Part shown: positions 1 to 64,000 of the stretch, one piece after another | How the letters are laid out: every line of letters starts with the position of its first letter | Numbering within the stretch: position 1 is the stretch's first letter | Assembly: GCF_014203755.1 (NCBI RefSeq) | Contig: NZ_JACHJS010000001.1 | Coordinates: 5,828,001-5,892,000, forward strand | Length of the DNA: 64,000 bases | Reading direction: 5' to 3' | Origin: Saccharothrix violaceirubra | Lineage (GTDB): Bacteria > Actinomycetota > Actinomycetes > Mycobacteriales > Pseudonocardiaceae | Notes under the pieces: generated by a model | Databases searched by the model: none | Seen by the model: only the letters and a program-made list of their open reading frames with translations | Told to the model about the DNA's origin: nothing | Made by a program: the position numbers and the translations under genes

Positions 1-154
1 CGGTAGGTGTTTCGAGCACGAGTCGGGTGCCGCCACGCAGGTCTAGGCCCAGGCGTGGCGTGCTGGTCAGAAGCAGGAAGGCGGACGCGGCGAGCACGCC
101 CAGGGACAGCAGTCCCCGGACGACGAGTTCTCGCCGCGCGGAAGAGCGCGGCAT
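1..154 (-). CDS. SecD-like preprotein translocase subunit, N-terminal fragment
   Basis: Only the first 51 residues lie in the window; the rest runs off the left edge. Reading from an ATG at 154 gives a short basic N-terminus, one hydrophobic segment (about residues 11-30), then the motif LGLDLRGGTRLVLE. That motif directly after the first membrane segment is the signature of SecD, the large polytopic partner of SecF that helps complete protein export through SecYEG. The fragment cannot tell true SecD from a SecD-like MMPL/RND exporter subunit. It lies 38 bp downstream of a small secreted protein on the same strand. Confidence 0.6.
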   Translation of the reverse strand, partial: MPRSSARRELVVRGLLSLGVLAASAFLLLTSTPRLGLDLRGGTRLVLETPT

Positions 155-192
155 GGTGAAGGGACCCTCCGGTCAGAAGGACGGGCGTGGTG

Positions 193-525
193 TCAGGAAC
201 CGGAGGTCGGGGGTGGTGCGCGATCGCCGAAGGTGGACCGCGCGGCCTCGTCGGGCGCGGCGTGGGCGGGGTCGACGACGTCCGCGCGCACCGGCCGGTC
301 GGGCGTGACGTGGACCGGGGGGTGGACGCCGTCGAGCGGCCGGCCGAGGTCGGGGTGCCGCTGCTGGAGGGGGTGGGCGGTGGTCCGGGTCGTGGTGCCC
401 GGCACGTGCGCGACCTCGACGGCCGCGGAGACGCCGACCGCGTCGACGTGGGCGGTGGCGGCGGTTCCGGGCACGACGAAAGTCGCGATCAGCACCACGA
501 TCGCGAGCAGTGCGCGCCAGGCCAT
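193..525 (-). CDS. Small secreted protein of unknown function
   Basis: A 110-residue protein starting with Met-Ala-Trp-Arg, a hydrophobic stretch of about 18 residues and an Ala-x-Ala-type end near residues 22-25, as expected for a Sec signal peptide. The remainder is rich in His, Pro, Asp and Val with no motif I recognise. Its start is 22 bp after the stop of the upstream TPR membrane protein and its stop is 38 bp before the SecD-like gene, so the three are probably one leftward transcription unit. The gene is supported by the signal peptide and position only. Confidence 0.5.
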   Translation of the reverse strand: MAWRALLAIVVLIATFVVPGTAATAHVDAVGVSAAVEVAHVPGTTTRTTAHPLQQRHPDLGRPLDGVHPPVHVTPDRPVRADVVDPAHAAPDEAARSTFGDRAPPPTSGS

Positions 526-547
526 CCAGCCTCCTTCCCGGACCAGT

Positions 548-1519
548 TTACCGGCCGAGCAGGACGACCACCCCGCCCGCGACCGCGCACAGCCACCCCA
601 CGACCAGCGGTTGCATGGTCGTGGCGCCCAGGAACAGGGCCGCGGCCCAGCCGGAGAACGCCGCGATCGAGATGCCCGCGGCGACCAGCGCGGCGAGCAC
701 GATGGGCCGCCGGCGCAGCAGCCTGACCAGCGCCCGGCGGCCGACGGCGCGTGCGCGCAACAACGTCAGCGCGGTCACCAGGAGCGCGGCCACCACGACC
801 CCGACGGCGACCCAGGCCAGCGGCGGTGTCGGTCGGGGCAGGCCGGCGAGCAGCAGCAGCAGGCCGCCCGCGACGAGCAGCCCGGTGACGCGGGAGAGCA
901 CGGGCCACGCGCGCTTCTCGGCTTCGGCGAGCACGGCACCGGTCGGGACGGCCAGGCCGCGCCGCCGCCGCACGAGCGCGAGGTCGGCGTGCGCGCCCTG
1001 GTCGGCCGGGTCGAGGCGCACCGCCGCGTGGTAGGCCCGTTCGGCGGTCCCCCAATCGTGCACACGCGACGCGGCGTCACCAAGAACCTGGAAGGCCCGG
1101 GGCTGGGCCGGCGCCAGCCTGGTCGCCTCGCGGGCCGCGTCGAGCGCCTCCGGCCGACCCGACGCGGTGAGCACCTCGGCGAGCACGACCCGACACCGCC
1201 AGTCGTCCGGCGAACGGCCCACGCACGCACGGGCCGCGACCGCCGCCTCCGCGTGCCGGCCCAGGTCGCTCAGCGCCAGCGCGGCCAGCCGCTGGGCCCA
1301 TGCCGGGTGGCCGCCGAGCGTGAGCGCACGGCGTGCGGCGGCCAGCGCGGAGTCGGCTTCGCCCACGTCCAGGTGGGCGGCGGCGAGCCGGCACCAGCCC
1401 TCGGCGTACTGCGGATCGCGGACGAGGGCGGGCCGCAGCAGGCCGATCGCCCGGCGGGCGTGCCCGCGTGCGGCGAGGTCGGCGGCACGAACCACGACGG
1501 CGTCGATCGAATCGGACAT
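548..1519 (-). CDS. TPR-repeat membrane protein
   Basis: A 323-residue protein. The first two thirds (about 5-190) consist of helical pairs of the tetratricopeptide kind: alternating Ala/Leu-rich helices with A-x-x-A-L patterns and turns such as LAPAQPRAFQVLGDAA and LDPADQGAHADLALV. Such repeats bind protein partners. The C-terminal third has about four hydrophobic segments (roughly 208-228, 232-252, 272-294 and 300-320), so the TPR part is anchored to the membrane. No enzymatic motif is visible. It starts the leftward group that continues with the secreted protein and the SecD-like gene. Confidence 0.65.
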   Translation of the reverse strand: MSDSIDAVVVRAADLAARGHARRAIGLLRPALVRDPQYAEGWCRLAAAHLDVGEADSALAAARRALTLGGHPAWAQRLAALALSDLGRHAEAAVAARACVGRSPDDWRCRVVLAEVLTASGRPEALDAAREATRLAPAQPRAFQVLGDAASRVHDWGTAERAYHAAVRLDPADQGAHADLALVRRRRGLAVPTGAVLAEAEKRAWPVLSRVTGLLVAGGLLLLLAGLPRPTPPLAWVAVGVVVAALLVTALTLLRARAVGRRALVRLLRRRPIVLAALVAAGISIAAFSGWAAALFLGATTMQPLVVGWLCAVAGGVVVLLGR

Positions 1520-1811
1520 GACACCCTCCGTGCGGTAACCCGCGCACAGTGTGACAGCGCCCCGCCGGTCCGCCGGCCGAGCGCCGGACGACCATGATCA
1601 ACGAAATGGTCACAATCACCTGAGAATTTGCCCGCTCTCACCCGCTCAGGTGACTAGCTGGGCACGGAGCGTGCGACGCTAGCGTCCGCTCGGACACGGG
1701 TCGTCCGACGTTTCGGCGTCATGACCGCCCGCCGGCCGCGTCGCACCACCGCGCACGCGTCCGGAATCGGGTCCGGGTACCGCGTCGACGCCGCCGGAGA
1801 GGTAGGGGTTC

Positions 1812-2015
1812 GTGGCCCAAAGCAAGGAATGGCAGATCTCCTGCCGCGACATCGCGTCCCGCCGCAGGGACATGACCGTGTTCGTCAGCCAGGGTCACGT
1901 GGTCGTGACCGTGCCGCCGGGCGAGGCGGCCGTGCTGACGCCGCTGGAAGTCGGCCGACTGCGGGCCGCGTTGCGCGACGCGGTGGTCACCGCGTCCGAC
2001 GCGGCCGAGGTCTGA
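1812..2015 (+). CDS. Small conserved-looking protein of unknown function
   Basis: A 67-residue protein starting with GTG, preceded by a good ribosome binding stretch (GGAGAGGTAGG). The N-terminal half has basic residues followed by alternating hydrophobic residues (TVFVSQGHVVVTVPPG), which suggests beta strands. The second half (LEVGRLRAALRDAVVTAS) looks like one amphipathic helix. This sheet-helix layout occurs in many tiny actinomycete regulatory partners, but no family is recognised. It sits 18 bp upstream of the LuxR-type regulator and is probably cotranscribed with it. Confidence 0.6.
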   Translation: MAQSKEWQISCRDIASRRRDMTVFVSQGHVVVTVPPGEAAVLTPLEVGRLRAALRDAVVTASDAAEV

Positions 2016-2033
2016 CCGCACCCCTGCCGTGTC

Positions 2034-3347
2034 ATGACGGTCCAGCGAACGGCCGAGCCACGCGTTGCCGCGGTGTCGAACCTGCGCGACGCGCGGTTGG
2101 CGCTCGACGAGGGTCGGCTCGGCGACGCGTTGGAGTACGCCGAGAAGGCCGTGTCCGCGTTCTCCTGGCTGGACGACGCCGAGGGTGTCGCGCACGGACT
2201 GCTCGTGCAGTCCGTCGCACTCGGCAAGCGCGGCCTGTTACCGGGCGCGCTCGACACCATCGACCGCATCCAGGTCATCGCCGCCGCCAACCGGCACCTC
2301 GGGCTGGAGGCGTGGTGCACCTACTCGCGGGCCGTCGTCGAACTGCGCCTGGACTCGCGTGAGCGGTCCATGCACTCGCTGGCACGGGCGCTCGGGCTCG
2401 CCGAGCTGACCGGCGACCCCGAACTGCTCGGCGCGATCCTGTACGAACAGGCGCGGGTCATGCGCGACCAGTACCACGAGCACTGCATGATCCGCGGCGA
2501 AACCGGCCGGTGCAGCCCGGACGGCGAACCGTGCCAGCGCAAACTCCGGCGGGCCGAGGCGTTGTGCGCGCAGGTGCGGGACAAGTGGAAGCAGCTCGAC
2601 GAACCGGTCCGGTTGGCCCGACTCAACCTGCTGCTCGCGCACGTCCGGCTCGACCTCGGCGAGATCGACCGCGCGCAACGCTCGTGCCAGCGTGTCGACC
2701 GGTTGCTGGCCGGCGTGCACCGGCCCGTGCTGCACGCCGAACTGCTCATCGCACGCGCCCGCATCAGCGGTGCGCGCGACCGCGTGGCCGAGCAGATCGG
2801 CCAGCTCACCCGCGCCGCCGAACTGGCCATGACGTACCTGGCCCGCGAAGTGGCCGTACGCGCGCACGGCGACCTGAGCCTCGCGCACGAGCGTGCGGGC
2901 AACCTCGAACCGGCGCTGCGGCACGCCCGCGCCCAGTTGGACCAGTACCGGATCTGGGAGTTGCAGCAGGGACGGGACCTGTTGCGGATGCGTGAGCACG
3001 ACCTGTCCGCCCGGCTGGTCGAGCAACTGGCCGACCGCCGGTTCGAACCACGCCGGGAGGATTCGGTCGCCCGGCCGCTGCGCACCCACCAGTTGCGGTC
3101 GAGCACCACCGCCGAGGAGATCAACCGGCGGATCGCCCGAGCGGTGCAGGCGGGGTTGACCCGGCGTGGGATCGAGGTGCTGCGGCGCGTGGCCAACGGC
3201 ATGACCACGGGCGCGGTCGCCGAGGAACTCGGCCTGTCGCCCAAGACCGTGCAGAACCACCTGCAACGGGTCTACGCGACGATCGGGGTGCGCGACCGGG
3301 CGGGCGCCGCCGTCTGGTGGGTCGACCTGGATTCGCCGCTCGACTGA
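2034..3347 (+). CDS. TPR-domain LuxR-type transcriptional regulator
   Basis: A 437-residue protein. Residues about 15-330 are a series of helical hairpins with TPR spacing (for example LALDEGRLGDALEYAEKAV and ALRHARAQLDQYRIWELQ), and residues about 370-430 are a LuxR-type DNA-binding domain (LRRVANGMTTGAVAEELGLS followed by KTVQNHLQRVYATIGVRDR). It lacks the large STAND ATPase of MalT/LAL regulators. In Gram-positive bacteria, TPR solenoids fused to DNA-binding domains often sense small peptides. A 49-residue secreted peptide gene lies about 300 bp downstream, which may be relevant. The ligand is unknown. It follows the 67-residue gene at short distance. Confidence 0.75.
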   Translation: MTVQRTAEPRVAAVSNLRDARLALDEGRLGDALEYAEKAVSAFSWLDDAEGVAHGLLVQSVALGKRGLLPGALDTIDRIQVIAAANRHLGLEAWCTYSRAVVELRLDSRERSMHSLARALGLAELTGDPELLGAILYEQARVMRDQYHEHCMIRGETGRCSPDGEPCQRKLRRAEALCAQVRDKWKQLDEPVRLARLNLLLAHVRLDLGEIDRAQRSCQRVDRLLAGVHRPVLHAELLIARARISGARDRVAEQIGQLTRAAELAMTYLAREVAVRAHGDLSLAHERAGNLEPALRHARAQLDQYRIWELQQGRDLLRMREHDLSARLVEQLADRRFEPRREDSVARPLRTHQLRSSTTAEEINRRIARAVQAGLTRRGIEVLRRVANGMTTGAVAEELGLSPKTVQNHLQRVYATIGVRDRAGAAVWWVDLDSPLD

Positions 3348-3643
3348 AGCGACCTACCGGTGTTCCGCTCGTTGGGTGTTCACAGACCACCGCCGACCCC
3401 GACCCGGGTGTTCTACCCACCGCAGTGCGGTGGAACTGGGCGGTGATGCGGAGGTCACCTGTGTGCCATGCTCCGGTCGGACGCTTCTCCCCGCGTCCCT
3501 GGCGAAGCGGCGGTGGCGCGATGCGGGTGGTCGACCGGTGCCCTCGCTCGCCCGGTGGCATACCGAGGCGAGGCTCACGATCACGGGCCGGCCCTCCGGG
3601 GCACCATGGACGTTCCTGGCACACAACCGAACGGAGCCCCAGC

Positions 3644-3793
3644 ATGTCCTCCCTCTCCCCCCTGCGCAGGCTTATGGCCGTGCTGTCCGTCTGCGCGGCC
3701 TTCGGCGTCCTTGTCACCGTCCCCGCGAGCGCTGTGACGCACACCCGTAGCACGCAGTCCGAGGGTTATACGCCGCCTTACGTGCAGCCGTGA
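3644..3793 (+). CDS. 49-residue secreted peptide precursor, unknown role
   Basis: ATG at 3644 with a purine-rich AACGGAG about 7 bp upstream. The product has a basic start (SPLRRL), a hydrophobic core of about 18 residues and a PASA cleavage site after residue 30. The predicted mature peptide has 19 residues, begins VTHTRS and ends TPPYVQP. No Cys cluster or RiPP leader motif is seen. The gene is followed immediately by a strong hairpin (3804-3845), so its transcript ends there. It could be an exported signalling peptide or a very small cell-envelope protein. The TPR-type regulator upstream makes signalling worth considering, but this is inference. Confidence 0.5.
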   Translation: MSSLSPLRRLMAVLSVCAAFGVLVTVPASAVTHTRSTQSEGYTPPYVQP

Positions 3794-3803
3794 CGCACCC
3801 GCT

Positions 3804-3845
3804 CCTCAAGGCCGGGTCGGACCCGGGATCGACCCGGCCTTGAGG
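3804..3845. terminator. Strong hairpin terminator after the secreted peptide gene
   Basis: Perfect 15-bp stem (3804-3818 pairing with 3831-3845) with a 12-nt loop, starting 11 bp after the peptide stop codon. There is no T-tract, which is usual in high-GC actinomycetes. Confidence 0.7.
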
Positions 3846-3849
3846 CAGA

Positions 3850-4347
3850 GTGGGCAGGGTGAGCACACAGCCCCGCCTGCGCGCGCCCCGCAACCGGGTG
3901 AGCCGCCGGTCGATCACGCTCTGGACCCTGCACGCCGTGATCGGCTGGGTCGTCCTGCTCGTGCCGCAGGCCGTCGTCTGGATCTTCACGCGGACGACGT
4001 GGCAACTCGGCTTCGTGATCGGCACGCTCGTCGTCGGCATCGCGCACACCCTGGTCATGCCGCGCTGGCGGTACCGCGTGCACCGGTGGGAGACCACCGC
4101 CGAGGCGGTGTACACGCTGGCCGGCTGGTTCACCCAGGAATGGCGGGTCGCGCCGATCTCGCGCATCCAGACCGTGGACTCGAAACGCGGTCCCCTGCAA
4201 CAGCTTCTCGGGTTGTCGACGGTCACCGTGACCACGGCGTCGGCCGCCGGGCCCGTGCACATCGAAGGCCTCGACCACGAGGATGCCGTCCGACTGGTCG
4301 ACGAATTGACCGCGACGACCCAGGCCACGCCGGGTGACGCGACATGA
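3850..4347 (+). CDS. Membrane protein with bacterial PH domain (YdbS-like)
   Basis: A 165-residue protein with two hydrophobic segments (about 24-48 and 50-70) followed by a bacterial PH (bPH2) domain: WRYRVHRWETTAEAVYTLAG, WRVAPISRIQTVDSKRGPLQ, and a strand series ending in VHIEGL. This is the layout of the YdbS family, membrane proteins that work with YdbT-like partners; in Bacillus this pair is linked to resistance to some bacteriocins. An in-frame GTG at 3859 is a possible alternative start. The stop overlaps the start of the next gene by 4 bp, so the two are translationally coupled. Confidence 0.75.
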   Translation: MGRVSTQPRLRAPRNRVSRRSITLWTLHAVIGWVVLLVPQAVVWIFTRTTWQLGFVIGTLVVGIAHTLVMPRWRYRVHRWETTAEAVYTLAGWFTQEWRVAPISRIQTVDSKRGPLQQLLGLSTVTVTTASAAGPVHIEGLDHEDAVRLVDELTATTQATPGDAT

Positions 4348-5864
4348 CCGACCCGAACCTGCCCGCCGCGCCGGAGTACCGCGAGGACGACGACCGGGCC
4401 GGGTGGCACCGGCTCGACGTCCGGATGCTGGTCGTCCGGCCGCTCAACGAACTGCTCGGCCTGATCCCGTTGCTGGTCGGCCTCCTGGTGCTGGGCAACG
4501 GCGACGTGTGGCGCACGGTCGTCAGCGGTGTGGTGATCGCGGCCGTGGTGCTGTTCGGCCTGCTGCACTGGCTGACCACCCGGTACCGGATCACCGACGA
4601 GCAGGTCGAACTGCGCACCGGGTTGCTGGTGCGCAAACGCCTGGCGGTGCCCAGGGACCGGATCAGGTCGGTCGACCTGACCGCCAAACCCGGTCACCGG
4701 CTCTTCGGCCTGTCCGCGATCAAGGTGGGCACCGGGCGTCAGGACAAGCCCGGCGAGGACGGCCTGACCCTGGACGCGGTGACCTCGGCGGAAGCCGAAC
4801 GCCTGCGGCTGTTGTTGCTGGAACGCCGCGCCCCGGACACGACCGCCGACACCGCCGTCGCGGGCACCACTTTGTCCACTTTGGACAAGCGGTGGCTCCG
4901 CTTCGCCCCGCTGACCCTGTCCGGTCTGGTGGCGGTCGGCGCCCTGGCCGGCGTGGTCTTCAACGCGGCGCGTGACGTCGACGTCGACCTGATGAAGCCG
5001 CTGACCGATGCCGCGATCCGCCTGGCCCACGAGCCGGCGACCACGTCGGTGCCGTTGATCGCGGGCGCGGTCGTGACCCTGTCGACGATCGGCTCGCTGG
5101 TGTTCTACGTCGTGCAGTACTGGAACTTCAGACTCACCCGTGAGCCGGATCGGACGATCCGCGTCCGCCGAGGACTCGTGACGACGCGATCGGTGTCGAT
5201 CTCCGAGGACCGCCTGCGCGGCGTGGAGATCCGCGAGCCTTTGATGCTGCGGTGGGGCCGGGGCGCGAGAACGGCGGCGGTGACGACGGGCCTGGGCACC
5301 AAGGGCGCGAGCGACCTCCTGCTCCCCCCGGCACCGGCTCCCGAAGCCCACCGCGTCGCAGCGGAAGTGCTGAGGGCGGAGCGGTCGCCGACCGAAGCAC
5401 CCCTGAGCCCACACCCCACCGCCGCACTGCGACGTCGGATGGTCCGCGCCCTCGTGCCACCGGTGATCCTGACCGGCGTCCTGGCCTGGTCGGCACCTTC
5501 GTGGACCTGGCAGGCGGCACTCGCGCTCACCGCCTTCTGCGCCTACCTGGGCTGGGACCGCTACCGCGCACTCGGACACGCACTGTCCGACGGATACCTG
5601 GTCACCCGCTCCGGTTCGCTGCTGCGGGAAACGGCCGCCCTGCACCAGAGCGGCGTCATCGGCTGGCGGATCAGACGCTCGTACTTCCAACGACGAGCGG
5701 GCCTGGCAACGATTTCCGCGACCACGGCAGCCGGAGACGGCGAGTACCACGTGGTGGACGTGGCGGAACGAGACGGCTTGACCTTCGCCGCCACAGCGGT
5801 CCCGGACCTCCTGCGCCCGTTCCTGATCGAGGACGACCAGAACGACCAGGCCACGCCCGAATAG
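4344..5864 (+). CDS. Large membrane protein with tandem bacterial PH domains (YdbT-like)
   Basis: A 506-residue protein. Pairs of membrane segments (about 34-75, 190-270 and 375-405) alternate with three bPH2 modules. Each module carries the typical run of a strand with TxRYRITDEQVELRTGLL or equivalent, then a basic strand such as KRLAVPRDRIRSVDL, and SVSISEDRLRGVEIREPL in the second copy. The third copy starts near residue 405 (GYLVTRSGSLLRET). This is the YdbT architecture, coupled to the YdbS-like gene by a 4-bp overlap. It probably acts as a membrane complex with its partner. The molecular function is not established. Confidence 0.75.
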   Translation: MTDPNLPAAPEYREDDDRAGWHRLDVRMLVVRPLNELLGLIPLLVGLLVLGNGDVWRTVVSGVVIAAVVLFGLLHWLTTRYRITDEQVELRTGLLVRKRLAVPRDRIRSVDLTAKPGHRLFGLSAIKVGTGRQDKPGEDGLTLDAVTSAEAERLRLLLLERRAPDTTADTAVAGTTLSTLDKRWLRFAPLTLSGLVAVGALAGVVFNAARDVDVDLMKPLTDAAIRLAHEPATTSVPLIAGAVVTLSTIGSLVFYVVQYWNFRLTREPDRTIRVRRGLVTTRSVSISEDRLRGVEIREPLMLRWGRGARTAAVTTGLGTKGASDLLLPPAPAPEAHRVAAEVLRAERSPTEAPLSPHPTAALRRRMVRALVPPVILTGVLAWSAPSWTWQAALALTAFCAYLGWDRYRALGHALSDGYLVTRSGSLLRETAALHQSGVIGWRIRRSYFQRRAGLATISATTAAGDGEYHVVDVAERDGLTFAATAVPDLLRPFLIEDDQNDQATPE

Positions 5865-5924
5865 CCGGACCCAAGACCACCCACCCAAGACACCCCCGGA
5901 TGGCCCCACCCCGAACAGCCCGAC

Positions 5925-6023
5925 GCCCGAACGCACAACTCACGGTGCCCGAACGCACATTTCGCAGTGCCTGAACGCACAACTCGCGGTGTTTCAGGGT
6001 GTCCGAGTGGAGGACTCGCGCGT
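5925..6023 (-). repeat. 22-bp tandem repeat array, copy 1
   Basis: Three 22-bp units (5925-5946, 5947-5968, 5969-5990) followed by degenerate units to about 6023, read here as the complement of the unit whose core is TGTGCGTTCAGACAC. The last part (6001-6023) is shared with copies 2 and 4. It lies 60 bp after the stop of the YdbT-like gene. Four related arrays occur elsewhere in the window. Confidence 0.85.
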
Positions 6024-6148
6024 TCGCGGACGTGATGACCACCGGCAGCATGGTGGGCGACCCACGACGGAACAGGCACGGGTGGGGTCCCCGTCCCCGT
6101 AGTCCCTCTCCGGCAGCCTGCCCAGCGGCGAGCGACCGCTTGAAAGCA
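6024..6148 (+). repeat. Intergenic composite repeat, copy A (inverted relative to 8302-8426)
   Basis: This segment directly follows repeat array 1 and returns, reverse-complemented, at 8302-8426 next to array 2. Three blocks match almost base for base: 6041-6053, 6058-6073 and 6111-6148 (the last ends ACCGCTTGAAAGCA). A shorter relative of the third block is at 47183-47209. No open reading frame in it looks real. Confidence 0.8.
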
Positions 6149-6194
6149 AGAAGACCCAAGACCAGCGAACAGCGATACATCCCACCCGGCAAAA

Positions 6195-6238
6195 ACCGAC
6201 CGACCCGATGAGGCAGGCAACCCTTCGGGCCGGTCGGT
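6195..6238 (-). terminator. Terminator of the YeaQ/GlsB-like gene
   Basis: 14-bp stem with one mismatch (6195-6208 with 6225-6238), followed on the minus strand by a run of five T. It lies 21 bp beyond the stop of the leftward gene at 6259. Confidence 0.65.
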
Positions 6239-6258
6239 CTCCCCGGAAACCGGGAAGC

Positions 6259-6528
6259 TCAGTGACGCTGACGAGAACGCCGACGGGACAGGGCAGTCAC
6301 ACCCACCCCCGCCAACCCGACCTGAAGAGCCAACTCGATCCAGTCGACCCCGTCGGTATCGGCCACTCCGAACGCCCCCGCGAGCAACGTGCCCGCCAAA
6401 GCCGCCCCGATACCGACCAGGATCGTCATGAGGGTCGAGATGTTCTGCCTGCCGGGGACGACCAACCGCCCCAGGCCACCCACGACCAAACCGATGATCA
6501 GGGCCGAGATGAGGCTGGTGATCTCCAC
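6259..6528 (-). CDS. GlsB/YeaQ/YmgE-family small membrane protein
   Basis: An 89-residue protein from a GTG at 6528 (ribosome site GGAAGGA in front). It has three hydrophobic segments with Gly-rich packing (ISALIIGLVVGGLGRLVVPG; ILVGIGAALAGTLLAG; LALQVGLAGVGV) and a basic tail (SRRRSRQRH). The first segment with the GGLGRLVVPG motif is characteristic of the transglycosylase-associated/GlsB family, small inner-membrane proteins linked to general stress. The exact function is unknown. It stands alone between a terminator and a gene of the same strand 62 bp upstream. Confidence 0.7.
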   Translation of the reverse strand: MEITSLISALIIGLVVGGLGRLVVPGRQNISTLMTILVGIGAALAGTLLAGAFGVADTDGVDWIELALQVGLAGVGVTALSRRRSRQRH

Positions 6529-6590
6529 GGTGCGTCCTTCCCTCGCGCTGTCCGTCCTCCTCAGCATCGCCGCCCGCGCCCGCCGCCGAA

Positions 6591-7088
6591 TCAGGTTTCC
6601 CCCTGAGCACTCCCCTGATCCGGACCCTGAACACCGAGCAGGGCCGCACCCTGCCCGGACAGCACGCGTCCCGGCACGTCCGGATCGCAGCCGACCTTGG
6701 CCAACCGGGCGCGGATGGCCGACGCCGAGCGTTCGAGGCGCTTCGCGATCTCCCGCACCAGCCCGCCCGCGGCGGCGCCCGGATCGGCGGCGAGCCACGC
6801 GGCACGCAGCTCCTCGTCCCGCTCCGCGGTCCAGGGCTGGTTGGCGTTGGCCGGGCGGCGGGTTGTCGGCGGCGCGCCCAGCCTCGTCAACGCCTCCAGG
6901 ACCTGGGCCAGGACCTTGCCGACCGGGCCGCCGCCGGACGCGGGCAGGCGCAGCACGCCCTCGGCCACGCGCGCGCCCGCCCGGTCGACCCCGGTCAGCT
7001 CGACCACCACGTCGGGATCGGCGGTCGCCAGCAGGCGGTACGTCGTCGGCCCGATGTCCAGTGTGCTTTCGTACTTCGCTGTCGTCAT
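6591..7088 (-). CDS. Uncharacterised protein with Myb/SANT-like helical segment
   Basis: A 165-residue protein. Residues 1-60 look beta-rich (YRLLATADPDVVVELTGV). Residues about 84-135 (PWTAERDEELRAAWLAAD, then IAKRLERSASAIRARLAKVG) form a three-helix segment like the SANT/Myb or Trihelix fold seen in putative DNA-binding proteins: a Trp-led first helix and an SxxAIRxRL recognition-like helix. The tail is Gln/Gly-rich. A DNA-binding or nucleoprotein role is inferred from this segment only. It lies between the GlsB-like gene and the methyltransferase, all on the minus strand. Confidence 0.6.
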   Translation of the reverse strand: MTTAKYESTLDIGPTTYRLLATADPDVVVELTGVDRAGARVAEGVLRLPASGGGPVGKVLAQVLEALTRLGAPPTTRRPANANQPWTAERDEELRAAWLAADPGAAAGGLVREIAKRLERSASAIRARLAKVGCDPDVPGRVLSGQGAALLGVQGPDQGSAQGET

Positions 7089-7151
7089 GGTGACGACGCT
7101 ACGGTGGGGGTCCGACAGTTCCGGCCGGGAGCGGGCGGGGTGCTCCGGGAG

Positions 7152-8258
7152 TCACTCGAAGGTGTGGCAGAGCGGGCAGGTGGGCACGGTCGGGGCGCCG
7201 CCGGTCAGGTACGGACGCAGGTGCTCGGCGATCGAGCGGGCGAGTTGGGGCGGCACGGCGTTGCCGATCTGGCGGGCGATCTCGACCTTGGTGCCGCACC
7301 AGCGGAACTCGTCGGGGAAGGACTGGAGGCGGGCGGCCTCCAGGTGGGTGATCGGCCGGTCGACGCGGTGGCCGTGTTCGCCGGGTTCCCACTGCGGGTG
7401 CAGGTAGCGGCCCTTCTCCGGCTTGTAGAACTCGGTGCGCACGGTCAGCGACGGCTGGTCCCAGCGCAGGCGGCCCATCACGTCGGTGGTGCCGGTCTTC
7501 TTCTCCCGCCAGCAGCGCGGCATCAGCTCCACCGGCAGGTCGAACCGACCGCCGCCGGGCGGGATGTGCCGGTAGCGCCGCAGCGACAGCGGCGTGGGGT
7601 TGCGGCCGATGTGCAGGTCGGCGCTCTTGTACACGCCGGGGACACGGGTGCCGAGGAAGTCGGTCCCGGTGGCGGGCAGCGCGGTCGTGGCCGGGCGTTC
7701 GGGCAGGCCGTCGAGCACGGCGCGGACGGGGTGCCAGCGGTCGTGGGTGGGCGTGGGCAGCGGGATCGGGCCGATGCGGGAACCGATGACGATCGCGCGG
7801 CGGCGGCGCTGGGGCACGCCGAAGTCGGCGGCGTGCAGGATGCCGGCGCTGAGGTGGTAGCCGTCGATCTCGTCCTTGAGCAGGGCGAACTCGGACGAGG
7901 TGAGGAAGCGGTCCACGTTCTCGATCACGAACACCGACGGGTTCGCCCTGCGGACGAAGCGGAGGTACTCGCGCCACAGGGAGTTGCGGGGGTCGTCGAT
8001 GTTGCGGGAGCCCAGGTTGGAGAAGCCCTGGCACGGAGGGCCGCCGACGATCACGTCCGCTTGTGGGATGTCCTTGTCGCGGATGGTGGCGATGTCGGTG
8101 TGGCGGATGTGGTCTTCGCCGAAGTTGGCCGCGTAGGTCGCCGCGGCGTGGTGGTTCCACTCGACGGCCAGGACCGGGGTGTAGCCGGCCTTGGCGAAAC
8201 CGGAGGTCATGCCGCCGCAACCGGCGAACAGGTCGATCATCGACAGCACACTCGGCAT
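7152..8258 (-). CDS. DNA (cytosine-5-)-methyltransferase
   Basis: A 368-residue protein with the ordered C5-methyltransferase motifs: FAGCGG (10-15, AdoMet binding), GGPPCQGFS with catalytic Cys77, ENV (113-115), QRRRR (150-154) and, near the C-terminus, GNAVPP. The variable region between about 190 and 290 is the likely target-recognition domain. A CPLCH motif at the end (361-365) could be half of a metal site. It transfers a methyl group from AdoMet to cytosine in a specific DNA sequence that cannot be read from the gene. A Vsr-type nuclease gene lies upstream on the same strand, separated by a repeat element. No cognate restriction enzyme is obvious. Confidence 0.93.
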   Translation of the reverse strand: MPSVLSMIDLFAGCGGMTSGFAKAGYTPVLAVEWNHHAAATYAANFGEDHIRHTDIATIRDKDIPQADVIVGGPPCQGFSNLGSRNIDDPRNSLWREYLRFVRRANPSVFVIENVDRFLTSSEFALLKDEIDGYHLSAGILHAADFGVPQRRRRAIVIGSRIGPIPLPTPTHDRWHPVRAVLDGLPERPATTALPATGTDFLGTRVPGVYKSADLHIGRNPTPLSLRRYRHIPPGGGRFDLPVELMPRCWREKKTGTTDVMGRLRWDQPSLTVRTEFYKPEKGRYLHPQWEPGEHGHRVDRPITHLEAARLQSFPDEFRWCGTKVEIARQIGNAVPPQLARSIAEHLRPYLTGGAPTVPTCPLCHTFE

Positions 8259-8301
8259 GCTAGCCGTGGGACGTGTCGCTTGACGTCGAGGTCGGGTTTC
8301 C

Positions 8302-8426
8302 TGCTTTCAAGCGGTCGCTCGCCGCTGGGCAGGCCGCCAGAGAGGTTCCGTCGTGGGTCGTCTGCCATGCTGCCGGTGCTGCGCACAGGGTTCCGTGCGC
8401 GCGGGTAGCGGGGCTGGTCCCGAACG
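8302..8426 (-). repeat. Intergenic composite repeat, copy B
   Basis: Reverse complement of copy A at 6024-6148: blocks 8302-8338, 8345-8360 and 8365-8377 match copy A, and both copies are adjoined on the same side by a 22-bp repeat array. Copies A and B thus form a long inverted repeat around the GlsB-like, SANT-like and methyltransferase genes. Confidence 0.8.
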
Positions 8427-8514
8427 CGCGAGTCGTCCACTCGGACACCGCGAGTTGTGCGTTCAGACACCCTGAAATACGCACTCAGACACCGCGAGTT
8501 GTGCGTTCAGGCAC
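8427..8514 (+). repeat. 22-bp tandem repeat array, copy 2
   Basis: Four consecutive 22-bp units at 8427-8448, 8449-8470, 8471-8492 and 8493-8514, the second being close to consensus (core TGTGCGTTCAGACAC). The last unit overlaps the 3' end of the vsr-like gene and supplies its TGA stop codon (8507-8509). Confidence 0.9.
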
Positions 8515-8986
8515 TCTCGGCGGGTGGGCCTGGGGTGTGTCGGGTGGTCGGCGGTTTGCGGCGTTCACCGACCGCGGCCAGGACGCGGATGGCGGCTTCG
8601 GCCGGGTCCTCGTGTTCCCACACCCGCACGGCCAGCCAACCGGCCTCCTCCAGGACCCGGTCGGTGTTCAGGTCGCGGGACTGGTTGGTTTCGATCTTCT
8701 TGCGCCAGAACTCGCCGTTGCGCTTGGGCCACGTCCCGTGGGTCGGGCAGCCGTGCCAGAAGCAGCCGTCGACGAACACCGCGACCTTCGCCGGGCCGAA
8801 GACCACGTCGGCCTCGCGGCGTACGGCCTTCACAGGGCGGCGGTGGACGCGGTAGCGCAAGCCCAGCCGGTGCAGTTCGCGGCGCAGGGCCACCTCGATC
8901 CCGGTGTCGCGGGAGCGTTGCCTGCTCATCCTGGCGCGGACCTCGGCCGTGGTCTCCAGTTGCGGCACGTGTCCATGATCGCTCAT
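8507..8986 (-). CDS. vsr: Very short patch repair (Vsr) endonuclease
   Basis: A 159-residue protein of the usual Vsr length. Visible motifs: MSRQRSRDTGIEVALRRELH (the conserved N-terminal region), READVVF with metal-binding Asp60, and VFVDGCFWHGCPTH with Asp73, His78 and His83. WPKRNGEFWRKKIETNQSRD is also typical of Vsr. The enzyme nicks DNA 5' of a T in a T:G mismatch that arises when 5-methylcytosine deaminates, protecting sites modified by a C5-methyltransferase such as the one downstream. Its start overlaps the stop of the 239-residue gene by 4 bp. Its stop codon falls within a 22-bp repeat unit. Confidence 0.92.
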   Translation of the reverse strand: MSDHGHVPQLETTAEVRARMSRQRSRDTGIEVALRRELHRLGLRYRVHRRPVKAVRREADVVFGPAKVAVFVDGCFWHGCPTHGTWPKRNGEFWRKKIETNQSRDLNTDRVLEEAGWLAVRVWEHEDPAEAAIRVLAAVGERRKPPTTRHTPGPPAESA

Positions 8987-9702
8987 GACGGGTACAGCAC
9001 CTTCCTCAGCCTCCGGACCGCCCGGTCCAGGCCGGCCCGGTCGGGGACGGTCACGGCGCCGATGCGGTCGTGGGCGGTGATCTTCAAGTCCCCGAAGAAG
9101 AACGGGGGCATGGCGTGCACCAGCAACGCCTCCGCACGCCGCCGGCCGCCGCGCAGGTCGAGCACCAACCGCCCCACCCACGCGTCGACCTCGAACACCA
9201 GGTCCGCCAACGGGTGCACGCGGACGTCCAAGCCGTACCCGCGCAGGACCGCGAGCACGTACATGTCGGCGAGGAACGCCGTGTAGTCGGTGAGCACGCG
9301 TCGTCGCACGGCACGTGCGACCTCACGCGACCCGCCGGCCGCCAGTTCCCGCGCGGGCTCCCACAGCAGCGACCGTGCACGGTCGTCGACCCGGCAGAAC
9401 TCGCGGAACCCCGGCCAGTCGGGTAATCGGCCCAGCACCTCGACGGCCCGGTGCGCGACGACGCCGGACGGCGCGCGCCAGGCGTCGACCTCGGGCACCG
9501 GGCACGGCGGGCCGGGGTCGGGTGCGCTACGGCACGCGGCCTCCGCCGCGTCGACGGCGATCCGGTGCACGACGTGCGCCACGTGGTCCATCAGGTACGG
9601 CATCACGATCTTGTCGTCGCCGTGCCGGCCGTTGAAGCGGTAGCGGGTCTCCTGCGTCACGTTGAACAGTCGGCGGACGTCGAGGGCGGTCACGGTCGTC
9701 AT
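8983..9702 (-). CDS. Unknown protein coupled to vsr
   Basis: A 239-residue protein from ATG 9702; no family recognised. It is mostly helical, with N-terminal TALDVRRLFNVTQETRYRFNG, a central DYTAFLADMYVLAVLRGYG and a possible strand pair VFEVDAWVGRLVLDLRGG. No P-loop, HNH or clear PD-(D/E)xK motif can be seen, although the FEVD...VLDLR area could hide a diverged nuclease core. The 4-bp overlap with vsr shows that it belongs to the methyltransferase/Vsr group, so a restriction, effector or accessory role is plausible but unproven. Confidence 0.7.
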   Translation of the reverse strand: MTTVTALDVRRLFNVTQETRYRFNGRHGDDKIVMPYLMDHVAHVVHRIAVDAAEAACRSAPDPGPPCPVPEVDAWRAPSGVVAHRAVEVLGRLPDWPGFREFCRVDDRARSLLWEPARELAAGGSREVARAVRRRVLTDYTAFLADMYVLAVLRGYGLDVRVHPLADLVFEVDAWVGRLVLDLRGGRRRAEALLVHAMPPFFFGDLKITAHDRIGAVTVPDRAGLDRAVRRLRKVLYPS

Positions 9703-9835
9703 GCCGGGGAGGGTACGGACGGGGTCCGACGATTCTGGTCCGACAGGGCGGGGCAACGGATTCCCATCGAATGGGTAACCCGCGCGGACCGTTCTGCTCC
9801 AAGCGGGTGAACCTGGTACTCGAAGCGGTTTTCGG

Positions 9836-12800
9836 ATGTTTTCATTCATCTTCGGGGACGTGCTTGCCGCAGGGCATTACCGGAAGTTTTGGAGACAGCA
9901 GTTGGACAGCTCCGGGAAAGATGGCCAATTACTGGACAGACTGGCCGACCAAGTGGTCGAACTCGCCGCACTTGCCGGTGAAGTCGCAGGTCAGCTACGT
10001 TGTGCCGCTGACGCGGTCGAGTCGGGTGTAACACCGCCGGACCCGCTCGCCGATAGGCTGGACGACTACCTCGAACGCCGCCGTTCGACGTTGTCGGCGG
10101 TCGCCTTCGAGACCGGCCGTGAAGTCCCGGCGGACTTTTCCGGTGCGCACGCGGAAATAAGCTCCGAGCGCAATCGGAGAACGGACCTCGAACGCGCCGC
10201 CCGTGATTCCGCGGTCGTCCGGCTGCGGGGCGAGGTCGCCGATCTGGACCGCATGATCGGCACCGCGACGCCCGCCGTGCGCGACCACCTGCGTGCCGCC
10301 CGCGACGCCGCCCTCGACCGCCTGACCGAGTTGGGCGTGCAGACGGAGGCGAAGGCGACCACAGGCCCACTGACGGACGACGGGACCCGAGCGCCGGCGG
10401 CGACGGGTCCGACGGACGCGGCAGCTCCCGGCACCGGAGCACCGGAAGCACTACCGGCCACGGCCGGAAACCTTGACGCGGAACCGGAGGCCGAGCCGAC
10501 CGCGATCCGACCCGCGGAGCCGGAACCCGTCACCCACCACGAGAACGCGGACGACCTGGCCTTCCCCTGGGAGGTGGGCGACCCGCCCGCCGTCGTCCGA
10601 CTCGTCCGCACCGGCGCGTTGGCCGAGGCGTACTGGCTCACCTCGTGCTCCGGCGAACCCGACCGGCGCACGGCCGCGCTGAAGTTCGCCACCGACGCCT
10701 TCTCCCACCAGGACGGCACGGCCGTGCTGACCACCCTCGGCCTCGCCCCCGACGACCTGGTCGACGACCACGACGCCGCGACCCTCGTCCTGGTCGCCCT
10801 GCTGCGGGCCGGGCTCGTCGCGGGCTGGGGGCACCAGACGTCGGGACGGCTGCGCCCGGCCGTCACGTTGCCCGCCGCCTGGGCCGAACTGCTCGACGCC
10901 GCGGTGGACGCCACCCGACGCGGCGTCCGCGTGGACCCCGTACTGGGCATGAAAGGCGTGGCCGTGGACGGCGACGCGGTCCGCGCCGAGATCGGCGCCA
11001 AGGCCCGCACGCTGCTGGCCGAACTCCCCCGCCGCAAGACGATCTACCAGCGCGCGTCCAAGGTGCTGCGCTGGTTCCTGCGCACCGACCAGCCGCTGCA
11101 CGGCGCGCTCGTGGCCGTCACGGGCTGGGCGGCGGGCGAGGTCGACGCGGCCACGCTGTCCGCCGCGCTGGCGGCGGTGGCGGACCGGGACGCGTTGATC
11201 GACGCCGCCGACCTGGCCACCCGCGCGCCCAAGCAGCGGGACGCGATCATCGCCGACGCCCGCCGCATGCTCGTGCGCAACATCGACGAGGTGGTGGCGG
11301 TCGTCACCGAGGCCCTGCTGGTGGACGACCGGCTCGGGGTCGACGGCCGGACCTCCGAGGCCGAGGCGTCGCTGTCCAAGGCGTTCCAGGCCGTGGCGGA
11401 CGTGCCCGTCCCCGACGGCGTGGCCGGTGCCGCCGTGGCCCTGTTGCGCCGCTGGCTCGACCGGCCCGCCGCGGTGCCCGCCGGGCCACCCGACGCGGAC
11501 GTGCTCCTGCTCCTGCCCGACCTGCCGCGCACGACCGACGGCCGGCCCGACGCCGACGACCCGCGCACGCTGCCCCTGCTGGCCACGCTCGCCGGTCCGC
11601 TCGACCACGCCGCCGCCGGCACCGCCTACTTCGAACGCGGCGACCTGCGCCGGGCGGCCCGGCTGCTCGACCTGCTCGACGCCCGGGGCGAGCGGGTCGA
11701 CCACCTGCGCACCGGACTGGAGCACTGGACCGAGGTGTGGACCGGTCGGCACGCGGCGGCCGTGCGCGCCGCCGCCGACCTGCTCGCCCGCGTCCGAACG
11801 CAGAACCTCCTGGAGGCCGACGAACGGCTGGTCAACAACCGCCTGCACGGCCTGGGCACCGTGTCCGACGGCCGTTTCGACGTCGCCCGCGCCGACCTCG
11901 CCGAGCTGACCGACGAGCTGCGCCGACGGGAGCACCGCCGCACCGAGGCCCTGCGCGCCGAGGTGCGCCGGGCCGAGCTGTCCGACGCCGACCGCACCCG
12001 GATCACCGGTCTGCTCGACGAGGGCGACTGCGTCACCGCCACGGAGTTCGTCGCGTTCGCGCGCGCCGGACGCCCGCTGCCCGACCACCTGCCCGAGGCG
12101 GTCGGCGATCTCCAGAACTTCGTGTCGCTACTGGGCAAGGGCGCCGAGGAGGGCCTGCCCCGACCCGAGTCGGCCAAGACCTGGGCCCGGCTCGCGGTCG
12201 GCGACAACGGCCTGCTCACGTCGGCCGAGACCGCGCTGGACGCGTGGGATTCGCTGTCGGTGGGCCGCAACTTCAGCGCCGACCGGTTCCAGGGCTCGGT
12301 GCGCACGGTCCTGCGCCTGCTCGGCCTGGTGTGCGAGGGCGGCACGAAGGAACGCGGTCCCCGCGGCGGCGTCCGCACGGTCCGCGTGCGGGCCCACCCC
12401 AACGACGGCTCGTACGTCGCCGAACTCGGGTCCGCCGCGACCGAGTACACCGTCGTCGTGCTCACCGAGGAGTCCCGGGGCCGGTCCGTCCTGGACGGTC
12501 TGGACGCGCTCACGTCCGGCCGCGCCAACGTCGTGCTCTGCCTGCACCCGCTGGACCTCGCGGCCCGCCGCGCGCTCGCCGCACGCGCCCGGCGGGGCAC
12601 GCCGCACGCCATCGTGATCGACGCGTCCGTGGTCGGCTACGTGGCCGCGACCGCGCCGGGTTCGTGGCGCACCACGCAGCGGATCACGTTGCCGTGGGCG
12701 GCTTTCAACCCGTACCAGCCGTTCGTCGCCGGTCTCGTGCCGCCCGAGGTGTTCGTGGGCCGCGAGGAGGAGCTGTCGGAGGTCGTGGACCCCAACGGCG

Positions 12801-14758
12801 GTCTGTTCGTCTACGGCGGCCGGCAGCTGGGCAAGTCCGCGCTGCTGCACCGGGCGCGCAAGGACTTCGACGACGGCGAGGCGCACCACGCGATCTACCT
12901 GGACCTGAAGGGCCGGGGCGTGGGCGAGTCCGAACCGGCGGCGCGCATCTGGCGGGAGCTGACCATCGAGTTGAAGGCCCGGGGCGTGCTCGGCCAGCGG
13001 GTGTCCAACGACGCCGGCGCGTCGGTCGTGGTCGACCAGGTGCGGGCGTGGCTGCGGGTGAATCCGGCCCGGCGGATCCTGCTGCTGGCCGACGAGGCGG
13101 ACGCGTTCCTCACCGCCGACTCGCGTGCCACGACGCAGTCCGGCGGCATCGCGTACTTCCCGAACGTGTTGCGGCTCAAGGACCTCATGGAGTCGACCGA
13201 CCGCCGGTTCAAGGTCGTCTTCGCCGGTCTGCACCAGGTGCAGCGGTTCCGCGAGCTGCCCAACGTGCCCGTGGCGCACGGCGGCCCGGACATCCCGATC
13301 GGCCCGCTGCGCCCGGCCGACGCCCGCCGGCTGGTCGTCGAGCCCATGGCCGCGCTCGGCTACCAGTTCGAACGCCCCGAGCTGGTGTGGCGGCTGCTCG
13401 CCGCGACCAACTACCAGGCGAGCCTGGTGCAGATCTTCTGCGAGGAACTGGTCCGCACGCTCCAGTCCCGCGGCCTGGCCCCGACCACGCCGCCGACCTA
13501 CGTCACCGAGGCGGACGTGGACGGGGTCGCCGCGAGCGACCTGGTGCGCGGTCGGATCGCCGAACGCCTGCGGATCACGATCAACCTGGAGGACCGGTAC
13601 CGGGTGCTGGCCCTGGTGATCGCGTGCCGCAGCGTCGACGACGCGTTCGCCGTGGCCTACCCGGCGGACGAGCTGCTGCGCGGCGCGCGCGAGACGTGGC
13701 CCGCGGGCTTCGACCGGATGACGGTGTCCGAGGTCGGCGTGTACCTGGACGAGATGGTCGGCCTCGGCCTGCTGATCCGCTTGACGGACCCGGTGCGCTA
13801 CGCGGTCCGCAGCCCGAACGTCGTCACCATGCTGGGCACGCGCGCGGAACTCGAACGCGAGCTGGCCGAGATGGACTTCGACATGCCCTACGAGTACAAC
13901 CCCCGGGCCGCGCGCCGACTGCTGGAGGAGCACCAGGGCGCCGAGCTGCGCAGCCCGCTCACCGACGGCCGGTTGGCGGCGGTGACCACCGCGCACCACC
14001 TGGCCGTGATCACGGGCACGCGGGCGTTGGGCGTCGACCGCGTGCCGCAGGCCGTGCGCGACTACGCCGAGGTGCGCGGCAGCACGGTCACGAAGGTCGC
14101 GCCGGCGGGCGTGGTGGGGGCGTTGACGACGATCTCCCGGCGCACCGAGCCCAGCGTGCTGGTCACCGACGTGACCGGGATCGACCGGGTCGAGGCCGAG
14201 CAGGTGGTGCGCCGGCTGGTCAAGCAGGTCGCCGTGCAGAACCTCGCCGTGGTCGTGCTCGCGCCGCCGGAACTGGCGACCGGGCTGGCGGAGCTCGCGG
14301 GCGCCGAGCCCGAGCACCCGCGGCGGTGGACGGTCGACACGATCCGGAGCTGGCCCGAGTGCCCGTTCGACGTGCCGCGCGCCCGCCAGGCACTGATCGA
14401 CGCGACCGGCGGCTGGCCGGAGCTGGTCGAGGACGTCGTGCTGCGGGTGCGGCGTGGCGCCGCGCAGGCGCAGGCGTTGGCGCAGTGGGTGAAGCGCACC
14501 GCGCAGCCCGAGCAGGCCCGACGGCTGCTCGCGGAACGTGGTGTCGACGCCGCGCTGGTGCGCCGGCTCGGCGACTGGCACCGGTACGTCGAGCCCGGCG
14601 ACCGGTTGTTCCCGGCGGACATCGCGGTCGCCGTGGGCGTCGACCTGGACACGGTCAACGCGCTCGTCGACGACCTCGACCTGATCGGCCTGCTCGACAC
14701 CGGTCCGGACGGGATCGCGCTGGACCGGGTGGTGCACCGGTGCCTGCTCGCGACGTGA
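9836..14758 (+). CDS. Giant STAND-type ATPase, candidate defence sensor
   Basis: A 1640-residue soluble protein. Order: a helical/coiled-coil N-terminus (about 1-165), a Pro/Thr/Ala/Glu-rich linker (165-235), a long helical region (235-940), then an AAA+/STAND module. The module is introduced by NPYQPFVAG...PPEVFVGREEEL and has Walker A GGRQLGKS with Lys1000, Walker B LLLADEADAF with Asp1086-Glu1087, a sensor strand (KVVFAGLHQVQRF) and winged-helix/lid segments. A second module without P-loop follows (degenerate LVTDVTGID near 1443-1450, lid-like ATGGWPELVED). Duplicated ATPase-like modules on helical repeats fit STAND switches, known from immunity and signalling. The first few hundred bases are visibly less GC-rich. 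The stop overlaps the next gene (GTGA). Confidence 0.8.
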   Translation: MFSFIFGDVLAAGHYRKFWRQQLDSSGKDGQLLDRLADQVVELAALAGEVAGQLRCAADAVESGVTPPDPLADRLDDYLERRRSTLSAVAFETGREVPADFSGAHAEISSERNRRTDLERAARDSAVVRLRGEVADLDRMIGTATPAVRDHLRAARDAALDRLTELGVQTEAKATTGPLTDDGTRAPAATGPTDAAAPGTGAPEALPATAGNLDAEPEAEPTAIRPAEPEPVTHHENADDLAFPWEVGDPPAVVRLVRTGALAEAYWLTSCSGEPDRRTAALKFATDAFSHQDGTAVLTTLGLAPDDLVDDHDAATLVLVALLRAGLVAGWGHQTSGRLRPAVTLPAAWAELLDAAVDATRRGVRVDPVLGMKGVAVDGDAVRAEIGAKARTLLAELPRRKTIYQRASKVLRWFLRTDQPLHGALVAVTGWAAGEVDAATLSAALAAVADRDALIDAADLATRAPKQRDAIIADARRMLVRNIDEVVAVVTEALLVDDRLGVDGRTSEAEASLSKAFQAVADVPVPDGVAGAAVALLRRWLDRPAAVPAGPPDADVLLLLPDLPRTTDGRPDADDPRTLPLLATLAGPLDHAAAGTAYFERGDLRRAARLLDLLDARGERVDHLRTGLEHWTEVWTGRHAAAVRAAADLLARVRTQNLLEADERLVNNRLHGLGTVSDGRFDVARADLAELTDELRRREHRRTEALRAEVRRAELSDADRTRITGLLDEGDCVTATEFVAFARAGRPLPDHLPEAVGDLQNFVSLLGKGAEEGLPRPESAKTWARLAVGDNGLLTSAETALDAWDSLSVGRNFSADRFQGSVRTVLRLLGLVCEGGTKERGPRGGVRTVRVRAHPNDGSYVAELGSAATEYTVVVLTEESRGRSVLDGLDALTSGRANVVLCLHPLDLAARRALAARARRGTPHAIVIDASVVGYVAATAPGSWRTTQRITLPWAAFNPYQPFVAGLVPPEVFVGREEELSEVVDPNGGLFVYGGRQLGKSALLHRARKDFDDGEAHHAIYLDLKGRGVGESEPAARIWRELTIELKARGVLGQRVSNDAGASVVVDQVRAWLRVNPARRILLLADEADAFLTADSRATTQSGGIAYFPNVLRLKDLMESTDRRFKVVFAGLHQVQRFRELPNVPVAHGGPDIPIGPLRPADARRLVVEPMAALGYQFERPELVWRLLAATNYQASLVQIFCEELVRTLQSRGLAPTTPPTYVTEADVDGVAASDLVRGRIAERLRITINLEDRYRVLALVIACRSVDDAFAVAYPADELLRGARETWPAGFDRMTVSEVGVYLDEMVGLGLLIRLTDPVRYAVRSPNVVTMLGTRAELERELAEMDFDMPYEYNPRAARRLLEEHQGAELRSPLTDGRLAAVTTAHHLAVITGTRALGVDRVPQAVRDYAEVRGSTVTKVAPAGVVGALTTISRRTEPSVLVTDVTGIDRVEAEQVVRRLVKQVAVQNLAVVVLAPPELATGLAELAGAEPEHPRRWTVDTIRSWPECPFDVPRARQALIDATGGWPELVEDVVLRVRRGAAQAQALAQWVKRTAQPEQARRLLAERGVDAALVRRLGDWHRYVEPGDRLFPADIAVAVGVDLDTVNALVDDLDLIGLLDTGPDGIALDRVVHRCLLAT

Positions 14759-15927
14759 ACCCGGCGGAACTGCCCGGCACCCGCGCGCACCTGGACCGGG
14801 TCTCGGCGGACCTGGACGCGGGCTTCACGTGCCTGTGGCTGGTGCCGGACGCGCTGGTCGCGTCCGGCACCGCCGAGGACCTGCTGTCCCGGCTCGCGGC
14901 CCGCTCCGACAGCGCCCGGGTCGACCCGCCGGGCGCCCTGGAACGCCGCGTCGTCGCCGCGCCGCCGCCCGACGCCGGCGAGCCGCCGGACTGGGCGGTC
15001 GGGCACCCGGCGTTCGAGGACCCGGTCGTCACGCCCGAACCCGTGCTGGTGCCCGCGATCCGACTGGTCGACCGGGTCTCCCGGGTGGTCGACGACGAGG
15101 GCTTCCCGCTGGCCGTCGTGTGCGCGTGGGAGGAGGACGACCCGGACGCGGTGGGCGCGCTGCTGTCCCGCATGTCGGCGGCGGGCGGCCCGGCACGGGC
15201 ACTGGTCGCGGCCCGGCCGCGTGACGTCCGGTCCACCGCGCCCGACCCGCTCACCACCCGCACGCACTGGTGGTGGGGCGTGGTCGGGCGGCTGGACACG
15301 GCCGTGGCCGTCGCCGCGCACCGGCCGCCCGGTCCGGGCCTGCGCGACCTCGTGGCGCACGAGGTGCTCGTCGAGGTGGCCGGTCCGGACCTCGACCTGG
15401 CCGCGGACCTCGCGGTGGCGTGGGACGGCGAGCCGGAGTCGTTGGCGGACGTGGTCAAGGCCGTGGACGGCCCGCCCGTGCCGGACCGGCGGCGCGACGG
15501 CGCCCGACGTCCGCCCGCCGACCTGCTCGACGCGTGGGAGTGCGGCCTGGTCGACCTGTGGGAGGGCCGGGTCCGGGTCAGTCCGCGCGCGGTGGGCGAC
15601 CGGCGCGAAGCCGTGCTGCGGTCGTTGGTGTGGCGGGCCCAGCACCGCGCGCTGACGCCCGTGCTCGACGTGGGCCGGGCCGAGGTCGAGGCGGTGTTCC
15701 GCACGCGGGCGTCCACCGCCGTGCTCGCCGAGGTCTCGCCCGATCCCCAGGCGGCGCTGGAACTGGGGCCCATGCACTGGGCCGCGACGACCGGCCGCCG
15801 CGTCACGCTGCCCGCCGCCGAGCGCGAACTGCTGTGCCGGCTGCGGGCCGCGCGCAACGCGCTGGCCCACCTCACCCCGTTGTCCGGCGCCGACCTCGAC
15901 CGACTCGACGGGGTGTGGACGCGCTAG
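14755..15927 (+). CDS. STAND-coupled protein with C-terminal HEPN-like motif
   Basis: A 390-residue protein starting at GTG 14755, which overlaps the stop of the STAND gene by 4 bp; this fixes the start although the frame is open much further upstream. The N-terminal third (FTCLWLVPDALVASG...) and the middle (IRLVDRVSRVVDDEGFPLAVVCAWE) look like alpha/beta folds without a P-loop. The end is helical and contains LRAARNALAHLTPLSGADL: Arg367-Asn-x-x-x-His372 matches the RNxxxH signature of HEPN ribonucleases, in the style of Swt1-type HEPN domains. I infer an effector or toxin controlled by the STAND partner. The final 56 bp overlap the convergent DUF2786 gene. Confidence 0.75.
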   Translation: MNPAELPGTRAHLDRVSADLDAGFTCLWLVPDALVASGTAEDLLSRLAARSDSARVDPPGALERRVVAAPPPDAGEPPDWAVGHPAFEDPVVTPEPVLVPAIRLVDRVSRVVDDEGFPLAVVCAWEEDDPDAVGALLSRMSAAGGPARALVAARPRDVRSTAPDPLTTRTHWWWGVVGRLDTAVAVAAHRPPGPGLRDLVAHEVLVEVAGPDLDLAADLAVAWDGEPESLADVVKAVDGPPVPDRRRDGARRPPADLLDAWECGLVDLWEGRVRVSPRAVGDRREAVLRSLVWRAQHRALTPVLDVGRAEVEAVFRTRASTAVLAEVSPDPQAALELGPMHWAATTGRRVTLPAAERELLCRLRAARNALAHLTPLSGADLDRLDGVWTR

Positions 15928-17032
15928 GCCGGTCCAGGTCCGCGCGGTCGGCCGCCGACCGGCCCGCGGACCACCCGGCCTCGCTGCGGATCGGCGTGGA
16001 CCTGCTGACCGTGCGGGTGAACAGCGTGCGGTAGAGCGTGTCCACGGCGGTCTTGCGCGCGGCGAGCACGGGCAGCAGCCGGTCGTCGTCGGTCGCCGTG
16101 GCCGCCCGCAGCCTTTCGCCGACGCGGTGCGCGTAGGACAGCAGGAACGCCTTGCGGAAGTCGCCGCTGCGTTCCTCGTCGCCCTTGCGCGCGCCGTCGC
16201 CCGCCGCGACCATCGCCCGGGTCGCCTGCACGAGCAGCGACGCGGACATCAGCTCCACGATCTCCAGGTCGAGTTCCTCGCCGACCAGCGCGACGAAACC
16301 GGGGTTGCGGTAGACGACCGCACGCGACCGGTTGGCCTCCGCGACGACGTGCACGATGTGCGCCTTGCCGTCGAAGTACCGCTTGTCCAGCCACAAACGC
16401 CGGGACACCGTCGTCGGCTCCTCGGTCGGCATGCGCTCCAGGGCGTGCCGCGTGACGAGTTCCTGCGCCTTGGCCGACAACGCCTCGGCCTCGTCCGGGT
16501 ACGGCGTCGACTCGGCCTTGGCCAGCAGCCCGCGCACCCGGTTGAGCACGCGCGGATCGACGCCGCGGTGGTCGAGGCCGACCAGGGGCGAGCCGGGCTT
16601 GGGCACGATCACCGGCAGCACCGGCAGGGCGCGCAGCACGCGCAGGATCGCGACGGTCGCGGCCAGGGCGTCGTCGAGGGTCTCGATGTGCCGGGACGCC
16701 CACTGGTCGACGTGCGGGCGGTCCGCGTCCCACCACACGTCGGCGCCGATGTCGGCCACCTGCCCGCGCCACACCGGGTGCAGCGCCTGGCCGGCGACGT
16801 CCCGGGCGACGGCGTCGACGAGCAGCGACCGGGCGCGCTCGTCCTCGTCGCGGCGCACCACCTCGTGCACGTCGTAGGGCAGCCAGCCGTGGTCCCACAG
16901 GTCGTGCAGGGCATCGGCGAGAACCCCGTGCACGGCGTCCTCCACTTCGGTCGCGGGCAGGTCGCCGGCGCGGGGCGGGCGTGCCTTGCGCGTGGCGGCG
17001 GCGTGCCGCAGCGCCTGGCTCAGGGGGTCCAC
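15872..17032 (-). CDS. DUF2786-domain protein
   Basis: A 386-residue protein from GTG 17032 (GGGGAG about 10 bp upstream). Residues about 180-220 carry the DUF2786 helical motif (VRGLLAKAESTPYPDEAEAL then KAQELVTRHALERM). The following part has FDGKAHIVHVVAEANRSRAVVYR and a helical segment with HRVGERLRAA, as in the longer members of this family. DUF2786 proteins occur in actinobacteria and phages; their biochemical role is not known. The gene converges on the STAND-HEPN pair with a 56-bp overlap and diverges from the next gene with only 67 bp between starts, so it may share regulation with that gene. Confidence 0.75.
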   Translation of the reverse strand: MDPLSQALRHAAATRKARPPRAGDLPATEVEDAVHGVLADALHDLWDHGWLPYDVHEVVRRDEDERARSLLVDAVARDVAGQALHPVWRGQVADIGADVWWDADRPHVDQWASRHIETLDDALAATVAILRVLRALPVLPVIVPKPGSPLVGLDHRGVDPRVLNRVRGLLAKAESTPYPDEAEALSAKAQELVTRHALERMPTEEPTTVSRRLWLDKRYFDGKAHIVHVVAEANRSRAVVYRNPGFVALVGEELDLEIVELMSASLLVQATRAMVAAGDGARKGDEERSGDFRKAFLLSYAHRVGERLRAATATDDDRLLPVLAARKTAVDTLYRTLFTRTVSRSTPIRSEAGWSAGRSAADRADLDRPSASTPRRVGRGRRRTTG

Positions 17033-17099
17033 GGTGCCCGATTCTCCCCGTTCGGGTGCACGGCGCGCGGACCGGCGTCGGACGTGCCAGCCTCGCGCG

Positions 17100-17771
17100 G
17101 TGAGCCGGAAGATCCAGTACCGCACACGGCGGCCGATCGCGGTCGCCGACCGTCCACAGGGGACTCCGCTGAGCCCGGCGCAGCGGCTGTTCGTCGACCG
17201 GTGCCGGGAGCTGCCGCAGCTCGCCGACCCGCTCGACGTCGAACTGACCGTGGGTGCGGCCGTGGCGGACCTGGACGTCGACGAGGAGTTCTGGGCCGGG
17301 GTCGTGGCGCACGTGGCGTCGTGGCCGAGCCGGCGCAACGTGGCGCTGCTGCGGGCGTTGGCCGTGCTGCTGACCGGTCGGCCGCGGGACTGGGCGGTCG
17401 AGGCGGCGGGACCGGTCGGGTCGACGTTGCGCGTCACCGGCGCGTGGACGTGCGACCGGTCGTTGGACGCGGGCTACCTGGTCCTGTTGTGCCGTTACGC
17501 GTTCAGCGCGCGGGAGCACGCGATGGTGTTCCTGATCGACGAGGTCGAGGGCGGGTTGGTGCGCGGCGCGTTCGTGACGCGTCAGGTCGAGGTGGCGCGC
17601 GAGCGGTTGGCCCGGCAGGCGCCGCTGGACGCGATCGGCGCCGAGGCGGCGCACTGGCTGCTGGCCAAGTCCTACGACCGGCTCGACCGCCGGCCCGACC
17701 TGCGCGTGGGAGACGACGTCCGCAGTACCCGGCTGCCGGCGAAACGACGTATCGCACTGGCTTTCGGGTGA
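17100..17771 (+). CDS. Unknown protein divergent from the DUF2786 gene
   Basis: A 223-residue protein; I choose GTG 17100 because the frame upstream overlaps the divergent gene. It begins with a basic stretch (SRKIQYRTRRP), is largely helical (VAHVASWPSRRNVALLRALAVLLTG; WLLAKSYDRLDRRP) and has a beta-type middle (LVLLCRYAFSAREHAMVFLIDEVEGG). No known motif. Divergence from the DUF2786 gene across 67 bp suggests a functional pair. No genes follow before the tRNA-Lys insertion site. Confidence 0.6.
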   Translation: MSRKIQYRTRRPIAVADRPQGTPLSPAQRLFVDRCRELPQLADPLDVELTVGAAVADLDVDEEFWAGVVAHVASWPSRRNVALLRALAVLLTGRPRDWAVEAAGPVGSTLRVTGAWTCDRSLDAGYLVLLCRYAFSAREHAMVFLIDEVEGGLVRGAFVTRQVEVARERLARQAPLDAIGAEAAHWLLAKSYDRLDRRPDLRVGDDVRSTRLPAKRRIALAFG

Positions 17772-18028
17772 ATCCGTAATCGATTGGCCACGGACCGCAA
17801 CACGGCGGTTTGCTCTACGGCACCCTGGAGTGGTCAGGGAAACAGCCGAGGGGGGCGTAATGCCGTACGGAACGGAGGCGGATACCAACGAACAGCGGTG
17901 GGGGTGACCCCGGCTTGACCGCGGTTCGAAAACCGTCGGGAGCCGCTGGGGGGACTGTGCACCGGCAACGGCGCACGTCGGCGGCGGTTGTGCGTTCCGT
18001 CACAGCAATGGGTTGAATACCGGATAAA

Positions 18029-18071
18029 GAAATCAGGCGGGTCACCGATTCCCGGTGACCCGCCTGATTTC
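18029..18071 (-). terminator. Terminator, probably the original tRNA-Lys terminator
   Basis: Perfect 19-bp stem (18029-18047 with 18053-18071) and a 5-nt loop, ending 5 bp before the left attachment repeat. On the minus strand this is exactly where the tRNA-Lys transcript would end if the element between 18077 and 23127 were absent, so it is likely the displaced chromosomal terminator. Confidence 0.7.
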
Positions 18072-18076
18072 CTGTG

Positions 18077-18112
18077 GTGCGCCGCCAGGGACTCGAACCC
18101 CGAACCCGCTGA
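18077..18112 (-). other. Left attachment repeat (partial tRNA-Lys 3' end)
   Basis: 36 bp identical to 23127-23162, which lies in the intact tRNA-Lys gene. It contains the T-arm and acceptor 3' strand only; the bases beyond 18112 do not continue the tRNA. This is the expected scar of integration into a tRNA 3' end by a tyrosine integrase. Confidence 0.9.
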
Positions 18113-18770
18113 GTAACACGTACCTCCCGGTGTCGTTGGCGAATGCTTGCCGTTAGCTGTTGCTGCCTGCGCGAATCGCGCTTGCAAACGTCCGATGGTG
18201 ACTGTCGTTCGGCGTTGGTTGCCGTTGATTCGGTCGGGTTTTGGTAGGCGTCGCCTGAGGCGACCGTGGGACCACGGAACGGGCAGTCGGCGGCTTGGTT
18301 GGTCATGTCACCGACCTGCCCGGCTTGAACCCAAACAGAGGGGCTTCGCGTCATCCCGTCGACCTGGCGCAGCCCTGCCGCGCGAGCTGGGGGCCTGCGA
18401 CCTTCCGTGTCAACAGCCATGTCCGGTGCCAGGCTCGCAGGTCCCCGGCTCGCGTGGTAGCCCTCGTGGAGGTCGACGGGATGACGCGTGCCCCGGTCCC
18501 CGCTGGGACGCGAGCCGCACAGCGGTTCCCGTCATCCTGTTGGCCTGCCCGTCCGGCGAGGACATGCTCTTGGTTTTGCGGCGACTGGCGGTGCCGCTGC
18601 CGCCTCCGGACGCCGGGCGGGCGTGGGTGCCGAAGGCGGGCCCCGCGCTCGACCGGGCGGCCGGAGATCGAGCGGCGAGCGGCGCCGGTAGGCGCCGCCT
18701 TGAACCAGTAGAGAAAATCCTCACCGTGGCCCGGACCATCCGCATAGGCGAGCAACGCGGGCAAGCACGG
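18113..18770. other. Unassigned 650 bp at the left end of the element
   Basis: No reading frame here is convincing: open frames exist on both strands but none combines a ribosome site, recognisable residues and neighbours. The stretch 18660-18730 contains the only AT-richer patch (AGAGAAAATCC). By position it could hold the element's transfer origin, an excision gene too diverged to recognise, or decayed DNA. Confidence 0.4.
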
Positions 18771-19100
18771 TCACTCCGGCGATCCGGTCTCGTCTAGCAC
18801 CCACTGCGCGTATGCGGGGTTGCTGGCAAACACGGGTACGGCCAGGACACATGGCACGTCGTACGGGTGCTCTCGGTTGACCCGCTCGACGACAGCCGGA
18901 ACGAGATCGGCTCTCGTGTGCAGTGCTACGCGGGCCTCCGTGTCCTCTTGGATCTCCCCATCCCACCGATAGACAGACCGAACGGGGGTGATGTGCTGGC
19001 CGCAAGCGACCAACCGATCCTCGACAAGCGAGCGAGTGAACCGAACAAGCCATTCGGCATCCGACGCCGTGATGATCACCTCGCAGATGTCGACGCTCAT
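18771..19100 (-). CDS. cutA: CutA1-like divalent-cation tolerance protein carried by the element
   Basis: A 109-residue protein of standard CutA size. The family signature is clear: an N-terminal strand/helix with ITASDAEWLVRFTRSLVEDR and LVACGQHI, a Trp-containing strand (VYRWDGEIQEDTEARVALHT) and VNREHPYDVPCVLAVPV. CutA proteins form compact trimers related to PII proteins; a role in metal tolerance was proposed early and the real function is unclear. It is unusual cargo on a mobile element. Its start overlaps the stop of the XRE regulator by 4 bp, so the two are co-expressed. Base composition is a little less GC-rich than in chromosomal neighbours. Confidence 0.85.
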   Translation of the reverse strand: MSVDICEVIITASDAEWLVRFTRSLVEDRLVACGQHITPVRSVYRWDGEIQEDTEARVALHTRADLVPAVVERVNREHPYDVPCVLAVPVFASNPAYAQWVLDETGSPE

Positions 19101-19711
19101 GCCTTGACCTCCCCCTGCTCCCGAAGTTCGTTGATCAGTGCAGTCGCTTCGGACTCAGACCGGGCCATCGCTGCCCAGCCGGTGACGATCGGGCCGTCGT
19201 AGCTGAGGCCGACCCACCTGCCGGTCATGCGTTGCCCGTGCTGGTGCAGGGCGAAGTACATGGTTCCCTTGGAACGCACGCCGCCCTCTGCCGCCACATA
19301 CCAACCCATGAGCGCTTCGTTGTCCCAGAGTCGCATTTCGCCGCGCCACAAGTACCCACCCTTCTCGAACTCTTGGGTACCTCGCGTGGTAGCAACGATC
19401 TCTAGTTGGTCGCCGCGCTGAGTCATGTGGGCTTGATGCGGATTGATCACTTCCTGACCGTCGTTCCACGTCTGCCATACAGCCCACCAGTCGCCCGCCA
19501 GGTTCAAGCGGCGACTGTCACCACCGGCAAGTTCGTCGATCGTGATCCCGAGGGCATCTGCCACAGCCTTCGCGACGACCAGGTTCGGCTGAGCCTCGTT
19601 CGCCTCGTACCGCCGAATCTGTCGCTTGTCCACGCCTACAGCCGTCGCAAGATCAGCCTGCGACATCCCTAGTTCGGTTCGACGTTGACGGATGACCTCG
19701 AACATCTCCAT
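19097..19711 (-). CDS. XRE-family regulator with C-terminal beta-rich sensor-like domain
   Basis: About 204 residues from ATG 19711; a second in-frame ATG at 19705 has a better-spaced ribosome site (GAGAGG, 7 nt). Residues 3-60 form a classical HTH (IRQRRTELGMSQADLATAVG then VDKRQIRRYEANEAQPN). The rest is beta-strand rich with many aromatic residues (GDWWAVWQTWNDG, GGYLWRGEMRLWDNEALMGW, YFALHQHGQRMTGRWVG), resembling a small barrel that might bind a ligand. It faces the rep-int operon across four GGAC-N6-GTCC sites and is the obvious candidate for the element's master repressor. It is coupled to cutA by a 4-bp overlap. Confidence 0.82.
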   Translation of the reverse strand: MEMFEVIRQRRTELGMSQADLATAVGVDKRQIRRYEANEAQPNLVVAKAVADALGITIDELAGGDSRRLNLAGDWWAVWQTWNDGQEVINPHQAHMTQRGDQLEIVATTRGTQEFEKGGYLWRGEMRLWDNEALMGWYVAAEGGVRSKGTMYFALHQHGQRMTGRWVGLSYDGPIVTGWAAMARSESEATALINELREQGEVKA

Positions 19712-19726
19712 ACCTCTCATCTCAGC

Positions 19727-19828
19727 GGACCTACACGTCCGATGCAACGGACGCCGACGCCCCCGAGGGACAAATCAGTCCTTGACGGGGGACATTCACG
19801 TCCCCCATAGTAGAGGACGTCAAGGTCC
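19727..19828. promoter_or_regulatory. Four candidate operators GGAC-N6-GTCC
   Basis: Four perfect inverted repeats with identical arms and 6-nt spacers: 19727-19740, 19768-19781, 19790-19803 and 19815-19828. Arms extend to 5-7 bp at some sites. They lie between the divergent XRE/cutA and rep/int arms, with site-to-site distances of 41, 22 and 25 bp. This is the arrangement expected for cooperative binding of the XRE repressor to both promoters. Confidence 0.75.
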
Positions 19829-19844
19829 TCAAGATGAGGACAAA

Positions 19845-19880
19845 AAGCCCGGCAGGGGGCGGCAACCCCCAACCGGGCTT
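19845..19880 (+). promoter_or_regulatory. Leader hairpin in front of the rep-int operon
   Basis: Outer 8-bp stem (19845-19852 with 19873-19880) enclosing a second GC stem (five G, 19855-19859, with five C, 19866-19870). It is downstream of the operators and 117 bp upstream of the first operon gene, so it could act as an attenuator or as a transcription barrier between the divergent arms. Confidence 0.5.
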
Positions 19881-19996
19881 AAGGGCTCGACGGGCAGTAA
19901 CCCGGGAACCATGCGCAGAGCTTCGCGGCACGTGCGCTACTTCAGCGTACCGCGCATGAGGGTGCCTGTCGGGTCCCCCGACCCGAAGGGCTCGAC

Positions 19997-20341
19997 ATGA
20001 CATTCGCTGAGCTTGCCGACGAACGGCCCTACCTGCGGGAGGTGGAGCCTCCGCGTTCGTTCCGGTTTTCCGACTCCAACCCGTTGACCTCGGACACCTA
20101 CGCCCGGTCGGCGTTCCGGGACCTGCCCGCGTTCGTGGGCACGGTGGTGGAGAACCGCCTGGACCTGAGCGCGGACGAGTGGGACGCGCTGGTGGAGGAC
20201 GGGGAGGTCTACGACTTCGTGGGCCCGGATGAGGTGTTCTGGGTGCGGCGGACCGCGTCGGGTTGGTGGTCGCGGCGCTGGCCGCATCCGGGGTGCGAGG
20301 TCGTGGACCTCGACGACCCCAGTGGGGCGGCGTGGGTCTGA
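19997..20341 (+). CDS. First gene of the rep-int operon, unknown acidic protein
   Basis: A 114-residue protein from ATG 19997 with AAGGG about 7 bp upstream. It is acidic, with a Trp-rich C-terminal half (DEVFWVRRTASGWWSRRWPHPG). No family recognised. Similar small genes precede the rep gene in many actinomycete integrative elements, where they are thought to be regulatory or accessory. Its stop overlaps the next start (TGATG), so translation is coupled. Confidence 0.65.
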   Translation: MTFAELADERPYLREVEPPRSFRFSDSNPLTSDTYARSAFRDLPAFVGTVVENRLDLSADEWDALVEDGEVYDFVGPDEVFWVRRTASGWWSRRWPHPGCEVVDLDDPSGAAWV

Positions 20342-20532
20342 TGGCGGTCGTCGAGGTCGTCTGCGCGGGGTGCTCCGGGTCGGGGACGAGTGCCCGGTCG
20401 GTCACCGGTTGGTGTGGCGGGTGCGCTGGTCGTGGCCGCTACGAGGTGTTGGACCAAGCAGGCACGCGTGCCGTGGAGCGGGAGGAGACGGCGGCGTGGC
20501 TGGCGCGTCACGGGGCGGGGGTGGCGGTCTGA
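20341..20532 (+). CDS. 63-residue zinc-knuckle-like protein
   Basis: ATG 20341 overlaps the stop of the previous gene and the TGA of this gene overlaps the start of rep. The product has CAGCSGSG and CGGCAGRGR segments, i.e. two CxxC pairs about 17 residues apart of the DnaJ-type zinc-knuckle style, then a helical end (REETAAWLARHG). A metal-stabilised nucleic-acid or protein-binding role is likely. In the usual AICE order this position would hold a small regulatory or excision gene, but no MerR/Xis-type helix-turn-helix is seen. Confidence 0.65.
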   Translation: MAVVEVVCAGCSGSGTSARSVTGWCGGCAGRGRYEVLDQAGTRAVEREETAAWLARHGAGVAV

Positions 20533-21878
20533 TGGGCGTGTCCGCACTGGTCCCGCGTCTGTCCACTACAGACGAACGGTTGCGGAACTTCTTGCGTGCC
20601 AACGGGTACCGGTCGTGGCGGCGTCGGGTCGAGGCCGTGCACGGCTGCGCCAAGCCGGTGCGGCTGGCGGGGTCGACGCGGGTGGAGGACACCACGACCG
20701 GCACGGTGTTGGACGGGTTCGAGGGGTCCTTGCTGGTGCCGTGCGGCAACCGGCGGGAGTCGGTGTGCGAACCCTGCTCGGCCCGCTACGCCGCCGACAC
20801 CTTCCACCTGGTCCGGTCCGGGCTGACCGGCGGCAAGGGCGTGCCCGGGACGGTGTCGGGGCACGTGCGGGTGTTCGCCACCCTCACCGCCCCGTCGTTC
20901 GGCGCGGTGCACAACCGGCCGCGTACCCGGTCGGGCAGGGCGCGGCGGTGCGGGTGCGGCGGGTTCCACCACGAGGCGGACACCCGGCTCGGGACGCCGT
21001 TGGACCCGACGGCCTACGACTACGTGGGCGCGGTGCTGTGGCAGGCGCATTCCACCGAGCTGTGGCGGCGGTTCACCATCACGGCGGCCCGGCACCTGGC
21101 CTCCGCGCTGGGACTGCGGGTCGGCGAACTGCGGAACCACCTGCGGGTGTCCTATGCCAAGGTCGCCGAGTACCAGCGGCGGGGCCTGGTCCACTTCCAC
21201 GCCGTCATCCGCGTGGACGGACCCCACGGCCCCGACTCCCCGGCCCCGGCGGCGGTGACCGACGACCTGTTGTGCGCGGTGGTGCGTTCCGCGGCTGCCT
21301 CGGTCACGGTCGACACCGAGCACACCGACGACATCCCCGCGCGCACCCTGACGTGGGGGACGCAGATCGACGCCGAGCCCATCGCCGTGCACCAGGCCGG
21401 CGACCCCGCCGAACTCGTGCACGACCGGCGGGTGGCCGGCTACATCGCCAAGTACGCCACCAAGGGCACCGGGGCCACCTCCGGCGTCGACTCCCGCATC
21501 CGACGTGAGGCGGCCATCGACGACTTGGAGGTGTCCGGGCACCACAAGGCGATGATGCGCACCGCGTGGCGGCTGGGCGGGCTGGCCGCGTTCGCCTCGC
21601 TCAACCTGCGGCGGTGGGCGCACATGCTCGGCTTCCGGGGCCACTTCCTGACCAAGTCACGCCATTACTCGACCACCTTCACCGCGCTGCGGGCCGCCCG
21701 CGCCGAACACCGCCTGGCCGAACACCTCGACCGGCTCGGCGTCACCGACGGCTCGACCGTGCTGGTGGTCGGGGACTGGTCCATGACCGGCGTGGGCTAC
21801 CGATCGGATGCCGAACGCGACCTGGCCGAAGGCATCGCCACCCGCAAACTCGCCCGACGAACCGGGAAGGAGGATTGA
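20532..21878 (+). CDS. RepSA-like rolling-circle replication initiator
   Basis: A 448-residue protein. The HUH metal motif is seen in RRGLVHFHAVIRVDG (His221, His223). A candidate catalytic tyrosine region is VAGYIAKYATKG (Tyr304/Tyr308). Cysteine pairs occur near residue 71-82 (CGNRRESVCEPC) and 140-142 (CGC). This is the pattern of the RepSA family from pSAM2 and related actinomycete elements, which nick the double-strand origin and start rolling-circle replication of the excised circle. Length matches the family (about 450). It is coupled by 1-4 bp overlaps to genes on both sides. Confidence 0.88.
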   Translation: MGVSALVPRLSTTDERLRNFLRANGYRSWRRRVEAVHGCAKPVRLAGSTRVEDTTTGTVLDGFEGSLLVPCGNRRESVCEPCSARYAADTFHLVRSGLTGGKGVPGTVSGHVRVFATLTAPSFGAVHNRPRTRSGRARRCGCGGFHHEADTRLGTPLDPTAYDYVGAVLWQAHSTELWRRFTITAARHLASALGLRVGELRNHLRVSYAKVAEYQRRGLVHFHAVIRVDGPHGPDSPAPAAVTDDLLCAVVRSAAASVTVDTEHTDDIPARTLTWGTQIDAEPIAVHQAGDPAELVHDRRVAGYIAKYATKGTGATSGVDSRIRREAAIDDLEVSGHHKAMMRTAWRLGGLAAFASLNLRRWAHMLGFRGHFLTKSRHYSTTFTALRAARAEHRLAEHLDRLGVTDGSTVLVVGDWSMTGVGYRSDAERDLAEGIATRKLARRTGKED

Positions 21879-23047
21879 TGGGCCGACCATCGCTACCGGT
21901 CGGCACGCACGGGAGGATCAAGGTCACCGCCAAGTCCAATGGCGGCTACGTGGCGCGTACGAAGTTCCGAGACTTCGACGGCGTGACGCGGCCGGTCGAG
22001 CGCACCGGGCAGACACGGACCTCTGCGACGAACGCCCTGATGGAGGCGCTTCGGGACCGGACCTCGGCTGCGGGTGGGCTGGTCACCGCCGACACCAAGT
22101 TCCGGGACGTGGCGGACCTCTGGCTGGAAGATGTCCGGTCCTCTGTGGACGCTGGCGAGATGTCGCCCAACTCGTTGGACCTGTACGAGCGCCAGTTGCG
22201 CAACTACGTCCGTCCGGCGCTGGGCGAGCTGTCGATCCGGGAGGTCAACACCCCGCGCGTTGACGCGCTGCTGCGTGGTGTGCGGAAGCGGCGGGGCGCC
22301 TCGACCACCAAGACGGTTCGTAGCGTCGTCTCCGGGATCATGGGCCTGGCCGCCCGACACGGTGCCACGTCGGTCAACCCCACCCGCGAGACCAAGCGCA
22401 TCACGGCCGACCGCAAGCGGTCCGTGCGCGCCCTGACGCGCGAGGAGAGACAGCGCTGGCTGGCACAGTTGGAGTCCGACCGCCAAGCGGTCAGGAAGGA
22501 CCTGCCGGACCTCACCCGGTGGATGATGGCGACCGGTGTCCGGATCGGCGAGGCACTGGCCGTGTCCTGGGACGAAACCGACCTCGACGCGGGCACGGTC
22601 GACATCGACTGGACCATCGTGCGGGTGCGCGGTGTCGGCCTGCGTCGGATGCCGCCGAAGACGGAGAGTGGCGAACGCACCTTGCGGCTACCCCCGTTCG
22701 CGGTGGCGATGCTGCGGCGGCGTAGGCGGCTGGCAGCGCTCGACCGGGAAATCGGGCCGGGTACGGCGGTGCCGGTGTTTCCCGACGCTCTTGGCGGCTG
22801 GCGTGACCCAAACAACACTCGCCGTGATCTGCGCAGCGCTCGGGGGACGGAAGGCTTTGCCTGGGTCACCTCGCACGTGTTCCGGAAGACGTGCGCGACG
22901 ATTCTCGATGAGGCGAAGCTCACTCCCCGGGAGATCGCTGACCAGCTCGGCCACTCGCGGCCGTCGATGACGCAGGACGTCTACCTCGGGCGGAAGGTCG
23001 TGAACCCGGCGACTGCGGAAGCGCTCGAACGGGAGCTGGGTACGTAG
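21878..23047 (+). CDS. int: Tyrosine site-specific integrase
   Basis: A 389-residue tyrosine recombinase. An AP2-like arm-binding N-terminus (about 1-65), a SAM-like core-binding domain (about 72-160) and a catalytic domain carry Arg222 (ATGVRIGEAL), His333-x-x-Arg336 (TSHVFRKT), His359 (QLGHSRPSMTQ) and nucleophile Tyr369 (DVYLG). It recombines the attachment site on the excised circle with the tRNA-Lys 3' end. ATG 21878 overlaps the rep stop. The gene ends 80 bp from the right attachment repeat, the usual int-att adjacency. All catalytic residues are intact, so the enzyme is probably active. Confidence 0.93.
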   Translation: MGRPSLPVGTHGRIKVTAKSNGGYVARTKFRDFDGVTRPVERTGQTRTSATNALMEALRDRTSAAGGLVTADTKFRDVADLWLEDVRSSVDAGEMSPNSLDLYERQLRNYVRPALGELSIREVNTPRVDALLRGVRKRRGASTTKTVRSVVSGIMGLAARHGATSVNPTRETKRITADRKRSVRALTREERQRWLAQLESDRQAVRKDLPDLTRWMMATGVRIGEALAVSWDETDLDAGTVDIDWTIVRVRGVGLRRMPPKTESGERTLRLPPFAVAMLRRRRRLAALDREIGPGTAVPVFPDALGGWRDPNNTRRDLRSARGTEGFAWVTSHVFRKTCATILDEAKLTPREIADQLGHSRPSMTQDVYLGRKVVNPATAEALERELGT

Positions 23048-23096
23048 TCAACCGGCATAAAGGTAGGGTTTCGGTCGGCGCCGCTCATTAACGCAA

Positions 23097-23126
23097 AAAC
23101 CCCCAGGCCATTGACCTGGGGGGTTT
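23097..23126 (-). terminator. Element-borne terminator for tRNA-Lys
   Basis: Stem AAACCCCCAGG with CCTGGGGGGTTT (one bulge), followed on the minus strand by a T-run. It begins 1 bp past the tRNA 3' end and lies inside the element, replacing the displaced terminator at 18029-18071. It can also end the int transcript from the other side. Confidence 0.7.
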
Positions 23127-23200
<74 letters not shown>

Positions 23201-23435
23201 GCGGACTGTCTTGCGCTGTCCGACGTGAAGAACATTAGCACAGCGGTCGACACGGTTCCCAATCGCCTGGTCAGCGGGGGTGACCCTGGCCCGCCCAGGG
23301 GGAACTTCGCGTGGGTAACGATCCGGCATCCAGGGCAACACCGTCAACCTTTCAGGCGTCACCTTGTCAGGGGACACCGAGAACCCCTGTAGGCAGGCAC
23401 GCTCGGTGTACCGGGCGACTATGGGGAGGCAGGAC

Positions 23436-24635
23436 ATGTCGGGTCGGCGGGGGATGCGCGGTGCGTGGGGTGCCGTGGCGTTGGGACTGGTCACGGCCCT
23501 GGTCACGGCCTGTTCGTCGGGGGCGGCGGACAACGCGGGCAGCGAGCCGACGGTGGCCGGCGAGACGGCCGCCTCGCCGGAGTCCAAGCCGGTGTCGTTG
23601 AGCGTCGGCCCGGCCGACGCGGCGGTGGACGTGCAGCCCGGCATCCCGGTCGTCGCGACCGCGACCGACGGCAAGATCACGCAGGTCACGCTGACCAACG
23701 CCGACGGCAAGGCGGTCGCGGGGGCGGTCGGCCCCGACGGTCTCCAGTGGACGAACACCGAGCCGCTCGGCTACGGCAAGGCCTACACGCTCGCCGTGAC
23801 CGGACAGGGCACGGACGGTAAGCAGATCACCCGGACGTCGTCCTTCACCACAGTGACGCCGCGCACGCAGACGTTCCTGTCGATGAACCCGATGGACGGC
23901 ACGACCGTCGGCATCGGACAGCCGCTGGCGTTCTACTTCGACGAGCCGATCACCGACCGCGCCGCCGCCGAGGCGATGATCTCGATCAGCACCGAGCCCA
24001 AGGTCGACGGCGCGTTCTACTGGTTCGACGAGAAGGAAGTGCACTGGCGCCCGCAGAACTTCTGGGCGGCCGGCACGAAGATCACCGTCGACGCGAAGGT
24101 CTACGGCAAGCACCTGGGCAACGGCGTGTACGGCCAGGAAGACCGGCACGTCACCACGACCATCGGCGACGCCGTGGTCCACGAGGCCGACGGCCAGACC
24201 CACCAGGTCACCACGAAGATCAACGGCCAGGTCGCGCGCACGATGCCCACGTCGATGGGCAACGCCGCCAACACCACGCCGACGGGCACGTACGTGCTCA
24301 TGGAGAAGCACGACCACATGGTCATGGACTCCCGCACCTACGGCCTGGCGCTGGACGCCGGTGGCTACGTCACCCCGGTCGACTGGGCGACCCGCATGTC
24401 CAACAGCGGCATCTTCTTCCACAGCGCACCGTGGTCCATCGGGGACCAGGGCAACCGCAACGTGAGCCACGGCTGCCTGAACCTGTCCCCGGAGAACGCG
24501 AAGTGGGTCTTCGACCTCTCCAAGCCCGGCGACGTGGTGATCGTGACCAACTCCGGCGGCCCGGCCCTGGAGGCGTGGGACGGCTTCGGCGACTGGCAGA
24601 TCCCGTGGGACGTGTGGTCGAAGGGCAACCGCTAG
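23436..24635 (+). CDS. L,D-transpeptidase lipoprotein (LdtMt2-like)
   Basis: A 399-residue protein from ATG 23436 (GGAGGCAGG just upstream). It has a lipoprotein signal peptide ending in LVTACSS, two immunoglobulin-like domains (about 55-145 and 150-250, with TPRTQTFLSMNPMDGTTVG at the boundary) and a YkuD catalytic domain ending with NVSHGCLNLS, His345 and Cys347 being the conserved pair. A long extra C-terminal strand (WDGFGDWQIPWDVWS) is typical of mycobacterial-type Ldt enzymes. It forms 3-3 cross-links in peptidoglycan outside the membrane. The stop overlaps the convergent ABC-F gene by 4 bp. Confidence 0.92.
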   Translation: MSGRRGMRGAWGAVALGLVTALVTACSSGAADNAGSEPTVAGETAASPESKPVSLSVGPADAAVDVQPGIPVVATATDGKITQVTLTNADGKAVAGAVGPDGLQWTNTEPLGYGKAYTLAVTGQGTDGKQITRTSSFTTVTPRTQTFLSMNPMDGTTVGIGQPLAFYFDEPITDRAAAEAMISISTEPKVDGAFYWFDEKEVHWRPQNFWAAGTKITVDAKVYGKHLGNGVYGQEDRHVTTTIGDAVVHEADGQTHQVTTKINGQVARTMPTSMGNAANTTPTGTYVLMEKHDHMVMDSRTYGLALDAGGYVTPVDWATRMSNSGIFFHSAPWSIGDQGNRNVSHGCLNLSPENAKWVFDLSKPGDVVIVTNSGGPALEAWDGFGDWQIPWDVWSKGNR

Positions 24636-26260
24636 AGATCCGTGACGCGGCCCGCCGCCACTTCAAGGCGGCGGGTCGTGCGCACGGCTTCCAGCATGCG
24701 GCGGTCGTGCGTCACGAGCAGCAGAGTGCCGTTGTAGGAGTCCAAAGCGGACTCCAACTGCTCGATCGCGGGCAGGTCCAGGTGGTTCGTCGGTTCGTCC
24801 AGGACGAGCAGGTTCACGCCCCGGGCCTGGAGCAGGGCCAACGCGGCACGGGTGCGCTCGCCCGGTGACAGGGACGCGGCCGGGCGCAGGACGTGGTCGG
24901 CCTTGAGGCCGAACTTCGCCAGCAGGGTGCGGACGTCGGCCGGCGCCAGGTCGGGCACGGCCGCGCAGAACGCGTCGACCAACGCCTCCCCGCCCAGGAA
25001 CAGGCCGCGGGCCTGGTCGATCTCGCCGACCACCACGCCCGGCCCCAGCGACGCCGTGCCCGCCGCCGGCTCCACGCGCCCCAGCAGCGCGGCCAGCAGG
25101 GTGGACTTGCCCGAACCGTTCGCGCCGGTGATCGCGACCCGGTCCGCCCAGTCGACCTGGAGGTCGACCGGTCCGAGCGTGAACGTGCCGCGCTCCACCA
25201 CCACCGACCGCAGGACCGCCACCACCGCGCCGGACCGGGGCGCGGCGGCGATCTCCATCCGCAGCTCCCACTCCTTGCGCGGCTCGTCGACGACCTCCAG
25301 GCGTTCGATCAGCCGCTCGGTCTGCCGGGCTTTGGCCGCCTGCTTCTCGGTGGACTCGGTGCGGAACTTGCGACCCACCTTGTCGTTGTCGGGCGCCTTG
25401 CGGCGGGCGTTCTTCACGCCCTTCTCCATCCACGCGCGTTGCGTACGGGCGCGGTCCTCCAACGACGACCTGGTCGACGCGTACTCCTCGTACTCCTCGC
25501 GGGCGTGCCGACGGGCCACCTCGCGCTCCTCCAGGTACGACTCGTACCCGCCGCCGTACGTGCGCACCTGGTTCTGCGCCAGGTCGAGTTCGACGACGCG
25601 GGTCACGGTGCGGGCCAGGAACTCGCGGTCGTGCGACACCACGACCGCGCCCGCGCGCAACCCGGCCACGAACCGCTCCAGCCGGGCCAGGCCGTCGAGG
25701 TCCAGGTCGTTGGTCGGCTCGTCGAGCAGGAACACGTCGTACCGGCTCAGCAGCAACGACGCCAGGCCCGCGCGGGCCGCCTGGCCGCCGGACAGCGACG
25801 TCATCGCCTGGTCGAGGTTCACCGTCAGGCCCAGGTCCGCGGCGACCTCGTCGGCCCGCTCGGTCAGGTCCGCGCCGCCCAGCGCGAGCCAGCGCTCCAA
25901 CGCCTCCGAGTAGCCCTCGTCCCGCCCCTCCGCCAACAACGCGGTCGTGCGGTCCAGTTCCGCCTGCGCCGCCGCCACGCCCGTGCGCCGGGCCAGGAAG
26001 TCGCGCACGCTCTCGCCCGGTCGGCGCTCGGGTTCCTGCGGCAGGTGGCCGACGGTCGCGGTGGTCGGCGAGAGCCGGATCACACCGGATTCGGCGGGCA
26101 GCAGGCCCGCGAGCGTGCGCAGCAGCGTGGACTTCCCGGCGCCGTTCACGCCGACCAGCCCGACCACGTCGCCGGGCGCGACGACGAGGTCCAGGTCGCT
26201 GAACAGGACGCGATCGCCGTGGCCCGCGGCGAGACCCTTGGCGACGAGTGTGGCGCTCAA
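24632..26260 (-). CDS. ABC-F family ATPase (ribosome-associated)
   Basis: A 542-residue protein. I place the start at TTG 26260, 5 nt after AGGAG, because the first strand of the first ABC domain (LVAKGLAAGHGDRVLF) follows directly. Two ABC domains have Walker A GVNGAGKST (about 37-45) and GANGSGKST, signatures LSGGQAARAGLA and LSPGERTRAAL, and DEPTNDLDL/DEPTNHLDL Walker B motifs. They are joined by a charged linker (EEYEEYASTRSSLEDRARTQ, then KAPDNDKVGRKF) that enters the ribosomal E site. There are no membrane segments. Members either protect ribosomes from antibiotics or act as translation factors; which applies here cannot be read. A tRNA-His and a terminator lie directly upstream. Confidence 0.9.
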   Translation of the reverse strand: MSATLVAKGLAAGHGDRVLFSDLDLVVAPGDVVGLVGVNGAGKSTLLRTLAGLLPAESGVIRLSPTTATVGHLPQEPERRPGESVRDFLARRTGVAAAQAELDRTTALLAEGRDEGYSEALERWLALGGADLTERADEVAADLGLTVNLDQAMTSLSGGQAARAGLASLLLSRYDVFLLDEPTNDLDLDGLARLERFVAGLRAGAVVVSHDREFLARTVTRVVELDLAQNQVRTYGGGYESYLEEREVARRHAREEYEEYASTRSSLEDRARTQRAWMEKGVKNARRKAPDNDKVGRKFRTESTEKQAAKARQTERLIERLEVVDEPRKEWELRMEIAAAPRSGAVVAVLRSVVVERGTFTLGPVDLQVDWADRVAITGANGSGKSTLLAALLGRVEPAAGTASLGPGVVVGEIDQARGLFLGGEALVDAFCAAVPDLAPADVRTLLAKFGLKADHVLRPAASLSPGERTRAALALLQARGVNLLVLDEPTNHLDLPAIEQLESALDSYNGTLLLVTHDRRMLEAVRTTRRLEVAAGRVTDL

Positions 26261-26288
26261 CAGAACTCCTGTGCCAGAAAAGGAAAAA

Positions 26289-26316
26289 CGCCCCCCGACC
26301 GGCCGGTCAGGGGGCG
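26289..26316 (-). terminator. Terminator between tRNA-His and the ABC-F gene
   Basis: 14-bp stem with one mismatch (26289-26302 with 26303-26316), followed on the minus strand by five T. It starts 11 bp after the tRNA-His 3' end and ends 29 bp before the ABC-F start, leaving almost no room for a separate ABC-F promoter. Confidence 0.7.
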
Positions 26317-26326
26317 CTTTCCTCGG

Positions 26327-26400
26327 GGTGAGTGACGGGACTTGAACCCGCGACACCTGGGATCACAACCCAGTGCTCTACCGACTGAGCTACACCCACC
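26327..26400 (-). tRNA. tRNA-His (anticodon GTG)
   Basis: 74 nt on the minus strand, including the extra 5' G that is typical of tRNA-His and pairs with the discriminator C. Anticodon loop TTGTGAT gives anticodon GTG. The T-loop GGTTCAAGTCC and a standard D-arm are present. Confidence 0.93.
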
Positions 26401-26437
26401 AAGGTCGGTCGACCCGACGGGTGAAGCATACCCTGCC

Positions 26438-27070
26438 CTACCGCCCGGTCCGAAATCGACCCTGTTTTGCCTCGTCGGCCGCGAGCAGTTCGGCGGCGAC
26501 GGCCTGGGCCTGCTCGGAGGACGGGCCGGGCTGCGCCACGAACGCCGTCCGCCGGTAGTAGGCCAGCTCCCGGATGGACTCCCGGATGTCGGCCAGCGCC
26601 CGGTGCGCCAGGCCCTTGCCCGGCTGCGCGTAGTAGATCCGCGGGTACCAGCGCCGGCACAGCTCCTTGATCGACGACACGTCGACCATCCGGTAGTGCA
26701 GGTGCGCGTCCAGCTCCGGCATGTCCCGCGCGATGAACCCGCGGTCGGTGGCGATCGAGTTGCCCGCGAGCGGCGCGGTGCGCGGTTCGGGGACCCATTC
26801 CCGGACGTACGCGAGCACCTGCGCCTCGGCTTCGGCCAGCGTCACGGTCGAGCGCCGGACCTCGTCGGTGAGCCCGGACTTGGCGTGCATCTGGACGACG
26901 ACCTCGGGCATGGAGGCGAGGGCCTCGTCGTCGGCGTGGATCACCACGTCGACGCCCTCGCCGAGGATGTTCAACTCCGCGTCGGTCACCAACGCCGCGA
27001 TCTCGATCAGGGCGTCCTTGCCCAGTTCCAGCCCGGTCATCTCGCAGTCGATCCACACCAAGCGATCCAT
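26438..27070 (-). CDS. orn: Oligoribonuclease
   Basis: A 210-residue DEDDh exonuclease from ATG 27070. Motifs: [10 protein letters not shown] with Asp8 and Glu10, a middle [33 protein letters not shown], and [18 protein letters not shown] with the catalytic His and Asp. The usual length is about 200. The enzyme degrades 2-5-nt RNA fragments to mononucleotides and pGpG from cyclic-di-GMP breakdown, an essential task in many actinobacteria. It lies just upstream of tRNA-His on the same strand; in many actinomycetes orn and tRNA-His are neighbours. Confidence 0.95.
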
Positions 27071-27143
27071 CACCCGCGCGAGCCTAGTCGTCGGGTGGTC
27101 GGATGCCGTCGCCGCTTCGGGTGGCGATTTCACCGGATCACCG

Positions 27144-28412
27144 TCACGCCTTCGCCAGATCACCGACCACCGGGGCCTGCGCGGACCGGCGTACCACCCG
27201 CATCGACAGGAAGGCGGCGACGATGCTCAGCACCCCGGCCACGTACCAAGCGGGCGTGTAGGCGCCGAAGTGGTCACGCGTGAGACCCGCCGCCGTGGCC
27301 GCGAACGCCGCGCCGAGCTGGTGTGCCGCGAACACCCAGCCGAACACCACCGGCGCCGACAGGCCGAACACCTGGCGGCACAGCGCCACGGTGGGCGGCA
27401 CGGTCGCGACCCAGTCCAGCCCGTAGAACACGATGAACACCAGCATGCTCGGGTGCACGGAGTCGTGGAACAGCTGCGGCAGCAGGAGCAGGGACACGCC
27501 GCGCAACGCGTAGTACACGGCCAGCAGCACCCGCGAGTCGACGCGGTCGGTCAGCCACCCCGACAACACCGTGCCCACGATGTCGAACACGCCCACCAGC
27601 GCGAGCAGCCCGGCGGCCGTCGTCGTCGGCATGCCGTGGTCGTGCGCGGCCGGGATGAAGTGCGTGCCGACCAGGCCGTTGGTCGTGACACCGCAGATCG
27701 CGAACCCGGCGGCCAGGTACCAGAACGGCCCGGTGCGGGCGGCCGAGGTCAACGCGGTCACGGCCCGCCGCGCGGCACCGGTCGACACCGGCCGCGGCAC
27801 GACCTCGTCGCCGCCGTAGGGCGGCACGCCCAGGTCGGCCGGGTGCTCGCGGAGGAACAGCAGCACCAGCGGCACGACGGCCAGCGCGCTCGCCGACACC
27901 AGCAGGGCCGCCGACCGCCAGCCCGAGTCCTCGGCCAGCGACGTCATCACCGGCAGGAACACCAACTGCCCGGTCGCGCCGCCCGCCGTGAGCACGCCGG
28001 TCACCAGACCCCGGTGCCGCACGAACCAGCGGCCGGTGATCGTGGCCACGAACGCCAGCGCCATCGACCCGGTGCCCAGGCCGACCAGCACGCCCCACAG
28101 CAGCACGAGCTGCCAGCTCGCGGTCATGAACACGGTGAGCCCGCTGCCCACCGACACCAGGGTCAACGCGACCGACACCACCCGCCGCACGCCGAACCGC
28201 TCCATCAGCGCCGCCGCGAACGGCGCGGTGAGGCCGAACAGCAGCAGGTTCACCGACACCGCGAGCCCGATCGTGCCCGTCGACCACCCGAACTCCGCGC
28301 GCAGCGGATCGATCAACGCACCCGGCGTGGCGCGGAAGCCCGCGGCGCCGATCAGCGCCACGAAGGCGACGGCCGCGACCGCCCAAGCCCAGTTCTGCCT
28401 GTTCTTCGTCAC
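27144..28412 (-). CDS. MFS transporter
   Basis: A 422-residue protein from GTG 28412 with about twelve hydrophobic segments. After the second segment it has the MFS loop pattern ([16 protein letters not shown]), and the mid-protein repeat [21 protein letters not shown] appears at the start of the second half. It belongs to the oxalate/monocarboxylate-like MFS group by general style, but the substrate cannot be read. The divergent gene is a GATase1/AraC-type regulator whose start is 70 bp away, and it may control this transporter. Confidence 0.8.
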
Positions 28413-28482
28413 GGCGTCAGCGTGCGGCACGGCGGCGTTCGGCGTAAGTGGCCGGACGGCCATCCTGTGCAAAAATCCGGCC

Positions 28483-29448
28483 ATGCATGAGGTGGCCGTC
28501 ATCGCCCTTGACCACGTCGTCGCCTTCGACCTGGGTACCGTTCCGCAGATCCTCAACGCCGCCCGGGTGAGCGACGAAGAACGGCTCTACCGGGTCAGGG
28601 TGTGCACGCGCGGTGGACGACCGGTGCGCAGCTCGTCGGGCATCACGGTCACCCCCGACCACGACCTCGGCCTGGTCGGCCACGCCGACACCGTCGTGGT
28701 CGCGGGCATGCACGCCAACGCGCCGCTGCTGGAGGACGGCGTGCTCGCCGACGACGTGCGCGAGGCCCTGGTGTCCGCCCACGCCCGCGGCGCCCGCGTG
28801 ATGTCCATCTGCACGGGCGCGTTCGCCCTCGCCGCGGCCGGTCTGCTCGACGGGCTGCGCGCGACCACGCACTGGATGTACACCGACGCGTTCCGCCGCC
28901 TGTTCCCGCGCGTCGACCTGGACCCGGACGTGCTGTTCGTGGACGAGGGCCGGGTGCTCACCTCGGCGGGCGTCGGCGCGGGCGTCGACCTGTGCCTGCA
29001 CCTGGTGCGCCGGGACCACGGCAGCGAGGCCGCGAACCGGGCCGCGCGGCGGTGCGTCGTGCCGCCGTGGCGGCCGGGCGGGCAGTCGCAGTTCATCGAA
29101 CGGCCGGTGCCGCACGAGACCGACACGTCCACCGCCGTAGCCCGGGAGTGGGCGTTGGCGCACCTGGACGAGCCTGTGGACCTGCGCGAGTTGGCGTCGC
29201 GGGCGCGGATGAGCGTGCGTACGTTCACTCGGCGTTTTCGTGAGGAGACCGGGGTGAGTCCGGGGCAGTGGCTGGCCCGGCAGCGGGTCGAACGGGCCCG
29301 CCACCTGCTGGAGACGACGGATCTGGCGGTGGACCAGGTGGCTCGGCATGCCGGGTTCGGTACGGGGGCGGCGTTGCGGCAGCGGATGACCGCGAGCCTG
29401 GGCGTGTCGCCCAGCACCTACCGGACGACTTTCCGCTCTGTGGGGTAG
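28483..29448 (+). CDS. GATase1-like AraC-family regulator (FtrA-like)
   Basis: A 321-residue protein from ATG 28483. Residues 1-180 are a DJ-1/PfpI-type domain (VAVIALDHVVAFDLGTVPQ, MSICTGAFALAAAGLLDG, VLTSAGVGAGVDLCLHLV), with the nucleophile-elbow Cys of ICTGAF. Residues about 210-315 are an AraC DNA-binding domain with two helix-turn-helix motifs (LRELASRARMSVRTFTRRFR and VDQVARHAGFGTGAALRQRM). Such proteins are one-component activators. It diverges from the MFS transporter gene and probably regulates it. A 22-bp repeat pair follows 18 bp after its stop. Confidence 0.88.
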   Translation: MHEVAVIALDHVVAFDLGTVPQILNAARVSDEERLYRVRVCTRGGRPVRSSSGITVTPDHDLGLVGHADTVVVAGMHANAPLLEDGVLADDVREALVSAHARGARVMSICTGAFALAAAGLLDGLRATTHWMYTDAFRRLFPRVDLDPDVLFVDEGRVLTSAGVGAGVDLCLHLVRRDHGSEAANRAARRCVVPPWRPGGQSQFIERPVPHETDTSTAVAREWALAHLDEPVDLRELASRARMSVRTFTRRFREETGVSPGQWLARQRVERARHLLETTDLAVDQVARHAGFGTGAALRQRMTASLGVSPSTYRTTFRSVG

Positions 29449-29466
29449 CCGTCGCGACCCCGAACG

Positions 29467-29510
29467 CGCGAGTTATGCGTTCAGACACTGCGAAATGTGC
29501 ACTCGGGTAC
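29467..29510 (+). repeat. 22-bp tandem repeat array, copy 3
   Basis: Two units, 29467-29488 and 29489-29510, of the same family as the arrays at 5.9, 8.4, 47.3 and 63.7 kb. The array sits between the AraC-type gene and the SNF2 helicase gene. It has no copy of the composite segment seen at arrays 1 and 2. Confidence 0.85.
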
Positions 29511-29586
29511 CGGTTGTCGCCCGCCTATCGATTCGATCATGAACCGTGTTCACCGTCGGCGGACGTGCGCAACTACAGTCGTCGGC

Positions 29587-32559
29587 GTGTGGGTGCTGCA
29601 CGGGGTGTGCACCGCCGGGGGGCGGTTGGGGTTCTGGGCCGAGGATTCGCGACTGCCCGCGCGGACGGGTGCGCGGCTGCCCGCACGGCCGGTGCCCCAC
29701 CCTTTCGCGGTCACCGCGGCGGATCTGATCGCCGCCCGCACACGAGCCGACGACCCGGACCCGACGACTGCCGAACCCGGCGGTCCGCATCCGGACGAGG
29801 TGGTCCTGCGACTGCCGTCCGTCGGGACCGGCCCTGCGGCGTCACCGGAACTCGTCCGGGAACCTGTGGGCGGCGGCACGTCCGGCCGGGGAGCGCTCCG
29901 GTGGCGGGAGTGGGTCGTCCCCGTCGTCCCGGTCGACGGCTTTCCGCTGCCCGGCTGCCGGCTCGGCGCGTCCGGGCGGTACCTCCTCGAGATCCTGGAC
30001 TTCGGGGCCGATCTCGTCCGAAGAGGACGGGTGGTGCCCGTCGTCGACCGGACCGAAGCCGCCACCCGCTGGCGTGCGGTGCTGTCCGGAGTGGACGCGG
30101 CGCGGGCCGCCGCTCTGCGGGCGGGGATGCCGCCGTCGTTCCGCGCCGGCGGCGGCGCGGACCTGTTCCGGGTCGCGCTCGACGCCATCGTCGACCGGGA
30201 AGCGCGGAAAGCGTTGGGGGAACTAAAGAATTCCTCCTCCCACGTCGTGGACGCGTGGGTCGCGGCGGCCGGTGCCGGTGACGGGCGGTTCGCCGCCGAG
30301 CGCGGCGCGGTCGTCGAACTCCGGGAGCGGCTGCGACGGTGGGGCGCGGACGGGTTCGCGGAAAAGCCGGTCCGGCTGTGCTTCCGGCTTGTGGCGCCGC
30401 TTCAAGGGGCCGCGCACGAGGAGGGCTGGCGGCTGGAGTTCCTGCTCCAGGCCGTGGCCGAGCCCAGCGTGCTGGTGCCCGCCCGGGACGTCTGGCAGCG
30501 CGGCGACGCCGTCCTGCGACGCTGGGTCCCCCGGCCCGAGGAGGTCCTGCTCGCCGATCTCGGCCGGGCCGTCCGGCTGTACCCCGGACTCGACCGGGCG
30601 CTCGCGGCCAAGCGGCCGGCGCGGCTGAAACTCGACGTCGACGGCGCGTACGACTTCCTCTCCCGGGCCGCTCTGCTCGCCCAGGCCGGGTTCGGCGTCC
30701 TGGTCCCCTCCTGGTGGCGGCAGCCCCGGCGGCTGGGGTTGACGCTCACGGCCGCGCCGCGCGGTGCCGCCGGGATCGTGGCGACCGAGAGCGAACTCGG
30801 GCACCGGGCGATCGTCGACTTCCGGTGGGACCTCTCGCTCGGCGACGAAAAGCTCACCCAGGCCGAACTGATGTCGTTGGCCAAGGCCAAGGCGCCGCTC
30901 GTGCGCGTGCGCGGGCAGTGGGTGCACGTCGACCGCAAGCGGCTCGCCGCCGGGATGGCGTTCCTCGAACGGGGGGCCGGCGGCGAGATGCCCGCCGCCC
31001 AGGTGCTGTTCCAGCACGACCGCGAGGCCGCGCTCCCCCTGCCGCTCAACGGCGTGGTCGGCCGGGGCTGGCTGGCCGACCTGCTCGCACCCGACGCCGA
31101 GCACCGGCTCGAACCCGTGCCCACGCCGCCCGGCCTCACCGCGACGCTGCGCCCCTACCAGCGGCGCGGCCTGGCGTGGCTGGTGTTCCTCGACCGGCTC
31201 GGGCTCGGCGCCTGCCTCGCCGACGACATGGGGCTGGGCAAGACCGTCCAGCTCCTGGCCCTCGAGGCGGTCAACCGGCAGGACGGCAAGAGGCCGCCCA
31301 CCCTGCTCGTGTGCCCGATGTCCGTGGTCGGCAACTGGCGGCGCGAGGCCGAGAAGTTCGTCCCCCACCTGGACGTCCACGTGCACCACGGCGCCGACCG
31401 GGACCCCGTGCGACTGCTCGGGGAGCACGACCTCGTCATCACCACCTACGCCACGGTCACCCGGGACGCCGCCGAACTCGCCGCGATCACCTGGGACCGG
31501 GTGGTGGTCGACGAGGCCCAGAACGTCAAGAACAGCGCCACCCGCCAGGCCAGGGCGATCCGGGCCCTGCCCGCCCGCCACCGGATCGCGCTCACCGGCA
31601 CGCCCGTGGAGAACCGGCTCGCCGAGCTGTGGTCCGTGCTCGACTTCGTCAACCCCGGCATGCTCGGGCCCCTGACGACGTTCCGCGCCCGCTACGGCGT
31701 CCCCATCGAACGCCACCGCGACGCCGAGGCCGCGGTGCGGCTGCGCCGGGCCACCGGGCCGCTCGTGCTGCGGCGCCTCAAAAGCGACCCCCGGGTCATC
31801 GGCGACCTGCCCGAGAAGATCGAGACCACGCAGTCGTGCACGCTCACCGCCGAGCAGGCTTCGCTCTACCAGGCGGTGGTCGAGGACATGTTCGCGCGCA
31901 TCTCCGAGATCCAGGGCGTCAAGCGCAAGGGCCTGGTGCTGGCCACGATGACGCGCCTCAAGCAGGCGTGCAACCACCCGGCCCACCTGCTCGGCGACGG
32001 CTCGCCGGTGCCCGGCCGGTCCGGGAAGGTCGACCGGCTGGAGGAGATCCTCGACGAGGCGTTCGCGGACGGCGACAAGGTGCTGTGCTTCACCCAGTTC
32101 ACCGCGTTCGGCTCGCTGCTGGTGCCGCACCTGGCCGCCCGCTTCGACGTCGACGTCCCGTTCCTGCACGGCGGCACGTCGCGGCGCGACCGGGACGCGA
32201 TGGTGCGGCGGTTCCAGTCCGAGGACGGGCCGGGTGTGCTGCTGCTGTCGCTCAAGGCGGGTGGCACGGGCGTCAACCTGACCGCCGCCAACCACGTCGT
32301 CCACCTCGACCGGTGGTGGAACCCGGCCGTCGAGGACCAGGCGACCGACCGGGCGTTCCGGATCGGGCAGGACCGGCACGTGCAGGTCCACAAGTTCGTG
32401 TGCGTGGGCACGTTGGAGGAGCGCGTGGACCGGATGATCGAGGACAAGCGCGGCCTGTCGCGGCTGGCCGTCGGCGCCGGCGAGGACTGGCTCACGGAAC
32501 TGTCCACCGAACGGCTGCGCGAGGTGTTCGCCCTGACCCCGGAGGCCGTCGGTGGCTGA
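29587..32559 (+). CDS. SNF2-family DEAD/DEAH-like helicase
   Basis: About 990 residues from GTG 29587 (VWVLHGVC, the common start of this family; longer starts at 29497 or 29539 are possible). The N-terminal half is a bacterial SNF2 accessory region. The motor has LADDMGLGKTVQ (Lys552), VVVDEAQNVKN (Asp642-Glu643), ALTGTPVENRLAELWS, and the C-terminal motifs LHGGTSRRDRDAMV, LSLKAGGTGVNLT and HLDRWWNPAVEDQATDRAFRIGQ. It resembles mycobacterial HelZ-type SNF2 proteins, thought to act in DNA repair or remodelling. An 8-bp overlap couples it to the SWIM-finger gene. Confidence 0.9.
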   Translation: MWVLHGVCTAGGRLGFWAEDSRLPARTGARLPARPVPHPFAVTAADLIAARTRADDPDPTTAEPGGPHPDEVVLRLPSVGTGPAASPELVREPVGGGTSGRGALRWREWVVPVVPVDGFPLPGCRLGASGRYLLEILDFGADLVRRGRVVPVVDRTEAATRWRAVLSGVDAARAAALRAGMPPSFRAGGGADLFRVALDAIVDREARKALGELKNSSSHVVDAWVAAAGAGDGRFAAERGAVVELRERLRRWGADGFAEKPVRLCFRLVAPLQGAAHEEGWRLEFLLQAVAEPSVLVPARDVWQRGDAVLRRWVPRPEEVLLADLGRAVRLYPGLDRALAAKRPARLKLDVDGAYDFLSRAALLAQAGFGVLVPSWWRQPRRLGLTLTAAPRGAAGIVATESELGHRAIVDFRWDLSLGDEKLTQAELMSLAKAKAPLVRVRGQWVHVDRKRLAAGMAFLERGAGGEMPAAQVLFQHDREAALPLPLNGVVGRGWLADLLAPDAEHRLEPVPTPPGLTATLRPYQRRGLAWLVFLDRLGLGACLADDMGLGKTVQLLALEAVNRQDGKRPPTLLVCPMSVVGNWRREAEKFVPHLDVHVHHGADRDPVRLLGEHDLVITTYATVTRDAAELAAITWDRVVVDEAQNVKNSATRQARAIRALPARHRIALTGTPVENRLAELWSVLDFVNPGMLGPLTTFRARYGVPIERHRDAEAAVRLRRATGPLVLRRLKSDPRVIGDLPEKIETTQSCTLTAEQASLYQAVVEDMFARISEIQGVKRKGLVLATMTRLKQACNHPAHLLGDGSPVPGRSGKVDRLEEILDEAFADGDKVLCFTQFTAFGSLLVPHLAARFDVDVPFLHGGTSRRDRDAMVRRFQSEDGPGVLLLSLKAGGTGVNLTAANHVVHLDRWWNPAVEDQATDRAFRIGQDRHVQVHKFVCVGTLEERVDRMIEDKRGLSRLAVGAGEDWLTELSTERLREVFALTPEAVGG

Positions 32560-33289
32560 ATCCCCGGACGCGGGCATCTGGTCGCGGCGGTTCCTGGCCG
32601 CGCTGGCGGCGTTCGGCATGGGCGACCGGCTCAAGCGCGGTCGCCCGCTGGTGCGCGGCGGCCAGGTGATGAACCTGTCGATCTCCACGAGCGTGGTGGT
32701 CGCGCTGGTCACCGGTGCCGGTCCGACGCCGGACCGGGCGCGGGTCGGCGTGCGGCGGTTCGCGGACGAGGACTGGCGGCGGGTCGAGCACGCGTTCGCC
32801 GACCGGGCCGTGTTCACCGCTCGGCTGCTCGCCGGCGACCTGCCCGCCGAGGCCGACGAGGTGTTCGAGGGGCTCGGGCTGTCGCTGTTCCCGCGCGGTG
32901 CCCGTGAGCTGTCGATGGACTGCACGTGCGACGACTGGCACATGCCGTGCGCGCACGTGGCCGCCGCGTGCCTGACGCTGGCCGACTCGTTCGACGCCGA
33001 CCCGTTCGGCGTGCTGGCCTGGCGCGGCCGGTCCCGGGAGGCCCTGCTCGACCGGCTGCGGGAGCTGCGCGCCCCGATCCCACCCGTCGAGAAGGTCCCC
33101 GAACCCGTGGCGGACACGGACCTGGTCGACTTCTGGGTGCGTCCGGACACCGCGCCGGTCCCGGCCGCCGAGGACCTCGGCGACGTCCGGCCGGACGCCC
33201 TGCTCGACCAGTTGGGCCCGCTGGCGGTACGCGGGCGGTCGGTCACCGCGGCCCTGCGCCCGCTCTACGAGGCGTTCACCCGGCGGTAG
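32552..33289 (+). CDS. SWIM zinc-finger protein, partner of the SNF2 helicase
   Basis: A 245-residue protein starting with GTG 32552 inside the end of the helicase gene. Residues about 128-142 contain the SWIM motif CTCDDWHMPCAH (CxC...CxH), a zinc-binding element that contacts DNA or protein. The N-terminus (ESPDAGIWSRRFLAALAAFGMGDRLKRGRPLVRGG) and C-terminal region are typical of the small actinobacterial SWIM proteins encoded next to SNF2 helicases. The overlap and family association indicate that the two act together. Confidence 0.85.
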   Translation: MAESPDAGIWSRRFLAALAAFGMGDRLKRGRPLVRGGQVMNLSISTSVVVALVTGAGPTPDRARVGVRRFADEDWRRVEHAFADRAVFTARLLAGDLPAEADEVFEGLGLSLFPRGARELSMDCTCDDWHMPCAHVAAACLTLADSFDADPFGVLAWRGRSREALLDRLRELRAPIPPVEKVPEPVADTDLVDFWVRPDTAPVPAAEDLGDVRPDALLDQLGPLAVRGRSVTAALRPLYEAFTRR

Positions 33290-33392
33290 CGGACCGCCGT
33301 CAACCGGCTGCCGTCTTGACTGGTGCCGGCACGGGGTGTTTCGTCGGTCCTTCGAACCGCTGTGCTCGGCGAACGAGAGAGTTGGCGACGCG

Positions 33393-33788
33393 ATGACGGC
33401 GTCCACGGCACTGCGCGCGCTGCGCGAGGCGCTCGTGCTGGAACACCTGGAGTCGGAGAACGAGCGCGAGTTCGACACCGCGTTGGGCGTCTTCGACCAC
33501 CCGCGCTGCGAGATCGTCGCGACCGGCGAGGTCTTCGACGGCACCGACGAGGTCGCCGGCTACTACGCGCGGTTGGGCCTGGTCTGCGCCGACCGGCGAA
33601 GCACGCTGATCGAACTGCACCACGCGGACGACGCGGTGATCGTCGAGGTCGAACTGGCGGGCACGCACCTGCCGTCGCTGCGCGCGTTCCGGGCGCGGAT
33701 GACCGCGTTCTTCGTCTTCGACGGCGCCCGGCTGGTCGGCAAGCGGGTCTACGGCGGTGCCCAGGGCACCGAACCCGCCCTCACGTGA
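33393..33788 (+). CDS. SnoaL/NTF2-like small protein
   Basis: A 131-residue protein from ATG 33393 with GAGAGAG upstream. It begins with helices (LRALREALVLEHLESENEREFDTALGVF) followed by strands (CEIVATGEVFDGTDEVAGYY, LIELHHADDAVIVEVELAG, TAFFVFDGARLVGKRVYGG), the layout of an SnoaL-like/NTF2 alpha+beta barrel. Such proteins are small-molecule enzymes or ligand binders; the pocket residues do not reveal the substrate. It stands alone before a bidirectional terminator. Confidence 0.75.
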   Translation: MTASTALRALREALVLEHLESENEREFDTALGVFDHPRCEIVATGEVFDGTDEVAGYYARLGLVCADRRSTLIELHHADDAVIVEVELAGTHLPSLRAFRARMTAFFVFDGARLVGKRVYGGAQGTEPALT

Positions 33789-33789
33789 A

Positions 33790-33827
33790 ACGGGCCGCCA
33801 TCCCCGCGAGCGGTGATGGCGGCCCGT
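33790..33827. terminator. Bidirectional terminator
   Basis: Perfect 13-bp stem (33790-33802 with 33815-33827), between the convergent SnoaL-like gene and the cold-shock gene; it starts 1 bp after the SnoaL-like stop codon. Confidence 0.75.
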
Positions 33828-33858
33828 CGGCCCCGGATCATGCCGATCCGGTTACAAG

Positions 33859-34065
33859 TCAGACCGGTCGGACCGCCTGTGCCTGCGGGCCCTTCTGGCC
33901 CTGGCCGATCTCGAACTCCACCCGCTGGTTCTCTTCCAGGGTGCGGTAGCCGTTGGTCTGGATCTCCGAGTAGTGCACGAACACGTCGGCGCCACCGTTG
34001 TCCGGGGAGATGAAGCCGAAGCCCTTCTCCGCGTTGAACCACTTGACGGTGCCCTGAACTGCCAT
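33859..34065 (-). CDS. cspA: Cold-shock protein
   Basis: A 68-residue CspA-family protein: [14 protein letters not shown] contains RNP1 and DVFVHYSEI contains RNP2. It binds single-stranded RNA and DNA and prevents unwanted RNA structure. Actinomycetes have several such genes; this one ends with [10 protein letters not shown] as many do. The 240 bp upstream to the next gene could hold a structured leader as in other csp genes, but no clear motif was identified. Confidence 0.95.
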
Positions 34066-34309
34066 CTTGCTACTTCTCCTCTAACAGGTGCCGGATCGCG
34101 CTTGCGACCACCGGGTCAGCTAGGGCGGCTTACCACCTGGAGGAGGTTCGACGCCCGCAACTTCCATTCCGCGAGCGTGGTGGATCACGAACACAGAAAG
34201 GTACGACCGAAGACAGTGAACCACGTCGGACGCCCGGCAGTCGAGCGCCCTTCCGAGGCGAGTCCGACTGCTACCGTGGACGGCACCTCGATCACAGGGA
34301 GGTACGGCC

Positions 34310-34648
34310 ATGTCGGAGCCGGTGCCGGAGGCCATCGCCGCCGCGGTCGCCTCGCGCGGGGTGTCCCGGCTGTACGAGCTGGTCCGGGCGCGGTTCTCCG
34401 GCGATGCCGCGGCCACCGCCGCGCTGACCGCCGCCGAACCGGCCGACGTGGGTTCGCCGCAGGTCAGGACGTTGAGCGTGCTGTTGACGCAGGCGGAACG
34501 GGCCGACCCGGAGTTCGGTCGCGAGCTGCGCCGGGAGTTCGAGCGCGCGACGTCCGGGACGACCTGGACCGTGCGGAACCGGGTGTCCGGGGTGGCCACG
34601 AACTCGGTGCAGGCGGGCCACGTCGAGGGCGGGATCAACTTCCACTAG
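34310..34648 (+). CDS. Small helical protein with C-terminal RHIM-like amyloid-type motif
   Basis: A 112-residue protein from ATG 34310 (GGGAGG in front). Residues about 5-85 form an all-helical domain (VSRLYELVRARFSG, VRTLSVLLTQAERADPEFG, LRREFERATS). The last 24 residues, from Asn89, read NRVSGVATNSVQAGHVEGG plus a short end. They match the N-x-V-x-G...VQAG-x-(I/V)-x-GG pattern of actinobacterial amyloid signalling motifs that resemble the RHIM of animal necroptosis proteins. In known cases such a C-terminal motif belongs to an effector that is nucleated by a STAND/NLR receptor with the same motif. No receptor with it is seen in this window. The next gene, a membrane protein, starts 25 bp downstream. 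Confidence 0.7.
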   Translation: MSEPVPEAIAAAVASRGVSRLYELVRARFSGDAAATAALTAAEPADVGSPQVRTLSVLLTQAERADPEFGRELRREFERATSGTTWTVRNRVSGVATNSVQAGHVEGGINFH

Positions 34649-34673
34649 CCCCCGGTGGAGTGAAGATGGACGG

Positions 34674-35390
34674 GTGTACCCGCTTCACCTGCCCCAGTCG
34701 CGACTGCTGTTCTTCTTCGCCGGGCTCGTCCTCGCGTTCGTGTTCATCCGGATCAGCGTCCGGCTGATCCGCGCGGGTGTCCGGTGGTGGCCCGGCAACT
34801 TCACCCCCGGCGGGACGCACATTCACCACGTCGTGTTCGGGACCGTGCTGCTGGTGCTCGGCGCGGTCACCGGCATCGCGGCGCCCGACGACCTGCACGA
34901 GCTGCGGGTGTCCGCCGCCGCGCTGCTCGGGGTCGGCACGGCGCTGGTGCTCGACGAGTTCGCCCTGCTGCTGCACCTGCGCGACGTGTACTGGTCCAAG
35001 GACGGCCGGTTGTCGGTGGACGCGGTGTTCCTGGCGATCGGGCTCACCGGCCTGCTGTTGCTGGGCGCCCGGCCGCTGGGCTACGACGAGCTGTACGGCG
35101 AGGGCGTGGGTGTGCGGATCGCGGTGGTGCTGGTCAACCTGGGGTTCGCGATCGTCGCGCTGCTCAAGGGCAAGGTGTGGACCGGCCTGCTCGGCCTGCT
35201 GGTGCCCGTGCTGCCGGAGATCGGCGCGTTGCGCCTGGCCCGGCCGGGGTCGCCGTGGGCGCGGTGGCGGTACGCGGAGGGCTCGCGCAAGCTGCGGCTG
35301 GCCTACCGGCGCGAGGCCCGCGTCCGCCAACCCCTCATCCGGGTGAAGATCCGCGTGCAGGAGTTCATCTCCGGGCGGCACGACGACTGA
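34674..35390 (+). CDS. Conserved polytopic membrane protein of unknown function
   Basis: A 238-residue protein from GTG 34674. There are about five hydrophobic segments (roughly 9-28, 52-70, 79-98, 114-131 and 145-175), with GGTHIHHVVFG after the first. The C-terminus is basic and cytosolic in style (LRLAYRREARVRQPLIRVKIR). The HIHHVVFG motif could bind metal or haem, but no named family is recognised. The 25-bp distance to the RHIM-like gene suggests cotranscription. It converges on the sugar-binding protein gene, with 13 bp between the stops. Confidence 0.65.
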   Translation: MYPLHLPQSRLLFFFAGLVLAFVFIRISVRLIRAGVRWWPGNFTPGGTHIHHVVFGTVLLVLGAVTGIAAPDDLHELRVSAAALLGVGTALVLDEFALLLHLRDVYWSKDGRLSVDAVFLAIGLTGLLLLGARPLGYDELYGEGVGVRIAVVLVNLGFAIVALLKGKVWTGLLGLLVPVLPEIGALRLARPGSPWARWRYAEGSRKLRLAYRREARVRQPLIRVKIRVQEFISGRHDD

Positions 35391-35403
35391 CGCGGGACGT
35401 CCT

Positions 35404-36498
35404 TCAGTTGACGAGGATGCCCATCTGCTCGCAGATCGGGGCGACCTCGCCGGCGCACAGCTCGGCGGGCTTGACCACGTTCTCGGTCACGACGAGCTGG
35501 CGCACGTTGTCCCGGGTGATCAGGTCGGCGCCCAGCAGCACCGACTTCACGTCCCGCCGGGCGACCAGGTCGCGGGTGTTGCCGGTGGCCAGGTCGTCCG
35601 CGCCGGTGACGTCGCCCTTGGCCAGGGTGATCGCCAGGCGGGCGGCGGCGTTGGCCTCGTCGCGGATCGGCTTGTAGATCGTCACGCACTGCTCGCCCAG
35701 CAGCAGCGCCCGCAGGCCGGGCAGCGTGGCGTCCTGGCCGGTCACGGCCACCTTCTTGGCCAGGCCGCGCTCGCGGAGCACGTCGATCACGCCGCCCGCG
35801 AGGTCGTCGTTGGCCGCGACCACGCCGTCGACCTTGCCGTTGTTGGCGTCGAGGATCTGCTCGAACGACGTGCTCCCGAGCCCGGCGTCCCACTTCTCGA
35901 TGGCCTGGCTCCGCACGAGCTTGAGCGTGCCGTCGTCGTAGAGCGGGCCGAGGCGGCGGCGCTGGCCGTCGGCGATCAGCGTGGCGCTGTTGTCGGTCGG
36001 CGAGCCCTGGATCTCGATGATCTGCGCGTTGCGCTTGGTGCCCAGGCAGCCGAGCAGTCCCTCGGCCTGGAGTTCGCCGATGTTGAGGTTGTCGAACGAG
36101 ACGTAGTAGTCGGCTTGGCCGCCGAGGCTGATCCGGTCGTAGTTGATCACGGTGATGCCCGCGGACTTGGCCTTGCGCTCGATGTTCGCGCCGCCCTCGG
36201 TGGTCAGCGGCGTGATCATCAGGACCTTGACCTTCTTCTCGATCATGCGGTCGGCGATGGCCGAGAACTTGGCCTCGTCACCCTCCGCGTTCTCGATCAC
36301 CGGTTCGATGCCGGCGAACTCGAAGGCCTGCTCCAGCATCGGGCGGTCCTGGGACTCCCACCGCGCGGTCGGCGAGTTGTCCGGCAGGATCACGCCGACC
36401 AACGGCGTCGCCGGGGCCGACTGCTCCGCGCCCGAGCCGCACGCGGTGGCGAGCAGGACGAGCAGGCAACCGACCACCGCTGTGCGCATGCGTCCCAT
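35404..36498 (-). CDS. Sugar ABC transporter substrate-binding lipoprotein (XylF/ChvE-like), orphan
   Basis: A 364-residue protein; start ATG 36498 chosen for AAGGGGATGG upstream. Signal peptide with lipobox LLATACGSG, then a periplasmic-binding-protein type 1 fold: VGVILPDNSPTARWESQDRPML, LMITPLTTEGGANIERKAKSAG, VINYDRISLGG, VDGVVAANDDLAGGVIDVL and VAVTGQDATLPGLRALLLGEQC. These are features of xylose/ribose-type binding proteins. Neither ATPase nor permease genes are adjacent, so it depends on a transporter elsewhere or acts as a receptor. The C-terminus has two Cys (LCAGEVAPIC), which may form a disulfide. Confidence 0.85.
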   Translation of the reverse strand: MGRMRTAVVGCLLVLLATACGSGAEQSAPATPLVGVILPDNSPTARWESQDRPMLEQAFEFAGIEPVIENAEGDEAKFSAIADRMIEKKVKVLMITPLTTEGGANIERKAKSAGITVINYDRISLGGQADYYVSFDNLNIGELQAEGLLGCLGTKRNAQIIEIQGSPTDNSATLIADGQRRRLGPLYDDGTLKLVRSQAIEKWDAGLGSTSFEQILDANNGKVDGVVAANDDLAGGVIDVLRERGLAKKVAVTGQDATLPGLRALLLGEQCVTIYKPIRDEANAAARLAITLAKGDVTGADDLATGNTRDLVARRDVKSVLLGADLITRDNVRQLVVTENVVKPAELCAGEVAPICEQMGILVN

Positions 36499-36802
36499 TC
36501 GCCATCCCCTTGCGCGGCAACGCGCCGCCGACCGCCGAATTTCGGAAACGGAATTCCATCCCCACGCAGGTGCCTGCGTCAAGGCGTAGTGACGCGATGG
36601 TGCCGAGTGGTTCACACCAATCCACCGCCAAGCCTTCCATCGACATCGAAGACGCAGGTAGAAGCGTTACCCTATTGTGGAAAATCACTCTGGGCCAGTG
36701 ATCCACCACGGATGGTACTTCCGACTAAAGGGTCTGCCCGATCTTGGGAATATGTGCCACGGTGGCCGCGACCGAGCAGGTCGGAGGGCAGAGGAGACAG
36801 GC
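36499..36802. other. Divergent promoter region between sugar-binding protein and subtilase
   Basis: About 300 bp with no convincing gene. It is noticeably AT-richer than its surroundings, especially 36535-36560 (a near-palindrome around AATTTCGGAAACGGAATT) and 36660-36760. It should hold the promoters for both divergent genes; no specific operator can be named. Confidence 0.4.
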
Positions 36803-38533
36803 GTGAGAACAGGCAGGACCGTGCCGGCCGCCCTGGCGGTGGCCGCGGCACTGGTGGTCGCGACGGGGCAGCCCGCCCTGGCCGTGGAGCGGACCGACTA
36901 CACCGTCCTGGTCGAGGACGGCGCGAGTCGGGACGCCGCCGTGGCCGCCATCGCCGCCGCGGGCGGCGAGGTCACCCGCGAGAACAAGGCCGTGGGACTA
37001 CTCACCGTGACGGCCCCCAAGACCGGATTCGCCCAACGGGTGAGTGCGTCCGACGCCGTACTCGGCGCGGCGGCAGTCCGCCCGCTCGGCAGCGCCGCAC
37101 CCGGCCGGGGCAAGAGCAACCGGGACATGCGCGTCGTCGAACGCGAGAACGAGGCCACCGCCGGCGTCCCCGGCACGGCCGCGAAGAAGAAGCCCTCCCC
37201 CACCCCGGCCGCCGGCCTCGACCCGCTCGACGACAAGCTCTGGGGCCTCAAGCTCGTCCGCTCCGACCTCGCCCGCGACCGCCAGCCCGGCGACAAGCGC
37301 GTCTCGGTCGGCATCCTGGACACCGGCATCGACGGCTCCCACCCGGACATCGCGCCCAACTTCGACAAGGCCCGGTCCCGCAACTTCACCGTCGACCTGC
37401 CCACCGACGAGGCGGGCAACGAGGTCGACGGCCCCTGCGAGTTCCGCGGCTGCGTCGACCCGGCCGACTGGGACGACGACGGCCACGGCACCCACGTCGC
37501 GGGCACGATCGGCGCGGCGGCCAACGGGTTCGGCGTCTCGGGCGTCGCGCCCGGCGTCACGCTGGTCAACATCCGCGGCGGCCAGGACTCGGGCTACTTC
37601 TTCCTCCAGCCCGTCGTCGACGCGCTCACCTACGGCGCCGACATCGGCCTCGACGTGATCAACATGTCGTTCTACGTCGACCCCTGGTACTACAACTGCG
37701 CCGCCAACCCGGCCGACAGCCCCGAGGCGCAGCTCACCCAGCGCACCGCCATCGCGGCCGTGACGCGGGCGATCAACTACGCGCACCGCAAGGGCGTCAC
37801 GCTCGTCGCGGCCGGCGGCAACAACCACGAGGACCTCGGCAACCCGCGTCCCGACGCGACCAGCCCGAACTTCCCGACCGGCGCCGCCTACCCGCGCACG
37901 ATCGACAACAAGTCGTGCGTGCACCTGCCCACCGAGTCCGACCACGTCCTCGCGATCTCCTCGCTCGGACCGTCCGGTCTCAAGGCCGACTACTCCAACT
38001 ACGGCACCGAGCAGACCGACCTGTCCGCGCCCGGCGGCTACTTCCGCGACTACTTCGGCACGGACCGGTACCGCACCAACGAGAACTCGATCCGCTCGAC
38101 CTACCCGCGCAACGTCGCCCTCGCGGCGGGCGCGATCGATGCCGCCGGGAACGTCACCCCGGCCGGCGAGGCGGCGGGCGTGGCGAAGTACTGCCAGGGC
38201 GCCACGTGCGGCTACTACCAGTACCTCCAGGGCACGTCGATGGCCGCGCCGCACGCGTCCGGCGTCGCCGCCCTGGTCGTCAGCCAGTACGGCCGCAAGG
38301 ACCGCGCACACCCGGGCACGCTCACGCTCGACCCGGACAAGGTGGCGAAGGTCCTGGTCAAGACCGCGACGCAGCGGCCTTGCCCGACGCCACGCACGGT
38401 GTCGTACGAGAACGTCGGCCGCTCGCCGGAGTTCACCGCGACCTGTGTCGGCGACACCCGGTTCAACGGCTTCTACGGTCACGGCATCGTCGACGCGTTC
38501 GGCGCCGTGACGCGCGGCGGCGACTTCCTGTAG
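36803..38533 (+). CDS. Secreted S8 family serine protease (subtilase)
   Basis: A 576-residue protein from GTG 36803 with ribosome site GAGGAGA. Signal peptide about 1-31 (ends PALAVE); an I9-type propeptide region about 35-85; then the subtilase catalytic domain with Asp173 (VGILDTGIDGSHPD), His228 (DDDGHGTHVAGT) and Ser479 (LQGTSMAAPHASG). An insertion-rich loop with several Cys (CEFRGCVDP, YYNCAANP, CQGATCGYY) probably forms disulfides. The enzyme is exported and degrades proteins outside the cell. It is monocistronic, ending at a strong hairpin. Confidence 0.93.
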   Translation: MRTGRTVPAALAVAAALVVATGQPALAVERTDYTVLVEDGASRDAAVAAIAAAGGEVTRENKAVGLLTVTAPKTGFAQRVSASDAVLGAAAVRPLGSAAPGRGKSNRDMRVVERENEATAGVPGTAAKKKPSPTPAAGLDPLDDKLWGLKLVRSDLARDRQPGDKRVSVGILDTGIDGSHPDIAPNFDKARSRNFTVDLPTDEAGNEVDGPCEFRGCVDPADWDDDGHGTHVAGTIGAAANGFGVSGVAPGVTLVNIRGGQDSGYFFLQPVVDALTYGADIGLDVINMSFYVDPWYYNCAANPADSPEAQLTQRTAIAAVTRAINYAHRKGVTLVAAGGNNHEDLGNPRPDATSPNFPTGAAYPRTIDNKSCVHLPTESDHVLAISSLGPSGLKADYSNYGTEQTDLSAPGGYFRDYFGTDRYRTNENSIRSTYPRNVALAAGAIDAAGNVTPAGEAAGVAKYCQGATCGYYQYLQGTSMAAPHASGVAALVVSQYGRKDRAHPGTLTLDPDKVAKVLVKTATQRPCPTPRTVSYENVGRSPEFTATCVGDTRFNGFYGHGIVDAFGAVTRGGDFL

Positions 38534-38541
38534 TGGTGGTG

Positions 38542-38579
38542 GGTGACGGCCGGCGGGGCGCGACCCGCCGGCCGTCACC
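38542..38579. terminator. Bidirectional terminator between subtilase and glyS
   Basis: Perfect 16-bp GC stem (38542-38557 with 38564-38579), 6-nt loop, in the 46-bp gap between the convergent genes. Confidence 0.8.
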
Positions 38580-41519
38580 TCAGCCCAGGGCCTGCCAGTC
38601 GAGCACGGGCGCGGCCAGGTCGCGGATCGCGGCGAGCAGCCCGAGCCGGGCCGCGCGCACCGCCGGGTCCTCGGCCATCACGAGCACCTCCTCGAAGAAG
38701 GCGTCGATCGGCGCGGCCAGCGACGAGGTCGCCGCGACGAACGCGGCCAGACCCACCACACCCTTCGGCACGGCCGCGAACGCCGCGTGCAATGCCACCT
38801 CGGCGGGCTCGGTCAGCGCGGTCGGGTCGTAGGACGCGGCCGTCCCCTCGGGCACGATCCGCCGCACCCGGCCGAACGCGGCGGCCGACACCTCGAACGC
38901 CGGGTCGTCGACCAGCGCCGTCAGGTCCACCAGCACCTCGTCCGCCAAGGCCGGCGCGTCCGCGTGCACCAGCACGGCCCGCACGAGCTTGTGGTCGTGG
39001 CCCGCGTCCAGCAGTTGCTGCTCGTACCGTCGCACGGCGAACTCGCGGGCCGTCTCCACCGCGTCGGCCACGTCCAGGTTCGCGGCGGCCAGCGTCAACG
39101 CCCGGGTCAGCGTGATCTCCCGCAGGGCCGGGAACGCCCGCAGCACGCTCACCGCGCCCAACGCCGCCCGCCGCAGCCCGAACGGGTCCGAGCTGCCGGT
39201 CGGGTTCGCGCCGATGCCGAACAGCCCGGCCAGCAGGTCGAACCGGTCCGCCAGCGACAGCAGCGCGCCGACCTCCGACGACGGCAGGTCGTCGCCCGCC
39301 GACCGGGGCAGTTCCATGTCGTACAGGGCCTGCGCGACGGCCTCGGTCTCGCCCGCGCGCACCGCGTACTCGCGGGCCATGAACCCGGCCAGGCTGGACA
39401 GCTCGACCACCATCTGCGAGCCGAGGTCGAACTTGGCCAGTCCCCCGGCCCGCGAGAGCGTCGGGTCGGCCACGCCCACGACGTCGGCCAGGCGTGCGGC
39501 CAGCGCGGCGATCCGGTCGGCCCGGTCGGCCATCGACCCCAGCTTGTCGGCGAACGTGAGCTTCTCCAGGTTCGCCTTCATCGCCTCCAGCGGCGTGCGC
39601 AGGTCGGCCCGCCAGAAGAACGCGGCGTCCTCGTACCGGGCGCGCAGCACGGCCTCGTTGCCCGTGCGGACCAGGTCCTCGTCCACGTTCCCGTTGGCCA
39701 CCGCCACGAAGTACGGCAGCAGCGTGCCGTCCGCGGCGCGCACGGGCAGGTAGCGCTGGTGCTTGCGCATCACCGTGGTGAGGATCTGCGCGGGCAGGTC
39801 CAGGTAGGACGGGTCGAACGAGCCGAGGATCGGCGTCGGCCACTCGACCAGGTTCACGACCTCGTCCAGCACGCCGGTCAGGTCGACGACGCCGCCGACG
39901 GACGCGGCCAGTTCCGTCGCCCGGTCCACGATCGCCCGCCGGCGGGCGTCCGCCGAGACCGTGACGCCGTGGCCCGCGAGGAACTCCGGGTAGCCGTCGG
40001 CACCCGCCACGGCCACCACCGGCTCGTCGGCCGTGCGGTGCACTCGCGTGACCGACCCGGACGCCAACGCCGACACCGCGACCGGCACCGGCGTCGTGCC
40101 CAGCAGCGCGAGCAGCCACCGGACCGGCCGGCTGAACGACAGCGCGGGGTCGTTCCAGCGCATGTTCTTCTCGGCCCGCAGACCGGTCACGACCTCGGCC
40201 AGCAGACCGCTGAGCACCGCCACGGCGCCGCGTCCGACCACGGTCTTCGTCACGGCCACGTGCTCGACGCCGTTCTCGACCACGCGCCCGAGGTCGGCCG
40301 CGTCCACGCCCTGGCCGCGCGCGAAGCCCTGCGCGGCCTTCGTCGGCGTGCCCGAGTCGTCGAACGCCGCCGAGACGCGCGGACCGCGCGCGGTGCGCTC
40401 GGTGTCGGTCTCGCGCGGCGCGACGTCCGCGACCAGCACGACGATCCGGCGTGGCGTGGCGTGCACCTCGACGTCGCCGTGCGCGAGCCGGGTGGCGGCG
40501 AGCTTGTCCGCCACGGCGGCGCGCACGGCGTCCGCGGTGCGGATCACCTCGGCGGGCGGCAGTTCCTCGGTGCCGATCTCGAACAGCAGCGTGGCGGGCG
40601 CGTCGACGGTCGCGAACTCCGCCGGCGGTTCGGGCGCGGCCGGCACCTCGGCGATGCCCAGCGGGTGGCCGAGTTCCGCGCGCCGGTCCGCCCACAGCTT
40701 GGCGACCTCGCGGGCCAGGCCGCGCATGCGGCCGAACGCGCGGGCGCGTTCGGTGGTGCTGATCGCCCCGCGCGCGTCGAGCACGTTGAACGCGTGCGAG
40801 CACTTGAGCACGTAGTTGTGCGCGGGCACGGGCAGTCGCGCGTCGAGCATCCGCCGGGCCTCGGCCGCGTACTCCTCGAACAGCCGCCGGTTGGCCTCCA
40901 CGTCGGCGTCGTCGAGGTAGTAGCGGCTCATCTCGTACTCGGACTGGCCGAACGCCTCGCCGTAGGAGATGCCGGGCGCGTACGCGATGTCCTTGAAGTG
41001 CGAGACGCCCTGGAGCGCCATCATGATCCGCTCGATGCCGTAGGTGATCTCCACCGACACCGGGTCCAGCGACAGGCCGCCCGCCTGCTGGAAGTACGTG
41101 AACTGGGTGATCTCCAGGCCGTCGAGCCACACCTCCCAGCCCAGGCCCCACGCGCCGAGCGCGGGCGAGGCCCAGTTGTCCTCGACGAACCGCACGTCGT
41201 GCGCGCGCACGTCGATGCCCAGCGCGGCGAGGCTGCCCAGGTACAGCTCCTGCGGATCGCCCGGATCGGGCTTGAGGACCACCTGGAACTGGGTATGCGT
41301 CTGGAGCCGGTTCGGGTTCTCGCCGTACCGGGCGTCGTCGGGCCGCACGCTCGGCTCCACGTAGGAGACCCGCCATGGCTCGGGACCGAGCACGCGCAGG
41401 ACCGTGGCGGGGTTGAGCGTGCCCGCGCCGACCTCGGTGTTGTAGGGCTGGACGACGACGCACCCGCGTTCGGTCCAGTACCGGGTCAACGCCAGCAGGG
41501 CGTCCTGCATCGTGAGCAC
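38580..41519 (-). CDS. glyS: Glycine--tRNA ligase with fused alpha and beta subunits
   Basis: A 979-residue protein from GTG 41519. The N-terminal 290 residues are a complete alpha subunit (GlyQ): [51 protein letters not shown], and [12 protein letters not shown], with [16 protein letters not shown] near its end. The remainder is the beta subunit (GlyS): [42 protein letters not shown] and a C-terminal DALR-type anticodon-binding region. The enzyme charges tRNA-Gly. Most actinomycetes use the unrelated single-chain dimeric type, so this fused tetramer-type enzyme is notable. It is a single gene divergent from a tiny open frame. Confidence 0.93.
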
Positions 41520-41528
41520 GGGACGACA

Positions 41529-41675
41529 GTGTACGAAGCGCGTGACGACGCGCTCACCATCGGGCTACACGCCTGGTCGGACCCGGTGGCCAGGCGGTAT
41601 CACGTCTTCTTCGACAACGGTTGTGCGACGCTGTGCGCAACCCTGGTCGAGCCCGGGACGTCAACCAGGGCGTAA
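41529..41675 (+). CDS. Possible 48-residue protein divergent from glyS
   Basis: From GTG 41529 the frame encodes 48 residues (start [16 protein letters not shown], then [20 protein letters not shown]) with actinomycete-like third-position GC. It starts only 9 bp from the glyS start on the other strand and ends 24 bp before the LCP gene. No ribosome site is evident and no family is known, so it may be a leader or chance frame. Confidence 0.3.
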
Positions 41676-41699
41676 CCCCGGGACGAGGGAGGAGACCGA

Positions 41700-43700
41700 G
41701 TGGACGACCGGCCGCCGTGGCAGCAGAGCGGGCCCCCGGGGGACCGCGGCCGACCGGTTCCCCCGCGCGGCCCCGTGCCCGGTCGGGGTGAACCGCCGCG
41801 CCGCCGACAGCCGCGCACACCCCAACCCGATCCCCACCAGAACGACCCACGTCGCGAGCCGCCGCGCCGGGAGACTCCCGCCGACCGGCGCCGCGACCTC
41901 GCGGGCGGACGTCCGCGCCCCGACGCGCCGCGTCGGGAACCCCAGCGCCGACCTCGCCCGGAAGAGCCCGCGCCGCGCCGGCCACGTGCCGACGAACCCC
42001 GTCGCGCCGACTCGCCGCAGCGTGGTTTCCGCTCGGAGGAGCCGCAGCGGCGCCCTCGTACCGACGACCAGCGCCGCTCACGCGCGTCCGCCGACGAACC
42101 CCGCCGTTCCCGTCCCGCCGCCGACGAACCCCGCAGGTCGCGCGGCGAGGCCCCGGCGGCCGGTGCCCGTCGCCCGGCCGGGCAGCGGTCGACGACCCGT
42201 TCCTCGACTTCGACGCGGCGCAAGGCGCCGACGTCGACGCCCAAGCCCGGTTCGCTGGTCGGGCGGTCGATCGCGGTCGCCTGCTCGCTGGCCGTGCTGA
42301 TCGGCACCGGCTACGGCTGGAAGAACCTCAACGCGCTGACCGAGAACCTGTCGACCCGCGACGTGATCAGCGCCGAGGGCGGCGGCGAGCGGCCGGCCGA
42401 CGGCTCGGTCGACATCCTCATGGTCGGCATGGACAGCCGCACGGACGCCAAGGGCAACCCGCTGCCGCAGAACGTCCTCGACGAACTGCACGCGGGCGAC
42501 GAGTCCGCGGGCGGGCTCAACACGGACACGTTGATCCTCATGCACGTGCCCAACGACGGCGGCAAGGCCGTCGCCGTGTCGTTCCCGCGCGACTCGTACG
42601 TGAAGATCGCGGGCGGCTACGGCCGGCATAAGATCAACTCGGCGTACGGCTACGCGAAGAACGACGCGCTGGAGAAGCTCCAGGACGAGGTCGCCGACCC
42701 CGCCGCGCGCGAGGTCCAGTCCAACCAGGCCGGCGCCAAGAACCTGATCAAGACCATCGAGGACCTGACCGGCGTCACGATCGACCACTACGCCGAGATC
42801 AACCTGGTCGGCTTCTACGACATCACCAAGGCCGTCGGCGGCGTCGACGTGTGCCTCAACCAGGCCACGCAGGACGATTTCTCCGGCGCCGACTTCAAGG
42901 CCGGCCCGCAGAAGATCCAGGGCCGCGAGGCGCTCGCGTTCGTCCGCCAGCGGCACGGCCTGCTGCGCGGCGACCTCGACCGGATCGTGCGCCAGCAGGT
43001 CTTCATGGCGGGTCTGGCCAAACAGGTGCTGTCCGCCGGCACGCTGTCGGATCCCGGCAAGCTCAGCGACCTGATCGGCGCGCTGACCAAGTCCATCGTG
43101 CTGGACAAGGACTGGGACGTGCTCCAGTTCGCCACCCGCATGAAGGACCTGACCGGCGGCAACCTCAAGTTCGAGACCATCCCGACCGGCGACCCCGAGC
43201 TGGAGACGCCCGAGGACGGCCAGGCGATCGAGATCGACGAGGGCGACGTGCGCCGGTTCGTGAAGGGCCTGAACGCCGACCCGAACGCGCCCGCGCCCAC
43301 CGGGCAGACCGTCGACCCCGCCACCGTGACCGTCGAGGTGCGCAACGCGTCGGGCACGCCGGGCCTGGCCGCCCGCGTGCTCGAGGTGCTCGTGGCGAAG
43401 AAGTTCGTCGACGGCGGCGCCGACAACGCGGACGAGGGCATGAGCCGGTCCGTCGTCCGGTACGGCAAGGGCGGCGAGGCGGGCGCGGCGGCCGTGGCCG
43501 AGGAACTGGGCGGCCTGGCGACCGAGGAGGACCCGGCCATCCCGGCCGGTCGCGCACGGGTGTTCGTGGGCAGCGACTACGCCGGACCGGGCAGCCAGAA
43601 CCTGCGCGGCACGCCGCTGGTCGGCCTCGACGGCGCGCACCGGCGGCAGGAGACCGGACAGCCGCCGATCACGGCGGGCGGCGTCGTCTGCGTGAACTAG
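41700..43700 (+). CDS. LytR-CpsA-Psr (LCP) family cell-wall ligase
   Basis: A 666-residue protein; GTG 41700 follows GGGAGGAGA. Residues 1-180 are a disordered Arg/Pro/Glu-rich cytoplasmic tail, followed by one membrane segment (about 185-202, SIAVACSLAVLIGTGYGW) and the extracellular LCP domain (about 235-420: VDILMVGMDSRTD, NTDTLILMHVP, VSFPRDSYVKI, KINSAYGY, DLTGVTIDHYAEINLVGFYD, ALAFVRQRHG). The C-terminal LytR_C domain is at about 535-625 (VTVEVRNASGTPGLAARVLE). LCP enzymes attach polymers such as arabinogalactan or teichoic acids to peptidoglycan. Followed 16 bp downstream by a SanA-like gene. Confidence 0.9.
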   Translation: MDDRPPWQQSGPPGDRGRPVPPRGPVPGRGEPPRRRQPRTPQPDPHQNDPRREPPRRETPADRRRDLAGGRPRPDAPRREPQRRPRPEEPAPRRPRADEPRRADSPQRGFRSEEPQRRPRTDDQRRSRASADEPRRSRPAADEPRRSRGEAPAAGARRPAGQRSTTRSSTSTRRKAPTSTPKPGSLVGRSIAVACSLAVLIGTGYGWKNLNALTENLSTRDVISAEGGGERPADGSVDILMVGMDSRTDAKGNPLPQNVLDELHAGDESAGGLNTDTLILMHVPNDGGKAVAVSFPRDSYVKIAGGYGRHKINSAYGYAKNDALEKLQDEVADPAAREVQSNQAGAKNLIKTIEDLTGVTIDHYAEINLVGFYDITKAVGGVDVCLNQATQDDFSGADFKAGPQKIQGREALAFVRQRHGLLRGDLDRIVRQQVFMAGLAKQVLSAGTLSDPGKLSDLIGALTKSIVLDKDWDVLQFATRMKDLTGGNLKFETIPTGDPELETPEDGQAIEIDEGDVRRFVKGLNADPNAPAPTGQTVDPATVTVEVRNASGTPGLAARVLEVLVAKKFVDGGADNADEGMSRSVVRYGKGGEAGAAAVAEELGGLATEEDPAIPAGRARVFVGSDYAGPGSQNLRGTPLVGLDGAHRRQETGQPPITAGGVVCVN

Positions 43701-43716
43701 GTCCTTGGGGGAACGG

Positions 43717-44379
43717 ATGCGGTTGTTCCGGAAGGTGCGCTGGAAACGCGTGCTGCTGGTGGCGGGCCTGGTCGCGTTGATCGGGACCGTGCCCTACGCG
43801 TGGGTGCTGATCTCCAGCGCGCCGTACCGGTTCAAGGCCGAGGACGTGCCGGAGACGCCCGTCGCGCTGGTGCTCGGCGCCGGACTGCGCGACGGGCGCC
43901 CGACGCCGTTCCTGGCCGGGCGGCTGGACGTGGCCGCCGACCTGTTCCGCCGGGGCAAGGTCAAGGTGCTGCTGGTCAGCGGCGACAACAGCACCGTCGA
44001 CTACGACGAGCCCGGCGCGATGCGGCGGTACCTGGTCGAGCACGGCGTGCCGGAGCGGTTCATCGTGGCCGACTACGCGGGCCTGGACACGTGGGACTCG
44101 TGCACTCGCGCCAAGCGGATCTTCGGCGTGGACCGGCTGACGGTCGTCTCGCAGGTCACGCACCTGCCCCGGGCCGTGACGCTGTGCCGCCGGGCCGGGG
44201 TCGACGCGTACGGCGTCGGGCACGAGACGTGGGACGACTACCGGGGCACGACCGTGCAGCAGTACGTCCGGGAGTCCGTCGCCGCGTACAAGGCGCTCTG
44301 GGAGGGCGTGGTGGTCCGTCGCGACCCGAAGTTCCTCGGACCGCAGGAGCCCGGGGTGATCCAGGCGCTCGATGCCTGA
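43717..44379 (+). CDS. SanA/YdcF-like DUF218 membrane protein
   Basis: A 220-residue protein from ATG 43717 (TGGGGGAACGG in front). Basic start, one membrane segment (about 12-32, VLLVAGLVALIGTVPYAWVL), then a DUF218 domain outside: VALVLGAGLRDGRPTPFLAGR, KVLLVSGDNSTVDYDEPGAM, DYAGLDTWDSCTRAKRIFG, and VVSQVTHLPRAVTLCRRAG. This is the SanA (vancomycin high-temperature exclusion) subgroup, which affects envelope barrier function. It is 16 bp after the LCP gene, in keeping with a cell-wall role. The reaction is unknown. Confidence 0.85.
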   Translation: MRLFRKVRWKRVLLVAGLVALIGTVPYAWVLISSAPYRFKAEDVPETPVALVLGAGLRDGRPTPFLAGRLDVAADLFRRGKVKVLLVSGDNSTVDYDEPGAMRRYLVEHGVPERFIVADYAGLDTWDSCTRAKRIFGVDRLTVVSQVTHLPRAVTLCRRAGVDAYGVGHETWDDYRGTTVQQYVRESVAAYKALWEGVVVRRDPKFLGPQEPGVIQALDA

Positions 44380-44512
44380 AGACCCACCGTGAGTGTGCCT
44401 CGGTTCACCCGATCGGGCGTTAATCGGGTCAAGTCGCGTAAGCGAGGGGCAAGTCGGACTTTCCATCTCCGTGGGATCTGTCGAGGTCCCCGGGGACTGG
44501 GAGGACTTGACG

Positions 44513-44995
44513 GTGCAGATCGACACTGCGGAGTACCAGCGCGTGCTCGGTGATGAACTCCGCGGTCTCCGCAAGCAGCGCGGCTGGACGCGCAAGGAAC
44601 TCAACCGCCGGTTGCAGAGCGACATCTCGCTCCAGACGCTCGCGACCTACGAGCTGGGCACCCGGCAGTGCTCGGTCGTGCGGCTGGCCGAGATCTGCCT
44701 GGCGCTCGGCGTGCCCGCGCACCAGGTGCTGGCCCGCGTGCACGAGCGCGTGTTCGGCGACGCGCCCACCGGCCACCTGGCGGTGGACCTGACCGCCGTG
44801 ATCGCGGACGACCGGCCGCAACTGCTGCCGCTGCGGCGGTGGGCGCAGGGCAGGCTCACGCAGCTCCCGCCGCACCGGACCGCCGAGGTCCACCTCGACC
44901 AGCCGGCGCTGGAGTACATGGCGCAGCTGTGCGGGATGGAGACCGCCGACCTGATCAAGACCCTGCGGGACCTGGACGGCCGGCCGCACCGGTAG
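44513..44995 (+). CDS. XRE/BldD-like helix-turn-helix regulator
   Basis: A 160-residue protein; GTG 44513 with GGGAGG 8 nt before is preferred to longer frames. Residues 8-75 form an HTH_3 domain (YQRVLGDELRGLRKQRGWTR, then LQTLATYELGTRQCSVVRLAEICLALGVP). The C-terminal half (LLPLRRWAQGRLTQLPPHR, LDQPALEYMAQLCGME) is helical and may dimerise. This family is widespread in actinomycetes next to envelope genes and is distantly reminiscent of BldD. The gene precedes murT by about 40 bp, so it might influence the murT-gatD operon. Confidence 0.75.
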   Translation: MQIDTAEYQRVLGDELRGLRKQRGWTRKELNRRLQSDISLQTLATYELGTRQCSVVRLAEICLALGVPAHQVLARVHERVFGDAPTGHLAVDLTAVIADDRPQLLPLRRWAQGRLTQLPPHRTAEVHLDQPALEYMAQLCGMETADLIKTLRDLDGRPHR

Positions 44996-45034
44996 CATCG
45001 CGGCATCCCTGTCGCTACGGATGCGGGAAGACGC

Positions 45035-46288
45035 TTGCCGAACACTCCTGGTACGGACCCTGGTCGCCTGCCGCTGCGCACCGCCGCCGCCGTGCGTCTG
45101 GGCAACATCAGCTCGAAGCTGTCGCAGAAGATGGGCCTGGGCGCCGGCGGCATGATCGGTGGCCGCGTCGCGCTCAAACTCGACCCACAGGCGTTGGCGC
45201 ACCTGACGTCCGGGCGTGAGGTCGCGCTCGTGACCGGCACCAACGGCAAGACCACCAGCACGATGATGCTCAGCCGCGCGGTGTCGTTCCTGGGCGAGGT
45301 CGCGACCAACCACGGCGGCGCGAACATGCCCGACGGGCACGTGACCGCGTTGTCCAAGCAGCCCGACGCGCCGTACGCGGTGCTGGAGGTCGACGAGGGG
45401 TACTTCCCCGAGGTCGTACGCGCGGCGGCGCCGGCCGTGGCCGTGCTGCTGAACCTGTCGCGCGACCAGCTCGACCGCGTCGGTGAGGTGCGCACGATCG
45501 AGAAGTCGCTGCGGACCGCGTTGTCGACCGTGCGCGGCGTGGTCGTGGCCAACTGCGACGACATCATGGTGACCTCGGCGGCCCGCGACTGCGCGAACGT
45601 GGTGTGGGTGGCGACCGGCACGGGCTGGCACAACGACGCGGCGTCGTGCCCGCGCTGTGGCGACCCGATCCAGTGGCGCGGCGAGCACTGGAACTGCACG
45701 CACTGCGACCTGGCCCGGCCGCGGCCGAACTGGATCACCGGCGACGGTTTCCTGATCGGACCCCACGGCGAGAAGGTCCAGCTCGCGCTGCGCCTGCCCG
45801 GCAAGTTCAACCAGGCCAACGCGGTCATGGCCACGGCCGCCGCGGCGGCCCTGGGCGTGCCGGTCGAGGAGGCCGTGCAGCGCCTGCGCGGCGTGTCCAA
45901 CGTGGCCGGCCGGTACCGGACGATCCAGCGCAGCGGCCACCGGGCGAGGCTGCTGCTGTCGAAGAACCCGGCCGGCTGGAGCGAGACGCTGACCGTGGTG
46001 CGCGAGGCCGACCACCCGGCCGTGCTCGTGATCAACGCGCACGAGGCCGACGGCCGCGACCTGTCGTGGCTGTGGGACGTGCCGTTCGAGAAGCTGCGCG
46101 GACGTCAGGTGATCGCGTCCGGCGAGCGGGCGACGGACCTGGCCGTGCGGCTGACGTACGCGGAGGTCGAGCACACGATCGTCCCGGACCCGCTCAAGGC
46201 CATCGACGCCCTGCCCACCGGGCCGGTCGAGGTGATCGCCAACTACACCGCTTTCCGCGATCTGAACGCGAGGTCAGCCGATGAGTGA
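45035..46288 (+). CDS. murT: Lipid II isoglutaminyl synthase, MurT subunit
   Basis: A 417-residue protein from TTG 45035 (GGGAAG 5 nt upstream). Mur-ligase fold: ATP motif VTGTNGKTTSTMM, HGGANMPDG, LEVDEGYFPEV, LLNLSRDQLDRVGE. A zinc ribbon is inserted (CPRCGDPIQWRGEHWNCTHC). The C-terminal DUF1727 domain has VLVINAHEADGRDLSWLWDV. MurT activates the D-glutamate carboxyl of lipid II with ATP, and GatD supplies ammonia to form D-isoglutamine. The stop overlaps gatD by 8 bp, as is usual for this obligate pair. Confidence 0.95.
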   Translation: MPNTPGTDPGRLPLRTAAAVRLGNISSKLSQKMGLGAGGMIGGRVALKLDPQALAHLTSGREVALVTGTNGKTTSTMMLSRAVSFLGEVATNHGGANMPDGHVTALSKQPDAPYAVLEVDEGYFPEVVRAAAPAVAVLLNLSRDQLDRVGEVRTIEKSLRTALSTVRGVVVANCDDIMVTSAARDCANVVWVATGTGWHNDAASCPRCGDPIQWRGEHWNCTHCDLARPRPNWITGDGFLIGPHGEKVQLALRLPGKFNQANAVMATAAAAALGVPVEEAVQRLRGVSNVAGRYRTIQRSGHRARLLLSKNPAGWSETLTVVREADHPAVLVINAHEADGRDLSWLWDVPFEKLRGRQVIASGERATDLAVRLTYAEVEHTIVPDPLKAIDALPTGPVEVIANYTAFRDLNARSADE

Positions 46289-47003
46289 GTCCACGGTCCG
46301 GGTCGCCCTCGTGCTGCCGGACCTGCTGGGCACGTACGGCGACTTCGGCAACGCCGTCGTGCTCGAGCGGAGGATGGCGTGGCGCGGCATCCCCGCCGAG
46401 ATCGTCACGGTCAACTTCGGACAGCCCGTGCCGTCGTCGTGCGACATCTACGTCGTCGGCGGCGGCGAGGACACCGCGCAGACCCTGGCCGTGCGGCACC
46501 TGCGCGAACACCCCGGCCTCCAGCAGGCGGCGGCACGCGGTGCCGTGGTGCTCGGCATCTGCGCCGGCATCCAGATCTTCGGCGAGTCGTTCACCAGGGC
46601 GGACAACGTCACCCATCCCGGCCTGGGACTGCTGGACTCGACGTCGCACGCGGGCGGCAGCAGGGCCATCGGCGAAGTCGTCGCGACCCCGGCGGACGGC
46701 CTGTTCGAGGGCTTCCTGACCGGCTTCGAGAACCACCAGGGCAGAACCACCCTCGGCCCGTCCGCAAGGCCGTTGGCCCACGTGAAGGTCGGCACCGGCA
46801 ACGACGGCAAGGTGGAAGGCGCCGTACAGGGCAGGATCGTGTGCACGTACCTGCACGGCCCGGTACTCCCCCGCAACCCGGCACTGGCGGACCTGCTGAT
46901 CGAGTGGGCCACCGGAACCAAGCCAAGCCCCTTGGACCTGCCCGCCGTGACCCGACTGCGCACCGAACGCGCCAAGGCCGCCGGAGTAGGCGCCGGCGCA
47001 TAA
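46281..47003 (+). CDS. gatD: Lipid II isoglutaminyl synthase, glutaminase subunit GatD
   Basis: A 240-residue class-I-type glutamine amidotransferase related to CobB/CobQ. Catalytic Cys94 lies in VVLGICAGIQIFGESF, His192 in TYLHGPVLPRNP, and the GGGEDTAQ motif near residue 61 is also typical. It releases ammonia from glutamine for MurT. Translation is coupled through the 8-bp overlap with murT. A 12-bp hairpin about 45 bp downstream closes the operon. Confidence 0.95.
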   Translation: MSESTVRVALVLPDLLGTYGDFGNAVVLERRMAWRGIPAEIVTVNFGQPVPSSCDIYVVGGGEDTAQTLAVRHLREHPGLQQAAARGAVVLGICAGIQIFGESFTRADNVTHPGLGLLDSTSHAGGSRAIGEVVATPADGLFEGFLTGFENHQGRTTLGPSARPLAHVKVGTGNDGKVEGAVQGRIVCTYLHGPVLPRNPALADLLIEWATGTKPSPLDLPAVTRLRTERAKAAGVGAGA

Positions 47004-47048
47004 GCGCACAAGTCAGGGGTCGGAAACTTTCACAGACAGACACCCGGT

Positions 47049-47087
47049 CCCGTAGTCGGGCACGACCACACAACTCCCGACTACGGG
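47049..47087 (+). terminator. Terminator after gatD
   Basis: Perfect 12-bp stem (47049-47060 with 47076-47087) with a 15-nt loop, in the otherwise gene-free interval 47004-47550. Confidence 0.6.
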
Positions 47088-47256
47088 CCACACAGCACCG
47101 CAGCCACCCACCGCCAAGCCGCAGAACGCAGCGCACCCACCACAACGGCAGCAGCCGGAGGCGGAAGCCCCTGGGTGCCCTTTCCGGCGGTCTGCCCGAG
47201 CGGCGAGCCGACACACCCGTCTTTCGGCGCCCCAACCCGCCGCACCACCACACACC

Positions 47257-47407
47257 GCCCGCACGCACAACTCGCGGTGTCCGAGCACATAACTCGCGCG
47301 AGCACGACCCCACCTCCGCGCGAACACACGTCTCGCACTGCCCGAGTGCGTACTTCAGGGTGCCTGAGCGCGTATTTCAGGGTGTCTGAGTGGAGGACTC
47401 GCGCGGT
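47257..47407 (-). repeat. 22-bp tandem repeat array, copy 4
   Basis: Units at 47257-47278, 47279-47300 (diverged), 47340-47361 and 47362-47383, then the same terminal segment (47384-47407) as in array 1. A 27-bp relative of the composite block lies just upstream at 47183-47209. The interval 47004-47550 holds these repeats, the gatD terminator and the promoter of the next gene, and no convincing reading frame. Confidence 0.8.
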
Positions 47408-47550
47408 GGCCGGGGCAGAGCGAGGGGCAGGACGCGAAGCGCGCCCCTGAGGGGTGAACATTCGACACGAAAGGACGTCGCAGCGCGCATTCCCGGGCGA
47501 AAGCAGACAGATTCTGCTTTTCGCCACGAAGTATCGGGAGGCGTTCCACC

Positions 47551-47805
47551 ATGCCCGCGATGGCCATCACCGCGAACTACCACCGTTCCGGAGACGACTG
47601 GGCCGTGTCGGTGAACCACGGGACGACCACGCTGGAAGCCGTGGCCCCGGGTCTGATCGCCGCCCGCGTGCAGGCCGACCAACTCGTCGACGAGATCGCG
47701 AACGGCCGCAAGGACCGCGCCGTCGTCCACCTCCTCGACGGCGACGCACTGGCCTTCTCGGTCGCGTACCTGCACCTGCGGCACGGTCTCGCGCTGCCCG
47801 GTTGA
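47551..47805 (+). CDS. Small protein of unknown function (HicB-like in style)
   Basis: An 84-residue protein from ATG 47551 (GGGAGG 9 nt upstream; ATG 47560 is possible). Pattern: strand (ITANYHRSGDDWAVSVNHG), then a helix rich in Ala (VAPGLIAARVQADQLVDEI), a strand (RAVVHLLDGDALAFSVAYL) and a short helix. The strand with Trp and the Ala-rich helix resemble the partial RNase H fold of HicB-type antitoxins, but no HicA partner is next to it and I do not assign it. The nearest neighbour is a TetR gene 131 bp downstream. Confidence 0.6.
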   Translation: MPAMAITANYHRSGDDWAVSVNHGTTTLEAVAPGLIAARVQADQLVDEIANGRKDRAVVHLLDGDALAFSVAYLHLRHGLALPG

Positions 47806-47936
47806 GCAACCGCGGTTGAGCCGGTCGGTGCACTACCGACCGGTATGTAACCGAGCACCCGTCATGACCCGCGCAGAGCGGTCCCGCCCCTTCCGGACGG
47901 GCCTAGGATGTCCCGCCAAAGAAGACGGGAGCAGAC

Positions 47937-48551
47937 ATGGCCACACCGGTGTACGACGGGGCGGCACGGTCGCCGCAGCGAGGCAGACCCAGGGACGCGA
48001 GCCGGGACGACGCGCTGCGCCAAGCGGCGTTGGAAGTCATGGCGGACGTCGGGTACCGGGCGTTGACGATGGACGCCGTGGCGGCACGGGCACGTGCCGG
48101 CAAGGCGACGATCTACCGGCGTTGGGAATCCAAGCTCGATCTGGTCATCGACACCTGCACGCAGCTCGCGCAACGCAACCTCACCGAGCCGGACACGGGG
48201 TCGCTCGGGGGCGACCTGCGGGAGTTCCTGAGCACGTTCGCGGGGTTCCTGTCCGGTCCGATCGGCAAGGCCGCGCAGGCGCTGGTCGGCGAACTGCCGC
48301 ACGAGCCCGAGCTGGCGACGGCGTTCCGGGACACGTTCCTCATCGCGCAGCGCGACGTGCTGCGCGGCATCCTCGACCGCGCCGCCGAGCGCGGCGAGCT
48401 GAAACCCGACGCGCCGCGCGGCACGGTGGTCGAACTCGCCGGCGCGGCGCTGATCTACCGGCTGATGCTGACCGGCGAGGCGTTGGACGGCGCCTTCGTC
48501 GACCGCATGGTCGACCAGGTGCTGCTGCCCCTCGTCGGCAAGGGGCAGTAG
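47937..48551 (+). CDS. TetR-family transcriptional regulator
   Basis: A 204-residue protein from ATG 47937. The DNA-binding domain is at about 20-68 (ALRQAALEVMADVGYRALTM, then DAVAARARAGKATIYRRW). The C-terminal domain (about 80-200) is the TetR_C type with LRGILDRAAERGELKPDA near residue 145, common in regulators of efflux or catabolic genes. No target gene is adjacent. The gene converges on the DUF3618 gene, 10 bp apart. Confidence 0.9.
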   Translation: MATPVYDGAARSPQRGRPRDASRDDALRQAALEVMADVGYRALTMDAVAARARAGKATIYRRWESKLDLVIDTCTQLAQRNLTEPDTGSLGGDLREFLSTFAGFLSGPIGKAAQALVGELPHEPELATAFRDTFLIAQRDVLRGILDRAAERGELKPDAPRGTVVELAGAALIYRLMLTGEALDGAFVDRMVDQVLLPLVGKGQ

Positions 48552-48561
48552 CACCGGCCGG

Positions 48562-48783
48562 TCAGCGGAAGAGCTTGCGCACCAGGGCGAAGCCGACGAC
48601 GGCACCCACGACGATCAGCGTGTACTTGATCTTCGGTTCGGCCAGTTTCGCGCGCAGGCCCGCCTTGCCGGACTCCACGAGGCGCTGGGGGTCGGCACGG
48701 GTGCCCAACTCGTCCAACGTCGCGGCCAGCGCGTCGCGTGCCTGCTCTATCTCACGCTGGATGGTGTCGGGATCGCGAGCCAC
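48562..48783 (-). CDS. DUF3618 small membrane protein
   Basis: A 73-residue protein from GTG 48783 with AGGAGGAG directly upstream. N-terminal helix DPDTIQREIEQARDALAATLDEL with Arg/Glu heptads, then a single membrane segment (IKYTLIVVGAVVGFALV) and a basic end. This is the DUF3618 family, short actinobacterial envelope proteins often found with phage-shock/YtxH-like proteins. The function is unknown. Confidence 0.8.
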   Translation of the reverse strand: MARDPDTIQREIEQARDALAATLDELGTRADPQRLVESGKAGLRAKLAEPKIKYTLIVVGAVVGFALVRKLFR

Positions 48784-48948
48784 ATCTCCTCCTAGCAGCG
48801 GTCTGCCCACAACCGTAGTTGACCTGTCCGATCGACGTCGGCCGACATGGCGGACACCGGTTTCCGCACCGGTGCCGGGCACCCGGTCCCCGCCGCGGGT
48901 GTCCCTCCGGAACTGTCCGCGCACGACTGCCGATAAGCTCGCGGCCGA

Positions 48949-49022
48949 GGGGTCGTAGCCCAATTGGCAGAGGCACACGGTTTAGGTCCGTGCCAGTGAG
49001 AGTTCGAGTCTCTCCGGCCCCA
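48949..49022 (+). tRNA. tRNA with UAG anticodon (Leu), short variable arm
   Basis: 74 nt. Acceptor GGGGTCG pairs with CGGCCCC (one G-U); the anticodon stem CACGG/CCGTG encloses loop TTTAGGT, anticodon TAG; T-stem GAGAG/CTCTC; discriminator A. The anticodon reads the Leu codon CUA. The variable loop has only 5 nt (48993-48997), whereas bacterial tRNA-Leu normally carries a long variable arm, so the aminoacylation identity is uncertain. Confidence 0.8.
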
Positions 49023-49036
49023 CTCCGGTCGACGAA

Positions 49037-49072
49037 GCGGGTGTCCGGGCGGTCCGCCGCCCGGACACCCGC
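49037..49072. terminator. Strong terminator after the tRNA
   Basis: Perfect 16-bp GC stem (49037-49052 with 49057-49072) with a 4-nt loop, between the tRNA and the end of the convergent CobW gene. Confidence 0.8.
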
Positions 49073-49075
49073 GGC

Positions 49076-50020
49076 TCACTCGAGATAGCGCAGGACTTCC
49101 AGCATCGACTGCGGGTCCACGGACGCCGGGTCGGGTTCCACGCACGCGGCCAAGCGCTCGCGCAGGGCCGCCGCGTCCACGCCGGTGCCGATGAGGACCA
49201 GTTCGGTGCGCCCCGGCGGCGCGGGCGCGAACCTCAGGAACGCGCCGACGGTGTGCACGCTCAACCGCCGCCGGTGGCCGGGCACCTCGAACGCCACGTA
49301 CCCCTTGATCCGGTACAGCCCGGCGGGCCGGTCGTCGAGGAACGCCATGAGCCGGGTCGGGTTCATCCCGCCGGCGGTGAACTCCACGCTCTCGTACGCG
49401 TGGTGCGCGTGCTCGCCCTCATCCGCCAGGTCGTCGAACGAGAGCTGGCCGTGCGTCACGCGCGGGCGCCGGTCGAACAGCAGGGCCGGGTCGATCCGCC
49501 CGTGGTCGACGGCGACCGCGGGCACCCCCGGCTTGAGCGCGGAGATCCGGGCCAGCGCCGGCCCGACGTCGGGCACGCGGTCGACCTTGTTGAGCACCAC
49601 CAGATCGGCGACCGGCACGTGCCGGCGCAGGTCGTCGGGGAACTCGGCCGCGTCGACCAGCAGCACGAGGCCGCCGTAGCGCAGGCGCGGGTTCTCCGAC
49701 GCGAGCACCATGCGCACCATGGCGGCGGGTTCGGCCAGGCCGCTGGCCTCGATCACGATCACGTCCACCCGCGAGTCGAGCCGGGCGAGCATGTCGTCCA
49801 GCCCGCTCACGTCGACCGCGCAGCACAGGCACCCGTTGCTCAGCGACGCCAGGGAGTCGACCTGCCCGGCCACGCTCATCGCGTCGATGCCGATGCTGCC
49901 GAAGTCGTTGACCACCACGCCGATCCGCGTGCCGCGACTCGCGGTGAGCAGGTGGTTGAGCAGCGTGGTCTTGCCCGCGCCCAGGAATCCGGCTACGACG
50001 ACGACCGGCACGCGTTCCAC
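49076..50020 (-). CDS. CobW/ZNG1-family metallochaperone GTPase
   Basis: A 314-residue G3E GTPase from GTG 50020. P-loop GFLGAGKTTLLNHLL (about 11-25), VVNDFGSIGIDAM, the metal motif NGCLCC near residue 65, VIEASGLAEPAAM, and NKVDRVPDVG. The C-terminal CobW_C domain has VHTVGAFLRFAPAPPGR. A His/Glu-rich stretch (DEGEHAHHAYESVEF) may bind metal. Such proteins deliver zinc or cobalt to client enzymes. No Zur site or client gene is evident nearby. Confidence 0.9.
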   Translation of the reverse strand: MERVPVVVVAGFLGAGKTTLLNHLLTASRGTRIGVVVNDFGSIGIDAMSVAGQVDSLASLSNGCLCCAVDVSGLDDMLARLDSRVDVIVIEASGLAEPAAMVRMVLASENPRLRYGGLVLLVDAAEFPDDLRRHVPVADLVVLNKVDRVPDVGPALARISALKPGVPAVAVDHGRIDPALLFDRRPRVTHGQLSFDDLADEGEHAHHAYESVEFTAGGMNPTRLMAFLDDRPAGLYRIKGYVAFEVPGHRRRLSVHTVGAFLRFAPAPPGRTELVLIGTGVDAAALRERLAACVEPDPASVDPQSMLEVLRYLE

Positions 50021-50154
50021 GGCCGCCGATGCTAGCGGTTTACCCGGTACCGCCCGCGGAAACCCTGGTCCATGCGGGAATTCCGGTTTTCCACACCCCG
50101 TCGTGGGGTCGTCATCATGGTCCGCCGCGGTCGTCCGTTCGTAGTTTCGTGACC

Positions 50155-50763
50155 ATGGACGTCACCTGGGTCATCGACCTGATGGACGGTTTCGGCGCAC
50201 CGGGCGCCGGCCTCGCCATCGCCTTGGAAAACCTCTTCCCACCGCTGCCGAGCGAGCTGTTCCTGCCGTTGGCCGGGTTCACCGCGAGCAAGGGCGGCAT
50301 GAGCCTGCTCGCCGCGATCGTGTGGACCACGGTCGGTTCGGTCGCCGGTGCGCTGGCGCTCTACTGGCTCGGCGCGCTGCTGGGCCGCGACCGGATGCGG
50401 GCGATCGCGCGGAAGATGCCGTTGGTGAGCGTGGACGACGTGGACCGGACCGAGGAGTGGTTCCTCAAGCACGGCAAGGCGACCGTGTTCTTCGGCCGGA
50501 TGGTGCCGCTCTTCCGCAGTCTCATCTCGATCCCGGCGGGTGTGGAACGCATGTCGCTGCCGGTCTTCCTGGCGTTGACCGCGGCGGGCAGCGCGATCTG
50601 GAACACCGCGCTGATCCTGGCCGGCTACCTGCTCGGCGAGCAGTGGAACCTGGTCGAGAAGTACATGGACGTGGTGTCGAAGGCCGTGCTCGGCCTCGTG
50701 CTGCTGGCCATCGTGCTGTTCGTGGTGACCCGCCTGCGGAAGAAGTCTCAGGCGCGCAGGTAG
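50155..50763 (+). CDS. DedA-family membrane protein
   Basis: A 202-residue protein from ATG 50155. Features of the DedA/VTT family: ENLFPPLPSELFLPLAGF near residue 22-40, a Gly-rich FFGRMVPLFRSLISIPAG with the conserved Arg residues, and four to five membrane segments. DedA proteins are thought to flip phospholipids such as undecaprenyl phosphate across the membrane and affect envelope maintenance. It converges on the response-regulator gene with a 16-bp overlap. Confidence 0.88.
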   Translation: MDVTWVIDLMDGFGAPGAGLAIALENLFPPLPSELFLPLAGFTASKGGMSLLAAIVWTTVGSVAGALALYWLGALLGRDRMRAIARKMPLVSVDDVDRTEEWFLKHGKATVFFGRMVPLFRSLISIPAGVERMSLPVFLALTAAGSAIWNTALILAGYLLGEQWNLVEKYMDVVSKAVLGLVLLAIVLFVVTRLRKKSQARR

Positions 50764-51386
50764 CGCAGGACGGCGAGGACGCGTCGGCTGTAGCCGTCCT
50801 CGGCGGTCAGCCCGAGCTTGTCGAAGATCGACGCGATGTGCTTCTCGACGGCGCTGCGCGACACGTGCAGGCGTGCGGCGATCGAGTAGTTCGTGTGCCC
50901 CTCGGCCATGTGCGCCAACACTTCCCGCTCACGGGGGCTGAGCACGTCCAACGGGTGCGAGGTGCGGGCCAGCAGGCGGCGCACCACCTCCGGGTCGAAC
51001 GCGACGCCGCCCGTGCCGACGCGGCGCAACGCGTCGAGGAACTCCTCGACCTGCACGACCCGGTCCTTGAGCAGGTAGCCGACGCCGTCGGTGTGGTCGG
51101 TGAGCAGGTCGACGGCGTACCGGCGTTCCACGTACTGCGACAGGACCAGCACACCGGTGTCCGGGAACCGCCGGCGGATCTCCAACGCGGCCTTCACGCC
51201 CTCGTCGGAGTTCGTCGGCGGCATCCGCACGTCGGTCACGACCACGTCGGGCCGCAACGCCGCCACGGCGTCGAGCAGCGCGTCCGCGTCGCCCACTGCG
51301 GCGACGACCTCGTGGTCCTCCTCGGCCAGCAGCCGCACCAGGCCCTCGCGCAGCAACGTCGAGTCCTCGGCCAGGATCACGCGCAC
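50748..51386 (-). CDS. NarL/LuxR-type response regulator
   Basis: A 212-residue protein. Receiver domain: acidic pocket ILAEDST and phosphorylation site Asp52 in VVVTDVRMPPTNS, with LVLSQYVERRYAV later. DNA-binding domain about 145-205: LSPREREVLAHMAEGHTNYS followed by IAARLHVSRSAVEKHIASIF. Its start overlaps the end of the histidine kinase gene by 10 bp, so the two form a two-component system. The signal and targets are unknown. Confidence 0.93.
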   Translation of the reverse strand: MRVILAEDSTLLREGLVRLLAEEDHEVVAAVGDADALLDAVAALRPDVVVTDVRMPPTNSDEGVKAALEIRRRFPDTGVLVLSQYVERRYAVDLLTDHTDGVGYLLKDRVVQVEEFLDALRRVGTGGVAFDPEVVRRLLARTSHPLDVLSPREREVLAHMAEGHTNYSIAARLHVSRSAVEKHIASIFDKLGLTAEDGYSRRVLAVLRYLRA

Positions 51387-52423
51387 GGGATCGCCGCCAC
51401 GACCGCCGTGGGACCGCCCTCGGGGCTGGTCACGCCGAACGTCCCGTCGAGCGCGAGCACCCGCCGCGACAGGCCGGACAGCCCGCCGCCGGCCGGGTCC
51501 GCCCCGCCGATCCCGTCGTCCTCGACCAGTACGCGCACCACGTCGTCCTCCCGCGTGACGTCCACCTTGATCATGGTCGCACCGGAGTGCTTGACCGCGT
51601 TCGTGACCGCCTCGCTGACGAGGAAGTACACCGCCGTCTCCACGGGGGTGATCGTCGCCGTGGGCGGGCAGGACAGCTCCACCGGGATCGCGGACCGGTC
51701 GGCGACCGTGGCCAGCGCCTCGGCCAGGCCCAACGCGTCCAACGCGGCCGGGAACACCCGCCAGGCCACGGCACGCAGGTCGTCGAGCACCTCACGGGCC
51801 TCTTCGTGCGCCTGCGCGACGAGTTCGTCGGCCCGCTCGGGGTGGCGTCGCGCCCGGCCGAGCAGCATGCCCAGGGCCACGAGCCGCTGCTGGACGCCGT
51901 CGTGCAGGTCGCGTTCGATGCGACGGCGTTCGGCGTCGACGGCGGCCACGATGCCCGCGCGGCTCGCGGCCAGCTCGCCGACGCGTTCGCGCAACACCTC
52001 GGCCTCGCCGCGGCCGAGCAGCCGGCGGGCCGCGGCGGCGTCGAGCCGGGCCACACCCGCGATGCCCTGCGACTCGATGTAGAGCAGGACCAGGCCGACG
52101 AAGCCGGTCCAGACCAGCTCCAGCGGGTCGACCTCGCCGCTCAGCAGCCGGTAGGCCACGACCGGCACGTAGTAGAGCCCGTAGCACAGCCAGACCACGA
52201 CGAACCCGCCGAGCAGGCCGACCGCCGCGTGGACGAGCAGGTAGCGGGCCGCCCGGCCGGGACCGGGTTCGCCGCTCTCGACGCCGAGGAACCTCGCCAG
52301 TCGACGACGTTCCAACACGACCATGCGGGTGGCCGCACGGGGCGACGCCGCGGCGACCAGGCCGGGCAGCGCCGTACCGAAACCGAGCAGCAGTCCGACG
52401 ACCGTCCTGACCCACCTGCCCAC
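51377..52423 (-). CDS. Sensor histidine kinase (HisKA_3/NarX-type)
   Basis: A 348-residue protein from GTG 52423. Three or four membrane segments lie at the N-terminus (about 6-26, 60-95 and 102-118), then a coiled segment and the dimerisation box ERRRIERDLHDGVQQRLVAL with His174. The ATPase motifs are SEAVTNAVKHSGAT, VLVEDDGIGGADPAGGGLSGL. There is no large extracellular domain, so it probably senses within or near the membrane. It is translationally linked to the response regulator downstream and divergent from the flavin monooxygenase gene, 224 bp away. Confidence 0.92.
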   Translation of the reverse strand: MGRWVRTVVGLLLGFGTALPGLVAAASPRAATRMVVLERRRLARFLGVESGEPGPGRAARYLLVHAAVGLLGGFVVVWLCYGLYYVPVVAYRLLSGEVDPLELVWTGFVGLVLLYIESQGIAGVARLDAAAARRLLGRGEAEVLRERVGELAASRAGIVAAVDAERRRIERDLHDGVQQRLVALGMLLGRARRHPERADELVAQAHEEAREVLDDLRAVAWRVFPAALDALGLAEALATVADRSAIPVELSCPPTATITPVETAVYFLVSEAVTNAVKHSGATMIKVDVTREDDVVRVLVEDDGIGGADPAGGGLSGLSRRVLALDGTFGVTSPEGGPTAVVAAIPCA

Positions 52424-52647
52424 GGCACCGACCCTAGACGAATCCCGTGCCGGTCGAAGGGTGCCTGCGCCGACCCGACCGACGGACGAGGCTCGTACGC
52501 CGGGAGCGCCGCCCGTACCCGTCGAACGCCGGACCGCAGTGGTGCGGCCGTCCACCGGGCGCTCCCGGTGGACCGGCCGCGAACACTTCCAGTCGAACCC
52601 GTTCGTGCTATTGGCTTGACCCCGGGGCAGGCCCAGGATCTCTAGCC

Positions 52648-53949
52648 GTGGCAAAAATCGCCGTTATTGGTGCAGGTCAGGCCGGGTTGGTCCTCTCAGC
52701 GGCACTGCTGCGGGCCGGCTGGCAGGTGTCCCTGTACTCCGACCGGACCGCCGAGGACCACCTGGCCGACCGGGGCCGCCCGACCGCATGCCTCTTCGGG
52801 GACCAGGTGGAGTACGAAGCCGAACTGGGGCTGCCGACCTGGTCGCAGGCGTCCCCCTTCACCCGCATCCACCTCGATCTCTACACACCCGCCGGACCGG
52901 TCGCGTTCTCCGTCGACGCACCGCTGGACAAGCCGGCGCTGGCCGTGGACCAGCGGCTGAAGTTCTCGTCCGGGCTGGCGGAACTGGCCGCGCGCGGCGC
53001 CGAGGTCGTGATCGGCGCGGTCTCCCTGGAGGACCTCGACGACCTGGCCGCGAGCCACGACCTCGTCGTGGTCACGGTGGGGCACAAGGCTTTCCAGGGC
53101 CTGTTCCCGCGTGACGACGCCCGGTCGACGCACACCGAACCGCAGCGCAAGCTGTTCATGGTCAACGTGGCCGGCTACGACCTGGACGCGCACCCCGTGC
53201 ACCGCCAGGGCGTGTTCTCGTTCCTGCCCGGCACGGTCGAGGTGTTCTGGATCCCCTTCTGGGACAAGGACGTCGGCGAGTCGCGGTCGATCGTGGTCGA
53301 GATCACGCCGGGCGGCAAGGCGGACCGGTTCGACGACGTGACGACCGCCGACGAGGGTCTGGCGGTGTTCAAGGAGGTCGTGGCCGAACTGCTGCCCGGC
53401 GAACTGCCGTTCGTCGCGCCGACGCGGGCGACGAGCCCGGTGACGTTCATCAAGGGCGCGATCGTGCCGGTCGTCCGCCACCCGGTGGCCGAACTGCCGT
53501 CGGGTCGGCACGTGCTCGGACTCGGCGACGCCGTGGTGCTCAACGACCCGTTGTCGGGCCAGGGCGCCAACAACGCGACCCGCATGGCGAAGTTCTTCGC
53601 CGAACGCCTCACGGCCCACGACGGCGCGATCACCGCGCCGTGGCTGCGGGAGCAGTTCGACGCGTTCTGGGAGAAGGGCCGCTACGCCACCGAGTTCACC
53701 AACGGCCTGCTGGCGCCGTTGCGCGACCACCAGAAGAACGTGCTGCTGGCCGCGTCGCACGACGAGGAGATCGGTGCGCGGCTGTGGAGCGGGTTCAACG
53801 ACCCGTCGTCGCTGTTCCCGTGGTTCTTCGACGAGACCGAGGCGCACCGGTACCTCGCGGAGCGGCAGGTCGGCCGCGGCACGTTGCTGCGCTACAAGCT
53901 GGGCGTCGCGGCGAGGGTGATCGGCGGCCGGCTCAGCCGACGGTCGTGA
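52648..53949 (+). CDS. Styrene/indole monooxygenase-like flavoprotein
   Basis: A 433-residue protein from GTG 52648. It starts with the FAD dinucleotide motif KIAVIGAGQAGLVLSAALL. Other features are DRTAEDHLADRGRPTACLFG near 40-58, a long middle, and the second FAD motif HVLGLGDAVVLNDPLSGQGANNATRM. This is the StyA family of two-component monooxygenases, which epoxidise aromatic alkenes or indole with FADH2 delivered by a separate reductase. No StyB-like reductase is adjacent. The substrate is unknown. Confidence 0.85.
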   Translation: MAKIAVIGAGQAGLVLSAALLRAGWQVSLYSDRTAEDHLADRGRPTACLFGDQVEYEAELGLPTWSQASPFTRIHLDLYTPAGPVAFSVDAPLDKPALAVDQRLKFSSGLAELAARGAEVVIGAVSLEDLDDLAASHDLVVVTVGHKAFQGLFPRDDARSTHTEPQRKLFMVNVAGYDLDAHPVHRQGVFSFLPGTVEVFWIPFWDKDVGESRSIVVEITPGGKADRFDDVTTADEGLAVFKEVVAELLPGELPFVAPTRATSPVTFIKGAIVPVVRHPVAELPSGRHVLGLGDAVVLNDPLSGQGANNATRMAKFFAERLTAHDGAITAPWLREQFDAFWEKGRYATEFTNGLLAPLRDHQKNVLLAASHDEEIGARLWSGFNDPSSLFPWFFDETEAHRYLAERQVGRGTLLRYKLGVAARVIGGRLSRRS

Positions 53950-54157
53950 CGGCCGGTTCCCGCACTCGGGTCTGTCGACGATCGCGATCAGGCACCGCGG
54001 TCGTCGGCGGGCCCGGCCGGCCGTCGAATCCCGCGCACCCCGGTCCCGGTCGGCCGGTCAGGCCCGGCTCGTGGTGGTGACCAGGCCGGTCCGACCCCGC
54101 ACCCCGAGCACCACCCGTGATCCGTGCCCACCCGCTCGACTCGCCACGGCGACCGGT

Positions 54158-55192
54158 TCAGCCGACCGGCGCGGTCAAAGCGGCTCTGATCTCCCGTACC
54201 GCCGCCCGCCCCGCGCGGGTGGCGCCCACGGTGCTCGCGGACGGCCCGTAGCCGACGAGGTGGACCCGGGGATCGGCGACGACCCGGGTCCCGTCGAGCC
54301 GGATGCCGCCGCCGGGCTCGCGCAGCCGCAACGGTGCCAGGTGGTCGAGCGCGGCGCGGAACCCGGTGGCCCACAGGATCGCGTCGACGCGTTCCTCGGT
54401 GCCGTCGGCCCACACCACGCCGGACTCGGTGATCCGCTCGAACATCGGCCGGCGCGCGAGCACCCCGGACGCCAGCGCCGTGCGCACCGCCGGGGTGAGC
54501 GACAGCCCGGTCACGTGGACCACGCTGCGCGGCGGCAGACCCGCCTTGACGCGTTCCTCCACCAGTGCCACGGCCGCACGGCCGATCTCGGGCGTGAACG
54601 GTTCTTCGCGGAACACCGGCTCGCGCCGGGTGACCCACAGCGGTTCCGCGACCGTCGCGATCTCCAGCAGCTGCTGCACCGCCGACGTGCCACCGCCGAC
54701 CACGACGACCTTCCGGCCCGCGAACTCCGCCGGCCCGGCGTACTCGGACGCGTGGAGCTGCCGGCCCCGGAACGACTCCGCGCCGGGGTAGTGCGGCACG
54801 AACGGACGGGTCCACGTGCCGGTGGCGTTGACCAGGAACCGGGTCGGCACGACGCCCTGGTCCGTCACCACCTCAAGCCCCTCGCCCGCGTCCCGCACCT
54901 CGGACACGCGCACCGGTCGGCGCACGCGCAGGGAGTCGCGGCGTTCGAACCCGGCGAAGTACGCGGGCAGCACGTCCCGCGCCGGCGCGTCCGGGTCGGG
55001 CGTCGCGAACGGCATGCCGGGCAGGTCGTGGATGCCGTGCACGGTGGCCATGCGCAACGACGGCCAGCGGTGCCGCCACGCGCCGCCCGGACCGTCCTCG
55101 GCGTCGAGCACCACGTACTCCAGCCCCGAGCGGTGCAGGAAGTAGGCGGTGGACAACCCCGCCTGACCCGCGCCGACGACCACGACGTCCAT
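54158..55192 (-). CDS. Flavin-containing monooxygenase-like oxidoreductase (CzcO-type)
   Basis: A 344-residue protein; I start it at ATG 55192, at the first FAD motif (VVVVGAGQAGLSTAYFL), though the frame stays open far upstream. The FMO-type pattern continues with GPGGAWRHRWPSLRMATVHG, the NADPH motif KVVVVGGGTSAVQQLLEIA near 185-205, and the C-terminal ATGFRAALDHLAPL and VHLVGYGPSASTVGATRAG. It likely oxygenates a soft nucleophile or ketone using NADPH; substrate unknown. It diverges from the luciferase-like gene, 96 bp between starts. Confidence 0.88.
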   Translation of the reverse strand: MDVVVVGAGQAGLSTAYFLHRSGLEYVVLDAEDGPGGAWRHRWPSLRMATVHGIHDLPGMPFATPDPDAPARDVLPAYFAGFERRDSLRVRRPVRVSEVRDAGEGLEVVTDQGVVPTRFLVNATGTWTRPFVPHYPGAESFRGRQLHASEYAGPAEFAGRKVVVVGGGTSAVQQLLEIATVAEPLWVTRREPVFREEPFTPEIGRAAVALVEERVKAGLPPRSVVHVTGLSLTPAVRTALASGVLARRPMFERITESGVVWADGTEERVDAILWATGFRAALDHLAPLRLREPGGGIRLDGTRVVADPRVHLVGYGPSASTVGATRAGRAAVREIRAALTAPVG

Positions 55193-55288
55193 ACCGGGCA
55201 GAACGTCCGCGCCCGCCGCCGGCCTTCCCGGATGTGAGCGACCGGACGTCCGGGGAAGGTCGGACGACCGCACGGCGTTGAGCCGGAC

Positions 55289-56341
55289 ATGACCCGACTC
55301 GGCGAGATCCCGCTGTCCGTGCTCGACCTGGCCCCGATCACGGCGGGCACCGACGCCCGGACCGCGCTGCGCAACACCCGTGAGCTGGCACAGCACGCCG
55401 AGGCGTTGGGCTACACCCGGTTCTGGCTCGCCGAGCACCACACCATGCCGGGCATCGCGAGCAGCTCGCCCGCGATCCTGATCGGCCACGTCGCCGACGC
55501 GACCGAGAAGATCCGGGTCGGTTCGGGCGGCGTGATGCTGCCCAACCACCCGCCGCTGGTGGTGGCCGAGCAGTTCGGCACGCTCTCCGCGCTGCACCCC
55601 GACCGCATCGACCTGGGCATCGGCCGCGCGCCCGGCACCGACCAGCGCACCGCGCAGGCGTTGCGCCGCACGTCCGGTCCGCTGTCGGCGGACGACTTCC
55701 CCCGCCAACTCCAGGAGCTGCGCGGCTACTTCGCGGGCACCGAGCAGCTCGACGCCGTGCCCGCCGCCGGGTACGGGCCGCCGGTGTGGCTGCTCGGGTC
55801 GAGCACGTACAGCGCGCAGGTCGCGGGACTGCTCGGCCTGCCGTTCGCGTTCGCGCACCACTTCAGCTCGGAGCAGACGCTGCCGGCACTGACCGCGTAC
55901 CGGGAGCGGTTCCAGCCGTCGGAGGTGCTGGAACGGCCGTACGCGCTGGTGTGCGCGGCGGTGATCGCGGCCGACACCGACGAGCAAGCGCTGCGGATCG
56001 CGCAGCCGTCGGCGCTGGCGTTCCTGCGCCTGCGTTCGGGGCGGCCCGGCCGGCTGCCGACCGTCGAGGAGGCGGCCGAGTACCCGTACACCGACCTGGA
56101 GCGGCTGTTCGTCGAGGACCGGCTCGGCAGTCAGATCATCGGCGGGCCCGAGACCGTGCGCGCGGGCGTCCGGGAGCTGTTGGACCGCACCGATGCGGAC
56201 GAGTTGATGGTCACGACGATGGTGCCCGAGCAAAGCGACCGGCTGCGCTCTTACGAGCTTCTCGCCCACATGGCGGGCGAACGTTCACAGTTGTCCACCA
56301 ATGGTTCATCCGAACGAGTGAAGAGCGGTGTAGAGGTGTAG
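55289..56341 (+). CDS. LLM-class flavin-dependent oxidoreductase (MsnO8-like)
   Basis: A 350-residue protein of the bacterial luciferase family: [20 protein letters not shown] at the start, [58 protein letters not shown], and a C-terminal [13 protein letters not shown] with [21 protein letters not shown]. The family uses FMNH2 and oxygen. The motifs are those of the MsnO8/YwcH subgroup; substrate unknown. The gene diverges from the FMO-type gene; a strong hairpin lies about 110 bp downstream. Confidence 0.9.
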
Positions 56342-56448
56342 CGCCGGGCCGTGAGCGCGCGATGATCGGTAGTGAGCGCGCACGCCCCCCGACGCGCTCC
56401 CCTCTTCCGGGCGGCGAGCCGCCCGATCCGGGACGGCCGCCGCCGCGA

Positions 56449-56488
56449 CCCGCGTGGGCGGCGCCCGCTGTGGCGCCGCCCACGCGGG
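56449..56488. terminator. Strong hairpin between the LLM gene and the lipoprotein gene
   Basis: Perfect 17-bp GC stem (56449-56465 with 56472-56488) with a 6-nt loop, in a 292-bp interval without other visible features. Probably the terminator of the LLM gene. Confidence 0.65.
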
Positions 56489-56633
56489 AGGCGCTCCGTC
56501 ATCACGGCTTGGCCACAGGCCGGCACCAGGTGCGCGTCAAGGACGCCCTTCCGCCCCCGGCGTCTCCCCCGCACCGTCATGGTGGTCCACAGGAGTACGT
56601 CGAGCCCACCGCCGGGGCGGGAAGGGGAGGTTC

Positions 56634-57164
56634 GTGAAGTTCGCCGGACTGGCCGTCGGCGGTTGCCTGGTCCTGATCCTGGCGGGGTGTGCGAACCGTC
56701 CGGAGAACCCGGCCGACGACGGGCGGACGACGGTGTCGGCACCCGCCGAGGCCGGAGCGCCCGACACGACGTTCGCCGCGTTCGGCGGCCAGCGCGTGTG
56801 GGCCAATGGCCTGTCGGTGACGGTGTCGCAGCCCCGGTCGCTGGAACCGAGCGACGCCTCGTTCCCGACCACGCCGCGCCTGGCCGTGTTCACCGTGACG
56901 CTGGCCAACGGCACCGACGCCGCCTACCGCACCAGCCAGCTCGCCGTGCACGCCGTGGTCAACGGCGTCCCCGTGGCCGAGGTGCGCGACACGCTCCAGG
57001 GCCTCAACGGGATCGCCTCCGCGGTAGCCGAGGTCGCACCGGGCGGCGACGCCACGTTGACCCTGGCCTACGCCGTGCCCGAGGACGCCGTGCGGTTGCA
57101 GCTCGTGGTCGAGCCCAACGGCACCGGCAAGGAGCCGAGCGCGACGTTCGAGGGTCCGGCCTGA
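56634..57164 (+). CDS. Lipoprotein with DUF4352-like immunoglobulin fold
   Basis: A 176-residue protein from GTG 56634 (AAGGGGAGG 3-5 nt upstream). Signal peptide with lipobox LILAGCANR (Cys about residue 20), a disordered Thr/Pro/Asp spacer to about 45, then a beta-sandwich: VWANGLSVTVSQPRSL, RLAVFTVTLANGTDAAYRTS, VAPGGDATLTLAYAVP. This is the style of DUF4352/telomeric-repeat-like extracellular domains in Gram-positive lipoproteins. It is anchored outside the membrane and of unknown function. It precedes the bcp gene by 17 bp and may be cotranscribed. Confidence 0.8.
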   Translation: MKFAGLAVGGCLVLILAGCANRPENPADDGRTTVSAPAEAGAPDTTFAAFGGQRVWANGLSVTVSQPRSLEPSDASFPTTPRLAVFTVTLANGTDAAYRTSQLAVHAVVNGVPVAEVRDTLQGLNGIASAVAEVAPGGDATLTLAYAVPEDAVRLQLVVEPNGTGKEPSATFEGPA

Positions 57165-57181
57165 CCTGTAGCGTCTCGACC

Positions 57182-57649
57182 ATGACCAATCGCCTCGCAC
57201 CCGGCGACCCGGCACCGGCGTTCACGCTGCCCAACAGCGAGGGAAAACCCGTGTCCCTGGCGGACTACCGGGGCCGTTCCGTCGTCGTGTACTTCTACCC
57301 CGCCGCCGCCACGCCCGGCTGCACCAAGCAGGCGTGCGACTTCCGCGACAACCTCGCGGTCCTGGCCGAGGCCGGGTACGACGTCCTGGGCGTCTCGCCG
57401 GACAAGCCGGAGAAGCTCGCGAAGTTCGTGGCCGCCGAGGGGCTGACGTTCCCGCTGCTGTCGGACGTCGACAAGACCGTGCTGACCGAGTGGGGCGCGT
57501 TCGGCGAGAAGCAGAACTACGGGCGCACCGTGCAGGGCGTGATCCGCTCGACGTTCCTCGTGGGTCCCGAGGGCGAGATCGTCAAGGCGCTGTACAACGT
57601 CCGCGCGACCGGCCACGTGGCCAAGCTGATCCGCGAACTCCCGGCCTGA
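57182..57649 (+). CDS. bcp: Thiol peroxidase, Bcp-type peroxiredoxin
   Basis: A 155-residue protein from ATG 57182. Peroxiredoxin Q/BCP pattern: LAPGDPAPAFTLPNSEGKPV, VVYFYPAAATPGCTKQACDF with peroxidatic Cys47 and resolving Cys52, GVSPDKPEKLAKFVA, LLSDVDKTVLTEWG, GVIRSTFLVGPEGEIVKAL. It reduces hydrogen and organic peroxides using thioredoxin. It lies in the same direction as the lipoprotein gene and ends at a bidirectional terminator. Confidence 0.95.
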   Translation: MTNRLAPGDPAPAFTLPNSEGKPVSLADYRGRSVVVYFYPAAATPGCTKQACDFRDNLAVLAEAGYDVLGVSPDKPEKLAKFVAAEGLTFPLLSDVDKTVLTEWGAFGEKQNYGRTVQGVIRSTFLVGPEGEIVKALYNVRATGHVAKLIRELPA

Positions 57650-57656
57650 GACCACG

Positions 57657-57686
57657 ACGGCCGCGTCGGGGTCCCGACGCGGCCGT
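57657..57686. terminator. Bidirectional terminator between bcp and rdgB
   Basis: 14-bp arms (57657-57670 with 57673-57686) that are perfect reverse complements, in the 42-bp gap between the convergent genes. Confidence 0.8.
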
Positions 57687-57691
57687 TCCCG

Positions 57692-58285
57692 TCACAGACT
57701 CCGCAGGTGCGGCACGAGCAGCCGCAGCGCCCGACCGCGGTGGGACAGGGCGTCCTTCTCCCCCGGCTCCAGCTCGGCCGCCGACACGTCGTGGCCCTCG
57801 GGGCGGAAGATCGGGTCGTACCCGAAGCCGTTCACGCCGCGCGGCGCGCGCAGGATCGTGCCGGGCCACTCGCCCCGCACGACGACCTCGACGCCCTCGG
57901 CGACCAGCGCCGCCGTGCACACGAACGCGGCGCCGCGCCGGTCGTCCGGCACATCGCGCAACTGGCCCAGCACCAGGTCCAGGTTGGCCCGGTCGTCGCC
58001 GTGCCGACCGGACCAGCGCGCGGACAGCACGCCCGGCATGCCGTTGAGCGCGTCGACCGCGATGCCCGAGTCGTCGGCCACCGACGGCAGCCCGGTCGCG
58101 GCGAACGCGTCCCGCGCCTTGGCCAGCGCGTTGCCCTCGAACGTCGGATCGGTCTCGGGTGCCTCGGGGAACTCCGGCACGTCCGCGAGGCCGAGCACCT
58201 CGACGCCGGTCAACTCCTCGGCCAGCACGATGCGGCGCAGTTCGCCCAGCTTCTTGGCGTTGCGGGAGGCGAGCAGGAGCTTCAC
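57692..58285 (-). CDS. rdgB: RdgB/HAM1 non-canonical purine NTP pyrophosphatase
   Basis: A 197-residue protein from GTG 58285. Signature elements: [18 protein letters not shown] at the start, [55 protein letters not shown] and [11 protein letters not shown]. It hydrolyses ITP, dITP and XTP to monophosphates and keeps them out of nucleic acids. The start overlaps the rph stop by 4 bp, the conserved rph-rdgB operon of actinobacteria. Confidence 0.95.
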
Positions 58286-59046
58286 CGGCGCTTCCCCTTC
58301 GGCTCGGGCAGCACACCGGGGTACGGCGCGGCCAGCGCCTCGGCCTGGAGGCGGTTGAGTTCCGCGCAGCCCGCGAGTGCCACGTCGAGCATGCGGTCCA
58401 GGGTCGAGCGGGCGAACGTGGCGCCCTCGCCCGTGCCCTGGATCTCGATCAGGGTACCCGCGTCGGTGGCCACCACGTTCATGTCGACCTCGGCCCGCGA
58501 GTCCTCCTCGTAGGGCAGGTCGAGTCGCACCCGGCCGTCGACCACGCCGACCGACACCGCCGACACCGCGCACGACAACGGCTGCGGGTCGGCCAGCCGG
58601 CCGGCCGCGCCCAGCCACGTGACCGCGTCGGCCAGCGCCACGTACGCGCCGGTGATCGCGGCGGTCCGCGTGCCGCCGTCGGCCTGGATCACGTCGCAGT
58701 CGATCACGATCGTGTTCTCGCCCAGCGCGGCCAGGTCGATGCACGCGCGCAGCGATCGCCCGATCAGGCGGCTGATCTCGTGGGTGCGCCCGCCGACCCG
58801 GCCCTTGACGGACTCGCGATCACCACGCGTGTGGGTGGCGGAAGGCAGCATGGCGTACTCGGCCGTCACCCAGCCGAGGCCCGATCCGGACCTCCACCGG
58901 GGGACACCCTCGGTCACGCTCGCCGCGCACAGCACCCGGGTGTTGCCGAACTCGATCAACACGGACCCCGCCGGCCACTGCTGGTAACCCCGCGTGATCC
59001 TGATGTCGCGCAGTACGTCGTCGTTCCTGCCATCGGTCCTCAGCAC
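58282..59046 (-). CDS. rph: Ribonuclease PH
   Basis: A 254-residue protein from GTG 59046. RNase PH motifs: [101 protein letters not shown]. It is a phosphorolytic 3'-exoribonuclease that trims the 3' ends of tRNA precursors. It is coupled to rdgB by a 4-bp overlap and divergent from the DUF2231 gene. Confidence 0.96.
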
Positions 59047-59100
59047 GGCACTACCCTAAGGCGCTGAACCCGTGGACATCCCACCGGCGTAGGGAGAGGC

Positions 59101-59643
59101 ATGGCACTCGCGGACGACCTGGTGAAGATCTCCGGAATCCCGGCCCACCCGCTCCTGGTCCACGCGGTCGTGGTGCTCCTGCCCCTGGCCTGCCTGGCCG
59201 CCGCGGCCATCGCCGTCCGACCGGTGTGGCGCCGGCGGTACGCGTGGCCGGTACTCGGGTTGACGCTGGTCGGGGTCGCCGCCGTGCCGGTCGCGCAGGA
59301 GACCGGGGAGCAACTGTACGAAGGGCGGTTCGACCGGCTGGGCAACCCGCTGATCGACCACCACGCCTCCCTGGGCAACGACCTGCTGCCGTTCGCGCTC
59401 GGGTTCGGCGTGGCCGTGGTCGCGCTGCTGATCGCCGGTCGGCTGGCCGACCGCGAGCACGCGGCGGCGGAGGACGGCGGCGGGAAGGACGACGGCGGTA
59501 CGACGACGGTGACCCGCACGTGGCGGCGGATCGCGGTGGTGATCGCGGTCGTGGTGGTCGCGTCCGGCGCGGCGGCGGTCGTGCAGACCGTGCGCATCGG
59601 GGACAGCGGGTCCCGTGCGGTGTGGGAGGGCGTCGGCGGCTGA
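59101..59643 (+). CDS. DUF2231 membrane protein
   Basis: A 180-residue protein from ATG 59101. Four hydrophobic segments (about 18-40, 48-66, 94-115 and 142-162). The first contains GIPAHPLLVHAVVVLLPLAC, the DUF2231 hallmark with conserved His residues, and IDHHASLGNDLLPFALGFG sits before the third. The His residues suggest haem or metal binding, but the function is unknown. It stands between the divergent rph gene and the convergent OsmC gene, an insertion in the neighbourhood known from mycobacteria. Confidence 0.85.
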   Translation: MALADDLVKISGIPAHPLLVHAVVVLLPLACLAAAAIAVRPVWRRRYAWPVLGLTLVGVAAVPVAQETGEQLYEGRFDRLGNPLIDHHASLGNDLLPFALGFGVAVVALLIAGRLADREHAAAEDGGGKDDGGTTTVTRTWRRIAVVIAVVVVASGAAAVVQTVRIGDSGSRAVWEGVGG

Positions 59644-59721
59644 GGTGCCGGGATCCGCGAGGTGCGGCGGCCTGGTGCGGACGCCGAAGGGCTCGACGAC
59701 TCGGAGACCGGGCCGCGCAGG

Positions 59722-60117
59722 CTAGGGCAGGTGCAGCGAAGCGTCGACTGGCGAGTGCAGTGCGCGCGAGACCGTGCACAGCTTCTCCACGGCCCGGTGC
59801 ACGGCGGCGGCCAGCGCCTGCCGCTGCTCGTCGTCCAACACCGACACGTCGTAGTCCAAGGTCACCGGAACCGACGTCAGGTCACCGGAACCGCCCGGCC
59901 GCACGTCGTCCGCGCGGGCCGAGATGCCGCCGTCGACCCGCCGGGTGACCAGCGACTCGGCCGTGATCACCGCGCACCCGGCCGCGGCGGCGAGCAGGAG
60001 TTCGACCGGGGAGAACGCGTCCGCGGCGTCCCTGCGGCCGATCCTGACCCGCGCGCCGCGGCCGTTCGTGGCCTCGAACTCGTGCTCACCGACGCGTTGG
60101 ACCTCGACGTTCGCCAC
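59722..60117 (-). CDS. OsmC-family peroxiredoxin-like protein
   Basis: A 131-residue protein of the OsmC/Ohr fold: VEVQRVGEHEFEATNGRGAR, ADAFSPVELLLAAAAGCAVITAESL containing the helix with the single catalytic-type Cys, and a C-terminal LAAAVHRAVEKLCTVSRAL with a second Cys. The two Cys resemble the reactive pair of Ohr/OsmC thiol peroxidases. A role in organic hydroperoxide detoxification is probable. It follows the hemerythrin gene, 10 bp apart, on the same strand. Confidence 0.88.
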   Translation of the reverse strand: MANVEVQRVGEHEFEATNGRGARVRIGRRDAADAFSPVELLLAAAAGCAVITAESLVTRRVDGGISARADDVRPGGSGDLTSVPVTLDYDVSVLDDEQRQALAAAVHRAVEKLCTVSRALHSPVDASLHLP

Positions 60118-60127
60118 GCCGCCGACG

Positions 60128-60631
60128 TTAGTCGATCCGGTCGGCGGTCTCCTTGGCCAGCCGACGCACGTACGCGATGTCCCCGCAGTCGTCGTCGAGC
60201 CGCTCCTGGCGCACCTCGACGAACCGGCGGCCCAACTCGGCCCGCCGGTCGTCGGCCACCTCGGAGCGGGCGTCGTTGAGGATGGTCCGCTCCTCCTCGT
60301 CCACGTGGTGGTTCAGCGCCTCCACCAACTCCTCGAGTTTGTCCTCCCACTCCTCGGAAGCCGTGTCCCCGACCTCCAGCAGGGCGAGCAGCGCCTGATG
60401 CCCCTCGGCGTGCTCCTCGGCACCGTGGTCGACCTCGTCGTCGTCGACCTTCTTGTAGCGCTTGAGCGCCGGGTACACCTCGGACTCCTCGGCCTCGGCG
60501 TGCGCGACCAGCAGCGCGGACAACTCCCCCAGCAGCGTCGTGCGGTCCGCGGAGCGGTCCCGCAGACCGCGGAACAGCTCCTCGAACCTGCGGTGGTCGG
60601 CCAGGATGAGATCTACGACGTCAGTGGACAT
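60128..60631 (-). CDS. Hemerythrin-domain protein
   Basis: A 167-residue protein with HHE metal motifs: LILADHRRFEELFRGL (His13), LLVAHAEAEESEVYPAL (His and Glu), EEHAEGHQALLALLE and LNHHVDEEERTILND. It folds as a four-helix bundle that binds a di-iron centre and senses or stores O2 or NO. The C-terminal extension is acidic and helical (ERLDDDCGDIAYVRRLAKET). It is cotranscribed with the OsmC gene, so an oxidative or nitrosative stress role for the pair is likely. Confidence 0.9.
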   Translation of the reverse strand: MSTDVVDLILADHRRFEELFRGLRDRSADRTTLLGELSALLVAHAEAEESEVYPALKRYKKVDDDEVDHGAEEHAEGHQALLALLEVGDTASEEWEDKLEELVEALNHHVDEEERTILNDARSEVADDRRAELGRRFVEVRQERLDDDCGDIAYVRRLAKETADRID

Positions 60632-60656
60632 GCGGCCGGACTACCCCCGGCCCGGC

Positions 60657-61454
60657 TCAGCCAATCCGGTAGCTCTTGCCCCGCGCGGCGGGCTCGACGG
60701 GACCGTCGAACTCCTCACGCGCCTCGGCCAGGACCACCCGGGCGTCGGTCCACGGCGCCACGTGGGTGAGCAGCAGTCGTCCCACGCCCGCCGCCGCCGC
60801 GAGCCGGCCCGCCTGCCGTCCGGACATGTGCAGGTCCGCGGGTCTGTCCTCGGCGTGCTCCCACGTCGCCTCGGACAGCAACACGTCCACACCGTCGGCC
60901 AACTCGTGCAACGCCTCGCACGGACCGGTGTCGCCGGTATAGGCCAGCGAGGCCTCCGGCGTGGTGATCCGGAACCCGTAGGCCTCGCACGGGTGGGCCA
61001 CGCGTCTGGACGTGACCTCGAACGGGCCGATGCGGACCGTGCCGCCGTCGGACACCGCGTGGAACCGGTAGATGTCGGTCAGGTCGGTCCGGGCCAGTTC
61101 CTCGGCGCTTTCCGCGTACGCCCGCGCGAACCGGTCGGGCGACTCGCCCGGCCCGTACACCGGCAGCGGCCTGGTCGTCGGGTCGTACGGCGGATCGGGG
61201 TGGTAGCGGCGCAACACCGTCAAGCCGGAGAAGTCGCCGCAGTGGTCGGGGTGCAGGTGGGAGAACAGCACCGCGCCCAGGGCGAACGGATCGCGGTGGG
61301 CCTGCAACGCGGCGAGCACACCGCTGCCGAAGTCGACGGCCAGGGAAAAGCCGTCGGCTTCAACCAGGTACCCGGAAGACGGGGCATCAGGCCCCGGCAG
61401 GCTGCCCGAGCAGCCGAGGATGGTCAACAGCACCCGTGGAGCGTGCCGGCTCAC
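60657..61454 (-). CDS. MBL-fold hydrolase, Rv1339-like cyclic nucleotide phosphodiesterase
   Basis: A 265-residue protein from GTG 61454, which overlaps the murI stop by 4 bp. Metallo-beta-lactamase fold: [23 protein letters not shown] with a Ser/Gly-rich first loop, the metal site [11 protein letters not shown] (His66, His68, Asp70, His71), [12 protein letters not shown] and a late LLLTHVAPW His. The size and position next to murI and rph correspond to mycobacterial Rv1339, an atypical phosphodiesterase that lowers cAMP. The same role is likely here. Confidence 0.85.
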
Positions 61455-62242
61455 GTGTAGGCGTGAAAGGACTGTGTTTCCAAGCCGGGGAGGAAGCGCC
61501 TGGCCAGGCGCGCGAACTGTTCGGCCGGTCCGGTGGCGGTGAACCGCTGATCGGGGGCGCCCTCGCGGAACAGGTCGCGCTCGGTGAGCACCCGGACCAC
61601 GTCCTTGACCGTTTCCTCCGCACTCGACACCAGGGTGACCGAGTCGCCCATCACGATCTGGAGCACGCCCGTGAGCAGCGGGTAGTGGGTGCAGCCGAGG
61701 ACGAGCGTGTCCACCTCCGCGCGCTGCAACGGCTCCAGGTAGGCCTGCGCCAGACCGAGCACCTGGCGACCGGACGTGACGCCGCGTTCCACGAAGTCCA
61801 CGAAGCGCGGACAGGCCGCGGCCGTCACCGTGATGTCCTTCGCGACCTCGAACGCGTCCTGGTAGGCGCCGGACGTGATCGTGCCCTTCGTGCCGATCAC
61901 GCCGACCCGGCCGGAGCGGGTGGTCGCGATGGCCCGGCGCACGGCCGGGAGGATCACCTCGACCACCGGGATGTCGTAGCGCTCGCGGGCGTCGCGCAGG
62001 CAGGCTGACGACGCGGTGTTGCACGCGATCACCAGCATCTTGACGCCGTCCTCGACGAGGCGGTCGCCGATCTCCAACGCGTGCTTGCGGGCCTGGGCGA
62101 TGGGCAGCGGGCCGTACGGACCGTTCGCGGTGTCGCCGACGTAGCGCAGGCGTTCGGCGGGCAACTGGTCCATGATCGCGCGGGCGACCGTGAGACCGCC
62201 CACCCCGGAGTCGAAGATCCCGATCGGCGCGTCGGCGTTCAC
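61451..62242 (-). CDS. murI: Glutamate racemase
   Basis: A 263-residue protein from GTG 62242. Catalytic cysteines are in [12 protein letters not shown] (Cys74) and LGCTHYPLL (Cys184); the start motif is [17 protein letters not shown] and the substrate loop [10 protein letters not shown]. It makes D-glutamate for peptidoglycan. It is coupled to the MBL-fold gene and follows the rhomboid gene on the same strand, the conserved actinobacterial order. Confidence 0.96.
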
Positions 62243-62297
62243 GGGGTGTTCCCGAAGACGTTCACGGCGGCGTTCCCAGGGGTGTCGACGGGGGCGT

Positions 62298-62885
62298 TCA
62301 CGGGGCGACCTCAGCCCGCGAATCGCGGGCCACTCCCCACGCGGCGAGCACGCCGCCGAGTGCGCCGAACAGGTGGCCTTCCCAGGAAACACCCGGTTGG
62401 CCGGGCAGCACGCCCCACAGGGCCGCGCCGTAGAGGGCGAACACCACGACGGCCACCGCGATCTGCGCGGCACTGCGGGCGAACAGGGCGCGCACCAGCA
62501 GGAAGGTCAGGTAACCGAAGATCAGCACGGACGCGCCGATGTGGCTCGCGTACGCGCCGAACAACCACACGCCGAGACCGCCGGTCAGCCAGATCACGAC
62601 CGTGACCTGGAAGAACTGCTTGAGCCCGCCCGAGCAGGCGAGGAAGCCGAGGAGGAGCAGCGGCACCGCGTTGCCGGTCAGGTGCGCCCAACCGGCGTGC
62701 AGCAGCGGGTACCAGAGGATGTTGTCCCACTGGGAGAAGTCGCGGGGGATCACGCCGTCGTCGTCGAGTGCGCCGCCGAGCGCGGTGTCGATCGCCTCGA
62801 TGACGTAGAGCAGTCCGACGAAGCTCGACACGACGAGCGCCGCCGACAACGGGCGGGGCGGGAAGATCCGGCGTACGGCGTTCAC
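62298..62885 (-). CDS. Rhomboid-family intramembrane protease
   Basis: A 195-residue protein from GTG 62885 (MCPDL at 62918 is a longer alternative). Six or so hydrophobic segments. The conserved HxxxN pattern of loop 2 is seen as [12 protein letters not shown], the catalytic Ser119 in [10 protein letters not shown] (GxS), and His171 in [10 protein letters not shown]. This is the Rv1337-like membrane serine protease that sits next to murI and cysM in mycobacteria. It cleaves transmembrane substrates that are not known for this subgroup. Here it stands 55 bp upstream of murI. Confidence 0.9.
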
Positions 62886-62929
62886 GGAATCCAGGCTACG
62901 CGGCAGGTCGGGGCACATAGGCTGACGCC

Positions 62930-63685
62930 GTGTCGATCGAAGTGGCCGTGCCCGCGGGGGCCGGACGAAGTGGCTGTCCGGTGTGGGACGCGACCAGCGC
63001 GACGCTGCTGTGGGTGCGCGGGCACGAGGTGCACCGGTACTCGCCGGGCGGTGCCGACGCGGTGCTGGAGTTGCCGCAGCCGGTGGGTGCGGCGTTGCCC
63101 CGGCGGCGGGGGCTGGTGCTCAACCTGCGCGACGGTGTGGCGTTGATCGACGAGGACGGCGCCAAGACGTGGCTCGTGTACTGGGCGCGTGAGGGGTATG
63201 CCGCCGTCGGTGCCGGGGTGGATCCCGCCGGGCGGTTGTTGGCGGGGACGGCTCGGGGGGACGACGGGTGGTTGGCCCGGGTGCTGCCCAACGGGGACGC
63301 GAAGGTGCTGGTGGGCGGGGTGGGGGTGACCGGGTTCGATTGGGATCCGGGGTATTCGCGGTTGTTCGTGGGGTCTTCTCGTGGGGTGGACGTGTACGGG
63401 TACGACGTCTCTTCGGGGGATGTGGGTGAAAGGCGGTCGTTCCTGGAGGTGGGGGTGACCGGGGTGGCGGTGGAAGCGGGGTTCGTGTGGGTGGGGGTGG
63501 GGAGTTCGGTGCGGCGGTATACGTCCGGCGGGGTTCTCGATCTTGTGGTGGAGGTGCCGGGGGAGGTCGGGGGGTGTCAGTTCGGTGGGCGTGATCTCAC
63601 TGATCTGTACGTGACCGCCGGGGGTGGGGTGTTCGTGGTGCCCGGTGCCGGGGTGGGTCGGGTGGGTGGGGTGTTCGCGGGCTGA
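62930..63685 (+). CDS. SMP-30/gluconolactonase-like beta-propeller protein
   Basis: A 251-residue protein. Repeating four-stranded blades are seen as WDATSATLLWVRGHEVHRYS, RGLVLNLRDGVALIDEDGAK, VDPAGRLLAGTARGDDGWLA, WDPGYSRLFVGSSRGVDVYG and VEAGFVWVGVGSSVRRYTSGG. This is the SMP-30/gluconolactonase/LRE propeller family, whose members are metal-dependent lactonases. The substrate is unknown. Base composition in the last third is very G-rich on the + strand, with long runs of G. It lies between the rhomboid and cysM genes, where mycobacteria have none. Confidence 0.8.
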   Translation: MSIEVAVPAGAGRSGCPVWDATSATLLWVRGHEVHRYSPGGADAVLELPQPVGAALPRRRGLVLNLRDGVALIDEDGAKTWLVYWAREGYAAVGAGVDPAGRLLAGTARGDDGWLARVLPNGDAKVLVGGVGVTGFDWDPGYSRLFVGSSRGVDVYGYDVSSGDVGERRSFLEVGVTGVAVEAGFVWVGVGSSVRRYTSGGVLDLVVEVPGEVGGCQFGGRDLTDLYVTAGGGVFVVPGAGVGRVGGVFAG

Positions 63686-63740
63686 GGTGCTTGGCGGGTG
63701 GCTGTCGTACCCCGCCCCATACGACCTGCCGGTGCAAACG

Positions 63741-63806
63741 CGCGAGTTACGCGTTCAGACACCGCGAAATGTGCGTTCAGACACCGCGAAATGTGCGTTC
63801 GGGCCA
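63741..63806 (+). repeat. 22-bp tandem repeat array, copy 5
   Basis: Three consecutive units, 63741-63762, 63763-63784 and 63785-63806, the second and third nearly identical. It lies between the convergent ends of the beta-propeller and cysM genes. Confidence 0.88.
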
Positions 63807-63850
63807 CGTGAGTCGGGTGTATGGCTGCACGGTGCGGGGCTGGAGGGCGG

Positions 63851-63878
63851 TGGCCCGGCCATCTTCTTGGCCGGGCCA
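63851..63878. terminator. Terminator between the propeller gene and cysM
   Basis: Perfect 11-bp stem (63851-63861 with 63868-63878) with a 6-nt loop, 7 bp beyond the cysM stop codon on the minus strand. Confidence 0.7.
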
Positions 63879-63885
63879 TCCGGTG

Positions 63886-64000
<115 letters not shown>

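Follow-up and report, generated by a model that had tools for sequence, protein, structure and literature searches.

The window, a stretch of 64,000 nucleotides of the Saccharothrix violaceirubra chromosome (contig NZ_JACHJS010000001.1, positions 5,828,001 to 5,892,000), carries two adjacent genes, one for a giant STAND protein and one for a smaller partner with a C-terminal HEPN domain.

9836..14758, forward strand: gene of the giant STAND protein, an open reading frame of 1640 aa; switch and presumed sensor
14755..15927, forward strand: partner gene, 390 aa, GTG start; P-loop-less STAND-like domain and C-terminal HEPN domain
14755..14758, forward strand: GTGA overlap of the giant's stop and the partner's start, read from the sequence

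An ATGA or GTGA overlap was also present in all seven relatives whose junction was read, and in L019 and L020 the two genes are separated by a gap of a few bases, with no overlap. The start-stop overlap of the original prediction was thus read at the junction, and the translational coupling predicted from it is supported. Searches of NCBIfam and PHROGs with the pair were uninformative. PADLOC (2023 library) gave no convincing match: the giant matched Specificity_I only (E 0.00056), the partner had no match, and no Avs model of that library matched the pair at E≤1.

Domains of the giant and its partner

The following parts were assigned within the two proteins.

12653..13858, forward strand: predicted active NTPase core of the giant, residues 940-1341, from AAA_22 and PDB profile matches
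12815..12838, forward strand: P-loop GGRQLGKS (residues 994-1001) with K1000, from the sequence; GK invariant
13091..13096, forward strand: Walker B Asp1086-Glu1087, from the sequence; DE invariant
13940..14755, forward strand: C-terminal module of the giant, residues 1369-1640, putative CED-4-like fold with no P-loop, from a moderate-confidence model
14755..15549, forward strand: putative degenerate AAA+/STAND-type domain at the partner's N-terminus, about residues 1-265, from an AlphaFold2 model
15580..15924, forward strand: HEPN domain of the partner, residues 276-390, from profile and model
15853..15870, forward strand: RNALAH, an RX4-6H motif, R367-H372, from the sequence

The length of the giant, its P-loop lysine and its Walker B residues were as first described, and the P-loop GK and Walker B DE were invariant in 11 of 11 alignment rows as well as in all 16 of a diverse set of relatives. 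The AAA_22 profile matched the core in all 16 diverse giant relatives (E≤0.1). In the window copy Pfam ATPase_2 was matched at residues 973-1090 (E 0.0039) and, when the core was scanned alone, nSTAND1 (E 2e-5), both under the Pfam cut-off. A profile of the core searched against PDB matched Cdc6/ORC chains (best E 1.8e-6); Cdc6/ORC and PH0952 are named among its 21 matches, and Dap3 is not among them. With the moderate-confidence structure model and the intact Walker motifs, these matches support the predicted assignment of the core as an active-type, ORC/Cdc6-like STAND, which agrees with the NTPase proposed around K1000. R1137, invariant in 11 of 11 alignment rows, is an arginine-finger candidate. 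The STAND-like fold modelled for the C-terminal module was not detected by its sequence profile, and a PDB sequence search with the giant alignment returned four weak matches of coiled-coil or helical-repeat-like type.

The AlphaFold2 model of the partner (pLDDT 85) contains an AAA+/STAND-like domain with no P-loop and an all-helical C-terminus (helices 281-318, 321-327, 337-345, 354-371 and 378-389; block pLDDT 85-96). The P-loop was likewise absent from the partner alignment (11 rows). The structure model is the sole basis on which a degenerate STAND fold is suggested for the N-terminal domain, sequence profiles being silent: hhalign of the giant's active core against this domain gave 0.2%, and the profile-profile tests among the core, the giant's C-terminal module and the partner's N-terminal domain included none that was significant. 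A PDB sequence search with the partner alignment gave no match. R179, a second arginine-finger candidate, was invariant in 11 of 11 rows, yet is not found in all 18 wider partners.

The C-terminus of the partner is supported as a Swt1-like HEPN domain by profile and model. Pfam HEPN_Swt1 matched the window partner below the cut-off (E 0.0057; 17.4 bits, cut-off 27.5) and was found at E≤1 in 9 of 11 partner homologues (best 1.5e-4). Against four Swt1-like HEPN stretches, one of which lay below the Pfam cut-off and the others above it, hhalign gave the partner's HEPN 84% over 49 columns, and the reversed control gave 0.1%. The RNALAH motif was read where it had been described, and its R, N and H were invariant in 11 of 11 alignment rows; in 20,000 shuffles RN...H arose by chance in 0.45% anywhere and in 0.03% within the last 40 aa. 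A HEPN fold around this motif had been proposed, and the model bears this out in part: the C-terminus is all-helical and RNALAH lies at a helix end, but HEPN was absent from the fold-search lists of the whole partner, all taken up by the AAA+ part. The partner is predicted from its motif and profile probably to cut RNA.

Insertion site and distribution

The pair was placed in its surroundings by comparison with congener loci.

9739..15934, unstranded: insertion relative to congeners, the two genes and ~97 bp upstream, from blastn against congener loci
8983..9702, reverse strand: left flank, a genus-conserved 239-aa gene of unknown family, beside Vsr and the MTase, from congener comparison
15872..17032, reverse strand: right flank, gene of a DUF2786 protein whose final codons are replaced at the edge of the insertion

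Eight congener loci were fetched by means of the gene at 4344-5864, which all 25 genus genomes carry. Homology to the congeners, determined by blastn, ends at 9721-9738 and restarts at 15932-15936. In three congeners (L090, L091 and L092) the DUF2786 gene directly adjoins the 239-aa gene and the homology edges lie 24-41 bp apart, which is an empty site. The last residues of the DUF2786 protein are replaced at the right edge of the insert; congener versions have NLSIT or NLSVG as their last residues. The pair forms a discrete inserted cassette of 6.2 kb, and no integrase was called within it.

The original prediction had called the location beside methyltransferase, Vsr and DUF2786 genes and an integrative element island-like; that the methyltransferase, Vsr and DUF2786 genes form the pair's own island was not upheld. 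The cluster of the DUF2786 gene, the 239-aa gene, Vsr, the MTase and a 165-aa gene occurs whole or in part, with no pair, in six of the eight congener loci; the stretch examined at L088 stops where the cluster would start, and the cluster was not found in the locus fetched for L093. Since it is genus-typical with no pair present, the cluster is not part of the system, and the MTase, Vsr and DUF2786 genes were rejected as components. Another Saccharothrix species carries the pair at a different site (L095), and its MTase cluster (L096) has no pair. An element at 20.0-23.0 kb was considered as the carrier of the pair and rejected on the insertion boundaries. This element is likewise unmatched in the congener loci.

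Relatives were gathered by scans of genomes and plasmids. Genome contigs searched with the giant yielded six named loci (L012-L017), two each from Saccharothrix, Lentzea and Saccharopolyspora, and the partner adjoins the giant in all six. Conversely, the giant adjoins the partner in six of six opened strong partner matches (L018, L019, L020, L023, L095 and L105), so the recurrent pairing that had been looked for was found. Weak partner matches in genomes G259 and G207 (L021 and L022) were discarded as spurious, no giant being found there; the counts of opened loci leave out the weak matches in G849, G481, G794 and G787 (HEPN end only) and in G208 (core search).

With its own genome included, the partner was found in 4 of 25 genus genomes, at least 4 of 298 order genomes, at least 8 of 394 class genomes (four of them weak HEPN-end matches) and at least 6 of 296 phylum genomes (two of them spurious); the giant core, counted in the same way, was found in at least 6 of 246 phylum genomes, one match being weak. 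These samples overlap, and outside the genus search few candidates per genome were scored, so that the counts are lower bounds. The distribution of the pair is patchy, and the conservation across the order that a housekeeping cluster would show was not seen. No relative was found in the viral contigs searched, and a plasmid search with the partner as query gave no match.

Plasmid relatives and pPIWI-RE fusions

The C-terminal 707 aa of the giant matched 27 plasmid records, as did a Salinibacter query (also 27), and the plasmid relatives belong to Actinomycetota, Rhodothermota, Cyanobacteriota and Pseudomonadota. Seventeen plasmid loci were opened; the ten unopened ones, from the Salinibacter query, are of Bradyrhizobium, Azospirillum, Methylocystis, Streptantibioticus and Streptomyces, with three partial Sinorhizobium records. 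A partner of the iSTAND-HEPN type follows the giant in 8 of the 17 (L024, L026, L027, L030, L031, L032, L049 and L051) and was undetected in nine (L025, L028, L029, L046, L047, L048, L050, L052 and L053). A PLD-helicase gene follows the giant in L028 and the gene of an 895 aa protein in L029, and in L046 and L047 the giant is broken across several frames. Two chromosomal loci were found with the core. In L045 the neighbouring protein, of 427 aa, contains RNNVSH and was missed by the profile; L044 has a 2030-aa helicase and no iSTAND-HEPN partner.

In L030, L031 and L049 the partner continues into an additional C-terminal AAA_33 kinase-like domain, which passes the Pfam cut-off; in L032 such a domain falls below it. 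Three giants, those of the alphaproteobacterial L030, L031 and L049, are fused to a pPIWI-RE module whose X, MID and RNaseH domains each score above the Pfam cut-off. Burroughs et al. 2013 (PMC3702460) describe pPIWI-RE proteins that occur singly or within a neighbourhood of three genes; neither HEPN nor ATPase is mentioned in the main text of that paper, and nowhere in the consulted text is pPIWI-RE joined to a STAND giant or to a HEPN partner. The pPIWI-RE module on the giant of these three relatives is new here, and suggests that an Argonaute-like sensor may be plugged into the same STAND switch.

Related systems, proposed mechanism and alternatives

A mobile two-gene operon of two STAND NTPases, termed nSTAND2, was predicted by Kaur et al. 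2021 (PMC8195603), in which one STAND is inactive and most commonly fused to a GT4 or HEPN RNase domain. In the consulted text nSTAND2 is described with an arginine finger conserved in both proteins, and as having CR-ATPase, Dap3 and RNA12, rather than the classic STANDs, for its closer relatives. The pair resembles this outline in having two adjacent genes that are mobile (gene overlap, clean insertion, other sites, plasmids), one active-type STAND core with invariant Walker A and B motifs, one STAND modelled with no NTP-binding motifs, and the fusion of the latter to a HEPN effector. It differs in that GT4, the other common effector there, was unseen among the partners and following genes scanned with Pfam, a scan that left out the genes downstream of the giant in L050, L052 and L053. 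The two STAND-like modules of the giant and its pPIWI-RE fusion are absent from the consulted description of nSTAND2 (PMC8195603). Likened by described features and not by sequences, the pair is probably an nSTAND2-type module, a new example rather than a new kind. In the open-licence PMC literature the term nSTAND2 was met elsewhere in one unrelated chemistry paper, and no experimental test of a STAND-HEPN or nSTAND2 pair was found.

Anantharaman et al. 2013 (PMC3710099) list Swt1-like HEPN domains fused to STAND-ATPase, TPR and S1 domains. A Swt1-like, mostly active HEPN domain with a STAND NTPase is common to those fusions and the pair; there it is a single polypeptide, whereas here two coupled genes are involved and HEPN sits on the degenerate STAND. 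With the nSTAND2 operon predicted earlier and HEPN-STAND fusions already listed, the original claim of an undescribed system is not supported, nor is the neighbouring island; what is supported is a STAND and HEPN pair with the character of a conflict system. In BREX-related type 1 systems a DUF499 ATPase is often fused to HEPN and accompanied by an MTase and a helicase (PMC12839542). These share with the pair an ORC/Cdc6-like ATPase with a HEPN effector, but the pair has no constant MTase or helicase, the nearby MTase belonging to the separate genus-conserved cluster.

STAND switches that license toxic enzymes connect bacterial immunity with the resistosomes of plants and the apoptosome of animals. 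Avs proteins carry the effector on the active STAND itself; in the pair, unlike Avs (for example EfAvs5, a SIR2-STAND protein, PDB 9jap), the effector sits on a separate partner. Switch and effector are thereby split over two coupled proteins, of which the degenerate STAND is the likely coupling part. With switch and effector in separate genes, simply deleting a gene would test the activation step.

We consider it fairly probable that the pair belongs to the nSTAND2 type and serves as a mobile counter-invader module of two genes, in which a giant switch and an inactive STAND assemble to activate a HEPN RNase. For such a module we infer defence, invader sensing, mixed assembly, RNase activity and an abortive outcome. 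Favouring it are the invariant GK/DE and R/N/H motifs, the modelled fold and HEPN profile of the partner, the recurrent pairing, the clean insertion, the patchy spread, the plasmid relatives and defence-type genes near some relatives. Weighing against it are the plasmid loci in which a giant has no partner detected, the sub-threshold HEPN match, the shortened N-terminus of the window copy, the empty viral-contig search and the lack of a convincing PADLOC match. The N-terminal helical part of the giant would sense the invader, and its ORC/Cdc6-like core would bind and hydrolyse NTP as a STAND switch. The P-loop-less STAND of the partner would dock on the activated giant, and the resulting mixed assembly would pair the C-terminal HEPN domains. 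The paired domains would act as an RNase through R367/H372, and the cutting of RNA would arrest phage growth or the cell itself. Activation via assembly fits the typically dimeric state of HEPN RNases (PMC13092281).

A wider reading is possible, though less likely than not: the family may be a widespread alarm platform of modular build, either separate from the nSTAND2 sketch or reaching far beyond it. The giant would be its constant element, with exchangeable N-terminal sensors (helical in actinobacteria, pPIWI-RE and nucleic-acid-guided in alphaproteobacteria). The effectors encoded downstream would be interchangeable too, being iSTAND-HEPN with or without a kinase-like domain, or unrelated proteins, and a mixed assembly of the active STAND and the inactive STAND-HEPN would switch on RNA cleavage. 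What this analysis most usefully adds is the clean empty site, the absence of an N-terminal domain from the window copy and the relatives bearing pPIWI-RE.

The N-terminus of the giant in the window is ~150-190 residues shorter than in close relatives, an in-frame stop lies 19 codons upstream of its ATG, and only the ~97 bp of insert precede that ATG. Having no counterpart of the relatives' N-terminal domain, the window copy may be impaired. That it is a decaying, 5'-truncated remnant with intact frames and no working sensor is unlikely, however: the frames of 1640 and 390 codons are intact, the motifs are conserved, and giant length is variable across the family.

A selfish stabilising module, in which the giant restrains a HEPN toxin and loss of the pair, not phage, triggers killing, would account for the tight gene coupling, for the carriage on plasmids (the 27 records matching the giant's C-terminal 707 aa) and for mobility as a bare two-gene cassette. 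This explanation is quite unlikely, as defence genes adjoin several relatives and in some other lineages non-HEPN genes follow the giant. Of 10 neighbours of relatives picked by eye, PADLOC recognised 8 and had no match for two: a complete Wadjet JetABCD lies beside the L017 pair, L014 and L018 have OLD/GajA-like ATPases nearby, L032 an E1-E2/JAB-type protein and L051 a GajB-like helicase. To our knowledge, an NTPase of 1600-2000 aa with long helical regions far exceeds known antitoxins in size, which also counts against a selfish module.

A further rival makes the HEPN domain an RNA-binding sensor devoid of catalysis, with the giant as effector or scaffold; in its favour, an inactive, RNA-sensing HEPN has been proposed for eukaryotic Swt1 (PMC3710099). 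This is very unlikely: in the wider partner alignment all 18 sequences keep R and H, and N is almost invariant, which is what catalysis leads one to expect, whereas eukaryotic Swt1 is said in the same source to have lost the motif.

Flanking cluster and orientation of its segment

A cluster conserved in the genus flanks the STAND-HEPN pair, and comprises genes for a methyltransferase, Vsr, a 239-aa protein, a DUF2786 protein and a 223-aa protein (window 6591-9702 and 15872-17771). A DruM model was the top PADLOC match of the methyltransferase (E 7e-118). The 239-, 223- and 165-aa proteins had zero Pfam matches at E<=0.01. The arrangement and orientation of genes at the congener loci suggest that window ~6591-28430, which lies between the genes at 4344-5864 and 29866-32559, is inverted as a whole compared with congeners, L090 and L091 among them.

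The following features lie at one tRNA gene.

19997-23047, putative replication protein and putative integrase genes, identified by reading
23127-23200, tRNA-Lys, adjoining the end of these genes

As the genes end beside tRNA-Lys and were without counterpart in the congener loci compared, 19997-23200 is probably an integrated element, independent of the pair.

Ends of the insert

Upstream of the giant's ATG the insert is only ~97 bp long, and the ~150-190 N-terminal residues of close relatives are absent from the window giant (9836-10400). At the right boundary the DUF2786 gene overlaps the partner gene in antisense with its 3' end, and its final native codons are replaced relative to congeners (15872-15935).

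Neighbors and fusions in relatives

Genes adjoining the pair or fused to the giant were as follows.

L017 (Lentzea xinjiangensis), 867-8958, complete Wadjet (PADLOC models JetA2, B2, C2, D2), immediately 5' of the pair
L012, 5803-9119, and L095, 1686-5002 (both Saccharothrix), AAA/Mg-chelatase-type and vWA genes (Pfam, L012 only), divergent from the adjoining pair
L030, 885-10187, L031, 426-10196, and L049, 1-10175 (alphaproteobacterial plasmids), giant fused to pPIWI-RE

In the three plasmid loci the pPIWI-RE part consists of X, MID and RNaseH domains, and the fused giant is followed by an iSTAND-HEPN-AAA_33 protein (iSTAND, an inactive, P-loop-less STAND-like domain). By uniting a nuclease and a kinase-like domain in one chain, the latter protein recalls Las1-Grc3 (PMC10942766).
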